A stretch of 64,000 nucleotides of DNA, taken from positions 1-64,000 of the forward strand of contig JALQPE010001955.1 of the NCBI GenBank assembly GCA_030407315.1, given 5' to 3'. Below, piece after piece: positions 1 to 64,000 of the stretch (its first letter is position 1; every line of letters begins with the position of its first letter). Position numbers and translations under genes: made by a program. Origin of the DNA: Asparagopsis taxiformis (taxonomy: Eukaryota; Rhodophyta; Florideophyceae; Bonnemaisoniales; Bonnemaisoniaceae). Under the pieces are notes generated by a model. That model was not told the origin of the DNA, made no database searches, and saw only the letters and a program-made list of their open reading frames with translations.

Positions 1-859
1 CGCCTCGCCAGGTTCAGAACACTCCGGGGAAGCATTAGTTTGGATTTCATTTTTGCTACACACGCAGCGATAAATTTCCAAAACATACCTCCTTTCATCT
101 CCTAGCATTCATATATACATGGATATATCTGTACTGAACCACAGCGCGTTCTATCTCTAAGTCCTCACTACATCTTGGTCACAATGCCTTCCCCTTCTTT
201 CGTCACGATACCATGAATGAAATTTGTACAAAGAAGTAAAACTCGCAATCATAAAGCTCTAGACTACTTGAGTGGTCTAGAGCTTTACGATGTTGAGATC
301 TCAACACTACCGTTCACTGTCTTCATTCCATTCCCGGATCACTACAGCCATACTACCTCTCAAACCCTGACGCCTGGCACGTAACCTGACCACAGTATGG
401 ATAATACATGTACATGTACGCAGTATTTGAGGATATCACGTATGTGTAGGTCGAACCCGTTTTGCGTTTGTTCAGCCCCGTCTGCAGACATGTTGGTCAT
501 GACCAACCCACTGACTGCCCAATTACACTACAATGCATTTATGACCTGGAATGAAATGAAAGGAGTTAAATCATTTTGCACTGAATTGAACTGGTTGCTC
601 TTCCTTGTACCACTTTCCGCTGCACGTATACATACTACTCTGTACTATGTCATACTTCTGACAATATGTGAAATGACGTAAATTTCCCAGACGCTCATAT
701 CACATCCCCACCGCCCACCGCATTGCCGTGACAGTAACAACATTATTTGTGGCGTATGATCACATTTCTCCAATAGGACATGTGTTCATGGGCACGTAGT
801 CCACTGTCCATCCCAATAATTCTCCTCCCAGCCCGTACAGCGCCCTCAGCATAGTGCAC
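1..859. other. AT-rich non-coding flank with one hairpin
   Basis: I see no supportable gene here. A 94-codon frame at 397-681 has no recognisable motif and looks random. The only clear structure is the palindrome at 253-286, listed separately. Confidence 0.5.
253..286. repeat. 34-bp near-perfect palindrome
   Basis: Arms beginning AAAGCTCTAGAC and ending GTCTAGAGCTTT meet around ACTTGAGT with one mismatched pair. It could be a small foldback element or a cruciform-forming site. No gene adjoins it. Confidence 0.7.
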
Positions 860-1600
860 GTGACATTTGCCATGCCAAAATAATACCGGGTATAGTTTTG
901 GGCGTACTACGCCAAGTGCAGCCTCGCCATTGGCTGAGAATTTCCAACGAAATTTCAGCCAATGAAAATCGTGCACCTGGCAATTGCCATGCCAAAATAA
1001 TACCGGGTATAGTTTTCGGGCGGACCAGGCCAAGTGCAACCTCGCCATTGGCTGAGAATTTCCAACGGAATTTCAGCCAATGAAAATGGAGCAACTGGCA
1101 TTTGCCATGCCAATATATTACCCAGTAATCTTTTTGGTCGGACTAGGCTGACTAAAGCAGCACCATAGGATGGGGATGTCCAGCCAACTTGGAGCCAGTG
1201 TCAATAGTGGACCTAGCATTTCCCACGCCAAATTAATATCCGGTATTACGTTTAGTTAGACTAGGCCAGGCTTAGCTAAAACTAGTCTGGGGATATCCAG
1301 GCAACTTGGAGCCAGTGCCAATAGTGGAGCTAGCCTTTGCCATGGTAACTTAATATCCGGTACTATGTTTAGGTAGACTAGGCCAGGCTCAGCCACACGA
1401 TAGGCTGGGGATATCTAGCCAATTTTCAGCCAATGCAAATCGTGCACCTGGCAATTGCCATGCCAAAATAATACCGGGTATAGTTTTCGGGCGGACTAGG
1501 CCAAGTGCAACCTCGCCATTGGCTGGGAATTTCCAACGAAATTTCAGCCAATGGAAATGGAGCAACTGGCAGTTGCCACGGAAGAATAATTACGTAGTAA
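860..1600. repeat. Tandem repeat, ~115-120-bp unit, about 6-7 diverged copies
   Basis: The phrase GCCATGCCAAAATAATACCG recurs at about 869, 989 and 1457. Diverged versions lie near 1105, 1227, 1337 and 1574, giving a period close to 118-120 bp. Each unit also carries a CCATTGGCTGAGAATTTCC-like segment and a TTTCAGCCAATG segment, which are partly complementary. Short frames here are translations of the repeat, not genes. Confidence 0.75.
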
Positions 1601-1799
1601 TTTTTGTTGCGCTGAGATGGCTAAGTAGAGGAGCTCCAGTGGCCAAGGCGGGGTTATTGAGCTGCAGCAGATCGATTGAAATGGTGTGTCAACTAAGTCT
1701 GCAGCTTAACGAAAGTAGAGAAGAGACGAAGGCGGAGGTGTATGTAGTGGAGTTCTGCAATAGTAGGCCAATAATGGAGGAAATAGAGAGAGCGAATCA

Positions 1800-3000
1800 T
1801 GGGTACTATGTAAGCGGTAGAAACTAAGTCGCAGAAATCGGTATAGGATATATTTCCTGCCATCGGAACCATTCCCCTCACTACAGGCATCCATACGTTT
1901 ATAGAGCCGGGGTGCCATCTAGACCTCTTGTCTGGAGCTATTAGCTGGACGTCTTTCACCCGAATTTGTTCGCGATATAGCTGCATGTTCAGAGCGTCCT
2001 TTCTTCAGATGTCTGTTCACGAGTAGTAACCCTTCGAATGTGCTCCCGTCAGACTTAAATTTTGGCCGAAACAGAGTGATAGCGTCACCTGCCCGAATAT
2101 CATTGTTGCAATGTTCTCCGTCGAGCGTTGTGGTGGAGACGACAAGCCTCGCGTTTCTTTTCTCGGTTGCTTGCATTGCATCGAGTTGCGGGCCTATCAC
2201 ACCTTCCATATTTAATTCTTGTTGTTCTTCTCCGATTGCAAGAAGCTATAGCTTCTATTCTCCAGTCACTCCTTGCTGGAAAACTTCTTCTGCTCCTAGA
2301 ATTCTTTCCAGTTTCGATGTTCTTTCCCTGATTCGTTCTGGCTCCTCCCAGCTTAGCTACGAGCTGGTAAGAGGCCCTAGAGCCTCTTGATTTGTCGTCG
2401 GCATACATATGATCCTCAACTCGTCTCCATGTCGGGCGTATACCTTTCTGTCCATCTTGTGACCGTCATGATCTGATGCACTTACCGAAATGCGATGGAA
2501 TGGGTCATTCAGAACAGCTGAACGGCATTTGACAATGAAAGAGTTTTCAATACTTTCTGAAGCAATTTGATATGCTTCATCTTCCCTTTCATCACTATTA
2601 TCCCTTTCTACTAGACTTTATGCAGTCCAGAATGGGTCCGGTCTGTATATCCCTTTCCGCCCATGTGCTCGGTAGCACGACTCGTACCGATGTAGTACAA
2701 TGAGCTCTACGGCTACTAGACAGTCCTGGAGACATCTTTCCAAGCCTAGAGCCGCTTCTTGTTACATCTATTTCACACGTTGTATTCATGATTTGTGGGA
2801 AACATGTTTTCTGAATGAACGGTAAAATGACTTTCCTCATGTACGAGTGGCTAGGTGCTTGATCCGAAATGTCCCGCTTGAAATTAGACATCTCACGCAT
2901 ACCTTCATAGTCCTTGCGTTTCATCCGTAGCGTTCCACTAAGCAACATTATTGCAGAGAATACTGGCCAGGTCAGCAGTTTATCCACAAGTCCGCGGTCA
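1800..3000 (-). pseudogene. Decayed TNP2/CACTA-like transposase, N-terminal two-thirds
   Basis: Read leftward, broken frames match the 1267-aa transposase at 26167-29970 in the same order. 2987-2598 has LLTWPVF...LLSGTLRMKRKDYEG and VRVVLPSTWAERDIQTGPI, against LLQWPAMY...LSGTQRMTRAHYEG and VRIVLPSTWALKDVQTRPI. 2209-1919 has AGDAITLFRP and LLLVNRHLK, against AGDVITVLLP and VLVNRYLKE. Near 1925-1800 RSRWHP and YTDF match RSQWHP and YTDDF. The part with the GDYPA and CxxC motifs and the C terminus is missing, and several frameshifts separate the pieces. It lies inside the element end at 5916 and reads away from it, as expected for a transposase next to its own terminus. It is clearly a relic and not a functional gene. 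Confidence 0.75.
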
Positions 3001-4779
3001 TCTTCCGCTGCCTCTTCTCCGTCGTGGTCATCACAGCTCTCTGCCGAGCTTTCCTCAGAGCCTATCGTTTCTTCTTCTCTGGTAACTTTTCCAGCCTCAA
3101 AAAATCAAATGTGCTCTTCTCCATTGCCACTAGAAATATTCTCGTCTTCAGCAGATGCTTTTCCGACGGTTTCGTCCGGTATATCGGCGTGAACCTCGAA
3201 TGTTTCGTTCGAAACTAGCGGGGCTTCCCCATTTTAGTGCCTTGTCCCACTTTCGTATGGGATTGACAATGATTCAAACCTTCTCCGGGTTCTTCGAGGT
3301 GTACCTTTCTTCCGAACAGCTGTTCGTTTCATCTCTTCTCTTCGGATTCGAGAGAACCTTGCACAAATTGTCCATTAGTGTCAACTAGTAGGCAACTAAT
3401 AAGATGGTATCAGTCTCTTTTTAACCAGGCCACTGTAATAGTTTATGGTACCTATATTTTCTTACCGTTACATCTTATCGAAAACTTCACACTGACTAGT
3501 GTCCTACCTAACTCAAGGAACAGGTGACTTGATTTCCCATGTTGGGTTCTTCAGCGAGCTTTAATGCCTCCAACGATTCCTGCTTCCTTTTCTGAATGAA
3601 ATACACGAATCATTTACAATTTAGCTTCAGTACATGGTATAATAGGCCTCAATAGTAATCTTTTTATGGTAATAAACTATATATAGATGAGAACACGGTT
3701 GCAATTCTCTTTCGGATTGTCTACTACTCTAATTTACAGCATTTATTCGATGTTTCTCCTTCAGTATGCAGCTAAACATTAATACCAAGACTTTTAGGTT
3801 GGTTTGACATTGCGTAGGGGCATGATTTCTATTTCTGCTAATTTATCACGTCCAGAAAATTTGACAGATCATCCGCTGCCAAATCATCTGCCACATCATC
3901 GTCTGCCAAATCATCTGCCTTCCAGTTACGACGAGGTCATTACGAGTGGATGAGCTGTCTATTTAAGGCTGTTGATGCGACGTATAGGACCATTTCATCA
4001 TCCGGGTATCATGAAGATGACAGGTAAGGCTGGTACGTTGTCGAGTAGGTATCTTTCCCTTCTCTCATTTCTTTCCACATGCTTTCCATGAAAGATAGTG
4101 CACTAACCATAAATTTCGTTCTTCGCTGATCCTATTCTAGTCTATTGATTGCAAATGATTCTGGTATAGGTATTGGTTATAGGTTGGAATGGAGAAAGCT
4201 TGCAAGCTTTCGTCATTCCAACCTACAACCAATACCTTTGCACGCAAAAATAGTTCAATAATGGTAAGTTTTTTCATTCCACACATACTCATGTTCTTCT
4301 CATCCTTTACAATACTTTTCTATATCCGATTGCTAACCTGTTGCAAATCATCTGTAATGGTGTTTATTTCCCTCCTGTCTGAACATCACATGGAGTTTTG
4401 AAACAGCAAGGAACTCGATTTGCTTGCACAATAGTCCTGGTTGTAGAGATAGTAAGATTTTAGATACGATAGTTCGATTTTATGAGTAGTCTAGTCTAAT
4501 GATAGAACTGAAACAATCCTTCAGGCATCGTTGTCCTTGCTACATAAAAATTCTGACATCCTTTTAGATCACACTTGGTTATCCCTATACATACTATGAA
4601 GATCACCGAGAGAGATACTCCATTCTGCCCGACATTTCGTTGCCAGATGCCTAAACATGCGGCTGGAATGGCATTTCCACCTTATTCTATCGCCCTGAAC
4701 ATCAATTGTAGGCTCTAGAAAGTATTACCCTAGGCATCATATTCTACTACTTTCCCGTTCTGTCCGAGTCAGTACCGCC
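3001..4779. other. Non-coding interior of the decayed element
   Basis: This lies between the transposase relic and the terminal repeat zone. Frames at 2914-3388 run antisense to, or alongside, the relic and show no motifs. A short degenerate repeat with the word AAATCATCTGCC occurs near 3870-3925. Otherwise only the hairpin at 4168-4237 stands out. Confidence 0.4.
4168..4237. repeat. 70-bp hairpin
   Basis: Arms AGGTATTGGTTATAGGTTGG and the matching complement ending in CCAATACCT enclose GAAAGCTTGCAAGCTTTC, itself palindromic. It is probably a foldback or MITE-type insertion. Confidence 0.7.
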
Positions 4780-5916
4780 AGGCACTACAATTTACTGGTT
4801 CAGTATAGACTTCCCGGCAGTAAATTTTACTGTCTCAAGCACTAGTTCCAGATAGTGAAATGTACTGCCACAGGTAGCACTTCCAGGTAGTACACTGCAC
4901 TGCCACAGGCAGTAACTGGTACTGTCCTATGCCCCTGTCGAGTACAACACTATCAGACAGTACTTTACGCTGATCTGGACAGCTCTATAATACATCAAAA
5001 TCTACTACTTTTTGTAGTGCTGTGGGGCAGCAATTCACATATCCTGGAGCAGTACAGCGTGGCAGTGATTTACACATACGCAAGTAGTAGAGCACGGCAG
5101 CACTTTCCACCACGGCAAGTAGCACGGTACGGTAGCTCTTTTCGTATCATAAAGCAGTACTATCAGGCAGCTTTTCCCAGAGACTATCAGCACCTCATTT
5201 CATTGCTTTCACACATTTCGTCAGACATCATAATTTACTGTCCCCACTCGCTTCCACAGGCAGTAGAATACACAGCCTCGAAGCATCTCTGCTGTCATCA
5301 TATTCCACTGCATTACTCTACTGCCAGAACATAGACTTGTCACTACCTGTACGTCCAAAAAAAAGCAGCACACACACAGCAGCAGAAATTACTGCTTTGT
5401 CCAATAATAGAATACAGTACATTTCTCTGCCTCTGCCATGACCTGCAGGCAGTATCATACAGTACATCGGGGCACTACCTAAATATAGCAAAATGTGCTG
5501 CCGTCATTCGGGCCCGCGGCCAGCACAGCACGCTGCCGGAAACACTAGCTTCTACTGCCACACGGTGCATCCAACGCCACCAAATAGTACTGCCGTGGGC
5601 CATATTTCTGGACAGCATATTTTACTCCCTCCCCGTGCTGCCCAAGTCAGCACAATATACTACTTTATTTTACAGGCCAATGTAGCGCAAATCACTGCCA
5701 GAAAGACAATCTAAATCCAGCAACTATCACTGCCTCCCACCACTGCCTCACCTCATACATCCAGGCAGTACTTTCTACTGCCGTCGGCAGCACATGGCCA
5801 CTGCCTCCGGGCAGTGCACTGTACTGTCGGCAAGTAGGGCATTAATTTATATTTTTACTGTACTAAATTTTACTGCCATACAGTACTGCCCAGGCCCGAT
5901 TTCAGACACAGTAGTG
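4780..5916. mobile_element. Subterminal repeat zone and right end of a CACTA-like element
   Basis: The stretch is packed with degenerate ACTGCC/CAGTA words in both orientations, typical of the subterminal binding-site arrays of CACTA elements. It ends ...ACACAGTAGTG at 5916, the complement of a CACTA-type start. The next bases (GTGGCTCAAG) continue a dioxygenase reading frame that is uninterrupted at 48640 in the other copy, which marks the junction. The left end and any target duplication are not identifiable. The decayed transposase at 1800-3000 is oriented as its gene. Confidence 0.65.
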
Positions 5917-5917
5917 T

Positions 5918-6544
5918 GGCTCAAGTGCAAGTCAGAAGAACCCGTGGAAACCACTTCGACCGAAAGACAGCACTGGTGTATTCAAGACGGACCGGAAAAG
6001 CATCTGCGATGACCTTGAGCAAGAAAGCGCGCGGCAGTACAGGAACAAGCTGATTCTGGAGCTAGGTAAGGCGATTTGTGCGGAGAACCTGAAGCTCGGG
6101 TTTGGAAGAGAAGAAGCGGTGGTCTTTCCAGAAACGGGTCTTCGTCTGATTTTGACCGCAGAAGGTGGTCAGGAACAACTTATGCATACCGATGTTCCCG
6201 TCCGTGAGGGAACTGGAACTGGCCCTCTCAACTCGCCATCATATTTCATGATGGCTGCTGGTGCGGATGGGTTCATCATTCGTATCGCCAAGTTCAGCCA
6301 TGTGTGCCTAAGTCATCCAGCGAAAGACAAGTACCGCGTGCCAGTGACGAACGTGCGCATCCCACCGTATTCCCTGCGTGTATGCCGAACGGACGTGTAT
6401 CACGGAGGAATGGGATTCGCAGAGGGTCGTTCTTCGGTGAGGTACCAGCATCCTATCCGGTCCCATCTATCACTGCGAACTTCCAGGGAGAAGTTGCTAC
6501 AACCTCCCTTCAATGTCAACTACTGGGAGCGTTTAGATATCTGA
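5918..6544 (+). pseudogene. 3' fragment of ParB/2OG-dioxygenase gene A (catalytic domain, intact frame)
   Basis: An open frame of 208 codons without a start ATG runs from the transposon junction to TGA at 6542. It encodes the C-terminal 2OG-Fe(II) dioxygenase-like domain. After a helical stretch (YRNKLILELGKAICAENLKLGF) comes FPETGLRLILTAEG, the proximal metal motif MHTDVP (HxD), SPSYFMMAAGADGF, IPPYSL, the distal histidine in DVYHGGMGF and a later arginine (HPIRSHLSL) suited to bind 2-oxoglutarate. It is about 97% identical by eye to 48650-49270, which has a frameshift that this copy lacks. The 5' part is absent because the element ending at 5916 interrupts it. The family is assigned from the HxD...H...R layout; the substrate is unknown. 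Confidence 0.7.
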
Positions 6545-6764
6545 TGAAATTAGTTCTTAATAGCATTCTATGGCAGGCATCAAGGCCGCCTTCAAGTAAA
6601 CGATGAAAGTTAGGCTAGTACATGACGTTTGCGTATGTAGACGGGTCAGGAGATATACAATATTCAATTAATATGAGAAGGGGAGGAAACTATGGCGGGC
6701 ACTACTAGAATAGAACAAGGTAATATCGCAGTCGTCTTTGGTTGCAACATTGAGGCGAGGAAGG
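6545..6764. other. 3' flank shared with 49271-49491
   Basis: Non-coding, near-identical to the segment after the other gene A 3' end. It leads into the palindrome array. Confidence 0.5.
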
Positions 6765-7111
6765 CTTACAGATGATGCAGTTTCGCTGGGGTGCTGACAG
6801 CAAAGTCATCGTTACGATGACTTTGCTGTAAGAAATCAAATCATTACAGCGGCCACAATTTTTTACCGGGTAAAAATTCTTGCTGATTTTTTACCCGGTA
6901 AAATTTTCTCACCACTGTAATCAAACCTTTCCTTACAGCAAAGTCATCGTAACGATGACTTTGCTGTCAGGAAACAAAACATTACAGTAGCCATGATTTC
7001 TTTACCCGGTAAAAAAATTCCTGCCCTCTGTAATGAAACGTTTCCTTACAGCAAAGTCATCGTAACGATGGCTTTGCTGTAAGGATCCTTGGTAAACTGC
7101 CTGAGCTGTAA
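6765..7111. repeat. Palindrome array 1 (three 37-bp palindromes)
   Basis: The unit is TTACAGCAAAGTCATCG, a TTA or TAA spacer, then its reverse complement. Cores lie at 6795-6831, 6933-6969 and 7046-7082. Between them sit a second palindrome family, TTTACC(C/G)GGTAAA, flanked by CATTACAG and CTGTAATG. Outer ends CTTACAG... and ...CTGTAA are themselves inverted, so the whole is a nested foldback. It separates the gene A fragment from gene B. Confidence 0.85.
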
Positions 7112-7316
7112 TTGTCGTACAACGAAAGGTGATGTGGAAGGTTCGGATTGGTCAACCGCTGAATATCATTACCAGGGTGTATACTAATAGGAATATGTCA
7201 GTTCTCTGAGTTTCGCCTATCTTACTCAGCTTACGCAGCAAAACAGCTTGTCGTTCAGATCTTCTTCTCTCTTTCTCAATCTTTCACTCTTCGTTTGTCA
7301 ATCACTCATCAAAACA
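7112..7316 (+). promoter_or_regulatory. Probable promoter and 5' leader of ParB/dioxygenase gene B, copy 1
   Basis: The segment is almost identical to 50592-50796 upstream of copy 2. It has an inverted CCAAT box (ATTGG at 7147), an AT-rich GTATACTAATAG segment near 7179, and a pyrimidine-rich leader (TCTTCTTCTCTCTTTCTC) running into AATCACTCATCAAAACAATGG. Conservation of position in both copies and the lack of coding potential support a promoter role; no transcription start is proven. Confidence 0.4.
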
Positions 7317-10300
7317 ATGGCTTAACAATCCCCCAACGCTTTCGACCGCCAGGTGCGCTCTGCCAGCCGCCGTGACAACGATTCTCCCACTCCTTTCTCC
7401 CTCTCCTTCTCTGGCCCCCCCTGTCCCCATGGACGTTTGCGAAGCTGCTGCAGCGCTGACCCAGCTCAGCCCAGCACCTAAGCCCGTCCCCTCCCCCCCT
7501 TCCGCCTCCGATCCCGCGGTTGTCCCGACAATCGACGCTGGCGTTCCCGCAACTCCGCTTCCGGCTCAATCTGCCGAATCGGCGCCAGCCGTCGAGGGAT
7601 CTGGTGCTCCTCTGCCTAGCTCGCCTGCTCCGGACATGATCATCGCGTCCGGCAGCGACTTGGCAGAGGATGCGGAGAAGGTCGATGATCACAACGCTCG
7701 TGACATCGTACCGAACAAGCCTCTCCGCAGCACCAGGCTGGCCTACCCTGGCACAGTGCCCATCCCGGTGGATGTGGAATATGACATAAGTCCGGAGAGC
7801 TGCCGAAACATTCCAGTCTTCATTTCCCCTCTGGATGTTTCTCCTCCGGCAGTCGTGTCCAGGGTGGTCAGGCCGCATCGCGTTGATGAGTTGAAGAAAA
7901 CGTTTCTCACTCAGGATTTTCCGTGATTGCTTCACGCGTGTCCGTCTGCGAGGTGATTGATTCCAATGCAAAAGTACGACTGCAATATGTCGATGGATCT
8001 CACCGAGTGACCGCGTTGAAGGCCATTCTCGAGTCGGCTGGACCTGCTCCTGCGAAGGACAGTCCAGAATGGGAGGAGTTTGTCAGTTCAGACATTTACC
8101 GTCGATTTGGAACTATTCCAGTCTACTTTCTCCTCCCACCGACTCGGCTTGGCCGGGATGTCTTCTGCTCCGAAGAAGTACTCCCGCTTTCACGGCTGAT
8201 GAACTTCCACACCCACAATGTCAGCGAGAAAACAGTTGCTGACAATGTGTGCTCTGTGATGGGAGTTCATCAATATCCACCGCCTGGGAAAGAAGAAGAT
8301 CGAGCCGACCGTTCAGTACATCAAAGAACGGAAAGCGCTGAGCTGGATTCGTTCGAGACAGCTCATGCGCTACGTCTCGATCGCGCGAGGGTTCAAGACC
8401 ATTGAAAGCCCTGCTTTCAAGTACTGGTCGAGTATTCCGAACAGGCCGGAGTTCGTGCAGTTCTCTTCGACCGAGGATCTGGCTGGTTGTACGGTGGAAC
8501 TTGTTGTTCAATGGGTCGTTCAGGAGTGCTCCGGATGTGCAGAAGTGTTTCATCCTGGAGATGACGGCGCGCTACACTTGTAGCCGTCGGTCGGCCGGGC
8601 TGAAACCGTACTCGGTTGGTACCATTGGGCAGGAATGGATTGCTGGTTTGTTGGAAATCTTCGGGTACGTGAAGGAGGTGGCCGAGTATTGGAACGTGTC
8701 GGATGTGTTGAGGATGCTGGATGGGTCAATTCCCAGCCGGGGTGACCCGAGCAAGAGCTTCGACATTCGCTCGCGCGTTGTCGAAGTTCTTGCTCAGATG
8801 GTCCCCAAGAAGGGGTGTTGGGCAGACTTCCGTCCCAAGGAAGGCCCCCCCCCGATGGTTACAAGTCCGAGAACATTTTTCCCCGTAAGAAGTCTGTCTT
8901 CGGGAAGGACGCCAGGAAAATGCTCCTGCGCGTCACTGGGTACCGCGACATGCAAATGCGGAAACGCTTTCACGCGATGTACCCAGACATCCCACATGCT
9001 GCGCTCCCAGCCACATGTGGTGATGATGCCCCCATCCCTTCCTCTTCCAATTCCTTGCCCATCCCTTCATCCTCCATCCCTTTGCCCCCACCACCTCAAC
9101 TGGAATCTTCCAGCAATTCCGAGGTTGCCCCTGTTCCTCTCACTACCCCTGCCGTGTCTGCATCCTCCCCTGCGGTGACCCCGGTCAAGCCGACTGCGCG
9201 TGGTCCCCAGGCTGGCAGTGAACAGTCTGGTCCAGTTTCCCACGCCGGGACTGGTACCCCCAACCGTCCTGTCCAAGCCGCGCAGGAGCAGGTCTCACCG
9301 GCTTCGCAGCCTGAGCCTGCGACTCCGGCTGCCGAGCAGCACCCTGCTGCTCCGGCCCCCGCTGTCGAAGCTTCCCGTTCTGCATCTGCTAGCAGTTCGG
9401 GAAGCTCCAGCGATGACAGTTTCGTCCCTTCACCATCCGGTGGGGTTGGACAGAAGACGGTTGCGAGGATTTCGACGGAGGGCCCTACTCCCGAGAATAT
9501 GGTCGAGGGCAGCAGTGCGAAGGGCGGTGCAGATCCTGACGAAGATGTCATTGAAGTCAGTGATTCTGCACCGCCCGGAGTGGAAACTTCTGGGAGGAAA
9601 GTGATGCCCAGAAGGAGTACCCGCCTGCAAGCGAGTCGTTCCGGTCGTGGTGGAACGGCGGGTGGTGCTGTGGAGGTCGTCGAGCTGGAGAGCGCCCCCG
9701 AGGATGCGGGTGAAAACTCCATCCTCGGGAAGCGTAACTTGGAAGCCGCTTCTGCGACGCCCGAGCCTTCTACCAAAAAGAGAAGGCTCGGTGAGACTTC
9801 ATCAAAGTCGTCGTCAAAGAAATCCAAGTCGGCTTCCCGAGGTCGCTCTCGGGAGCCGGTTCTCCAGTTCGACGACGCCCAGGAGAATCCCATTCCCGAC
9901 AGCATCGTCGATGAGAATGTGGCCGCCGTTCTCCCCAGCGCAATTGCGTCTGGCAGCCGGATGAAGTACTATATGGAAAGTACGACGTTGGAGACGGTTA
10001 GGGCGGAAATGAGGGCGGCAGCATTCCAGGCAGCTGCCTCGCCGGGTGCTGAGGATACGGTGGTGGACAGGTACTTTGCGGTGAAGAAGGTATTGTTGGA
10101 AAACTTGGGGGTTATTGTTATGGAAGGCCTGTTGGCATCGTCCACGGCTGGTAATGCGACGCATGAGTTGTTCAGTCACTTCGCTAGGCAGTTCCCGCTG
10201 GTTGAGGAGGTTGAAAAACCCTCCCAGCAGTCTGATTCCAACGATGACGACAGGGAGCCACAGGACGAGCCGCCAGCTTTCGCAAAGCCCGGCTTCGATC

Positions 10301-10949
10301 CTTCGCCGTGGCAGTTCATCCACAACGTGGGTGATGCGAAGGACCGCATCGATGGTGGTCGTGGGCGCCTCTCTCTGCCGCGGCGTGAGTTGTGCGACAA
10401 GTTGGAGGAGGGAATTTGGAGATGTACAAGAACAAGTTGGTGGCAGAGCTTGCTCTTGGTGTTTGTGCGGAGTTCTTGAAGTTGGGAATGGAGGGTGATG
10501 ATCCTGTCTTCTTCCCGAAGACAGGATTGCGGCTGCTTCTTACAGCAGATGGGGCTGCGGACCAGGATGGGCACACGGACTTCAAGGTATCAACGAGTCG
10601 TGTTGCAGGACCTACCGAGTCTCCATCATATTTCATGATGTCGAGCGGAGCAGATGGATTCTCTACAGTAGCTGCCCCTTATAGTCATGTATGCCTGGCC
10701 AATCCGGACGCCGATATGTGGAAGGTTCCCATTCATAGGCTTTATGTGCCACCATATTCCGTATTGGTTGGTCGCGGTGACCTTTACCATTACGGGGTCG
10801 GCTTCAAGCGCGGAGATATTCCTGCAGGCGAGAAGTTAGTCTATGGCCTGCCCACGCGCGGCCACATCTACTTGAAGACGGAGAAGGACGTCCTCACGGA
10901 CCACATCCACACCGTCGAATATTACAAGTACGATAGGAGCAATAGATAG
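7317..10949 (+). pseudogene. ParB-like domain / 2OG-Fe(II) dioxygenase fusion, gene B copy 1 (broken)
   Basis: Same gene as 50797-54445. In order it encodes a Pro/Ser-rich N terminus, a ParB-like domain with VVRPHRVDELKKTF and DGSHRVTAL, an alpha-helical region, a long Ser/Pro/Ala-rich linker with a basic cluster (TKKRRLG...KKSKSASRGRSR) resembling a nuclear signal, and a C-terminal dioxygenase core with GHTDF (HxD), SPSYFMMSSGADGF, VPPYSVLVGRGDLYHYGVGF (distal H) and LPTRGHIYL (candidate 2OG-binding R). Breaks relative to copy 2 are a stop at codon 3 (TAA, 7323), a contracted CCTTCT microsatellite near 7390, a missing G near 7914, an extra G near 8260 and near 8497, nine Cs instead of seven near 8845, and a missing G near 10413. 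Almost all lie in homopolymers, so some could be sequence error. As read it cannot make the full protein. Confidence 0.8.
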
Positions 10950-11425
10950 CATATCAGAAGTATTAAAACCTATACTACTGTTCCCTGCTATAAAGTTCTG
11001 TCTTTCTCATCTCAACATTGTTACCTTAGCCCATTTTTCAGTTTCTCATCTATACATCTGTCCTTCATCTCATAGTTTAGTGCTACTCAGCAGATTGCTT
11101 GCTACTTTTTAATATTAGTCTACAACGTTATATGATTTTACTAGCTAGGCCGTAGGGGGAGACTAGTTTCAACCCTTGACAACGCGCAGATTTCGACTAC
11201 GAGAGCCGTCACTGTGATAAATTATTTGTAGAATTTTCGTCTATCTTCCCACCTACACTAGGCTACCTATATATATACAGGGTATAACCTGAACAGAGAC
11301 CACGTGAGGTAAAATACTCCTGAGAGCTGCTCACAGCCGTACAGACCTTTGCTGAGCAATTTACCCGACTTCAAACTTCGCTTCTTACCTTTACCAAGAT
11401 GGGAGAAGGACGAAACTCCCTGCTG
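10950..11425. other. 3' flank of gene B, copy 1
   Basis: Non-coding AT-rich sequence, near-identical to 54446-54921 and, in reverse, to about 43570-43800. It begins with ATTAAAACC and TATAAAG stretches that could serve polyadenylation. Confidence 0.45.
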
Positions 11426-11746
11426 CTTACAGCCGAAGCCGTTTACCATGGTTCCTTACAGCAAAGTCATCGTTACGATGACTTTGCTGTAAGAAAGGAA
11501 AACATTACAGCAGCCACGATTTCTTTACCGGGTAAAAAATTGTGGCCGCTGTAATGATTTGCTTTCTTACAGCAAAGTCATCGTAACGATGACTTTGCTG
11601 TAAGGAACCGTTTCCTTGCAGTGGCCAAAGAATTTTTTACCGGGTAAAAAAATTGTGGCCGCTGTAATGATTTGTTTTTCTTACAGCAAAGTCATCGTAA
11701 CGATGACTTTGCTGTCAGCATCCCGGTAAACAGCCCGCACTGTAAT
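11426..11746. repeat. Palindrome array 2 (three 37-bp palindromes)
   Basis: Cores near 11459, 11568 and 11682, alternating with TTTACCGGGTAAA palindromes. It lies between the convergent gene B and methyltransferase genes, the same place as array 10 in copy 2. Confidence 0.85.
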
Positions 11747-12021
11747 GGGGTGACTGCTTCTCCTACATCGCTCTCTTACTGGTGTTCTACATGCTGCGTT
11801 GCTACACAATTTCACACTCACATCTTTCTAGTTTCTCTCCTTTTCGTATCCATAGGTATAGCAGTAGAAAAGTGGATAGTTTGCACTCCAGGCCGCAGAT
11901 GCCTTCCTGCAGTCATGTCACGATTGTTGTAGTGTAGTCTATAATATCTAGCGCTCTTGGAAGATGATGCACAGTCTATTGTCTCTGTCAATGCGTGTTT
12001 AATCAAATCTATCAAAGTAGC

Positions 12022-14143
12022 TCAGTTAGCTAGCCAATATTTTCTACCATAGTCAGCAAATATCTCCTCATCAGCTTCAACGTCTCTGGTCAGAACGACC
12101 TTGACAGCATGGGGATTCTTGATATTTGAAGCAAAGTCTGGTTTGTCTATGGCATCGCCTTGTCGAAACTCGGCTGACTGTGTTCGACTCACCTCGGTCG
12201 CTTTCTCCGTTCCGTCAATGACCCGACAATCATTGAGGTAGCTGGTACAATTATAGACCGCTGGAACGAGCCAGACCTTCCGAACAGGTGCACCCCTCCC
12301 TATGTACGTGGTTTCCAATTCCATGTTGTAGTCCTGGAACCTCTCTCCTGTGCACCCAAATCCTTCCGGGCCGTACATCACTGATCTCTGCGGTTCCGAG
12401 TCTCGAATCTTCGCATAGAAAATCGTCCCGTTGTACCAGCCAATGACCGTCCCCTTCTTCAGTTTCTTCGCCGCGAATACGCCAAACCCACCACCTCTTA
12501 CCTCCGATTGCGAAACATAGACACCGTAGAATGCAGCATCAGCAGCCAGAATCGCGTCCGGGTCTATGCTCCAAAACGAGTGCATGTCCTCGGCCGGCCA
12601 CTGGTCCATAGGCACCCCGCTCAATCTGTGAAGCATAGAACCGTCCTTCTTCATTGACGCAACGAACACAAGCAGATGGTTCGGCAATGCTGTCACAGCA
12701 GGTAAACCTTCTGGTGCATCTGAGATGTGCTTCTGACGAAGCCTTGGAGCTTTTCCTGTGACCGGTACCGACTCGTCCCCAAGAATACTCTCCACCTCAC
12801 GCTGCAAGATCCCCCCATATCGCCCGGCTTTCACCTCACTGACGAAAGCATGCAGTATCCACTCCTGCGATGCATCGTGGCACCTTTTTCCTTCTCACAC
12901 CCAATGAACCGACGATACGTACCATCCCTCAACGTCATACACGCTATGGCTGTGCTGTAGTTCCCGAGAAGAAATCCATCACGATATCGTTCTGCTTCGA
13001 AAATCGTTCCAGAAGCTCACGAAGAGTGGTCAACGCCTTCTGCTCATGGCGCAGTCGGTTGTTCTGCCCATCGTATTGAGCTTCACCAGCCGACAACCTC
13101 GGAACGTTGTCAATCGCGTTGGTGAACCCAGGGTGCCTCGATATGTCCGGATTGTGCAACCTGTAATCCACCATATCGTATGCAGCCATACCCTTCCCCC
13201 GCTTATACGCATGGATAACGAAATCGTGCATATTATGCAGTGTGCACGTTTTCGTCGATGGATTGGACGTAAAGCTGTGTGGTCGGCGAGATAGCACGAC
13301 TGGAACACTGTCCACAATCATCTTGCCAGGCTCGGCATTTCTGATTGCATCCATCCATGCCACGAGTTGGAGCACGCTGGAATAGATTAGAGCATGACCG
13401 CAAGGCCGAAGAACTCGAACTATTTCACACGCAACACTCGCCAACTCTTCCGGCTCCAGAATATCGTACTCCGAGTTTTCTCTGCCGCCTTCCCGCCTCG
13501 TGTTGAATGGAGGATCAGTGAGCACAAGCTGAACACTGTCCTCCAACACGCCATCTTCCAGGAAACTAATTTTGTCCTCCACCTCTTTGGCTACATCAGT
13601 GGCGTCACAATTCACAGTGTGAATGTAACGCCCCATCACAGCTTCCAGCTTGGTGACATATTCTGGCTTGGTTTCCTTTCCGACGTCAACGAGCGGTGCT
13701 TCTGTAGGCGATACAGTGTCAACCTCCATAGCGTCATCCTCGGCCGCACCTTCTCTTGTTGCTGTTTCGCTAGCAACCGCCGCATTATCGTCCTCTCCAC
13801 CACCGCGCTCCAGCCTAGCCTTCTTCCTCTGTGGCTCCAGACTATCCTCTTCTATATCCTCGCTGCCATTGTTTGGCACTGCTGCGGATATTTCCATCTG
13901 CGCAGGTGCACCTTCAAGGATGCCAGGCTCGGGCGTATCCTCAAGACTGTGTAACTCATCCATGGTCAGAGGAAGCTTTCGTTGCTCTCGGGTTCGCAAT
14001 AACCAAGCCTTCAGCCTCCTCTGACCATACAGGGCATGAGACGTGTTCAACTTGGCTCGCATGAACGAGTTCAAGCCGAACTTGTCAGGAGTGTCGAAAA
14101 GCAAGGCTCGAAGTCTCTGCATCAGCTGACCCACGCTCGGCGT
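12022..14143 (-). pseudogene. DNA methyltransferase-SET fusion, copy 1 (5' truncated, frameshifted)
   Basis: Near-identical to the 3' two-thirds of the gene at 55543-58968. The frame 14134-12944 carries an acidic region with a QRKKARLER basic cluster, the methyltransferase catalytic motif LTDPPFNTR, VLRPCGHALIYSS (copy 2 has VLRPGGH) and DIVMDFFSGT. The frame 12834-12022 carries the SET domain: GGGFGVFAAKKLKKGTVIGW, SYLNDCR and EIFADYGRKYW. The two frames are joined by small indels near 12890 (T run) and 12957 that copy 2 lacks; conversely copy 2 has a break at 56072 that this copy lacks. The 5' end, including the ParB-like domain, is missing because identity with copy 2 stops at GCTCGGCG (14143), where unrelated satellite DNA begins. 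Confidence 0.8.
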
Positions 14144-14263
14144 CTGTGTTTTCGGAAGTGGACGCGGACGTCCAGTCTCTCTAGTACGGGTCCTAGTCGG
14201 CCCCGAGATTTACTAGAACAAATGAACGTCCGCGTCCAAAAAAAAATAAAAATTTTTGGATGC
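14144..14263. repeat. Inverted repeat at the edge of the 43-bp satellite
   Basis: GGACGCGGACGTCCA near 14160 and GTCCGCGTCC near 14230 are inverted copies. A second GCGGACGTCCACTTTCTCTAG near 14263 leads directly into the satellite unit. This may be the terminal repeat from which the satellite grew. Confidence 0.5.
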
Positions 14264-14790
14264 GGACGTCCACTTTCTCTAGTACATATGGCGGAATACT
14301 AGGGCCCGACATCCACTTTCTCTAGTACATATGGCGGAATACTAGGACCCGACATCCACTTTCTCTAGTACGTTTGGCGGAATACTAGGACCCGACATCC
14401 ACTTTCTCTAGTACATATGGCGGAATACTAGGACCCGACATCCACTTTCTCTAGTACATATGGCGGAATACTAGGACCCGACATCCACTTTCTCTAGTAC
14501 ATATGGCGGAATACTAGGACCCGACATCCACTTTCTCTAGTACATATGGCGGAATACTAGGACCCGACATCCACTTTCTCTAGTACATATGGCGGAATAC
14601 TAGGACCCGACATCCACTTTCTCTAGTACGTTGGCGGAATACTAGGACCCGACATCCACTTTCTCTAGTACATATGGCGGAATACTAGGACCCGACATCC
14701 ACTTTCTCTAGTACATATGGCGGAATACTAGGACCCGACATCCACTTTCTCTAGTACATATGGCGGAATACTAGGACCCGACATCCAGTA
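14264..14790. repeat. 43-bp satellite, about 12 copies
   Basis: The unit runs from ACATCCACTTTCTCTAG through TACATATGGCGGAATACTAGGACCCG. GACATCC occurs at 14308, 14351, 14394, 14437, 14480, 14523, 14566, 14609, 14651, 14694, 14737 and 14780, a strict 43-bp period with one 42-bp step. Copies are almost identical, which suggests recent amplification. Confidence 0.95.
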
Positions 14791-16400
14791 TACAATATAT
14801 CAGCGAAAACCGGGAGGGAAGAAATTACAGCGGATGGTAAATTCAGGGCCCATATCGGACCGTATTTTATTCTCTCATTTAGGAAACTGCTCGTATACAA
14901 TACGTCTCTCTAGAATAGGGAATACATATCTGGTCAGAATAGGAAATAAATACCCGGTTAGAATAGGAAATACGTATCCAGCCAGAATACAAAATACCTG
15001 TCAGCATATCGTCGATCACCCATCTCCCTCACTATCGCGTTCTCCCTACCATCCGAACGCCATGCACCACCATCCGCACATACTGCAAGAACCCTCACGA
15101 CCTAGATTACAAAAAATACGCTCCTTCCCAATACCATCCCCGCTTTCCTCGACACCACCCCAGCCCATTAAATCATCAAGACATCAAACACGAACATGGT
15201 CAGCAAAATCTTACACCACTTGAAACGCACTCTCACTTCTATCGTATGCCCCAAAATATACACATACCAGAAACACCTCACAGCTTCATTCCCCATCTTC
15301 CTACATCCCTTCTTCACTCTCCTTCAGTCCTGCCGTTCCTGCTTCACCACTCCTGCATCACATACACAACATCAGAATCAACCACAACAGTCAGACTCAA
15401 AAGCAACGCTTACCACGACAGATATCCTAGAAACTCCCTTACTTACCTCTCCGAGAGGATGACTGAATCATCCATCCTACACAAAATACAAACCATGATC
15501 CAAAAACCTTGCAATGAATAATCAAAGTCAGCAGTCCATATCTTCGCAAAACAAGTCTTGGTGCTCAGTAAAACTTACCTTCTGTCATCAACATTCCTGC
15601 ATCATCTACACAACATCGGAATCAACCACAACAGTCAGACTCAAAACCAACCTTCCATCACAGCATACTTTCAAAACTCGCACACTTACCTTCGCTCCAC
15701 ACAATACACACCATGACTCAATAGGCTTCCAATGAAAAATATCGCATCAACGGAAATAGTCAGACTCAAAACCAACCTTCCCTCGCTGCTTACTTTCAAA
15801 ACTCGCACACTTACTTTACCTGTTCCATCCTGCACACAATAAAAACCATAAATCACGTAATCGTGTAGCCAAGAAAAGTAGTCAGCATTCCGCATCTTCG
15901 CACAACCGGTCTGGGCGCCCAATGTGACTTACCTTCCGTCATCACTATTCCTCCATCACCTACGCAACATCGGATTCAATCGCAACAGTCAGATTGAAAA
16001 CCAACGTTTCCCTCGCTACATACCCTGAGAACTCGCAAATGTACCTCTCATCCATCCTACACACAATACAAACCATGATCCAAAAACCTTGCAATTAACA
16101 ATAATCATAGTCAGCAGTCCATATCTTCGCAAAGCACATCTTGGCACTCAATGAAACTTACCTTCCGTCATCAACATTCCTGCATCATCTACACAACATC
16201 GGAATCAACCACAACAGTCAGACTCAAAATCAACCTTCCCTCACAGCATACTTTCAAAACTTCACGTACCTCTCTTCCATCCTCCGCTCAATACACACCA
16301 TCAGTCAACAGGCTTCCCATGAAAAATATCGCATCAACGGAAATAGTCAGACTCAAAACCCACGCTTCCCTCAACGCATACCCTCGAGGGTAGAGGATGG
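14791..16400. repeat. Degenerate interspersed repeats, no gene
   Basis: A block like TCCTGCATCATCTACACAAC followed by ATCGGAATCAACCACAACAG and TCAGACTCAAAA recurs near 15351, 15595, 15948 and 16178, spaced 230-350 bp. Short GAATAGG/GGAAATA motifs precede it near 14920-14990. Frames of 73-129 codons here are translations of these repeats. The position upstream of the 17043 transposase would suit the subterminal region of that element, but I could not identify its terminus. Confidence 0.55.
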
Positions 16401-16407
16401 AACGAAG

Positions 16408-16445
16408 GTACGTGCGCGAATCTTGATCAAGATTCGCGCACGTAC
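16408..16445. repeat. Perfect 38-bp palindrome
   Basis: GTACGTGCGCGAATCTTGA is followed directly by its exact reverse complement, with no spacer. It could be an extruding hairpin, a protein-binding site or a junction between inverted sequences. Confidence 0.85.
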
Positions 16446-17042
16446 AAAGCAAAGTCGGTCAAAGAAGATCAGTCGGTGATGAGGGCGGAGTGGAGCCTGC
16501 GGCGTCGACCGGACAGCTTTCTGCGTCCGCTTAAGTCTTGCTGTGCATACTCGAAATCATCGCCGGCAGTGAGATTGAGTATGGCCCAAGCCATGGTCTC
16601 TGATTCCCCGAACAAAGAGATCCGGATCGAGAACAACGAATATAAACATATAATCATATATATGAGAATCCATTTGCTTTCCTTACATGATCTGTGGCAT
16701 ATCCGCTGTAAAGCACATTCAGATTCCACGAAGTTTGGAAATAAAAAAGTTTATTATTACAAATGAATTAATTGAAAATTCATCTCCCAGGGCAGTCGTT
16801 CGTCCTTCCATGCACACGTTGCCAGCACGCAATGTGATGTAACAGTTGGAAATGATTGAACTCTCGGTTAAATTCCACCGTTGGGATGTCAGCTGGAGTG
16901 AGCACAAAACTACTACCCAAAAAACTACGAACACGTTACATTCCAAGTCTCGAAAGCACCACAAAAATAAAATTGGTCGCATCTGGACGGCACAGTCTCC
17001 CCTGTTCAGCTCGCAATCCTCCCTTTTGCGTCAAAACTCGAC
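16446..17042. other. 5' flank of the 17043 transposase
   Basis: Non-coding by eye. Frames at 16476-16982 lack any motif. It presumably contains the transposase promoter; I cannot point to a specific element. Confidence 0.35.
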
Positions 17043-20000
17043 ATGGAATGCAAGTATGAAGGGTGCTTCTACTACTGCGTAGATGCTTATGCGCTCGCGC
17101 TGCATGAGCGAACGTGTCGCTACCGTTTCAACCCCTCTCCCCAACATTTCAACAACGCTCGTGTCCCTGCCGTCACCCATGAGCCTGCTCGAAACGGCGA
17201 CCATGATTCCCCGCAACCCAGCTCCCCAGACCCAGAATCTGGTCGTGCTTCCTCCAGCGACTCACCCTGTGACGCTTCACTGCCACCAACCTCAACCCCC
17301 TCCCGCGCAGACCTCCTCGTGCAATCCCTCGCCGCCAGTCTCACAACCCTCGAGTACAAGGCCGGCGCTGGCCGCGTGAGCGAAGTCATCACCATCCTAC
17401 AAGACCCCGCATTCTCCCTAGAAAAGTTCAACAGCGCCGTTCGCACCGTAGAAGAATGTCGCCACGTTACCGCTTCCATGGTCGAAACACATTTCCGCAC
17501 CGAAGGTTACAAGAGCCACATCATTCCAGACAAAACTGGTAAGTACTCGGCACAGCTGTACCTCCGCGACCCAGTCGACATGCTCCGCAGGCAGTTAGCA
17601 CTGGCTAACGACCAAAATACTCTCTTCCACCCCTCCCCACAGACCGCCCCAGACGGCACCGCAATATTTTCTCATCCCCTACACACAGAATTCGCGAAAA
17701 CGCTGCACCAGGTTACTAGACAGCGCGTGCAGCTCTCGGAAGATCCACAGGTCGTATGGGCAGAGGAAAATGATCCCACCGCTTCCTCCTTTGCCGGCCT
17801 CCTCCAAGTGTACTCCGACAAGAGCAGCACAAGCCTCAAGAGCTCCGCAATCGTCGCATACCCCATACACGTCACACTGCTCAACTTCTCCGCCCCCCTC
17901 CGTCGCCACTGCATCCGTACCGGCCTCACCATCGTCGGGTATCTTCCGTACATTGTTAACCCTTCGTCCAACGCCTTGTTCGGTGATGAAATGCCGACAA
18001 CCTCTAGTTCTGCTAGTCGCGCTCGCAAAATTGATATTCTTCATAAAGCACTCGAAAAAGTGTTTTCGTCCCTATCCACCGCGTTCTCTTCCGGGTTCCC
18101 CTGCACAGACTCCACTGCAACTGCCCGCCAATGCTTTCCCATCCTAGCCAATTATTGCTGCGACTTTCCAGAGGCCAAAGAGCTCTCATGCACTCGCAAC
18201 AGCACTACCACCACACATCCCTGCCACCGCTGCTACATCCCCGCCACTCAACTTGAATCCAGCGCGCCACACCAGCCCCGCTCCCTCGATGATACACGCT
18301 CTGCACGCCAAGAGAGCGCTCAGGAGCATACAACTGCTCCGCTCGAAGCTCTCTCCCTCCTCGAACAACACTCTGTCCTCGAATCGACCGCTCTTTTACC
18401 CACCAACAGTCCCCTAGACCCCTACAACATTTTCTCCTTCGAGCCTCTGCACAATCTCCACCTCGGCATCTCAAAGCTCATCAAACAGTGCATTGTCCAC
18501 CGCCTCAGCTCCCCAGACCTCACCACCACTGCCTCCCATTCCGGGACACCTCGCACCTTCAAGAAGGTGAAAAAATCCATCCTCGCCGGCTCAAACAGCA
18601 TTCTGTCCGCTATCGAACGCGACTACTACATCACCGGTCTTCATGTCGACTTCTCCAAGGGTGAGAAGGGCACCAATTTGAACGGCCTCTTCACGGAGGA
18701 CGGCATACGCGGCATGCTCGCAGCCAAAGACTATCACCATGTCGACATGGTGTTCCCTTTCATCGCAGCATTCATTGACACATGCTGTGACGAAGTAGAT
18801 ACAGCCCCCCTCACTTCCATCTGCACGCAATACTCTGACCTCGTCGCATGGGTCATGAAACGCGGTCGCATCAAGCACTGGACTGCCGCCGAACTAGAAA
18901 GCCTCCAGAACTCCATTTCCTATTTCAAACAATCAATGCTCTCCACCCTCGGCCCATTCCACACCACAGGTCTCAAAACTTTCAAGTTCCATCTTCTAGA
19001 CCATCTTCCCGGTGACTTGCAGAGATATGGCGCCCTGGAACACATTGATGCAGGCCCCTACGAACACTCGCATCTTCTGTTCAAACAGAGTTATAGGAAA
19101 ACCTCTCGAAGGCGCTCCACAGCCATGGAAGAGACTATTCGCCACATGGAATTCTCCTTGGCCACTCCAACTGGTCATACCCCATCGAACACATTGGGAA
19201 ACGCACGCATGATATCGCCCACAGACGGTGCAGTACTCGTTCGCGACGGATTCACCGTTGCACTGCACGACTTTGCCTCCCTGCTGCCCGATGCAACCCT
19301 CCTCGTTGCAGATATCGACGGACAGCCCGATCCTGCCACTCTTTTGCCGCTGCACAACTCCTCGTTCCCGTCTGGCACCATAACGCTATTCCAGCAACTC
19401 GGTGACACAGCTGCACAAGCGTTCCTCACCCTCGCTAGACTGCGCGCCACGGCAGAAGGCCCTCCAATACATGACATGGACATTTCCGTCACCGTGGTAA
19501 AGTCCGCCTACGTCATGGGAGGGTACGTCCCAGATGCCGACGACTTTGACCCGCACAGTGGCATGCTTCGCCCCACAAACGTGTCGAGGCACAAGCAGCA
19601 GCGCGTCTTTGCAACTTCATCGTTCGGCCCCGCAAAGAGATCGCAGTACTCCTTTGTCGTCATCTCCGGAACTGCCGATGACTACAGAACCATATGGGTA
19701 GGGCGCGTCCTGGCACTGGTACGCCTGCAGTCTCCAAACCTGTTTCAACCTGTAGAACTCGCTTTCGTTCAGTATATGACCTGCTTTGCCCCAAAAACCG
19801 CTGTGGAAAAATCACTTGGGTGCATTTGTTTAAAGTGGTCCACATGGGACCCGGACAACGGATCCGTTGACAGCAATGACACTGCATCCCACAGTGCAGG
19901 TGGTCCTTGGTTTGACCTCATTCCTGCATCTACTATATCTGGCACCGTGCACATCGTACGAAGTAACTTTCCAGTCAAGCCATTTACGAAACAAATGCAC

Positions 20001-20081
20001 TGGTCGGACCACCGTTTCTATCTCAACCGCTTCTACACCAACACTGATTACCAATTCACAGATGATAATGAAGAAGAATAA
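17043..20081 (+). CDS. TNP2-like (CACTA superfamily) transposase, intact 1012-aa frame
   Basis: A single uninterrupted frame, the best-preserved gene of its element. The N terminus has a C2H2-like zinc finger (CKYEGCFYYC...ALHERTC), expected for DNA binding. Around residues 370-400 is CDFPEAKEL followed by CHRC, matching the DFPA...CxxC block of TNP2-type transposases, where the Asp is catalytic. Next come DPYNIFSFEPLHNLHLGISK (counterpart of the D-MH-GI block) and, near residue 650, FKFHLLDHLPGDLQRYGALE with YEHSHLLFKQSYRKTSRR, matching the conserved C-terminal helical region. The transposase would cut and rejoin element ends in the nucleus. The gene ends 78 bp from a convergent gene (20159-22443), and the two-gene convergent layout recalls transposase plus accessory-protein pairs of CACTA elements. 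It is clearly divergent from the 26167 transposase. The start ATG precedes the zinc finger directly. Confidence 0.8.
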   Translation: MECKYEGCFYYCVDAYALALHERTCRYRFNPSPQHFNNARVPAVTHEPARNGDHDSPQPSSPDPESGRASSSDSPCDASLPPTSTPSRADLLVQSLAASLTTLEYKAGAGRVSEVITILQDPAFSLEKFNSAVRTVEECRHVTASMVETHFRTEGYKSHIIPDKTGKYSAQLYLRDPVDMLRRQLALANDQNTLFHPSPQTAPDGTAIFSHPLHTEFAKTLHQVTRQRVQLSEDPQVVWAEENDPTASSFAGLLQVYSDKSSTSLKSSAIVAYPIHVTLLNFSAPLRRHCIRTGLTIVGYLPYIVNPSSNALFGDEMPTTSSSASRARKIDILHKALEKVFSSLSTAFSSGFPCTDSTATARQCFPILANYCCDFPEAKELSCTRNSTTTTHPCHRCYIPATQLESSAPHQPRSLDDTRSARQESAQEHTTAPLEALSLLEQHSVLESTALLPTNSPLDPYNIFSFEPLHNLHLGISKLIKQCIVHRLSSPDLTTTASHSGTPRTFKKVKKSILAGSNSILSAIERDYYITGLHVDFSKGEKGTNLNGLFTEDGIRGMLAAKDYHHVDMVFPFIAAFIDTCCDEVDTAPLTSICTQYSDLVAWVMKRGRIKHWTAAELESLQNSISYFKQSMLSTLGPFHTTGLKTFKFHLLDHLPGDLQRYGALEHIDAGPYEHSHLLFKQSYRKTSRRRSTAMEETIRHMEFSLATPTGHTPSNTLGNARMISPTDGAVLVRDGFTVALHDFASLLPDATLLVADIDGQPDPATLLPLHNSSFPSGTITLFQQLGDTAAQAFLTLARLRATAEGPPIHDMDISVTVVKSAYVMGGYVPDADDFDPHSGMLRPTNVSRHKQQRVFATSSFGPAKRSQYSFVVISGTADDYRTIWVGRVLALVRLQSPNLFQPVELAFVQYMTCFAPKTAVEKSLGCICLKWSTWDPDNGSVDSNDTASHSAGGPWFDLIPASTISGTVHIVRSNFPVKPFTKQMHWSDHRFYLNRFYTNTDYQFTDDNEEE

Positions 20082-20158
20082 ATCTAAATCGCAGCACTCT
20101 ATTGATAATGTACTACATGATAAACCTTCTAGTCAACGTCACATTTACTGCACTAATT

Positions 20159-22443
20159 TCAACCATCCTCCATTACGCCAAAACCGTTATCAGCAGTGGC
20201 TGCATGGCGCCGCTCCATGCCCCCATACTGTGGGGCATTGATTTCGACATTCAGGTTTGCACTCAGGTGTCCAGCATATGGGTCAACGACGAAAAGTTCT
20301 GCGCCAATTAGTCCTTGCGCAATCACACAATCCATTACAGCACCGAGGTTTGACGTAATATGCGATTGAATCCAATCCTCGGACACTAGAACAAGTGATG
20401 AGCAGCGGTTTACATCATCAACGACATGAACAATTCCAGACCCCTCTCCGCTTTGCCACACTTCAACAGCCTCTCTCGTCACAGTACGGCTTGCAAACAC
20501 ATGCCGTGACTGTGCACTAGTCCGCTGTTCGCTCTCGACAACGTCCGTTTCTTCCCTTGCTTGCGAGCCTTGGAGACAAGACATGCAGTACACCACCATA
20601 CCAACTAATTGCTGAAAAGCTACCCCCACATATTGACTGTACCGCCTTGTAAACTCCTTCTGCCGTGCACCTCCTTTCCCCTTCGGTTCATCCAAACACT
20701 CCACAGTAGTCACTAGCCAAGCATCCAGGCGCGCCAGCGTTAGTATGCTCGTCTCTATGTCCATTACTTGTTCTGGTCGTATCGAATAACCCCTGAAGAT
20801 GTCCAGCACATTCACAGCTACTCGGTTGTTAAACCATGCATCACCATTCACTTCCATTTCGAAGCTGTCAGGAACCAAGCCTTTGCTGTATCGCAGCTCT
20901 GAGAACGGTGCCGTTCGCCACCTCCCCATATCCAAATCACCGTTACTTTCCCGTTTCAAAAGCTTCTCAGACGCTTCGCGCTTTTGTTCCTCTCGCTCGT
21001 CCATCTCAGCTCGCGTCGTCAGCATCGTGCATCTAGACATTAATTTCGTGTACCCCAGCGAACCGAACAATCTGTCCCTCGCATTACGCTTCCGTGCACT
21101 CATCACGTCGGACAGTTTCTGCGTCACCTTCACTTTCAATTCCTTGCTCCCCGCCACAGCCTCTTGACAGCACACACGCTGCTCCTCATCGGAAAACACA
21201 TCACACCACGGACTTTGACGCAGTACGTGTCGCACCAAGTCATTCAGCAGATCACTCTCGTCCCTGTACGAAGGTGTATACCACTGCAGATTCTTGATGA
21301 TATAGCCCGGAGGGGTAGCAATATATCCTACACCGTTTTCGCTCCAAAGTGCCCCTTCTACCGGCTCTACCTCGATGGTACGTCCAGTCCAACGTCTCTG
21401 CGTTTGTTCCGCTATAGGGTCCAGCTCCATAGTCTCGTTCTTGCACCACTTTGTCAGGTTTTCCTCAACCGCCCTAAGAACTCCAAGGTATTTCACAGGA
21501 ATGGCTTTCTGTATTTTCGACTTACCGCCACCGTGATCACTGATTCTACCTGTTCTCGCAATTGCAGTAAGGCTGGCATTTTCCGCCTGCAGAGTCTTCA
21601 CCTTAGCCTCCAACGCAACAATCTCCGTGGTGAGCGCCTTGTTTGCTATGTCCTGGCTAAACACTTTTTTTTCCAGCTCCGCGATCTTCTTCTTCTGCGC
21701 ATTGATGCGACTCGCCATTAAATCGATGGATTCCGGCGGATGCAACCTCTCTGCCCTCACCGTCCCCCCATCTCCCACGCTATCGGGAATATGATGTCCT
21801 CCATCGCCAATAGCCTGACGTCGCGGGGGCGTTACGCGCATATTTGGCACCAATGACACTCTGTTGTGACGAGGCCCGCACTCCGGCTGCTCTCTCCCCT
21901 CAGTACCACCTGACCGCCGATGATAGTTGGCATCCTGTGAACGTTGCTCAGAAACAACATCCCTTGCCGCTATCCTCGGGTCCCTGACTGCATTACCTGC
22001 TGGGGCTGATGTACTCGGCATAGTTGGCGCAGTGGGGGTCACAGCCTCCAGTGTCTCGGAACCCCCGGCTGGGACTCCGTCTGCAGCACCTCCGCATCTG
22101 CCAACCCGGGAGGAACTACCTTTGCCATAGCACTCTGCCGCAATTCCAACATGTTTTGAGCCACTATCATGTCATCATCATGATGTTCACTGTCCCTGCG
22201 AGCACGCTTGCCTCGGTCAAGCCCCATCTCTCTCCGCGCCGTTCCTCCTTCCTCACTTTCTCGCTGCGGATCCCCAGTTCTGCGCCGGTCCGTCTTGCGA
22301 CTACCGGACCGCGGTTCAATGCTGCCGGTAGGCCCAGACCGCTTCTTCGCACGGGATTGTCGGGCACTCGATACAGCAGCTGCTGACCGGGTTTTCTGGA
22401 GGCCCGGAGGCTTTGGAGCTTTCTTCGCAATACGCGGCGGCAT
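20159..22443 (-). CDS. Unidentified coiled-coil accessory protein of the second element (one frameshift)
   Basis: Two frames form one gene of about 760 codons. 22443-22039 starts MPPRIAKKAPKPPG and is very basic (KKRSG, RKTDRRR, KRARRD). The rest, to 20159, continues in another frame, the switch falling at a run of five Gs on the coding strand (about 22067-22071). The middle has a leucine-rich coiled coil (INAQKKKIAELEKKVFSQDI onward to LQAENASL). Then follow SDVMSARKRNARDRLFGSLG and EFTRRYSQYVGVAFQQLVGM, which are shared in pattern with the protein at 61305-62527. I do not recognise a family. Its convergent position against the transposase suggests an element-encoded DNA-binding partner, comparable in role but not demonstrably in sequence to TNPA. 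Confidence 0.55.
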
Positions 22444-22676
22444 AATGAAGCTTTCCCGGAAGCGATGGAACGATTGAGTTGCACGAGATACAAAAAAGAT
22501 TGCTGTATAGTGTCGGTAACCACAACGGTCTGCGATGAACGTTCAGGTCAGGTCAAGTACCGGATAATACGCCAACAGCCCAGATTGTATACGGTAGGCA
22601 GTCATCAACAGTATTTAATGAGGTACAATTACAGCTGTCGAGCTAGGCCGCGAGCACCCCTATGTCCGGAAGACGT

Positions 22677-22841
22677 CCTGATTTGAATTAAAATTTGGGC
22701 TATTCTCAAAAACATGCACATGTGAACATGTTTTTGAGATGGGGGTGTGCCGTACGGCACAATCGACCGCCCAAATCGATGTTTTTTGCAATATTTTTTT
22801 GTGCCCGAAATTGTAGAATTTCTGGGCTGGCCAGCAATGCA
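22677..22841. repeat. 165-bp direct repeat, copy 1, with internal hairpin
   Basis: Starts CCTGATTTGAATTAAAATTT. It contains the hairpin CTCAAAAACATG...CATGTTTTTGAG and the palindrome GTGCCGTACGGCAC. Repeated at 23063-23226 with about 95% identity. It lies downstream of the second element and may belong to its terminal region or to a separate short element. Confidence 0.75.
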
Positions 22842-23062
22842 ATCGAGCTGGACATCCACCGGACGTCCATTTCAGGTTGGTCGTGAGAGAGCGGGGCGGG
22901 ACCATGATGGAACAAGGACCAAGACCTGTCCCTGGCGTATTGAGCCTGAAATTGACCCTTCGTCAGACGCCATTTAGCCTTACAGTTGGTGCTTACAGAA
23001 GCCAGTGATGACCCCGCTCGGGCGGCGGTCGGTTCCTGGGCCGTTGTGGCCAAATTAGACAC

Positions 23063-23226
23063 CCTGATTTGAATTAAAATTTGGGCTATTCTCAAAAACA
23101 TGCACATGTGAACATGTTTTTGAAATGGGGGTGTGCCGTACGGCACAATCGGCCGCCCAAATCAAGGTTTTTTACAATATTTTTGCTGCCCGAAATTCTA
23201 CAATTTCTGGGCTGGCCAGTAATGCA
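23063..23226. repeat. 165-bp direct repeat, copy 2
   Basis: Same orientation and internal hairpin as 22677-22841, 386 bp away. The intervening 220 bp are single-copy and non-coding. From 23227 to 23522 I see nothing further before the transposon end. Confidence 0.75.
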
Positions 23227-23884
23227 TTAGCTATGTGCTCTAAACCGATTCTAACAAGCAGAAAGAATCCTCTCCTTCATGACGATGCTCTCGAATTGAG
23301 TGCAATGCAACGGACTCCCTCCAGGAGAACGACAAAGCATCGTCTTTTGCAAGACATTTTCGTACGAAAAATAATCGAAACACATATTTGACTTTAACCT
23401 AACAGCTATCGCGAGCACCGTACTCAGCTAAATTTCCTCTGTAATTTCCTTCCTCCAACCAATCAATAGCCGCTTGGTCACAGGCTTAAAAGCCTTCCAC
23501 TATTTGTCCTATCCATCGAAGACACTACGGTGTTGAAAAGGGGGCCTCAGACAGTACTGCGAGACAGTGATTTTTACTGTCTGAGACAGTAAAAATCACT
23601 ATGCGGCAAATGAAAATTAATGCCACACTTGGAGACAGTGATTTGCACTGTCTGGCAGACAGTACGGAACACTGTCTGCAGACAGTAAAAAACACTGTCT
23701 CACAGTACTGTCTGAGGCAGTGAATGGAGACAGTAAAAATTAATGATTTATTCAATAGTTGGATATGATGTAATTTACTGTACTGGGCAGTGTTGGCGGA
23801 TAGTGTTTTGTATTGGCCAAGGCAACATGGCCGGATAGTGAAATACGCTGCCTGGGACAATAGATGGAACCAACACGGTGCACT

Positions 23885-24365
23885 GTCCTGGGCAGTACCT
23901 GGAGACAGTGATTTTCACTGTCCTGGGCAGTACCTGGAGACAGTGATTTTCACTGTCCTGGGCAGTACCTGGAGACAGTGATTTTCACTGTCCTGGGCAG
24001 TACCTGTAGACAGTACTTTGTGCTGCCCTGGGCAGCACCTGTAGACAGTACTTTGTGCTGCCCTGGGCAGCACCTGTAGACAGTACTTTGTGCTGCCCTG
24101 GGCAGCACCTGTAGACAGTACTTTGTGCTGCCCTGGGCAGCACCTGTAGACAGTATTTCGTGCTGCCCTGGGCAGCACCTGTAGACAGTACTTTGTGCTG
24201 CCCTGGGCAGCACCTGTAGACAGTATTTCGTGCTGCCCTGGGCAGCACCTGGAGACAGTATTTCGTGCTGCCCTGGGCAGCACCTGGAGACAGTATTTCG
24301 TGCTGCCCTGGGCAGCACCTGGAGACAGTATTTCGTGCTGCCCTGGGCAGCACCTGGAGACAGTA
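23885..24365. repeat. 35-bp subterminal tandem repeat, about 14 copies
   Basis: The unit is CCTGGGCAGCACCTGTAGAC followed by AGTACTTTGTGCTGC, with strict 35-bp spacing from about 23887 to 24342. Each unit holds the inverted words GACAGT and CTGCCC/GGGCAG. These are candidate transposase or accessory-protein binding sites. The repeated peptide frames here are artefacts of the period (35 bp cycles through all three frames). Confidence 0.9.
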
Positions 24366-25068
24366 AAAGTAGTGTCCTGATATAGTAAAATTCGGTGTCT
24401 GGGAGTGGTGGATGAGATGGAGCGTCACGCTGTCGTGGGCATCTTTCTGGGGTAGAGGAAGGCAGTTCTAGCGCTATGAGGATGGGGCATGGACGGTATT
24501 CATATGGGAATGGACAGAATAGTACGGCTAGGAATTTTTATTTCGTAGTGACTATGAGCTAGCGAGAGGTATACGCGGTAGGATAGGTAGCAATCTAAGA
24601 GGGTGCGATATGGGAAGCTTCACTCTGGATTTGTTTATTTGCGCAGGCTACATTGAGAATAAACAATCCCTATGTTAAAAATGCTACTACAACTAACACT
24701 ATTCCGACGAGTAAAACTAAAACTACTAGAAAAGTCTAGAAATCTATCAACTGATTGAGCTGCATGAATAAGCTAGGAAATGAAGAGAAGAAGAAAAAAT
24801 GATGTAGAGAAAGGAAACAAGTTAGTGACGTTGAATTGGAGAGGGAAATTGATGGTGATTAGGAGACTAACGTACCTTAACAAATACCATTGCATCCCAA
24901 ATTGAGATATGTACTCACAGGCAGAAAAGAAAATTAGTGGAGAAGTGGTAAGAGAGAAAGATAAATGAAAGTAGAATTGGAACACTCACCGACTGGAAAC
25001 CTGAGAAAGAGAAAACGAATAGAAAACTGGGTTAGTGGCGTGAGTTGTGGAAACGTACCATCATGGTT

Positions 25069-25205
25069 CATATCCGTCGGAGACAAAGCAACAACTTTGG
25101 CCTTGGGAGCCGTATTGATGATCTAAAACTTACGCTTTGGAAGCAGTTTAGATGATCTATACGGCTTCCACGGCCAGGGTTGTTGCTTTGCTTCCGACGG
25201 ATATG
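25069..25205. repeat. 137-bp hairpin within the left arm
   Basis: Arms start CATATCCGTCGGAGACAAAG and end with the complement CGACGGATATG, about 65 bp each with a few mismatches. The same hairpin lies at 47039-47175 in the right arm. Confidence 0.85.
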
Positions 25206-26166
25206 AAGATGGAAACAGGGATCTCCAGAATCTGTTGTTTAAGTAGCACTCTGCGGGCGGAAATGACGTGTACTCTAACAATAGAGGGATGAATTTGAAA
25301 CGGAGCGGTGCGATGGGAGGCCCAGAAAAACGATACCTAGGGTGCGAATTACGCTTTGAAGCACATGACCTGGCAGAACAGGCGCAAAATTATTGTATCT
25401 TCTACCGCCTTCTCTAGTCTATAATGACGTCATCACTACAGAAATATAGGAAAAACACTAGCATATCGGGCCTACTGGAAAGGGGGAGGCGAGGAGTAGG
25501 AAAAATGGCGCACTTTCCTGGACGAGGAGTCCGCGCTTCCAGTGATGATTTGGACGGTATATATCGATGACGTCATTGCATGCTCTGAGCACACTTGGCA
25601 GGCAGTCAAAGCGGGCCACGTGGATGTGGGCGGCTAGGAAACAGCAGTGTGGGAGAAATTTTATAATTTTCATGTTGCAAGCGAGCAGTGAATCTGCATT
25701 GCAATATATAAATTTATGCTAATTTAAGATATCACACCGAGTACGATTCAACGAGAGATTGTGCTTTCAACTTGTAAATAGGGCCGAAAATGGTAGAGTA
25801 TACGAGTAGGAAGTACGTGTATGAGAAAATCAGATTCAGTATTAGTGCCTAGAGCATCACTGCGAAATAAACGGCCGTTTTCCGGAAATGGATACATCTT
25901 GGCTGGGTTTGTGGTTAGGGGATGCGATACAAGATAGCAAAACGATGTTGAGTCCGGATGAAATAGCAATCAATGTGCATAAAGCAATGAGCATAGGGCA
26001 AAGCATTGTGGTGAACCAGTTCATTGGATCGAATGAAAGCCTGGAAAGGTTTCGTAACGGTTAAAAGTAGTAGTACTGTATTGAGATAGTAGTCATGTCA
26101 TAGAAGTTTAGAGTTGTATTCTATGCAACAAAACTGAGCGAAGAAGAAAAGAACAAAAACATCAAG

Positions 26167-29100
26167 ATGGCTCCGAGACGGACTCCTATTCGAAAGAAAA
26201 CCACAAGTCGTAGGACAAAGGCGAGATTCGATTCACTCAATGTGGCCAGTCCCAGTAAACAGCTTCCTGGGAAACTGCAGGGAGAAATCCGCAGCAGTGA
26301 TGCAGCCTGCATGAACAAAGAAATCCCGAGAGGTAATGAGCTACGACGTGAGTGTACCACAGATGACCTATTGGAGTCCCCAATCCCTATGGGTGACACA
26401 ATAGAAGGTTGTATTGATGTGTACAGCAACAACGATGAAGCTGGAAGTGACATCTACGTAGCATCGAGCACGCTAATGGAATCGGAAGAAGCAACCGGAC
26501 GAGGTTCTGATTCCATTTCAACTGGAGGCCCGATAGACCGAAATGCTGGGGATGAAGCATGTGGTGATTTCAAGGCATTACTACAATGGCCTGCGATGTA
26601 TGGGGCTCTTCAGCTGAGTGGAACTCAAAGAATGACAAGAGCCCACTATGAAGGTACCCTGTTCGGAATGAATTTCCGCAGAGATCCAAGTGAGCACGTC
26701 CCGTCGGACTCTGTGATGCGACAGAAGATACTACCATTCTTGAGGAAACACTGCTATGCAAAGAGCTGTGACATCGAGTTTCCGATAGACCTTCGAAAGA
26801 GCGGAGCAAGAGCTGCACAGCATCGAGGTGCAGTAGGAACCCGTGGAACAACAGATGACAGAGACAATTGTGGAGGAATGGCGAAAGTTCGTATTGTACT
26901 CCCAAGCACATGGGCTCTGAAAGATGTCCAGACTCGACCAATCTTTGAATCATTCCGCAGTGATGCGAACAATCGAAGCTCAGAAGGAGAAAAATCAACC
27001 GCAGAGTGCAGCATTGAAGATTCGTTCATTGCAAAGTGCAGGAGGGGTGTTTTGAGCGACCCATTCGTTCGCACAGCAGTTGTTCCCATTGACAGCGATG
27101 GGAAAAAGGGTTTGAAGCACATTTATGTACCTGATGGAACAGCAATTCGAATCCGATGTCATCCAGGAGCTCGTCAGGTTGCCGTCATCGAAAGAGCAAA
27201 AGGGTTCAGGAAGAATGACAGAGATGGTGGGAAACCGAAGAGGAGAAGAGTGGCGGTTACGTCGTTGTGGGAACTTCATGCTAGGACCATAGTTACCTAT
27301 GAGGCTCGACACGACGGTGAGCATGATGTGCATGTCGAAAAATATCTGCAGCCGCGAATGTCACATCTATTGGAATGGGAGAGGCAGCATGCTCTGCGAG
27401 CGATATCGCAATGTGTAATCGGAGCAGGAGCCAAGGGAAAAGGAACACGAGCTGGGGACGTGATAACCGTTCTATTACCAATTGGAATGGAAGAGGGTGA
27501 TATTGTTCCACACGTCGTATTGGTGAACAGGTATTTGAAAGAGCAGGTCGGAGAAGCATCCACCATGTTACTTTGCTTTTCACCGGGCGCGAGCTTTGCT
27601 GAAGCCAGAAACCCGCCCGATAGACTAGGAAGCCCCAACTATGAAGAAATTCGTGTTTCAGGGGTGTTCTCGGATGGTTTCGGAGACCACAGGTCGCAAT
27701 GGCACCCAGCGTCTCCGCGAGAAGATGCACCATGTTGGGGAAAGCTGGAGGATGGTCGAAACTACTTTGTTTACCGATTTCTCCTTTACACGGATGACTT
27801 TGAACCATTCACAAGCAGGAAGGGAAGTTTTGGTGGATGCTATATGTTACCTCTCAATCTACCGCCTCGGAAAAGGGGAAGCTACCAAGCGGTTCGAGTG
27901 ATTGGTTTGCCACCTCCGGGAGTGTCCACAAATTGTGTATTGCGATATATCGTTCAAGATATAGTGCGAGGAAGCACAGAGGGTTTCCCAACGAAAAATG
28001 CAGAGGGAGAAGATATTGTGGTATTTCTAGACCCAGTGGGGAGCATTGGAGACTATCCTGCAGTTTCACATACCCTGGATGTTCTTGGACACACATCAAA
28101 CTCTCCGTGCCACATCTGCAGTTTCCGCAAATATGACCTGAGCAGTACTGGTGGCACGAAGAATGCATACACTTCGGTAGTGAACGGGCAAACATCGACG
28201 CATGCCAGGAGCAAGTATCGGAATGCATCGACACGTAAGGATGCCACAGAAACCCAGCTTCGCACTCTCGGACTGGCTGCAGAAGAAGGGGAAGATTTAC
28301 CATTTCATGTCCTGAGCACTTCCTTGGAAGCAGTGCAGGAAGAAGTACCGAAGACGGAAAACGGAGTTTCAGTTGTCCCAGCAATTTTTGACCCGTACCG
28401 TTCCGCAGTGATAGCACCTGACCATCTATTGTCTGGACTGGCACAAGATGTACTGAACGCTTGTATTTCAGCTGCCAGCCCACGAATTCGAGAGGTAGCT
28501 GAATTGCAAATTCTGGGCGCTCTGAAGAAGTTCAGGATGGGAAGGCAGAACCGTTTATTTGGAACCAACAATCTGCTTTCCATGAACATGAGTGACATAT
28601 TCAGTGTGCTTCTGATAGCACCTATGGCATTCGAAAACGCAGCTCGAATGATGGATGGGAAAGGGGAAGGTCATCGTGAAAAATTTGATGGGGCCGTCAA
28701 ACTAGTAGTGATGTTTCAGAAGCTGGTTTCGTGTATTAGTTTCATGCCCGTATGGTGGAAAGACGGTCCCCATGAAGTAGAGACGGCTGACGGAGAAGGT
28801 GGCAGGAATGAATACATTCTGGGAAGAACTGTAGACTACGTGGAGACGTTGAATGAGTATTGTCGGAAAGTGAAGGGAGCAGGAGCACATTTGGACAAGC
28901 CTAATGTTCATCGTCTTGTCGAGTTTTGTGTTCATACGCTTCCTGCCTACGGCTCTGTGAAGCACGTGCAGGAGCTTATATTCGAACGGATGCATCAGCC
29001 GCTGAAGAAAGGTGTGAGAATGTCCAATCACCAAAGCGAACAGCTTTCAGCGCTGGAATTAGTTCTTGCGGATGACTGGCAGACGAGAGTGGCCATTGTT

Positions 29101-29970
29101 TTGCGCGAAATCGGCATGGAGCCACAACATTGGTCCTCGTCCGAATGCTCTCAAATGGTCAACGTTCTTTCACAGGAGCTAGGGAGAGAAATAGATGTGG
29201 AAGACGAGGTAGTGAAAAACTGCTTCCAGGAACCGGTTCTCCAGCTTCTCTCCCAGCGTCGAGGAAAGATATTGTCGGCGGATGGTGAAATTGTGACGTG
29301 GAGAGGGCATGGAGGTATATCTATTGACGAGGTCAAGGAGTACATGAATGGAAAATGTGATATGGCAGAGGGTGCTGTAGGTGTTTTCAAACGGTTCTTT
29401 ACCGAAAGGTACGGAAGCGGAACAAGCGGGTGTGGAAAGTATGCCGAATGGGTGAGAAGAGTTTCTAGAAGCACTACGACAGAGTGGGGAAGGAAAACAG
29501 TGCAGAGGTCTGGCTCTCTAGAATCAGGAGCTATCATCCATGCTGTTTGCCCTGAACAGATGAAATGTGAGGATGGTGCAACTTCACAAGCGATTCTGTA
29601 CCCGGCGTCTCGTCTCACATCAGAGATAATGCGGGGAAGAATTAATTATGAACCGCGGTTTTTTATTGTTCTAGCGTTCTTTATCCTGAGGAACGAGAGT
29701 GCGAGAGATGAGCAAGGTACAGCTTATGGAGTTTGCCTGGGTTTGCAAAAAACTGATGAAGGAGTGTTCAAGGTCGAAGAGAGGCGACGAACAGTAATTG
29801 TGGAGATGAGTGAGGGAGTCACTGAGGTGTTTGGTATGCACTATTGCAATGGGAGTGTATGCGAATATGATGAGAACATGAGGGAGGTAAGGCACGGACC
29901 CGGACTGCTGGAGGGTGGAGAGATATATGCACTATGTAGGCGAGACGGATTTCCACCGAGGGCTGCATGA
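26167..29970 (+). CDS. TNP2-like (CACTA superfamily) transposase, intact 1267-aa frame
   Basis: A single long open frame that begins just inside the CACTACGGTGTTG left arm. The N terminus is basic (MAPRRTPIRKKTTSRRTKAR). Recognisable blocks are LLQWPAMYGALQLSGTQRM (about residue 140), VRIVLPSTWALKDVQTRPIF, and GDYPAVSHTLDVLGHTSNSP followed by CHIC near residues 630-650. The last is the GD-PA...CxxC signature of TNP2-type transposases, its Asp the expected catalytic residue. Further on are FDPYRSAVIAPDHLL, corresponding to the D-MH block, and near residues 915-950 PNVHRLVEFCVHTLPAYGSV with VQELIFERMHQPLKK, corresponding to the C-terminal region. It should act in the nucleus on the CACTACGG ends. 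A decayed relative lies at 1800-3000. No premature stop is present, so it may be functional or only recently inserted. Confidence 0.8.
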   Translation: MAPRRTPIRKKTTSRRTKARFDSLNVASPSKQLPGKLQGEIRSSDAACMNKEIPRGNELRRECTTDDLLESPIPMGDTIEGCIDVYSNNDEAGSDIYVASSTLMESEEATGRGSDSISTGGPIDRNAGDEACGDFKALLQWPAMYGALQLSGTQRMTRAHYEGTLFGMNFRRDPSEHVPSDSVMRQKILPFLRKHCYAKSCDIEFPIDLRKSGARAAQHRGAVGTRGTTDDRDNCGGMAKVRIVLPSTWALKDVQTRPIFESFRSDANNRSSEGEKSTAECSIEDSFIAKCRRGVLSDPFVRTAVVPIDSDGKKGLKHIYVPDGTAIRIRCHPGARQVAVIERAKGFRKNDRDGGKPKRRRVAVTSLWELHARTIVTYEARHDGEHDVHVEKYLQPRMSHLLEWERQHALRAISQCVIGAGAKGKGTRAGDVITVLLPIGMEEGDIVPHVVLVNRYLKEQVGEASTMLLCFSPGASFAEARNPPDRLGSPNYEEIRVSGVFSDGFGDHRSQWHPASPREDAPCWGKLEDGRNYFVYRFLLYTDDFEPFTSRKGSFGGCYMLPLNLPPRKRGSYQAVRVIGLPPPGVSTNCVLRYIVQDIVRGSTEGFPTKNAEGEDIVVFLDPVGSIGDYPAVSHTLDVLGHTSNSPCHICSFRKYDLSSTGGTKNAYTSVVNGQTSTHARSKYRNASTRKDATETQLRTLGLAAEEGEDLPFHVLSTSLEAVQEEVPKTENGVSVVPAIFDPYRSAVIAPDHLLSGLAQDVLNACISAASPRIREVAELQILGALKKFRMGRQNRLFGTNNLLSMNMSDIFSVLLIAPMAFENAARMMDGKGEGHREKFDGAVKLVVMFQKLVSCISFMPVWWKDGPHEVETADGEGGRNEYILGRTVDYVETLNEYCRKVKGAGAHLDKPNVHRLVEFCVHTLPAYGSVKHVQELIFERMHQPLKKGVRMSNHQSEQLSALELVLADDWQTRVAIVLREIGMEPQHWSSSECSQMVNVLSQELGREIDVEDEVVKNCFQEPVLQLLSQRRGKILSADGEIVTWRGHGGISIDEVKEYMNGKCDMAEGAVGVFKRFFTERYGSGTSGCGKYAEWVRRVSRSTTTEWGRKTVQRSGSLESGAIIHAVCPEQMKCEDGATSQAILYPASRLTSEIMRGRINYEPRFFIVLAFFILRNESARDEQGTAYGVCLGLQKTDEGVFKVEERRRTVIVEMSEGVTEVFGMHYCNGSVCEYDENMREVRHGPGLLEGGEIYALCRRDGFPPRAA

Positions 29971-30090
29971 TTTTTAGGGAAGAATAAAATGAATAACCAG
30001 ATGCATCACATATGAATTGTACACTCTAGGGCGGTGGTGGATTGGTGCAAAGTAGTGGGGAGAGGATCTGAGAGGATGGAGGGAGGTATG
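29971..30090. other. 3' flank of the transposase gene
   Basis: Short non-coding segment with AATAAAATG at about 29983, which could be a polyadenylation signal. Confidence 0.3.
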
Positions 30091-30624
30091 CTTACAGCAA
30101 AGTCATCGTTACGATGACTTTGCTGTAAGAAAACGTTTCCATTACAGTGGCCAAGAATGTTTTACCGGGTAAAAAAATCGTGGCAGCTGTAATGATTTGC
30201 TTTCTTACAGCAAAGTCATCGTAACGATGACTTTGCTGTAAGGAACCGTTTCCTTGCAGTGGCCGAAGAATTTTTTACCGGGTAAAAAATCAGCAAGAAA
30301 TTTTACCGGGTAAAAAAATTGTGGCCGCTGTAATGATTTGCTTTCTTACAGCAAAGTCATCGTTACGATGACTTTGCTGTAAGAAAACGTTTCATTACAG
30401 CGGCCACAATTTTTTACCCGGTAAAGAAATCATGGCTACTGTAATGTTTTCTTTTCTTACAGCAAAGTCATCGTAACGATGACTTTGCTGTAAGAAACGT
30501 TTCATTACAGCGGCCACAATTTTTTTTACCCGGTAAAGAAATCATGGCTGCTGTAATGTTTTCTTTTCTTACAGCAAAGTCATCGTAACGATGACTTTGC
30601 TGTAAGAAAACGTTTCATTACAGC
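30091..30624. repeat. Palindrome array 3 (five 37-bp palindromes)
   Basis: Cores near 30092, 30206, 30346, 30457 and 30568, alternating with TTTACC(C/G)GGTAAA palindromes flanked by CATTACAG/CTGTAATG. It separates the transposase from ParB/dioxygenase gene A. Confidence 0.85.
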
Positions 30625-31304
30625 AAATTCATCGATAGTTAAGGTTAAGTAACCAACTTTAGGATGTCCAGAGGACCTGCTCGTTGTAAGGAATAAGGAA
30701 TATTGATCAACTGACGAGGAGGAAGCATTTTGAATCGACTAGGGTAGGAACGCAATGAGATTTGGTATGCAAGAAAACTGAATCGCAGTAGTGAATAGGT
30801 AGTTGAAATGAATTCATATTGATGTTCTTTGGTGTATTGTCCATTGGAGCACATTGAAAACCATTTATATGATCACCGTTTAAATAGTCTATGAATCCTT
30901 TGCAGCCGAGTACGCCAATAGGAAGAAATTCAAGCAGTGGCCTGCACGGGAACCGTTCATTTGTGAGTAGCAAAAGTTAGTGTAGAAATGAATTTTTCAG
31001 ACTTGTAGGAGAGGTGGATCGTAGTAAATGTATAAAACTCACGTAGAATCGATTGATAGGAATCAATGGTACGGAAGAAGAAGCGAGGTGGAGAGTGTGG
31101 ATGAAATAGGTTGTTGGAATATGAATGATAATTGACGTGGTGAGGTAACGGGTTCGATTGCATTATATGCGCTAGAGGTACATACTATTAGGTGTAGATT
31201 GATGGAAAGGGCTAAACGCTTTGTGGAGGTATCAGGATCAGGTAGAGTCAGAGGTGCTGAGCGGGTGCGGCGTAAGGTTCATCAGGACTGAACGTAGGTA
31301 GGGA
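30625..31304. other. 5' flank of gene A
   Basis: Non-coding AT-rich sequence; short antisense frames have no motifs. It should hold the promoter of gene A. It is not similar to the leader of gene B. Confidence 0.35.
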
Positions 31305-33893
31305 ATGTCTTGTCCGGACAGTATAAGAGAGGAAGCTGAGAGACGGGAAGCGCACTCGGAGGTACCACAATTGTGGATTTCATCGTCTACACAACATTTG
31401 AACAGAGAACCGATTGAACGAACTGAGATTGCAGGGATTACAATGGGAGACAATAGTATCATGAATACTACAGCGGAGAAGAGCAATTCTCCTTCTGCTG
31501 AAGAGAAAAGCATCACTATTGCTCAGTACAGCTCTTCTAAAGTGCAAGTTGATCCTCGCAAAGTGAAATTTCCGACAGTGACCTCCCGTTTGGTGCGACC
31601 GGGTCGTGTAAACGAACTGGCCAGCATTTTCATGGATAGAGGTTTCTCTACCACTGGAACTATGATTACAGTCTGCAAAATGGAAGATAACGAAGGAGAC
31701 GAGTTTTACTGCATCGATGGCTCTCATCGCATAGCTGCTCTGCAACTATGCCTGGAGAAGTACTCAGGAAAGAACAGGGATTCCTTGGAATTGGTTTGGG
31801 TACAACAGTTGATTGCGCCGAACGGGCGTCTAATTTTCGATGCGCTGGAGGTTCTGAAACTGTCTCTCGAAGCCAATATACAAACTCACGATGTCGCTTC
31901 TGTGAGCATTGCCGACAATGTGTGTGCGGTCATAGAGTTTCTCAGGTTTTCCAACCAGATGGATCTTCCTGTTGTCCGGCTTATTCCTATTCTGAAAGAA
32001 GTGAGCTATATTCTGCCGTCCGACAGGAACCGTTCGGAGAACTCGTATAGGCAGTACATCAACATTGCGAAGGGGTTCAATCGCACAGACAGCGTTGCTT
32101 TCGTGTACTGGAGCTCTATCCCTAGCGTTTACAATGCTTTGGATAGGAACAGAGAAATCGAGGATGCAAGAACCGAGGGAAGAGATCCGGACTTTTCTCG
32201 AATTGACTCTGCCGATATGTACGGGTGCGTGCTCGATCTTGTCAATAACGCAATATTCCGCAATGGCACGGACGGACGCGGGACGCGCGATAAGGAGTGG
32301 TTCCAGTGGTTTGTGCTCGAGATGACAGCGTCGTGGACAAGGATGAGGAGGAAGAGAGGACTTGTCAGAAATATCGGAAGCGGAAGTCCGTTCACGATGC
32401 GCACTTGGCTACTGGCTCTGTTGGCCATCTATGATATGGCAGAGGTCGTCCGCAAGTGGTTGAACTCTGCAACGATGGAGGAATTCGTGCGAACGGATTT
32501 GGCAGCAGAAAACGCGAAGGAGGTCGGGGATAATGATCATCGCATTGGAGAGCGCATTGTATTCGTCCTTGTCGACTTTCATGACGACGTGGTAGACAGT
32601 AGCAGTCTGAGAACCAAGAACGGGATGTTTACAAACAGTTTTTACGACAAACTGGAATATGCTACCGGGACAAAGGTAATGCAGGAGACGAAAGCGGAGG
32701 AGGAGAGGGAACGGAATCGCATGACCCCCGGAGAAATAGAAAAAGCACTTGTTGATGGCGCCAAAGCAGAAGACGAAGAAGCACCTACTGCCGCAGAACA
32801 GGGAAATAATTCTACAGAGAAGGAAACTGTGGAAACTTCTGGTCCTGTTCAAGCAGAAGAAGGAGTATCTGCCGAAGCCCAAGCAGAGCAGGAAGTTTCT
32901 GCTGTTGTGGAGGAAGAACAGGAAATTACTCCAAATGTGGTGGCTGAAGAAGTGATTCCTGCTGTCGCGACGAAAGCAATAGAAGAGGCACCTCTGAGCA
33001 CCCCGAAAGAAGCAGAAGACCGTCCTGCCGCAGCAAAAGAGGGAGGACAGGAACGTCCTGCCACGCGTCTTGCAGCAGCTGAGAAGAGGGAAGCAGAACG
33101 TCTTGCTGTTCTCCAAAAAGAACAGGAACGTCTTTCAGCTTCAAGGGCAGAGCGGGAAAGTCGTGCCAGGGATAATTCGCCGGGAAGGATTGTCAGAGAA
33201 GATCTTCCTCAGGGAAGGAAACAAAGCGGCGATACGCAAAGTCTGGATATCAACTTGGACAATAGTGGTCGCATGGACATAGACACGCCTGGACAACAAG
33301 CTGGAGATGCGCAGAACCGCTCTGTGATATTGAAACTTCGAATCAGGACACCAGAAACTTACAGCACTAGCCCGGCCGAAGTGGACAAGGAGAATTCGGG
33401 AAGAAGCAGGAGTTCTGGTGGAAGCGGCGATGAAAACGAGTCCAGGTTGGATAAGAAGCGAAGAAGGGAAGATACTAGCGCGAAGTTTTCTGAGCCCAAT
33501 ACGCCGGATGACAACATTGAGATTGGGCCTCCCCGGGAAAAGAAGAGTAGAGTCAATGCAAGAGAACGAACGACTGGAGAAGAAGCACCACTCTTCACTG
33601 ACGAGCAAGAAAACTCCCTTCCAGACCGCACATTCGCAGAGGACATACCTGAGAAGCTGCCTTTATGCGTTCCTTCCAACTCGAGAATGAAGTATTATAT
33701 CACAGAAGAAGACATTGATACAATCCGGACGGAGATAATGGAAGCAGCTGCAGGCTACTCTACTTTGGTATGTCCCCTCGGTTCTTGTGAAAGCCAACAA
33801 TACTTCAGCTACCAGAGAAGAATGATCGACGAGCTTGGTTACGTGGTGTTGCAAGACATTTTCTCTTCTACTACACTACGGTGTTGGGAATGA
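31305..33893 (+). CDS. ParB-like domain / dioxygenase fusion gene A, interrupted by transposon after codon ~856
   Basis: The open frame holds the N-terminal and middle parts of the gene. RLVRPGRVNELASIFMDRGF and IDGSHRIAAL (codons 31716-31730) mark a ParB/Srx-like fold of the DG-HR type. SIADNVCAVIEF and YINIAKGFNRTDSVAFVYWS match gene B (TVADNVCSVMEF; YVSIARGFKTIESPAFKYWS). Then come a Glu/Ala-rich charged region (about residues 465-620), a basic stretch (KKRRREDT) and NSRMKYYITEEDIDTIRTEI, aligned with gene B SRMKYYMESTTVETVRAEM. The gene-derived frame stops at 33873, where CACTACGGTGTTG begins; the last codons to 33893 are transposon. The missing dioxygenase half lies at 48582-49270. ATG 31305 is the first in frame; ATG 31443 is an alternative. 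It probably acted in the nucleus; it cannot make the catalytic domain as it stands. Confidence 0.75.
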   Translation: MSCPDSIREEAERREAHSEVPQLWISSSTQHLNREPIERTEIAGITMGDNSIMNTTAEKSNSPSAEEKSITIAQYSSSKVQVDPRKVKFPTVTSRLVRPGRVNELASIFMDRGFSTTGTMITVCKMEDNEGDEFYCIDGSHRIAALQLCLEKYSGKNRDSLELVWVQQLIAPNGRLIFDALEVLKLSLEANIQTHDVASVSIADNVCAVIEFLRFSNQMDLPVVRLIPILKEVSYILPSDRNRSENSYRQYINIAKGFNRTDSVAFVYWSSIPSVYNALDRNREIEDARTEGRDPDFSRIDSADMYGCVLDLVNNAIFRNGTDGRGTRDKEWFQWFVLEMTASWTRMRRKRGLVRNIGSGSPFTMRTWLLALLAIYDMAEVVRKWLNSATMEEFVRTDLAAENAKEVGDNDHRIGERIVFVLVDFHDDVVDSSSLRTKNGMFTNSFYDKLEYATGTKVMQETKAEEERERNRMTPGEIEKALVDGAKAEDEEAPTAAEQGNNSTEKETVETSGPVQAEEGVSAEAQAEQEVSAVVEEEQEITPNVVAEEVIPAVATKAIEEAPLSTPKEAEDRPAAAKEGGQERPATRLAAAEKREAERLAVLQKEQERLSASRAERESRARDNSPGRIVREDLPQGRKQSGDTQSLDINLDNSGRMDIDTPGQQAGDAQNRSVILKLRIRTPETYSTSPAEVDKENSGRSRSSGGSGDENESRLDKKRRREDTSAKFSEPNTPDDNIEIGPPREKKSRVNARERTTGEEAPLFTDEQENSLPDRTFAEDIPEKLPLCVPSNSRMKYYITEEDIDTIRTEIMEAAAGYSTLVCPLGSCESQQYFSYQRRMIDELGYVVLQDIFSSTTLRCWE

Positions 33894-34270
33894 AAAAAGA
33901 CAGTAAATTTACTGTCTGAGACAGTAAAAATTACTGTCTGGCCAAGACAGTGCGCGGAGACAGTAAAATTTACTGTCTGGAAATTTCAGAATACTGCTGC
34001 AGCAATAAACTGGCACGAAATCTGGGCAGTACCAAAAACAGTAAAATTTACTGTCCAGAACAGTAAATTTTACTGTCCGGAAGTGTTGCCGCCAGACAGT
34101 ATGTGCAGACAGTACATTTTACTGTCTGAGGCAGTGCATTGTATTGTATTACTGCACTGTCTGGGTAAATCTGTAGACAGTAGTGTAGATAGCAAATTGT
34201 ATTGTCTGCGGGTAGTACCGTGTATTGGTTCACAACACTGTCTCGTGGAGTGGACTTGAGAGGAAATATG
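33874..34270. repeat. Left subterminal repeats of the 33874 element
   Basis: GACAGTAAATTTACTGTC, a perfect 18-bp palindrome at 33899-33916, and many further GACAGT/ACTGTC words in both orientations, as in the arms at 23523 and 48579, but with different spacing and no 35-bp repeat. Confidence 0.7.
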
Positions 34271-37200
34271 GAGCATAGTGTTGGTGTGAAGGTAAATATT
34301 GGAATGGTGTAATGGTGTGTGGTATACGAAGATAGTAATTGTGGTCGAGCTTTACAGATATTTGTAGGTAGCGAAGTTAGTACGAGGGAGGATAAATGAA
34401 AGAGGATAGCAGATCGACCGACCTAGAATGGGATTGAGGTTTCTAGTCTCAGTGAAGCCTATTCTGCCAATAGAGAATAGAATCATGTTTATGTCAGTTG
34501 GGATAGGAGATGACACTATCGATTTTAGTGCGATGACAATTAGAATCGTGCTGAAGGGCCTGCAATCGCTGAGGAATGTGACGTCATATTCCTCAATTTC
34601 CGAACGGAAGTTGGGAATAAATAGGAGTTCACGAATGGGAGCAGCGATGCACAAAATTGGTGCAGAAAGAGCTTTTCGAGCTAATCACTGAGGCTTCCGT
34701 GAAGGAACTGAAACAGATACGGAAGAGTGTTCCATAGTTGATTACTTTCTCAATTCGAGAGCTATTTGCGATCATAGTCGCGATGCGCCGAGTGAACCAA
34801 AGCGTAAACAGCTGTTATCTCCTCTGGTGCCGTCTCCATGTTGAATCCTGCGACTTGTACATGTGTGAGAGATGCTGACAATGTGAACATCGCCGGTATG
34901 CGAAACAGCCAATTGTCGAGCAGAACGTGTGTTGAGACAGCTGTTCGGAAATGGGTTTTTCTGGCGCACAGAAAGGCTGATTGCAAGATTTTCCAAACGC
35001 CTCACACCACAAAACACACGCTTTCAACAATATATCCAACAAAAAATTTCATGGATCAAGCCGCCAACCACAATTCATGACAACCAATCATCAGTTCACT
35101 CTCGCCAATGTGCAAGTAGCATTAATGCTAGTGTGGTCAATTGACCACACTCGACCGTGGCAAACAAGTATCGCAAGCGGATCGTTATCTCATCGCCTTG
35201 CGTAGTTGGCAATCCGCACAGTCCATACGCACGCAATTGATTGACACCAATGCGACGCCACACGCGCTTCTGTTCGTCGCTACCACGCTGCATCGTCGCT
35301 TCCAAACCGATTGGTTGATGTTCACCGATGACGCACAGCGCATTGACGCCTTTTGAATCCCGCTTCTCGCGCTCGCGCTCCCCCTTCACCACCTCCGGGC
35401 TCTTTTTCTTCGCGCACGCGTGCCACTTTGCGATGGCAAATGTGTGATCGTCACTGCGCGACTCTAGGTGGCTCGACCTCCGTCGCGTCTTCTCTGAGGA
35501 ACACGTGCACATTTTTCACGTCATGTCGGCGGTCGTGCTCGAGTTTCGACACGCCGAGACACAGCTTTTGCACCGCTTTTGTGCACAAAATGTCCACGTT
35601 GTTCTGCAGACCTCCCTGTTTATGCTGGCCATTTTGCATGTCAATCTTCCCGCCTGTCTCAACCGTGCGGCGTTGCGTAATGCGCGTGCCGTTCTCACTT
35701 TTTTGCAAGCCTGGAAGGCCTATTCGAGCGACCCGGCAGTTCTTCCAACTGTCATTGCAATCCGTTTGTACATGCATCTTTACTGGTCACACCATTAATC
35801 TCACACGTGTTATTTCAACGATATGATTACGATGTCACTAGTTACGGAAAGATTGATACGTCTGCTCGCTTTCTCACGAGTCAATTCACCCATTTCGGTC
35901 TCGTGCCTACTGCCGAAGAGGAGCCTAGCTTTATGGACAAACATTAGGACTGAAAAATGTATCTAATTCAAGTAAGCTTCCTAGAATTTCACAAGCTATG
36001 CTCGATACTAAGCGAGGGGATGGCGATGAGCTCTACACAGTCAACTACGATGACCCCCGATGTGGTTCACATTCGTCACAGTACCAGTCGGGGAGACTCC
36101 TACCTCTCAGATGGTGTCCCGGTGACTCCAAGACGCCACTGCTTTGTCCAATCCTGGTCCTAAGAAGATGACGGGTTACGCTATGTGTGACGTACATGAG
36201 TACCATGGAAACGTGAGTGGGAATGGTGATAGTGGGATTACTGGAGTGATGGGAGATGAGTCTGGGGAGAAATCATACAGTTTCTATACACCTGACGGGT
36301 ATTGGTGGAATATAATTGAATGGAATGATGTGTGATGTCTGCACCACGTCGACCTCCTCTCTCGCCCCAACATCGCGCAGCACTCTCAATGCAACACAGT
36401 GTGCATCTTTGTTGGCGTTACATGTGCGCCTAGTTCTTGCATCGCTGCTTCCCTCACATCATCATCTAACCGTCTGTAACGCAACAACATGCCACCGCAT
36501 GTCGCTCACAGTCACATATGTATTTCTTAATACGCTTGTTGAAACACGGAACGCTCTTATTCACCACAGCGGCAGCTCTACACAAACTAACACTGAAACC
36601 AAGATGGAGGCAATATATCGGTGGCATTTCATTACAAATGTACTTTTTCTTTCTGCTGCTGGTGTGGCCTTGTGTTTGAAACTTGCTTGCAGGTCCTTTC
36701 CAACAGCTTAGTGTCGTAACCATTGCAGATGCGTTGCTGCTAGAATCACCCGGAGAGCTTCAATCAAATGGTTGTTGTGGACTAGTTGCGCTCGTTGTGA
36801 ATCAATCGCCAGTGCGTGCATCTGTATTTGTGCGTTCGTGTGCGCGCTTACTAGATGCGATGCAATGCAATGCTCACGTACACTGTATACTACTGACTTT
36901 TACAAATATAGCTTTGTATGAGAAGCGTCGGTATGTATCCGACACCTTACCATTGCCTCACTCTGTAAAGCTTCTTTCCCAGTAGCAATTTGTATCGCAT
37001 TGCACCATGACGCAGGGCAGACTGCGAGTGAAAGCAACGAGTAAACAAACTTTTCGCTCATCATTCACCACACGCTGTTGTCGTTGAAGTCATAACCATA
37101 TCCACATCCCATTCTGGAAACTCTTGGAAGACAGACGAGCCCAGTCCACCACTGGTGCTTGTAGATGTAGCATTTTTAAGCTGTTCGTTTAGATAGTAAG

Positions 37201-38404
37201 GGATAGATGGTGTAGTGCGCAACACTAGAGAACAACGCTGTGCAGGACAACATGTTTGTTCGGCGTAAATCGTCATATGTTCCATTTGGACTATTTTGGC
37301 AGCTCACATGCATCAACCTGAATATTAAGACTCTGGACTGGCACACTCAAGTATCTGGATACGCTTGAGCAGTGGCAGGGGCGCAAGAGCCGGTCCAAGT
37401 TTTTGTACAAGGCACGTTGACACACTGCATTCACTTGATTGACACCCGAGTGCAACGACTGGCTCGCTGTCCAGGGATGGGGGACTGCTGTGCAAGTGTT
37501 CAATACATCTCAAGATGCAGTTCAAGAATAAACATTTCAACGTTATCCGGCTCACGGTCTCAGTTGGTCAAGTCATGGATCACAGGGTGTGGTGAAAAAC
37601 CTCTTTGTTTACATTGTCTCAATAGCGAGGTCGACGATATTGCGACCTCGTTACTGGGACGGATTGGCATCACCGAGTGTGACAGACTGGAAGATGTGAT
37701 TGGGCAGGAGCGAGGTGTGTGTGAAGGATAGTAAGAAACAGCGAGGTGGGTGTGTGGAAGGTGCGAATGGCGTCAAGTGATTGGCACAAGGGAGTTGAGC
37801 TCATCTGCGGACAGAGTATGGATGGCATCGTATGCCCGTTGGGACAGCCCGGGCGGAAGTGATCATGGGAAGCTCGTTTATGTATGTGTGCGGCAGTTGG
37901 GATTGGGCGCGACTGGACGGCGAATGTGGTCGAAGAATGGGCGCGGCGACTATGGTCATGCTAAGTGGACCAACGCGGTGCGAGTCGAACCAGTTGATAT
38001 ATGAGGGATGTCAAGGCAAGGGGGCATTTAGACGGGCGAAAGGGTGCGTGTGACGCGAGTGGAAGGCGGTGAGGGAATGCATGCATGAATTGAGCGTGTG
38101 GGCGGACGAGGATTTGAGAAAACCTAATATGACAGTACATTGCGTGTGTGGTAGGCGCGTTGAAGTGTTACGGCGCATAAATCATCGGCGCCGATGGCTA
38201 CGTCACAAACGGTGTAATCACCGCTGTAATCGGCGCCAACAGCATGTTATGGCTGCAGACGCGACAGAATGTCGACTTCATCCTTAGAATGAAGTACGCT
38301 AATTAGCCATTCTGCCCAGCACCAGGTACGAAACTTGGGACTGGGCACGTCATTAGAGCTCTAGGGTAGGTAACAGAATATAAACTTATGTGGGAGGACG
38401 GGTT
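34271..38404. other. No confident gene; possible relic at 35070-35830
   Basis: Short frames on both strands, mostly without motifs. On the + strand at 35140-35353 a frame reads QADRYLIALRSWQSAQSIRT and PHALLFVATTLHRRFQTDW, which recalls the N-terminal helices of importin-beta/transportin-3-type proteins; the preceding piece (ANVQVALMLVW) is in another frame. A 20-bp perfect palindrome, GTGTGGTCAATTGACCACAC, sits exactly at the frame change (35131-35150). A continuation at 35505-35798 is helical and leucine-rich. This could be a captured, broken host gene; confidence is low. I see nothing recognisable at 36000-38400. Confidence 0.25.
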
Positions 38405-38880
38405 TTCAGGACAAGCTGTCGGAACTGTAATTACTGTGTTTTCTTACAGCAAAGTCATCGTTAAGGCGGATTTGCTTTCTCAGGACAAGCTGTCAGAACT
38501 GTAAGTACTCTGTTTTCTTACAGCAAAGTCATCGTTAAGGCGGATTTGCTTTCTCAGGACAAGCTGTCGGAACTGCTATTCAGTTTTCTTACAGCAAAGG
38601 CAGTTTACCCCGGTTGCTTACAGCAAAGTCATCGTAACGATGACTTTGCTGTAAGAAAACAAAACATTACAGCAAAGTCATCGTTAAGATGACTTTGCTG
38701 TAAGAAAACAAAACATTACAGCAAAGTCATCGTAACGATGACTTTGCTGTAAGAAAACAAAACATTACAGCAAAGTCATCGTAACGATGACTTTGCTGTA
38801 AGAAAACAAAACATTACAGCAAAGTCATCGTTACGATGACTTTGCTGTAAGAAACCATGGTAAACCAACTTCTCTGTAAG
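38405..38880. repeat. Palindrome array 4 (five 37-bp palindromes plus half-sites)
   Basis: Starts with two half-palindrome units (TTACAGCAAAGTCATCGTTA followed by AGGCGGATTTGC) and a truncated third, then five full palindromes near 38620, 38666, 38715, 38765 and 38815 at about 49-bp spacing, separated by AGAAAACAAAACA. This is the densest array and lacks the TTTACCGGGTAAA partner. Confidence 0.85.
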
Positions 38881-38934
38881 CATATGAGAGGGACTGATGT
38901 TTCTCACTCGGGAAGAAGGAGACGATTTCGGACC

Positions 38935-39690
38935 TCGCGAAAAAGGCTGCAAAGTGGTCTGAAACGGTTGGGGTGGTTCTAGGGAGCACTAAAACTTGTT
39001 TTAATTGCACTCAAGCTTTCTCGCTTGCGTGGAAGGGTTGGTATAATTCATCGATTTTTGGTCATCAGATTCTCACAACTGGAGATGTGATGGTCAAAAT
39101 GGAACTTTGTCCGAATGATGTGCAAGTGGTCTGTAAGGGTTGGAGTGGGTCTAGGGAGTACGGAAAAGTGTTCTATGAGTTCGTAAAGCTGCTGGCTTGC
39201 GCATTAGGGCTGACAGAATGCATCGAGTTTTGGTCACCAGATTCCCACAACTGAAGATGTGATGGCCAAAATTGAACTTTGTCGGAACGAAGTGCAAGTG
39301 GTCTGTAAGGGTTGGAGTGGGTCTGGGGAGTACTGTAATGGGTTTTATTTGCCCTGAAAGCTGGTGGCTTGCGAGGTACAGCTTCCGGAGTTCACTAATT
39401 TTTGGTCACCAGATTCTCACAACTGGAGATGTGATGGCCAAAATTGAACTTTGTCGGAACGAAGTGTAAGTGATCCGTAAGGGCTGGAGTGGCTCTAGGG
39501 AGTACGGAAAAGTGTTTTATGTGTCCGTAAAGCTGTTGAATTGCGTGGTAGGGATTCCAGAATGCATCGACTTTTGGTCACCAGACTCCCACAACTGGAG
39601 ATGTGATAGCCAAAATTGAACTTTGCAAGAACGAAGTGCAAGTGTTCTGGATGCCTTCAAGTGGCCTGGAAGCGTACTCTGGACAAGTTT
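38935..39690. repeat. 172-bp tandem repeat, about four copies
   Basis: TGGTCA(T/C)CAGATTCTCACAA recurs at 39058, 39231, 39403 and 39575. Each unit also has GTAAGGGTTGGAGTGGGTCT and a CGTAAAGCTG(C/T)TGGCTTGCG segment. A further one to two units lie at 42110-42290. Frames of 65-93 codons here are repeat translations. Confidence 0.8.
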
Positions 39691-40522
39691 TCGGACCTTG
39701 AAGAGGCTCAACTGCACAATGCTGATATTGAAATGAAACATTCATATAGTCCATTTTTAACTAGAACTGCTGGAATGGATTGCGTAGCCTATAGAGGAGC
39801 AATGTAGTTATATAATAGAGCTAGAAGCATGCCTCAACAACCTATCTCTCATGCCTCTAGTTCTCCTTCATCATTCCAGTCTTCCTTCCTGTGACGCACC
39901 GCGCCTCTGGTGTCACTTCACACGCCCCTCCTGTGCATTAAATACCTGTCTACCACTTCCGTATTCTACTCATACCACCACCTTCATTTTACCCCATGCC
40001 TACCATCCTATCCTTTACCTTCTGTCCTTCAGTCCTAGGCTAACCTACTTCATAACCATCGATGTAAGGTGAATATCTAGATTCCTACCTACTTGAGAGT
40101 ATAGTTTATTATAACGGAAAACGGACGGTTTTGTATAGTCAATGTGCTACACAGCACCAGGAGTAGATTTTGCGCACCGATAATCTATGCTTGATATTGG
40201 AGAGACCGGCTTCTTGTAGCCTCGGAAAATGTGCAGGTAGTACCTTTCCAGAGGTCCTGGAGGTGTTCACACCAACTCTAGTCCATTTTAACGAGTTTGA
40301 ATTTCGACCGCCAGAATCTCTGTCGTGAGAAAATGGTGGTCGAAATTTACCGTGCTGCTCTCCCAATACTGAACTTTTTAGGTAGTTCAGCCCGGGTGAA
40401 CAAGACACAGATTGCTCTTCAAAGCCGCCCGAAGCCGTCGAAACCATCCTTCCACAATGTTCCCGACTTCAAAATTCCTATCTCACCCTTCCCAAAGTGA
40501 GAGAGGGACCAAGGTACCAGAC

Positions 40523-40902
40523 GCTTACAGCTGAGGCAGTTTACCAGGGATGCTTACAGCAAAGTCATCGTTACGATGACTTTGCTGTAAGAAAAGAAAA
40601 CATTACAGTGGGCGAAGGATTTTACCGGGTGAAAAAATCACCAAGAATTTTTTTACCGGGTAAAAAATCGTGGCTACTGTAATGAAACGTTTTCTTACAG
40701 CAAAGTCATCGTAACGATGACTTTGCTGTAAGAAAAGGAAACATTACAGTAGGCGAAGAATTTTTACCGGGTAAAAAATCACCAAGAATTTTTTTACCGG
40801 GTAAAAAAACGTGCCTGCTGTAATGTTTTCTTTTCTTACAGCAAAGTCATCGTAACGATGACTTTGCTGTCAGCACCCGCGGTAAACTGCCTCAGCTGTA
40901 AG
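40523..40902. repeat. Palindrome array 5 (three palindromes)
   Basis: Cores near 40552, 40694 and 40836. Outer inverted ends CTTACAGCTGAGGCAGTTTA and its complement ending ...AGCTGTAAG make the whole unit a foldback. Confidence 0.85.
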
Positions 40903-41591
40903 CGGTCTGGCTTCACCCTCTCTCTCATGTCTCTTGTCTTCCTTCATCCCAGCCTATCCCAACCTCCCTTCTATGTCGACTCCGGTGTCACTCCAGCCGA
41001 CCCTTCAGTGAGTGCAATCCTTCTCTACCACCGCCATAATCTACTCATACTATCCCCTTCATGTTGCTGCATACCTACCCTCCCATCCTTCCTGATTTTC
41101 CTACAATCCTAGGCTAGCCTACTTACCAACTATGTTGGTATTGAAGGCAGCTAGATTCCTAGTAACTCAAATCTATAGTCTGCTAAAAAGGGCGATTTGG
41201 TGTGGTCACTGTGCCACACGGCACCAGGAATAGAATCTGGCCACGGATACTCTATGCTTGATCTCAGAGAGAACAGCTGCGCCAATGCTCCGAAAATGTG
41301 CTGTCAGTACCTTTCCAGACGTCCTGGAGGTGCTCATGCCAGCTCTAGTTCATTTTAGGGAGGTTGAGTTTCGACAATCAGAATTTCACTCTTGAGGAAA
41401 TTGTGTTTGAAATTTTGTGCACTCCTCCCGCCGTACCAGGCAGGGCACCCAGCCCAGACTGGGTTAGCACGACGCAGAGTGCTCCCCAACACCGCTAACA
41501 GCCGTCCAAACCATCCCTCTGCCATGTTTTACGGCTTCACAATTCCTTGCTCACCCTTCCCAAGGTGAGGGAGGGACCAAGCTCCCAGCCG

Positions 41592-41801
41592 CTTACAGCT
41601 GAGGCAGTTTACCAGGGATGCTTACAGCAAAGTCATCGTTACGATGACTTTGCTGTAAGAAAACGTTTTCATTACAGTGGCCAGGAATTTTTTACCCGGT
41701 AAAAAAATCATGGCTACTGTAATGAATTGTTTTCTTACAGCAAAGTCATCGTAACGATGACTTTGCTGTAAACATCCCTGGTAAACTGCTCCGTCTGTAA
41801 G
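41592..41801. repeat. Palindrome array 6 (two palindromes)
   Basis: Cores near 41622 and 41726 with one TTTACCCGGTAAA between them. Outer ends are CTTACAGCTGAGGCAG and CTGTAAG. It is the shortest complete unit and shows the basic design: outer repeat, palindrome, inner palindrome, palindrome, outer repeat. Confidence 0.85.
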
Positions 41802-42046
41802 CCGTTGGTCTCAACCCTCGATCTCATGTCTGTTGTCCTCCTTCATCATCTCCACATCCCTTCCTGCTAAGCATCACTTCTCTAGTGTCACTCTACCAGT
41901 CCTTTTCGTGCATGAAATACTTTTCTACCACTGCCATAGTCTACACATACTATTGCCTCTATACTTCTGCATGCCTACGCTTCCATCTTTCTCTCCCGTG
42001 CTAGGCTTAGAGAATATCCTACTTCCTGAAGATCATTGTACAGTGA

Positions 42047-42105
42047 GGCAGTAAAAATCACTGTCTCACCGTACTGTCTGAGGCCCTCTTTTCAACACCG
42101 TAGTG
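42047..42105 (-). mobile_element. Isolated CACTACGGTGTTG-type element end
   Basis: Sixty bases ending TTTTCAACACCGTAGTG at 42105 match the outer end of the 23523 and 48579 arms with a few differences, then identity stops. To the right, TATAAGGGCTGGAGTGG continues the 172-bp repeat. It is a truncated terminus, perhaps left by an abortive excision or internal deletion. Confidence 0.75.
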
Positions 42106-42941
42106 TATAAGGGCTGGAGTGGCTCTGGGGATTACAGAAAGGTGTTTTATCTGTCCGTAAAGCTTCTGGCTTGCGCATTAGGGCTGGCAGAATGCATCGA
42201 TTTTTGGTCATCAGATTCTCACAACTGCAGATATGATGAATTTCGGCCATGGCCAAAATTCAGCTTTGTCGGAACGACGTAGATTTGGACTGGATGCCTC
42301 CAAGTGCATGCACTTGAAAGTGCACTTAGTCCAAAAAATTGTCCAGAGTACGCTCCCAGGCGATGGCCTGGAAGTGTACTCTGGACAAGTTTTTGGACCT
42401 GGAAGAGGTTGAATTGCACAATGCTTGTGTTGAAATGAAACATTTATATGGCCCATTCTTTACTTGGACAGCTGAAATCCTATCTACTCGAGAGTAAAGT
42501 ATATAAAAACTGGAAACAGACGGTTTTGTATTGTCAATGTGCCACAAGGCACCAAGAGTAGATTTTGCCCTCCGATAATCTATGGTTGATTTCAGAGAGG
42601 ATAACCGCGTGCAGTCACAGGACATGTGTTACCAGATCCTTCCCAGAGGTCCTGGAGGTGTTCGCACCAACTCCAGCCCACTTTAACGAGTTTGAATTTC
42701 GAAAGTCAGAATCTCTGTCGTGAGAAAATTGAACCATTTCCGACCACGTGGTAGAAATTTCGTACACTCCTCCAACCATACTAGACACAACACCCAGCTC
42801 AAACCGGGTGTAAACAACACAATGTGTTACCTAATGCCGCCTACAGCCGTCCATACCATTCCTATACCCTGTTTCCTGTCCTGACTTCATAATTCCTTCC
42901 TCACCCTTCCCTAGGTCGGAAAAGGACGGAAGTCCCTGCCG

Positions 42942-43405
42942 CTTACAGCGGAAGCAATTTACCAGGGATGCTTACAGCAAAGTCATCGTTACGATGACTT
43001 TGCTGTAAGAAAATAAATCATTACAGCAGCCATGATTTTTTACCCGGTAAAAAAATTCTTGGCCACTGTAATTGAAACGCTTTCTTACAGCAAAGTCATC
43101 GTAACGATGACTTTGCTGTAAGAAAATAAATCATTACAGCAGCCACGATTTTTCACCCGGTAAAAATTCTTGCTGATTTTTTACCCGGTAAAATTTCTTT
43201 GGCCACTGCAATGGAAACGTTTCCTTACAGCAAAGTCATCGTTACGATGACTTTGCTGTAAGAAAATAAATCATTACAGCTGCCATGATTTTTTTACCCG
43301 GTGAAAAAATTCTTGGCCACTGTAATGGAAACGCTTTCTTACAGCAAAGTCATCGTAACGATGACTTTGCTGTAAGAATCCCCGGTAAACGGCTTCCGCT
43401 GTAAG
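42942..43405. repeat. Palindrome array 7 (four palindromes)
   Basis: Cores near 42971, 43084, 43225 and 43340, with TTTACCCGGTAAA partners and outer inverted ends CTTACAGCGGAAGC and GCTTCCGCTGTAAG. Confidence 0.85.
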
Positions 43406-43569
43406 GGGCTGAGAGTTCCGTCCCCCTCCCACCTAGGGAAGGGTGAGCAAGGAATTGGGAAGTCAGGAACATGGCTCAGCAGAACGTTTGTACGGCTGTG
43501 AGTGGCTTCCAGGAGCATTCTGTGTCATGTGTTATCTCAGCAACGTCTCTTATAGTCGAACCTCACGGG

Positions 43570-46160
43570 TTGTCAAGGTCTAAAACTAGTCCCCCCTACG
43601 GTCTAGCTAGTGAAATCATGTAAAGTTGTAGACTAATACAAAAATGTAGCAATCAATAGGCTTAGTAGCACTAAACTATGACATGAAGGTCAGATGTATA
43701 GATGAAAATAGAAAGGTGGGCTAAGCGAATAATGTTGAGATGAGAAAGACAGAACTTCATAGCAGGGAACAATAGCATAGGTTTTAATACTTCTCGTATG
43801 CTATCTATTGCTCCTGTCATACTTTTAATATTCGACGGTGTGGATGTGGTCCGTGAGGACGTCCTTCTCAGTCTTCAAGTAGATGTGGCCGCGCGTGGGC
43901 AGACCATAGACTAAATTCTGCTCCCACAGGAAGATCTCCTCACCTGAAGCCGACCCCGTAATGGTAAAGGTCACCGCGATCAACTAAGACGGAATAGGGT
44001 GGCACATAAAAGTGGTTAACGGGAACCTTCCACATGTCGGCGTCCGTATGGACCAGGCATACATGACTATAAGGTGCAGCTACTATAAAGAACCCATCGG
44101 ATCCGCTCGACATCATGAAATAGGATGGGGATTGGGTAGGTCCGACTCCTCAAAATTGGGATACTCAGAAGTCCGTGTGCCCATCCTGGTCCGCAGCCCC
44201 ATCTGTTTTAAGAAGCAGCCGTAATCCTGTCTTCGGGAAAAAGACAGGATCCTCACCCTCCATTCCCAACTTCAAGAAATCCGCACAAACACCAAGAGCA
44301 AGCTCTGCCACCAACTTGTTCCTGTACATATCCAAATTCCCCTCCTCCAGCTTGTCGCACAATTCACACCGCGGCAGGGGGAGTCGCCCACGACCACCAT
44401 CTATGCGGTCCTTCGCAGCACCCACGTTGTGGATGAAATGCCACGGCGAAGGATCAAAACCGGGCTTGGCGAAATCTGGGGGCTCGTCCTGTGGTTTCCT
44501 GTCTTCATAATCAGAATCAGACTGCTGGGAGGGTTTCTGTGGCTTTTCAACCTCCTCAACCAGCTGGAACTGTCGAGAAAAGTGACTGAAGAGGTCATGC
44601 GTCGCGCTACCAGCCGTGGACGACTGCAAGAGGCCTTCCACAACAACCACCCCCATGTTGTCCAGCAACGCCGCTTCACCGCAAAGTACTATTCCACCAC
44701 CGAGTCCTCAGCACCTGGCGATGCAGCTGCCAGGAATGCTGCCGCCTTTATTTCCGCCCGCACCGTCTCTACCGTCGTAATTTCCATGTAGTACTTCATC
44801 GGGCTACCAGACGCAATTGCGCTGGGGAGAACGGCGGCCACATTCTCATCGACGATACTGTCGGGAATAGGATTTTCATGGGCGTCGTCGAACTGGAGAA
44901 TCGGCTCCCGAGAACGTCCTCTGGAAGCCGACTTGGATTTCTTTGACGACGACTTTGATGAAGTCTCACTGAGCTTCCTCTTTTAAAAGTACCAAATTTG
45001 GTAGAGGGCTCGGGCGTCGCAGAAGCGGTTTCCCAGTTGCGCTTCCCAAGGATGGAGCTTTTACCCGCATCCTTGGGTGCGCTCTCCAGCTCGACGACCT
45101 GAACAGGGCTCGCACCACCCGCCGTCGCTGTTCCACCACGACCGGAACGACTCTCTTTCAGGCAGGTACTCCTTTTGGGCATCACTTTCCCAGAAGTTTC
45201 CACTCCGGACGATGCAGACACGACAGGGGTAGTGGCAGAAACAGAGGCAGCCTCGGAATAGCTGGAAGAATCTAATTGAGGTGGTACTACCTAAATTGGA
45301 TTCTTCAAAGGCAAAGGAATGGAGGATGAAGGGATGGTCAGGGAAATGGAAGGGGAAGGGTTGGCGGAATCATGACCACATGTGACTGGGAGCGCAGCAT
45401 GTGGGATGTGTGGGTCCACCACGTAAAATTGTTTCCGCATTTACATGTCGCGGTAGCCAGTTACGCGCAGGAGCATTTTCCTGGCGTCCTTTCAAAACAT
45501 AGACTTCCGATTGGGAAAGATGTTCTCAAACTTGGAGCCATTGGGAGGGCCTTCCTTGGGATGTAAGTCCGCTCAGAACCCCTTCTTGGGCACCATCAGC
45601 GCAAAAACTTCGACTACGCGTGAGTGAATGTCGAAGCTCTTGCTCGGGTCACCCACGCTGGGAATGGAGCCATCCAGCATCCTCAACACATCCGAAACGT
45701 TCCAATACTCGGCCACCTCCTTCACGTACCCGAAGATTTCCAACAAACCAGCAATCCATTCCTGCCCAATGGTACCAACCGAGTTCGGTTTCAGCCCGGC
45801 CCACCAACGGCTACAAGTGTAGTACGCCGTCATCTCGAGGTTGACACAATTTTGGACGTCCGGAGCACCCCTAAACGATCCGTTGAACAAAAATTTCACC
45901 GTACACCCAGCCAGATTCTCCGTCGAAGAGAACTGCACGAACTCTGGCCTGTTCGGAATAGTTTTCTGCAGCCAAATCCGTTTTCAAGAATTGCTCCATC
46001 GTTGCAGACTTCTTCAACCACTAGCCAACGACCTCTGATATTCACTTTGCGAGGTTCAACTTGCACTTCAGACGAACTATACTGGGCAATATTGATGCAT
46101 GTCTCGCTTGCTGAAGGAGATTTACTCTTTTCCGCTACTTCTCCGCTATAGTGCAGAATT
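43570..46160 (-). pseudogene. Mosaic ParB/dioxygenase pseudogene (gene A 5' end joined to gene B)
   Basis: Reading leftward from 46155, about 110 bp match the start of gene A (31470-31565, GTGCAAGTTGA.CCTCGCAAAG). About 70 bp then match gene A 32455-32515 (AACGGATTTGGC.GCAGAAAA). From about 45960 the sequence follows gene B, including its Ser-rich linker (reduced) and the 3' flank to 43570. Most of the ParB-like domain is therefore deleted. The gene B part is in pieces: 45938-45573, 45221-44796 and 44668-44165. The last keeps GLRLLLKTDG and GHTDF, but a TGA follows HTDF directly and the rest of the catalytic domain is decayed. It lies just inside the right arm, pointing inward, the mirror position of the 26167 transposase in the left arm. 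Confidence 0.75.
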
Positions 46161-46184
46161 ATATTTCTCCGCCACTAAATTCAA

Positions 46185-48579
46185 CCATTAAGAAACCTTT
46201 CCTGGCTTTCATTCGATCCAATGAACTGTTTCACCACAATGATTTGTCCTATGCTCATTACTTTATGCACAATGATTGCTATTTCATCCGGGCTCGACCT
46301 ACTCAATATCGTTTTGCTATCTTGTATCGCATTCCCTAAACACCATCCTGGCCAAGACGTATCCACTTCCGTTTGTTACGCAGTGATGCTCTAAGCACTA
46401 ATACTGAATCTGATTTTCTCATGCACGTAGTTCCTACTCGTATACTCTACCATATTCTCGGCCCTATTCACAAGGTGAAAACACGATGTCTCGTTGAATC
46501 GTACTCGGTGTGATATCTTAAATTAGGATACATTTTTATATTGCAATGCAGACTCACTGCTCGCTTGAAACATGAAAATTATAAAAATTCTTCGACACTG
46601 CTGTTTCCTAACCGCCACCATCCACGTGGCCCGCTTTGACTGCCTGCCAAGTGTACTCGGAGCATACAATGACGTTATCGATATATACCATCCACATCAT
46701 CACTGGAAGCGCGGACTCCTCGTCCAGGAAAGTGCGCCATTTTTCTTACTCTTCACCTCCGCCTGTCCTGTAGGCCCCATATGCTAGTGTTTTTCCTATA
46801 TTTCTGTAGTGATGACGTCATTCTAGACAATAAAAGGCGGTAGAAGATACGATAATGTGCGCCTCCTCTGCCAGATCATGTGCTTCCAAGCGTAATTCGC
46901 AGCCTAGGTATCGTTTTTCTGGGCCTCCCATCGCACCGCTCCGTTTCAAACTCATCCCTCTATTGTTCTCCTACACGTCATTTCCGCCCGTAGAGTACTA
47001 CTTAAACGAAAGATTCTGGAAATCCCTGTTTCCATCTTCATATCCGTCGGAAACAAAGCAACAACCCTGGCCGTGGAAGCCGTATAGATCATCTAAACTG
47101 CTTCCAAAGCGTAAGTTTTAGATCATCAATACGGCTTCCAAGGCCAAAGTTGTTGCTTTGTCTCCGACGGATATGAACCATGATGGTACGTTTCCACAAC
47201 TCACGCCACTAACCCAGTTTTCTATTCGTTTTCTCTTTCTCAGGTTTCCAGTCGGTGAGTGTTCCACTTCTACTTTCATTTATCTTTCTCTCTTACCACT
47301 TCTCCACTAATTTTCTTTTCTGCCTGTGAGTACATATCTCAATTTGGGATGCAATGGTATTTGTTAAGGTACGTTAGTCTCCTAATCACCATCAATTTCC
47401 CTCTCCAATTCAACGTCACTAACTTGTTTCCTTTCTATACATCATTTTTTCTTCTTCTCTTCATTTCCTAGCTTATTCATGCAGCTCAATCAGTTGATAG
47501 ATTTCTAGACTTTTCTAGTAGTTTTAGTTTTACTCGTCGGAATAGTGTTAGTTGTAGTAGCATTTTTAACATAGGGATTGTTTATTCTCAATGTAGCCTG
47601 CGCAAATAAACAAATCCAGAGTGAAGCTTCCCATATCGCACCCTCTTAGATTGCTACCTATCCTACCGCGTATACCTCTCGCTAGCTCATAGTCACTACG
47701 AAATAAAAATTCCTAGCCGTACTATTCTGTCCATTCCCATATGAATACCGTCCATGCCCCATCCTCATAGCGCTAGAACTGCCTTCCTCTACCCCAGAAA
47801 GATGCCCACGACAGCGTGACGCTCCATCTCATCCACCACTCCCAGACACCGAATTTTACTATATCAGGACACTACTTTTACTGTCTCCAGGTGCTGCCCA
47901 GGGCAGCACGAAATACTGTCTCCAGGTGCTGCCCAGGACAGCACAAAGTACTATCTCCAGGTGCTGCCCAGGGCAGCACAAAGTACTGTCTACAGGTGCT
48001 GCCCAGGGCAGCACGAAATACTGTCTACAGGTACTGCCCAGGGCAGCACAAAGTACTGTCTACAGGTACTGCCCAGGGCAGCACAAAGTACTGTCTACAG
48101 GTACTGCCCAGGACAGCAAAATCACTGTCTCCAGGTACTGCCCAGGACAGTGAAAATACTGTCTCCAGGTACTGCCCAGGACAGTGAAAATCACTGTCTC
48201 CAGGTACTGCCCAGGACAGTGCACCGTGTTGGTTCCATCTATTGTCCCAGGCAGCGTATTTCACTATCCGGCCATGTTGCCTTGGCCAATACAAAACACT
48301 ATCCGCCAACACTGCCCAGTACAGTAAATTACATCATATCCAACTATTGAATAAATCATTAATTTTTACTGTCTCCATTCACTGCCTCAGACAGTACTGT
48401 GAGACAGTGTTTTTTACTGTCTGCAGACAGTGTTCCGTACTGTCTGCCAGACAGTGCAAATCACTGTCTCCAAGTGTGGCATTAATTTTCATTTGCCGCA
48501 TAGTGATTTTTACTGTCTCAGACAGTAAAAATCACTGTCTCGCAGTACTGTCTGAGGCCCCCTTTTCAACACCGTAGTG
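46185..48579 (-). mobile_element. Right ~2.4-kb inverted terminal arm
   Basis: Inverted counterpart of 23523-26061, ending CAACACCGTAGTG at 48579. It holds about ten copies of the 35-bp repeat (47886-48220) against about fourteen in the left arm, and the same hairpin at 47039-47175. The inner third (46185-46900) is more diverged than the outer part. There are no genes within; frames such as 46572-46787 are shared non-coding sequence. Confidence 0.8.
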
Positions 48580-48581
48580 TA

Positions 48582-49270
48582 CAGTGGGAGCAGCTACGCA
48601 CGAGTTATTCACACAGATGGCCAGCACATTCCAAGGTACTACAAGTGGCTCAAGTACAAGTCAGAAGAACCCGTGGAAACCACTTCGACCGAAAGACAGC
48701 ACTGGTGTATTCAAGACGGACCGGAAAAGCATCTGCGATGACCTTGAGCAAGAAAGCGCGCGGCAGTACAGGAACAAGCTGATTCTGGAGCTAGGTAAGG
48801 CGATTTGTGCGGAGAACCTGAAGCTCGGGTTTGGAAGAAGAAGCGGTGGTCTTTCCAGAAACGGGTCTTCGTCTGATTTTGACCGCAGAAGGTAGTCAGG
48901 AGCAACTTATGCATACCGATGTTCCCGTCCGTGAGGGAACTGGAACTGGTCCTCTCAACTCGCCATCATATTTCATGATGGCTGCTGGTGCGGATGGGTT
49001 CATCATTCGTATCGCCAAGTTCAGCATGTGTGCCTAAGTCATCCAGCGAAAGAAAAGTACCGCGTGCCAGTGACGAACGTGCGCATCCCACCGTATTCCC
49101 TGCTTGTATGCCGAACGGACGTGTATCACGGAGGAATGGGATTCGCGGAGGGTCGTTCTTCGGTGAGGTACCAGCATCCTATCCGGTCCCATCTATCACT
49201 GCGAACTTCCAGGGAGAAGTTGCTACAGCCTCCCTTCAATGTCAACTACTGGGAGCGTTTAGATATCTGA
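48582..49270 (+). pseudogene. 3' half of ParB/dioxygenase gene A (frameshifted)
   Basis: Continues gene A after the transposon: ATHELFTQMASTFQG, then CDDLEQESARQYRNKL. The frame shifts at GGAAGAAGAAGCGG near 48835, where the copy at 6105 has two more bases. The catalytic domain follows with GLRLILTAEG, MHTDVP (HxD), SPSYFMMAAGADGF, a one-base loss after AKFS near 49024, then IPPYSLLVC, VYHGGMGF and HPIRSHLSL. The metal-binding triad and candidate 2OG-binding arginine are all encoded, but in two or three frames. A 1-bp-precise junction with 33873 supports it being the rest of the same gene. Confidence 0.75.
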
Positions 49271-49491
49271 TGAAATTAGTTCTTAATAGCATTCTATGGC
49301 AGGCATCAAGGCCGCCTTCAAGTAAACGATGAAAGTTAGGCTAGTACATGACGTTTGCGTATGTAGACGGGTCGAGAGATATACAATACTCAATTTAATA
49401 TGAGAAGGGGAGGAAACTATGGTGGGCACTACTAGAATAGAACAAGGTAATATCGCAGTCGTCTTTGGTTACAACATTGAGGTGAGGAAGG
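49271..49491. other. 3' flank of gene A
   Basis: Non-coding, near-identical to 6545-6764. Confidence 0.5.
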
Positions 49492-49727
49492 CTTACAGAT
49501 GATGCAGTTTCGCTGGGGTGCTGACAGCAAAGTCATCGTAACGATGACTTTGCTGTAAGAAATCAAATCATTACAGCGGCCACAATTTTTTACCGGGTAA
49601 AAATTCTTGCTGATTTTTTTACCCGGTAAAATTTTCTCACCACTGTAATCAAACCTTTCCTTACAGCAAAGTCATCGTAACGATGACTTTGCTGTAAGCA
49701 TCCCGGGTAAACGGCTTCGGCTGTAAG
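49492..49727. repeat. Palindrome array 8 (two palindromes)
   Basis: Cores near 49522 and 49660. The left half matches array 1 of copy 1 closely, but the second palindrome is followed by a normal outer end (CCCGGGTAAACGGCTTCGGC). Confidence 0.85.
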
Positions 49728-50268
49728 CGGTTGGGAGTTTCGTCCGTCTCCCACCCTGGGAAGGGTGAGAAGGGAAGTGTGGAGCCGGGAACATCGTACA
49801 ACGATGGTTTGGACGACTGTTGACGGCTCTGGGGAGCACTCTGCGTCGTGCAAGCCTGGTTTGCGCTGGCTGCACTACCTGGTATTGAACGGTTCTGTGC
49901 GCAAAGTTTACTCATGAAGGAGTTAGGGTGTTGTGTACCACACCAACCATAGTTACTAACATTTGCAGTGTACTCTAGTGATGTAATTATTATTCTAGTT
50001 TCTAGCTATACAATGATATTAAGTAAGTCAGATGTGCACAGAGCATGGTCTAAGCCTAGCACGGTAGAGAAAGATGGAAGAAAGATTGAAGGGTAGGCAT
50101 GCAGAGGTATGAAGGCAGCAGTATGTGTAGACTATGGCAGTGGTAAGAAAATATTTCATGCACCAAAGGGTGGGTAGAGTGACATTAGAGAGGTGGTGTG
50201 TAGGGGGAAGGTAGGTGGAGATGATGAAGGAGGACAACAGAAACGAGAGCGAGGGTTGAGACCAACGG
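49728..50268. other. Segment between two arrays, absent from copy 1
   Basis: About 540 bp of non-coding DNA related in reverse to the filler at 41800-42000 (for example TTTCATGCACCAAAGG.. against CCTTTTCGTGCATGAAAT). Copy 1 has no counterpart; there the left half of array 8 is joined directly to the right half of array 9. Confidence 0.6.
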
Positions 50269-50591
50269 CTTACAGATGGAGCAGTTTACCAGGGATGCTT
50301 ACAGCAAAGTCATCGTTACGATGACTTTGCTGTAAGGAAAGGTTTCATTACAGTGGCCATGATTTCTTTACCCGGTAAAAAAATTCCTGGCCGCTGTAAT
50401 GAAAACGTTTTCTTACAGCAAAGTCATCGTAACGATGACTTTGCTGTCAGGAAACAAAACATTACAGTGGCCATGATTTCTTTACCCGGTAAAAAAATTC
50501 CTGGCCTCTGTAATGAAACGTTTCCTTACAGCAAAGTCATCGTAACGATGGCTTTGCTGTAAGGATCCTTGGTAAACTGCCTGAGCTGTAA
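50269..50591. repeat. Palindrome array 9 (three palindromes)
   Basis: Cores near 50300, 50412 and 50526. From about 50440 on it matches array 1 of copy 1. Confidence 0.85.
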
Positions 50592-50796
50592 TTGTCGTAC
50601 AACGAAAAGTGATGTGGAAGGTTCGGATTGGTCAACCGCTGAATATCATTACCAGGGTGTATACTAATAGGAATATGTCAGATCTCTAAGTTTCGCCTAT
50701 CTTACTCAGCTTACGCAGCAAAACAGCTTGTCGTTCAGATCTTCTTCTCTCTTTCTCAATCTTTCACTCTTCGTTTGTCAATCACTCACCAAAGCA
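50592..50796 (+). promoter_or_regulatory. Probable promoter and leader of gene B, copy 2
   Basis: Counterpart of 7112-7316, with the same inverted CCAAT box, AT-rich GTATACTAATAG segment and pyrimidine-rich leader before ATG 50797. Confidence 0.4.
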
Positions 50797-53700
50797 ATGG
50801 CTCAACAATCCCCCAACGCTTTCGACCGCCAGGTGCGCTCTGCCAGCCGCCGTGACAACGATTCTCCCACTCCTTCTCCCTCTCCTTCTCCCTCTCCTTC
50901 TCCTTCTCTGGCCCCCCCTGTCCCCATGGACGTTTGCGAAGCTGCTGCAGCGCTGACCCAGCTCAGCCCAGCACCTAAGCCCGTCCCCTCCCCCCCTTCC
51001 GCTTCCGATCCCGCGGTTGTCCCGACAATCGACGCTGGCGTTCCCGCAACTCCGCTTCCGGCTCAATCTGCCGAAGCGGCGCCAGCCGTCGAGGGATCTG
51101 GTGCTCCTCTGCCCAGCTCGCCTGCTCCGGACATGATCATCGCGTCCGGCAGCGACTTGGCAGAGGATGCGGAGAAGGTCGATGATCACAACGCTCGTGA
51201 CATCGTACCGAACAAGCCTCTCCGCAGCACCAGGCTGGCCTACCCTGGCACAGTGCCCATCCCGGTGGATGTGGACTACGACATAAGTCCGGAGAGCTGC
51301 CGAAACATTCCAGTCTTCATTTCCCCCCTGGATGTTTCTCCTCCGGCAGTCGTGTCCAGGGTGGTCAGGCCGCATCGCGTTGATGAGTTGAAGAAAACGT
51401 TTCTCACTCAGGGATTTTCCGTGATTGCTTCACGCGTGTCCGTCTGCGAGGTGATTGATTCCAATGCAAAAGTACGACTGCAATATGTCGATGGATCTCA
51501 CCGAGTGACCGCGTTGAAGGCCATTCTCGAGTCGGCTGGACCTGCTCCTGCGAAGGACAGTCCAGAGTGGGAGGAGTTTGTCAAGTCTGACATCTACCGT
51601 CGCTTTGGAACTATTCCAGTCGACTTTCTCCTCCCACCGACTCGGCTTGGCCGGGATGTCTTCTGCTCCGAAGAAGTACTCCCGCTTTCACGGCTGATGA
51701 ACTTCCACACCCACAATGTCAGCGAGGTAACAGTTGCTGACAATGTGTGCTCTGTGATGGAGTTCATCAATATCCACCGCCTGGGAAAGAAGAAGATCGA
51801 GCCGACCGTTCAATACATAAAGAACGGAAAGCGCTGAGCTGGATTCGTCCGAGACAGCTCATGCGCTACGTCTCGATCGCGCGAGGGTTCAAGACCATTG
51901 AAAGCCCTGCTTTCAAATACTGGTCGAGCATCCCGAACAGGCCGGAGTTCGTTCAATTTTCTTCCACAGAGGATCTGGCTGGGTGTACGGTGAACTTGTT
52001 GTTCAATGGGTCGTTCAGGAGTGCTCCGGATGTACAGAAGTGTTTCATCCTGGAGATGACGGCGCGCTACACTTGTAGCCGTCGGTCGGCCGGGCTGAAA
52101 CCGTACTCGGTTGGTACCATTGGGCAGGAATGGATTGCTGGTTTGTTGGAAATCTTCGGGTACGTGAAGGAGGTGGCCGAGTACTGGAACGTGTCGGATG
52201 TGTTGAGGATGCTGGATGGGTCAATTCCCAGCCGGGGTGACCCGAGCAAGAGCTTCGACATTCGCTCGCGCGTTGTCGAAGTTCTTGCTCAGATGGTCCC
52301 CAAGAAGGGGTGCTGGGCAGACTTCCGTCCCAAGGAAGGCCCCCCCGATGGTTACAGTTACGAAAATATTTTTCCCCGTAAGAAGTCTGTCTTCGGGAAG
52401 GACGCCAGGAAAATGCTCCTGCGCGTCACTGGGTACCGCGACATGCAAATGCGGAAACGCTTTCACGCGATGTACCCAGACATCCCACATGCTGCGCTCC
52501 CAGCCACATGTGGTGATGATGCCCCCATCCCTTCCTCTTCCAATTCCTTGCCCATCCCTTCATCCTCCATTCCTTTGCCCCCACCACCTCAACTGGAATC
52601 TTCCAGCAATTCCGAGGTTGCCCCTGTTCCTGTCTCTACCCCTGCCGTGTCTGCATCCTCCCCTGCGGTGACCCCGGTCAAGCCGACTGCGCGTGGTCCC
52701 CAGGATGGCAGCGAACGCTCTGGTCCAGTTTCCCACGCCGGGACTGGTACCCCCAACCGTCCTGTCCAAGCCGCGCAGGAGCAGGTCTCACCGGCTTCGC
52801 AGCCTGAGCCTGCGACTCCGGCTGCCGAGCAGCACCCTGCTGCTCCGGCCCCCGCTGTCGAAGCTTCCCGTTCTGCATCTGCTAGCAGTTCGGGAAGCTC
52901 CAGCGATGACAGCTTCGTCCCTTCACCATCCGGTGGGGTTGGACAGAAGACGGTTGCGAGGATTTCGACGGAGGGCCCTACTCCCGAGAATGTGGTCGAG
53001 GGCAGCAGTGCGAAGGGCGGTGCAGATCCTGACGAAGATGTCATTGAAGTCAGTGATTCTGCACCGCCCGGAGTGGAAAACTTCTGGGAGGAAAGTGATG
53101 CCCAGAAGGAGTACCCGCCTGCAAGCGAGTCGTTCCGGTCGTGGTGGAACGGCGGGTGGTGCTGTGGAGGTCGTCGAGCTGGAGAGCGCCCCCGAGGATG
53201 CGGGTGAAAACTCCATCCTCGGGAAGCGTAACTTGGAAGCCGCTTCTGCGACGCCCGAGCCTTCTACCAAAAAGAGAAGGCTCGGTGAGACTTCATCAAA
53301 GTCGTCGTCAAAGAAATCCAAGTCGGCTTCCCGAGGTCGCTCTCGGGAGCCGGTTCTCCAGTTCGACGACGCCCAGGAGAATCCCATTCCCGACAGCATC
53401 GTCGATGAGAATGTGGCCGCCGTTCTCCCCAGCGCAATTGCGTCTGGCAGCCGGATGAAGTACTATATGGAAAGTACGACGGTGGAGACGGTTCGGGCGG
53501 AAATGAGGGCGGCAGCATTCCAGGCAGCTGCATCGCCGGGTGCTGAGGATACGGTGGTGGACAGGTACTTTGCGGTGAAGAAGGCATTGTTGGAAAACTT
53601 GGGGGTTATTGTTATGGAAGGCCTGTTGGCATCGTCCACGGCTGGTAATGCGACGCATGAGTTGTTCGGTCACTTCGCTAGGCAGTTTCCCGCTGGTTGA

Positions 53701-54445
53701 GGAGGTTGAAAAACCCTCCCAGCAGTCTGATTCTAACGATGACGACAGGGAGCCACAGGACGAGCCGCCAGCTTTCGCAAAGCCCGGCTTCGATCCTTCG
53801 CCGTGGCAGTTCATCCACAACGTGGGTGATGCGAAGGGCCGCATCGATGGTGGTCGTGGGCGCCTCTCTCTGCCGCGGCGTGAGTTGTGCGACAAGTTGG
53901 AGGAGGGGAATTTGGAGATGTATAAGAACAAGTTGGTGGCAGAGCTTGCTCTTGGTGTTTGTGCGGAGTTCTTGAAGTTGGGAATGGAGGGTGAGGATCC
54001 TGTCTTCTTCCCGAAGACAGGATTGCGGCTGCTTCTTACAGCAGATGGGGCTGCGGACCAGGATGGGCACACGGACTTCAAGGTAGCGACGAATAGTGTT
54101 GGAAGTCCTACCACGTCTCCATCATATTTCATGATGTCGAGCGGAGCCGATGGGTTCTCTATAGTAGTTGCCCCTTATAGTCATGTATGCCTGGCCAGTC
54201 CGGGCGCCGATATGTGGAAGGTTCCCCCTCTCATCTTTTGGGTGCCACCCTATTCCGTATTGGTTGGTCGCGGTGACCTTTACCATTACGGGGTCGGCTT
54301 CAGCCGAGGAGATCTTCCTGCAGGCGAGAAGTTAGTCTATGGCCTGCCCACGCGCGGCCACATCTACTTGAAGACGGAGAAGGACGTCCTCACGGACCAC
54401 ATCCACACCGTCGAATATTACAAGTACGATAGGAGCAATAGATAG
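50797..54445 (+). CDS. ParB-like domain / 2OG-Fe(II) dioxygenase fusion, gene B copy 2 (best copy)
   Basis: About 1215 codons in four frame blocks: 50797-51816, 51817-53085, 53086-53690 and 53691-54445. MAQQSPNAFDRQ is followed by a (SP)n microsatellite region, then a ParB-like domain with VVRPHRVDELKKTFLTQGF and DGSHRVTAL (51490-51504). Next are a helical segment (YVSIARGFKTIESPAFKYWS), a long disordered Pro/Ser/Ala linker, a basic nuclear-signal-like cluster (TKKRRLG...KKSKSASR), and the dioxygenase core. Metal ligands are His54068 and Asp54074 of HTD and His54284 of LYHYGVGF; Arg54353 of LPTRGHIYL may bind 2-oxoglutarate (base positions). Breaks are a missing C at ~51817, an extra A at ~53086 and an extra T at ~53690, each absent from copy 1. 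It would be an oxidative enzyme acting on a base or protein side chain, targeted by its ParB-like part. The substrate is not deducible. Confidence 0.75.
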
Positions 54446-54921
54446 CATATCAGAAGTATTAAAACCTATACTACTGTTCCCTGCTATAAAGTTCTGTCTT
54501 TCTCATCTCAACATTGTTACCTTAGCCCATTTTTCAGTTCTCATCTATACATCTGTCCTTCATCTCATAGTTTAGTGCTACTCAGCAGATTGCTTGCTAC
54601 TTTTTAATATTAGTCTACAACGTTATATGATTTTACTAGCTAGGCCGTAGGGGGAGACTAGTTTCAACCCTTGACAACGCGCAGATTTCGACTACGAGAG
54701 CCGTCACTGTGATAAATTATTTGTAGAATTTTCGTCTATCTTCCCCACCTACACTAGGCTACCTATATATATACAGGGTATAACCTGAACAGAGACCACG
54801 TGAGGTAAAATACTCCTGAGAGCTGCTCACAGCCGTACAGACCTTTGCTGAGCAATTTACCCGACTTCAAACTTCGCTTCTTACCTTTACCAGGATGAGA
54901 GAAGGACGAAACTCCCTGCTG
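54446..54921. other. 3' flank of gene B, copy 2
   Basis: Non-coding and near-identical to 10950-11425. Confidence 0.45.
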
Positions 54922-55268
54922 CTTACAGCCGAAGCCGTTTACCAGGGTTCCTTACAGCAAAGTCATCGTAACGATGACTTTGCTGTAAGGAACCGTTTCC
55001 TTGCAGTGGCCGAAGAATTTTTTACCGGGTAAAAAATCAGCAAGAAATTTTTACCGGGTAAAAAATTGTGGCCGCTGTAATGTTTTGCTTTCTTACAGCA
55101 AAGTCATCGTTACGATGACTTTGCTGTAAAAACGTTTTCATTACAGCGGCCACAATTTTTTACCCGGTAAGAAATCATGGCTGCTGTAATGATTTGTTTT
55201 CTTACAGCAAAGTCATCGTAACGATGACTTTGCTGTCAGCATCCCCGGTAAACGGCCCGCACTGTAAT
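54922..55268. repeat. Palindrome array 10 (three palindromes)
   Basis: Cores near 54952, 55094 and 55202. It lies between the 3' ends of gene B and the methyltransferase gene. It has one extra TTTACCGGGTAAA unit and slightly different spacing from array 2. Confidence 0.85.
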
Positions 55269-55542
55269 GGGGTGACTGCTTCTCCTACATCGCTCTGTTA
55301 CTGGTGTTCTACATGCTGCGTTGCTACACAATTTCGCACTCACATCTTTCTAGTTTCTCTCCCTTTCGTATCCATAGGTATAGCAGTTGAAAAGTGGATA
55401 GTTTGCACTCCAGGCCGCAGATGCCTTCCTGCAGTCATGTCACGATTGTTGTAGTGTAGTCTATATATCTAGCGCTCTTGGAAGATGATGCACAGTCTAT
55501 TGTCTCTGTCAATGCGTGTTTACTCAAATCTATCAAAGTAGC

Positions 55543-58500
55543 TCAGTTAGCTGGCCAATATTTTCTACCATAGTCAGCAAATATCTCCTCATCAGCTTCA
55601 ACGTCTCTGGTCAGAACGACCTTGACAGCATGGGGATTCTTGATATTCGAAGCAAAGTCCGGTTTGTCTATGGCATCGCCTTGTCGAAACTCGGCTGACT
55701 GTGTTCGACTCACCTCGGTCGCTTTCTCCGTTCCGTCAATGACCCGACAATCATTGAGGTAGCTGGTACAATTATAGACCGCTGGAACGAGCCAGACCTT
55801 CCGAACAGGTGCACCCCTCCCTATGTACGTGGTTTCCAATTCCATGTTGTAGTCCTGGAACCTCTCTCCTGTGCACCCAAATCCTTCCGGGCCGTACATC
55901 ACTGATCTCTGCGGTTCCGAGTCTCGAATCTTCGCATAGAAAATCGTCCCGTTGTACCAGCCAATGACCGTCCCCTTCTTCAGTTTCTTCGCCGCGAATA
56001 CGCCAAACCCACCACCTCTTACCTCCGATTGCGAAACATAGACACCGTAGAATGCGGCATCAGCAGCCAGATCGCGTCCGGGTCTATGCTCCAAAACGAG
56101 TGCATGTCCTCGGCCGGCCACTGGTCCATAGGCACCCCGCTCAATCTGTGAAGCATAGAACCGTCCTTCTTCATTGACGCAACGAACACAAGCAGATGGT
56201 TCGGCAATGCTGTCACAGCAGGTAAACCTTCTGGTGCATCTGAGATGTGCTTCTGACGAAGCCTTGGAGCTTTTCCTGTGACCGGTACCGACTCGTCCCC
56301 AAGAATACTCTCCACCTCACGCTGCAAGATCCCCCCATATCGCCCGGCTTTCACCTCACTGACGAAAGCATGCAGTATCCACTCCTGCGATGCATCGTGG
56401 CACCTTTTTTCCTTCTCACACCCAATGAACCGACGATACGTACCATCCCTCAACGTCATACACGCTATGGCTGTGCTGTATGTTCCCGAGAAGAAATCCA
56501 TCACGATATCGTTCTGCTTCGAAAATCGTTCCAGAAGCTCACGAAGAGTGGTCAACGCCTTCTGCTCATGGCGCAGTCGGTTGTTCTGCCCATCGTATTG
56601 AGCTTCACCAGCCGACAACCTCGGAACGTTGTCAATCGCGTTGGTGAACCCAGGGTGCCTCGATATGTCCGGATTGTGCAACCTGTAATCCACCATATCG
56701 TATGCAGCCATACCCTTCCCCCGCTTATACGCATGGATAACGAAATCGTGCATATTATGCAGTGTGCACGTTTTCGTCGATGGATTGGACGTAAAGCTGT
56801 GTGGTCGGCGAGATAGCACGACTGGAACACTGTCCACAATCATCTTGCCAGGCTCGGCATTTCTGATTGCATCCATCCATGCCACGAGTTGGCGCACGCT
56901 GGAATAGATTAGAGCATGACCGCCAGGCCGAAGAACTCGAACTATTTCACACGCAACACTCGCCAACTCTTCCGGCTCCAGAATATCGTACTCCGAGTTT
57001 TCTCTGCCGCCTTCCCGCCTCGTGTTGAATGGAGGATCAGTGAGCACAAGCTGAACACTGTCCTCCAACACGCCATCTTCCAGGAAACTAATTTTGTCCT
57101 CCACCTCTTTGGCTACATCAGTGGCGTCACAATTCACAGTGTGAATGTAACGCCCCATCACAGCTTCCAGCTTGGTGACATATTCCGGCTTGGATTCCTT
57201 TCCGACGTCAACGAGCGGTGCTTCTGTAGGCGATACAGTGTCAACCTCCATAGCGTCATCCTCGGCCGCACCTTCTCTTGTTGCTGTTTCGCTAGCAACC
57301 GCCGCATTATCGTCCTCTCCACCACCGCGCTCCAGCCTAGCCTTCTTCCTCTGTGGCTCCAGACTATCCTCTTCTATATCCTCGCTGCCATTGTTTGGCA
57401 CTGCTGCGGATATTTCCATCTGCGCAGGTGCACCTTCAAGGATGCCAGGCTCGGGCGTATCCTCAAGACTGTGCAACTCATCCATGGTCAGAGGAAGCTT
57501 TCGTTGCTCTCGGGTTCGCAATAACCAAGCCTTCAGCCTCCTCTGACCATCCAGGGCATGAGACGTGTTCAACTTGGCTCGCATGAACGAGTTCAATCCG
57601 AACTTGTCAGGAGTGTCGAAAAGCAAGGCTCGAAGTCTCTGCATCAGCTGACCACGCTCGGCGAACACATTCACCTCAGTGACACATTGGCGTATCGACA
57701 GCAGGAAGGCGCTTGTCAATGATCGCAGCCTTGCATCCACAGCCACTGGAAGGTCGGCACAGAACCCGTTTTTCACTGTCTACAGTTTTCGGGACAATGG
57801 TCAGGTTTTTCCGATGCTCCTCGACCGCGCAGCCATCAGACCGATTCGGGAGTGACCTGAAGCAAAGGCTCGCAGGATCGAATACCATGAACGGCGGCAG
57901 CACATCGATTCAACATCCTCATACCCCAACACTCTTGCCCCGGTATCCCACGCAGCTAACACACGGTCGACAACAAATCCAAGCTGGTTGGCTTGCGCAC
58001 TGGATGTTGCAATTCCAACCATTCCACCACCACCAATGGCCCCGGATGTGGCTCTGGCCCGCCTAGATGGCGCACTGCCATCTCCTTACTGCGAATAGCC
58101 AAGATACACTGGCACATCATAACCATCAGCCTCCTGAACCGCTTCTGGCTAGCCTGCAAAGAATCTTGCATGTCGGATGTAGCGCCGTCTAGAAAGTACC
58201 TGCTCGAAAGCAGTTCGCGGTTCAGTGGAGAGGACAATTCTCCGCGGGGTGTCTTGCCAAACATTTCGACGGCACGAGAACTAGTCACCCCCACCTGTTT
58301 CGGAAACTCACCATCAACGGAGAATCACCCATCTCTGCATTGAGTCCCCATGCATGACAAAACATTTGCCACAGACGCAAATCAATCGCACTCGAATCTT
58401 CTGCTCGGTGATACGGCCGAAGCACAGCCAGGATAGACATGCATGAGCTGTACTGCGGTTTACCACTCAGGCTTGAAGCAATTTGGCCGCTTGGATCGCA

Positions 58501-58968
58501 GGACTTGATCCAGCCCAACACATCGGCCATCCTCACAGACGAAATATGAGCGTACTTGTCCTTTCCTTTTTGGACCCAGTACTCGTCTCTGAGATCAACG
58601 GCGATCATCAGATACTCAACAAACATCATGCGCCTTTGCAGGCCTGCAATGTCGTTGGATGTCGTCGCTCTCACACGGTCCAGCACAACAGCAGTACTGC
58701 TGTTGGTGTCCGCCACGATAGACTCTTCTCGCATAGGAATCGTAACGCCAGGAGGAAAGACGCCCTTCTCCATTCCACGTACAATTGCCATGCAGCGGTG
58801 CGCTCCATCCAATATCTCCAGAACGCCTTCTCGAAACCTGCCAGTCACGGGATGAGCTGTGTCATAACCGCTGTTGCGAATGCTCTCCATGAGCGCTTCC
58901 ACATGACTTGCATCAACATCGCGAATCGATACGAATTTGCTGACTTGATTGGGTCGATGAACACCCAT
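55543..58968 (-). CDS. ParB-like / beta-class DNA methyltransferase / SET triple-domain protein (frameshifted)
   Basis: Reads leftward, about 1140 codons if all frames are joined. ATG 58968 follows an in-frame TGA and opens a ParB-like domain with HRPNQVSKFVSIRDVDASHV and ILDGAHRCMAI (58795-58809). A middle region (58290-57780) is split into several frames. The 57776-56019 frame has an acidic stretch with QRKKARLER, then VQLVLTDPPFNTR (residues 247-250 of that frame), VLRPGGHALIYSS, DIVMDFFSGTYST (427-435) and FIGCEKEK. Motif IV before motif I is the beta-class order, and DPPF favours N6-adenine over N4-cytosine. After a one-base loss at 56072 the SET domain follows: GGGFGVFAAKKLKKGTVIGW, SYLNDCRV, EEIFADYGRKYW. 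No pre-SET cysteine cluster is seen. Breaks near 58290 and 57780 fall in homopolymers. It is predicted to methylate DNA and a protein, perhaps a histone. Confidence 0.75.
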
Positions 58969-59530
58969 CCGTCGTGCTTTTCACCGTGATTGTGGAACGT
59001 TCCTTCCATGGCGAACAAAGGTAGAGTTTTTAAGAAAGGGATAGTTGGTTGCTGCTTGACCAGGGTGGCGCAAAGCAGAAGTTGGTTGTTTAAAACAAAG
59101 TGTCAGCGAGTGGTAGCACTTCGGTGGCTGTTTCCTTTCACCCCTGTCCGAACCTTTACAAGATAACTACATCGACTGTTAGCTCAATAATCAATGTAAT
59201 ACTAAAGTAATACTCAAAATATTTTTCCATGCAATTTATTGGGCCCCGTAACATCTCTAAGCGTATCTTTGTAGTCCAATCGTATGCATCCGACATTCAC
59301 TTCTAGAACGATTATTCACATCAAATTTTATGCTGCAATCAGTTCATGGCAGACATCATCCACACTGACGTGTCAATTTTGTCAATTGTCCATTCTATTT
59401 CTACACCACCTAAACATCTCTTCTGGACCTTTCCAATCCTCCTAGTATATACTACTCTTTAGCAGAAGGTAACGGTTAGGCTTTCACTAATACAACAATT
59501 CTATCCCATAGCTATCCCAACATGCTTCCT
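58969..59530. other. 5' flank of the ParB/methyltransferase/SET gene
   Basis: Non-coding by eye, becoming AT-rich beyond 59160. It should contain that gene's promoter. No CACTACGG-type element end is seen here or further right, so the element boundary on this side is unknown. Confidence 0.35.
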
Positions 59531-60897
59531 CTCGCTCCAACGACGTTATAGAAGTTCAATGGGAACTTCGGCCGTTTGGGAAAACGAAAAATTGTGTGGT
59601 GGTCTGCAATCGTCAAGGAAATTACTCAGGTCAAGACTGAAACAGACCCATTCCTCCATGCATTGCTCGAATACAAGCTGAATATGGTTTCGACTCTACC
59701 CTTTCTCAAGTCAAGATTTCAGATCGTAACGAGCTCGTCGACAAGGATTCCGGAAGGGTTCTCCCGTGGCGAAGTGGTGAGCTTCGCAGTATGGACTCAC
59801 CTGCATCCCCAGCAGAGAGAGACCCGGACTACGGCATTGACCACACTCGCCACCGCCACCGCGGCATCCTTCAAGATTGCACTGCGGATCAAATGAAGAA
59901 GACCATAGCAGAAATGCTGGCAAGATTGGAAAAGCTGGAGTCAGCTGCCAAACATCCTCTTCCCCCTCCATTCGATTCCAACAGCTCCATGACCTCCTCT
60001 GCTCTGACTGTATGTAGCATTCTGTTTCAGAAGCTTGGTGTGTACACGGACAAGCCCCTCTCCCTCCCGGATGACAAAATCCGAGCACTCCAGGGGAATG
60101 CGACAAACATCGCAAGAAGAAATCAGAGTACAGGCTGACTGCTCCCTTGCTCAATTCCGCACTATTGCCATTCAATGCAAGGCGAAAGAGAATCGTGATG
60201 TTCTCTTCCTGCCGTCCTTTGAGGACATCACCTTTCCCTCTGGAAATGAGTCGGATCTTTCCATCATTTTCCCCACCTTTCAGGCACTATGTGACTCCAT
60301 AGGTACCTCGCAACACGGGTTCCAGAAAATATGGTGAAGAGCAGGGCGGAACGCGATGGAGGCAGCTCATCGATTGTCCGAATTTTAGGAAATCTAGTCG
60401 ACGTTGACTGCTCTCATGATGCTCCTTCTTCCGCATTTCTCGTCGGCTCATCTGCTTACGTCCTGTCCAGCCCAGACCAACGTATGACAGTTCTTTGCAG
60501 AGACTCCTACGAGTTTGACCATGTCAACAATACATTTTTACATCCCCTATGTCTTAGCCAACTATCACAGTCTAGCATCGTGGACTCTTTCCACCTACGT
60601 GATAAGGCTACTGTTACTTATGGAGCAACGTTTTCGTTACTGTGGAGACGTATTCAGCGCCGAGCTTGTTACAGCACTTTCCAGCCTCTATCAACCGCAG
60701 AGACGTTTGGTACACTACATCTACGCTTACCTTGCTGTATTTTCAGTGGTACTACTATATGCCAGGAGCTTGAAGACATTGGCTATGAGGCTATCTCTCG
60801 TCTTGGCTTCAATGCGGATTCAGACACTACCCCACCCCCTCTCCTCCACCTGCCACCTGCAGTCCGAGCAAAAATGATAAAGCACACCTATCCGTAG
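59531..60897 (+). pseudogene. Unidentified broken gene
   Basis: Successive frames 59576-59770, 59791-60110, about 60105-60337 and 60331-60897 follow each other with small overlaps, as expected for one gene with three frame breaks. Visible features are KRKIVWWSAIVKEI near the start, a short coiled coil (MKKTIAEMLARLEKLESAAK), LQGNATNI, DVLFLPSFEDITFPSGNESD and SSAFLVGSSAYVLSSPDQRM. I recognise no family. Its 3' end faces the gene at 61305-62527, like the convergent pair at 17043-22443, so it may belong to an element rather than the host. Confidence 0.3.
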
Positions 60898-61304
60898 TTA
60901 TCCTGTTCCTGGGTATTCCATTCTAGAGCTCCTGTGGCCATCAATTTCTAGTAAAGACGGATACCCTCGCCCCTTCCTACTTCGACTATTCCACTACCTG
61001 TCTCTGCGCTATTCCTTCGACTTGACACTATCGTCTGACTGGTTTCCTGATGTCTCGCATCTATCTACTTCCATCTATTACAAAATTCACCTCAACAGAA
61101 TTTTATTTCTTCATTCTTCGTCTACTACACCGAAACTGGTTTTCATCCGATACTACTCCCCTTCATTCTCGATTTCATCATCGACGAATACCTTCACATA
61201 TTCTGCATCTCCTCCGTCCTCTTCCATAGACCTGAAGCTCTCCTCCAGCACTGATTCCCCCCCATCGTCTACGTTCAGTTCTTCATATCTATCACGCGAT
61301 ATAG
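60898..61304. other. Spacer between convergent broken genes
   Basis: Pyrimidine-rich on the + strand (many TTC/TCC). The 100-codon frame at 61022-61324 is Ser/Tyr/Phe-rich low-complexity and probably not a gene. Confidence 0.35.
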
Positions 61305-62527
61305 TCAAACCTCCTCATTCATGAACCGACTACTCACCCGCTCCCCGGGAAGAAGCAGTTTCACTGCTTCATTGATTTCCCGGATTTGCGCTCCTTCCAC
61401 CTCTGTTCCACTTTGAAATTTCAAAATCGTTCGGAACCCGTATGCAAGTATGTAGATGAATTGCAAGGAGTATTCTGAACGTCGCAGGAACATGTTCTTA
61501 TCAGAACATTGCGTGTAGGCGACTGCAAAGTTCAGTGCAACCTCTACTAAATTGATCCTCCTAGTCAAAAACCTCTTGTCCGGTTCTCCAATTATTTGAA
61601 CTTCGTACTCGACTTTGAATAGCATTTCTTTTCGCACTGCAATGAAGTCGCGAAGAATCTTCATATTCTTGTCATCCATTGCTGCACGCTCCGCTGCATT
61701 CATTTTCCTCTGCGCCGAGTACAGACTTGGAACTGACTCAATGTCCAGCCCACCGTCGTGCAAATGATGCTCCATTCGGACTGAACCTTGAAACCCACTG
61801 TATAGAACGAATCCAAGATCTCGGATGAACCGGTTTCGCACATGATCTCTGGACTTGTTCATAACCCGGTCACTGCCGTGAGTGCCGATTTCGTCACAGT
61901 GATGCCTACCTCCTTTCTGTGCAACGGCCCATTGTCACCAACCTTTCTTCGCTTCTGCTTTCGAGCGGCCCCATCACTTCCCTCGGACGTCCCATGCATT
62001 CCATCCATGCGAGCAGAGTCCGTTCCGCGAATTGTCTCCTCAATGGTCCCGGTAGTCACATACCCCCCGCGCCCTCCACCGTTCGATACCTTCCGACGTT
62101 CCATTGGAGCTGGAACGGTCTCCTCCCTCTCTGAAAGAATTGTTTTGACACGTATTCTTGATTAAAGAGGTCACAACTTGGCAGCGCAATTCAATGTGGT
62201 TCCGGCCGGCAAGCGTCCTATTGAACACATCCTTTCGCTCATTGCTCTGCCTGGCGAACATCAGCGTATTGATTAGCTGGCATCCGTTGAAATGCCTATC
62301 CCTCTTATCCACCATTGCCTTCGTGTACGTGGAACAACAGCACACAGCACAGCACACACCATTTCGAACGTGAACGATTTCTCCGCATCCTGCGCAATGC
62401 GGAGACGTTCCCTGTCCTTCTCGGAGGCGATCTTCTTCGGATGTCCTTGTCCCTGGCTCAGAAGCCCATCGACGATGCTCTTGACCTCCTGCATATCGGT
62501 GTTTAGCATGGAGAGTCTTGGCGACAT
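61305..62527 (-). pseudogene. Unidentified protein related in pattern to the 20159-22443 accessory protein
   Basis: Three or more frames chain leftward: 62527-62360 (MLNTDMQEVKSIVDGLLSQG, then ASEKDRERLRIAQDAEKSFT), 62357-62110 (FNGCQLINTLMFARQSNERK DVFN), 62104-61859 (charged, KQKRRKVGD) and 61862-61305. The last has a helical region with NMKILRDFIAVRKEMLFKVE and FLTRRINLVEVALNFAVAYT. The blocks M-AR--N-R--F and F(L)TRR occur in the same order in the 20159 protein (VMSARKRNARDRLF; EFTRRYSQYVGVAFQQLVGM). No known domain is recognised. It is likely another element-borne accessory gene, broken by frameshifts. Confidence 0.35.
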
Positions 62528-62798
62528 TTCCGAGAGTCTCGCGTAATTGAATGGTGCTGATGGGAAAAACGATTCCCGAAATTAAAAATGACAGTGTTCG
62601 GTTTTGATTGGCGCACGGTACGCCGGTGTATCGCGAATACTCGCGCTGGGGGATGATCGTGTGTGATGAGGTGGTTGTTGATGGTAAAGATGTGGATGAT
62701 CTTGCCTCGGCTCCGGAGCAAGTCGCCTATTTATCTAGTTCTAGCTTCTACAACTACAATCCTAGGTGGCTAGCGAATTCAAAACATAGGTAGCATAG

Positions 62799-62938
62799 TG
62801 TAGGAACTTCCGTCTGAGTGACCAAAAACGGAATATAGTGTTACCTACAAATTGATTCATATTGTAGCCTACCTTTTATGTAGATTGAATAGTGTGGGCT
62901 ACATAGTGTAGCCTACGAACAAGTGTAGCCTACGAACA
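62799..62938 (-). repeat. Probable 140-bp LTR of a Ty1/copia element
   Basis: On the - strand it starts TGTTCGTAGGCTACACTTGT and ends GGAAGTTCCTACA, the usual TG...CA ends. A purine tract (AGAGAGGAAG, 62939-62948) precedes it and the pol 3' end lies just upstream at 62969, the correct order pol, purine tract, LTR. CTATG just beyond (62794-62798) would be the target duplication. Internal GTAGGCTACA repeats are present. The 5' LTR is outside the window. Confidence 0.65.
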
Positions 62939-62968
62939 CTTCCTCTCTGGAAGTCGAAGACGGTTCAA

Positions 62969-64000
62969 CTAATGCTCGATCACATATTGTTCAACGGGAT
63001 GAGAGATCTTGTGAGTTTCCAAAAGTTGTTTTAGAGCTTCATTGCATGCAAGTTTGGTTAGACCATCGGCAGGGTTAAACTCGGATTTGATCAAGGCAAT
63101 GTTATTGATCTCTTTCTCGTTGTAGGCTTGACGTGCAGCTGCAATGTCTATCATTAGCCTTTTTTTCCGTAGTGTATTTGGATCTTGTAATGACGTCGAA
63201 GAGAGCCTTAGAATCAGTCAACATGAGAAGAGGGATACTTTTGTTTAACACTTTTTCAAGATCAAACTTGATTGCATATGCAGCGTCGAATGCATCAGCA
63301 AAAGCGAATGTTTCAGCTGCCATAGAAGATCTGGCAATGCGTCTGGATTTATATGAAGAGTACCTCAGAATAGCGCAATTGTTCGTGGCATCTGAGAGTA
63401 ATATTATGAATCCGATTTGGGACGAATTATCATCGTTATTGGAGAATGATGCGTCTGAGTATGTTGTGATACGCAGTGAATCTTGATCAAGTTTTGGGAA
63501 GCGAGAGAGCGATACTTCGTTTTCTTCAAATGTTTTATCACGCGGTTAATGTCGCGTATATGATTTGACTGGAATGTATTCGAGGTGACGGTAGAAGATC
63601 TGGAACGGAGAAGGCTATGTCCGGACGAGTGTTCGTTAACCAGTTCAACTTTGCTCTCGTGGATCGGAAGTCTTCGAAAGAGCAATCGGATTTAAGTAAT
63701 TCAAGTCTTCCGATATATTCTGATTGCGATAAGGATTTTGAGTAATTTCCGTCTTTAACTTGTAGTCCAGTGAAGGTAAAAGAATTTCTCTCGGCTTTTT
63801 GTGTCAAAGGTAGAAGCGGTCATGTGTTGTGATGAATGTTCAAATTATTCGTTCCGCAACGAATTATGTCATCAACGTAAGATCCAGACATTCCTACGAG
63901 TTTGTTTTCCGATATGTTTAAAAATAATGAGAAATCTCCTGTAGTCTGCTTCATTCGTAAGTCTTTAACATGGTGGGAATGCAATGTTTCACCCAATAGT
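62969..64000 (-). pseudogene. Ty1/copia pol 3' end (reverse transcriptase and RNase H), decayed
   Basis: Reading leftward from the window edge, the reverse transcriptase active site is seen as GSYVDDIIRC (YVDD codons 63868-63879). The frame 63807-63538 holds FTFTGLQV, QSEYIGRLELL and LNWLTNTRPDIAFSV, typical of the end of copia reverse transcriptase. Next are the RNase H blocks AAETFAFADAFDAAYAIK and MLTDSKALFDVI (63323-63102), and MIDIAAARQAYNEKEINNIA with FNPADGLTK (63154-62969), the standard copia C terminus. Frameshifts between the blocks show it is defective. The remainder of the element lies beyond the window. Confidence 0.85.

What the first reader, a model, noticed from the sequence alone, without database searches (positions are those of the whole stretch)
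55543..58968. ParB-like, DNA amino-methyltransferase and SET domains in one transposon-borne gene
Seen directly: LDGAHR (ParB-like), LTDPPF and DFFSGT in beta-class order, and a SET domain with GGGFGVFAA and DYGRKYW, all on one strand in one consecutive series with only small frame breaks. Known: each family alone modifies or binds DNA or histones. Inference: the protein could couple DNA adenine methylation with lysine methylation at the element. I know of no described protein with exactly this domain trio.
Basis: partly seen in the sequence, partly recalled or inferred. Interest (0 to 1): 0.9.

Follow-up and report, generated by a model that had tools for sequence, protein, structure and literature searches.

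The report
Jumping gene's three-part epigenetic editor
A jumping DNA element present in dozens of copies in an alga (very likely a red alga) carries one uninterrupted gene that joins a ParB-like module, a predicted DNA-adenine methyltransferase and a SET domain, a trio that would likely let the element mark its own DNA and nearby chromatin.

Summary
The window's copy (59009-55543, minus) has six small indels but three substitutions against an intact copy, so its frame breaks look like sequencing errors. In the same genome 75 places were scored; 56 lie in a 1186-codon open frame, and 16 of 20 loci read whole hold the gene in one frame (15 of 1,155 residues, one of 1,104). Pfam finds N6_N4_Mtase and SET; ParB homology rests on PHROGs and on annotated ParB-like proteins of a Leptospira phage and plasmid. 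Among 30 copies 34 of 58 distinct substitutions are synonymous (25% expected): the protein has been under selection. It lies between CACTACGGTGTTG terminal repeats with 2-bp target duplications and a matching empty site: a real DNA transposon. The element also carries two proteins with a related N-terminal module and a dioxygenase-like (motif only) end, and arrays of perfect 33-75 bp palindromes between genes. Eleven MT-SET relatives, one from Chondrus, show an old architecture; two keep the ParB motif. ParB-methylase fusions are known in bacteria; my searches found no account of the trio. Function (self-marking, anti-silencing) is inferred, untested.

The parts
55543..59009 (-). gene B: ParB-like + beta-class DNA methyltransferase + SET; intact copies elsewhere encode 1,155 residues; this copy has small indels
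58620..58988 (-). ParB-like module of gene B (LDGAHR)
   Evidence: phrog_1033 5.4e-4; strand/helix order of the model
56385..57056 (-). DNA methyltransferase domain, motif IV (DPPF) before motif I (DFFSGT): beta order
55567..56010 (-). SET domain
   Evidence: Pfam PF00856 1.4e-7
23523..23535 (+). left terminal inverted repeat CACTACGGTGTTG of the element
26104..29970 (+). 1288-aa open frame, probable transposase (inferred: CxxC motif, weak similarity to a Plavaka transposase)
   Evidence: no Pfam match
31302..33873 (+). gene A', 5' part: related N-terminal module (IDGSHR); cut by a nested element
33874..48579 (.). nested stretch of the same family (terminal repeats at both ends, TA target duplication; empty site seen in C632, C1569, C1772)
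48580..49270 (+). gene A', 3' part, frame-broken here: dioxygenase-like HxD..H..R end (motif only)
50671..54445 (+). gene A: related N-terminal module (VDGSHR) + dioxygenase-like end, frame-broken here; intact 1,215-aa frame in C632
30091..30624 (.). palindrome array between transposase-like gene and A'
49521..50563 (.). palindrome arrays between A' and A
54948..55239 (.). palindrome array between A and B
59576..60897 (+). ORF C region (453 aa from ATG in C632), unknown, no profile search made
61305..62726 (-). ORF D region (508 aa from ATG in C632), unknown; only the fragment 61308-61934 was searched (no Pfam match)
5916..14142 (.). second, truncated copy of the element (A' end, A, and B without its N-terminal part); here the end of the MT part and the SET domain are in one frame (12894-12022)

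Best explanation
A multicopy DNA transposon of an alga (very likely a red alga) carries one intact 1,155-residue gene that fuses a ParB-like module, a predicted N6-adenine DNA methyltransferase and a SET domain, and the protein would likely sit on the element's own DNA and methylate adenines and neighbouring lysines there, probably to keep the element from being silenced. Shown: the fusion in one open frame, its position between terminal repeats, its copy number, selection on its coding sequence, and its homology to each family. Inferred: the ParB-like module binds element DNA, with the intergenic palindrome arrays as the best candidate sites; the methyltransferase makes 6mA; the SET domain methylates histones (or another lysine) nearby; the net effect is anti-silencing, as proposed for other transposon-borne epigenetic proteins (plant Vandal proteins and fungal TET transposons, passages in PMC12730594). 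The two co-encoded dioxygenase-like proteins with the related N-terminal module would share the address and act as the opposing or maturing activity.
Against: No activity, expression or methylation data. SET has ND where NH is usual and MT motif I lacks its second glycine in 12 of 12 (the usual forms are recalled). P0008 and P0012 fall below Pfam's SET cut-off. DGAHR in 3 of 12; the Chondrus member begins after that region. Pfam and NCBIfam see no ParB, genes A, A' and P0016 match no ParB family in the libraries searched (A and A'; P0016), and no ParB chain is among the listed structure matches. The palindrome occurs 8,710 times in the genome, about 25 per exact right end against 14 in the C632 stretch; how many lie inside elements was not counted, so it is not shown to be an element-specific address. 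The dioxygenase reading of A/A' has no profile or structure support (model pLDDT 32).
Confidence: 0.45

Rival explanations
1. The ParB-like part is a nicking nuclease and the methyltransferase protects or licenses its sites, so gene B works as a restriction-modification-like or strand-nicking helper of transposition; SET is an auxiliary activity.
For: The bacterial ParB-adenine methylase Bce_0392 has nonspecific nicking activity (passage in PMC5512222); here the ParB-like part precedes the methyltransferase in one protein.
Against: Does not explain the SET domain, aligned in 12 of 12 sequences of which only 3 show DGAHR.
Confidence: 0.15
2. Gene B silences rather than protects: it is a copy-number brake that marks element copies for repression.
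For: The SET profile matches include EZH2 and the PBCV-1 H3-Lys27 methyltransferase, repressive by recalled knowledge.
Against: The same search also matches KMT2C/D and KMT5A, so the SET class is not resolved; dozens of intact copies are no sign of restraint.
Confidence: 0.12
3. Gene B is a captured host gene riding as cargo, acting in the host and not on the element.
For: MT-SET relatives exist in Chondrus and other sources whose transposon status I did not test. Whether this host has a copy outside the element is untested: the search with the Chondrus protein did not complete.
Against: The N-terminal module is related to that of genes A/A' of the same element, and gene B is under selection across element copies.
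Confidence: 0.13
4. The window feature is a decayed pseudogene or an artefact joining neighbours.
For: The window copy is out of frame at several places.
Against: 56 of 75 scored places in one open frame; indels exceed substitutions in this stretch (35 to 12), while substitutions exceed indels in 9 of 10 other copies compared.
Confidence: 0.02

Closest known systems
[quoted passage not shown]
   Same: ParB domain fused to an adenine methylase in one protein (passage in PMC5512222)
   Different: bacterial; no SET domain mentioned in the passage; not in a eukaryotic transposon
CcrM / M1.HpyAVI / M.RsrI beta-class N6-adenine methyltransferases
   Same: fold, motif order IV before I, DPPF/DPPY
   Different: motif I lacks the second glycine; large N- and C-terminal additions
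HarbingerS and MuDR transposons of Phytophthora with SET genes
   Same: DNA transposons carrying a SET gene (introduction passage in PMC12730594)
   Different: other superfamilies; no DNA methyltransferase or ParB-like part mentioned in the passages seen
TET/JBP-carrying Plavaka, EnSpm, ESTA and KDZ transposons of fungi (Kojima 2025)
   Same: CA..TG ends, 2-5 bp duplications, epigenetic enzyme cargo (PMC12730594, passages and section 16)
   Different: a dioxygenase acting on methylcytosine, not a methyltransferase-SET fusion; fungi
Chondrus crispus 'adenine specific DNA methyltransferase' (P0009) and MT-SET relatives P0002-P0012
   Same: MT-SET order and motifs; P0002 and P0008 also have DGAHR
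   Different: P0009 lacks the ParB-like part; transposon context untested; SET of P0008 and P0012 below Pfam's cut-off

Membership tests
beta-class DNA (N6-adenine) methyltransferases | N6_N4_Mtase profile above its cut-off | tested here: met
   62.6 bits against 26.7
beta-class DNA (N6-adenine) methyltransferases | motif IV (DPPY/F) before motif I | tested here: met
   DPPF from 659, DFFSGT from 839 (numbering of alignment A1), 12 of 12
beta-class DNA (N6-adenine) methyltransferases | canonical FxGxG in motif I (recalled) | tested here: not met
   FxGT then Y, F or C in 12 of 12; fold match to CcrM remains
beta-class DNA (N6-adenine) methyltransferases | transfers methyl to adenine N6 (not cytosine N4) | not testable with these tools
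   nearest solved relatives are mostly N6A; rotifer N4C and PvuII also match
SET-domain lysine methyltransferases | SET profile above its cut-off | tested here: met
   32.3 bits against 22.4 for the window's ORF, 27.6 for the whole intact protein; P0008 and P0012 fall below
SET-domain lysine methyltransferases | GxG, NH and ELxxDY motifs (recalled) | tested here: inconclusive
   GxG in 11 of 12, EE and Y in 12 of 12, but ND in place of NH in 12 of 12
SET-domain lysine methyltransferases | lysine methylation activity | not testable with these tools
   -
ParB/sulfiredoxin superfamily (gene B) | significant match to a ParB family or protein | tested here: met
   phrog_1033 5.4e-4 and, for P0002, 6.2e-5; Leptospira phage ParB-like 4e-5; but no Pfam or NCBIfam match
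ParB/sulfiredoxin superfamily (genes A, A') | significant match to a ParB family | tested here: inconclusive
   no library match; one-to-one profile match to gene B's module only, on slices cut by hand
[quoted passage not shown]
   model order E-H-E-E(LDGAHR)-H-E at residues 16-96, block pLDDT 69-88; no ParB chain in the listed matches
ParB/sulfiredoxin superfamily (gene B) | nucleotide use, DNA binding or nicking | not testable with these tools
   -
CACTA-like (CMCT) DNA transposons | 5'-CA..TG-3' ends, terminal inverted repeats, 2-5 bp duplications | tested here: met
   CACTACGGTGTTG; 2-bp duplications GA, CA, TA in 3 of 3 elements with both ends read; empty site
CACTA-like (CMCT) DNA transposons | CMC-type DDE transposase | tested here: inconclusive
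   1288-aa ORF without Pfam match; CxxC at 679 and a stretch like the Plavaka ORF at E 0.048
2OG-Fe(II) dioxygenases (genes A, A') | HxD..H..R with a profile or structure match | tested here: inconclusive
   HTD, H, R invariant in 3 of 3; no Pfam or PDB match, model useless

The most novel reading that the evidence does not exclude
The transposon carries a complete self-addressed epigenetic system: three proteins with ParB-type N-terminal modules (one DNA-and-lysine methylating writer, two dioxygenase-type partners) that read the same parS-like palindrome arrays in the element's intergenic regions and spread from them along the element, a ParB-parS-type loading and spreading mechanism moved from prokaryotic replicons into eukaryotic chromatin control.
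Probability: 0.18. Interest if true: 0.95.

Novelty: new variant of a known kind. Interest (0 to 1): 0.78.

Why it matters
It would be a single protein, encoded by a high-copy eukaryotic transposon, that joins a prokaryotic-type DNA-addressing module to both a DNA methyltransferase and a SET domain. It makes a concrete system for three open questions: whether DNA adenine methylation has a directed role in algae, how transposons rewrite their own chromatin state, and whether ParB-type targeting has been reused in eukaryotes.

Tried and rejected
Introns as the cause of the frame breaks: GT..AG stretches of about 17 bases at two breaks looked tempting by eye; rejected because intact copies run through in one frame. 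Decay as the cause: in 9 of 10 other copies compared with C632 substitutions outnumber indels (two of these by only 2 to 1), while the window stretch from the A-B gap rightwards (12 to 35) and copy C1596 (3 to 30) show the reverse, so sequencing error is likelier. Pfam and NCBIfam for ParB: no match. Structure search for ParB: no ParB chain among the 50 rows listed in each; the lists are filled by the methyltransferase. Model of A': pLDDT 32, not used. Homologues of gene A over most of its length: none (candidates probably swamped by low-complexity words); the A' end gave P0015 (own, near identical) and P0016. Viral origin: 7 viral loci match only query residues 601-884, the methyltransferase part; not read further. 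Own-genome PF02195 search gave one match, on contig C1526, not followed, none on the element. tRNAs and Rfam families in the window: none. Print: the searches gave no listing that describes the trio; most subscription papers are not held, and reviews of eukaryotic adenine methyltransferases that I recall could not be checked. Of papers I saw passages (PMC12730594, PMC5512222) and one section (section 16 of PMC12730594); the rest were search listings.

Limits of counts: one search scored 75 of 3,403 first-look candidates; one search scored only the 7,992 candidates sharing most words. Selection test: the 30 copies are the 20 best-ranked places (window included) plus 10 picked for contig length, so they lean to intact copies; aligned pieces of 300 bases or less were dropped; the reference is L005; the expected share assumes transitions at twice the weight of transversions and independent changes.

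Full report
What was reported is really there. On the minus strand of 59009-55543 open frames follow each other: one with LDGAHR, one with LTDPPF and DFFSGT, one with GGGFGVFAA and DYGRKYW. Pfam places N6_N4_Mtase on the second (6.9e-17) and SET on the third (1.4e-7); it gives no match to the first.

The breaks are local to this copy. The window lies in contig C1830 of a 141-Mb assembly (G000). A search of that genome with the middle frame scored 75 places out of 3,403 first-look candidates; 56 of the 75 lie in an open frame of exactly 1186 codons. Of 20 loci read whole, 16 hold the gene in one frame from MEGTF to YWPAN, 15 of them 1,155 residues and one (L015) 51 shorter. Against intact copy L005 the window copy has 3 substitutions and 6 indels in 3,468 bases. 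From the gene A-gene B gap to the right it has 12 substitutions and 35 indels against C632, while in 9 of 10 other copies compared substitutions outnumber indels. The frame breaks therefore look like uncorrected sequencing errors. The truncated second copy in the window (5916-14142) independently shows the end of the methyltransferase part and the SET domain in one frame, 12894-12022.

Conservation. Of 12 proteins found, P0001 is nearly the same protein from another record. The own protein aligned with the other 11 shares the methyltransferase and SET motifs; Pfam's SET cut-off is missed by P0008 and P0012. DGAHR is present in the own protein, P0002 (48% identity) and P0008; P0004 has a degenerate form; P0003, P0005, P0010 and P0011 may be incomplete; the Chondrus protein P0009 starts after the region. 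Two departures from the motifs as I recall them are family-wide: motif I reads FxGT[YFC] and the SET motif reads ND. They argue for a distinct clade and leave activity open.

Selection. Among 30 copies there are 58 distinct substitutions: 34 synonymous, 21 amino-acid changing, 3 stops; 25.4% synonymous is expected (p 8e-8). The protein has been kept working while the element multiplied.

The carrier. In the 8 copies whose right end was read, it falls at the same ...CAACACCGTAGTG. Elements C436 (19,410 bp) and C1596 (16,325 bp) have 13-14 bp perfect terminal repeats and GA/GA and CA/CA duplications; gene B is intact in C436 and frame-broken in C1596. In the window a nested stretch at 33874-48579 is flanked by TA/TA, and copies C632, C1569 and C1772 show the empty site. 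An 18-base form of the right end occurs 354 times in the genome and its reversed control never. Section 16 of PMC12730594 gives CA..TG ends and 2-5 bp duplications for the CACTA-like clade. The 1288-aa frame 26104-29970 is the likely transposase, on weak grounds. The right end of the window's own copy was not found in the window.

The rest of the element. Between the left end and gene B lie genes A' and A. Both begin with a module related to that of gene B (hhalign P 92.7, E 4.3e-7 in a one-to-one comparison of slices cut by hand), though neither matches a ParB family in the libraries. Both end in a shared domain with invariant HTD, H and R, which I read as a 2-oxoglutarate dioxygenase by motif alone. 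P0016, from another source, has the same layout. In the ten long copies gene B is intact in 9, gene A in 2 and A' in 2; some copies are cut by the stretch fetched. The gaps before A', between A' and A, and between A and B hold arrays of a perfect palindrome, 33-75 bp long: 14 in C632, all outside genes, and 30 in the window, all inside element copies or the nested stretch; none was found in the B-C and C-D part of C632. Genome-wide the 23-bp core occurs 8,710 times, about 25 per exact right end; I could not count how many lie in elements.

Host. Thirteen of 13 matches to the phycobilisome family pass its cut-off and 11 of them are on one contig, C469, which points to a plastid of red-algal type; the one homologue named with an organism is from Chondrus crispus. 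I take the host to be a red alga; the species is not known to me.

Interpretation. Shown: an intact, selected, transposon-borne three-part protein. Inferred: ParB-like targeting to element DNA, adenine methylation, lysine methylation, and an anti-silencing outcome. The closest printed relatives are the bacterial ParB-methylase Bce_0392 and transposons with SET or TET/JBP genes. My searches found no account of the trio.

Noticed in passing
31302-33873, 48580-49270, 50671-54445: Two paralogous genes (A', A) with a module related to gene B's N-terminal part and a dioxygenase-like HxD..H..R end share the element with gene B.
   Followed up: partly
30091-30624, 49521-50563, 54948-55239 and 38425-43378: Arrays of perfect palindromes (33-75 bp in copy C632; core AAAGTCATCGTWACGATGACTTT), 8,710 sites genome-wide.
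   Followed up: partly
33874-48579: A diverged relative of the element (about 86-87% identical in gene A) sits inside gene A' of the larger element; a further left-type end at 42093-42105 suggests nesting within it.
   Followed up: partly
16971-20081: Open 1036-aa Plavaka transposase (Pfam 1.7e-24), apparently another element.
   Followed up: no
20159-22171 (-): 670-aa open frame with a coiled-coil stretch, no clear family.
   Followed up: no
14265-14787: 43-bp tandem repeat array near where the second copy of gene B loses its N-terminal part.
   Followed up: no
23881-24365 and 47879-48221: 35-bp tandem repeats next to left-type element ends.
   Followed up: no
about 54.9-62.6 kb: Indels outnumber substitutions against copy C632, suggesting an uncorrected stretch of the assembly.
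   Followed up: yes
C436, C1808, C1569, C92, C1772 against C632: Gene B differs about three to seven times less between copies than gene A; selection, or recombination between halves of the element.
   Followed up: no
G000:C1526:7582-7839: The only Pfam ParB_N match in the genome, off the element; may be bacterial contamination.
   Followed up: no
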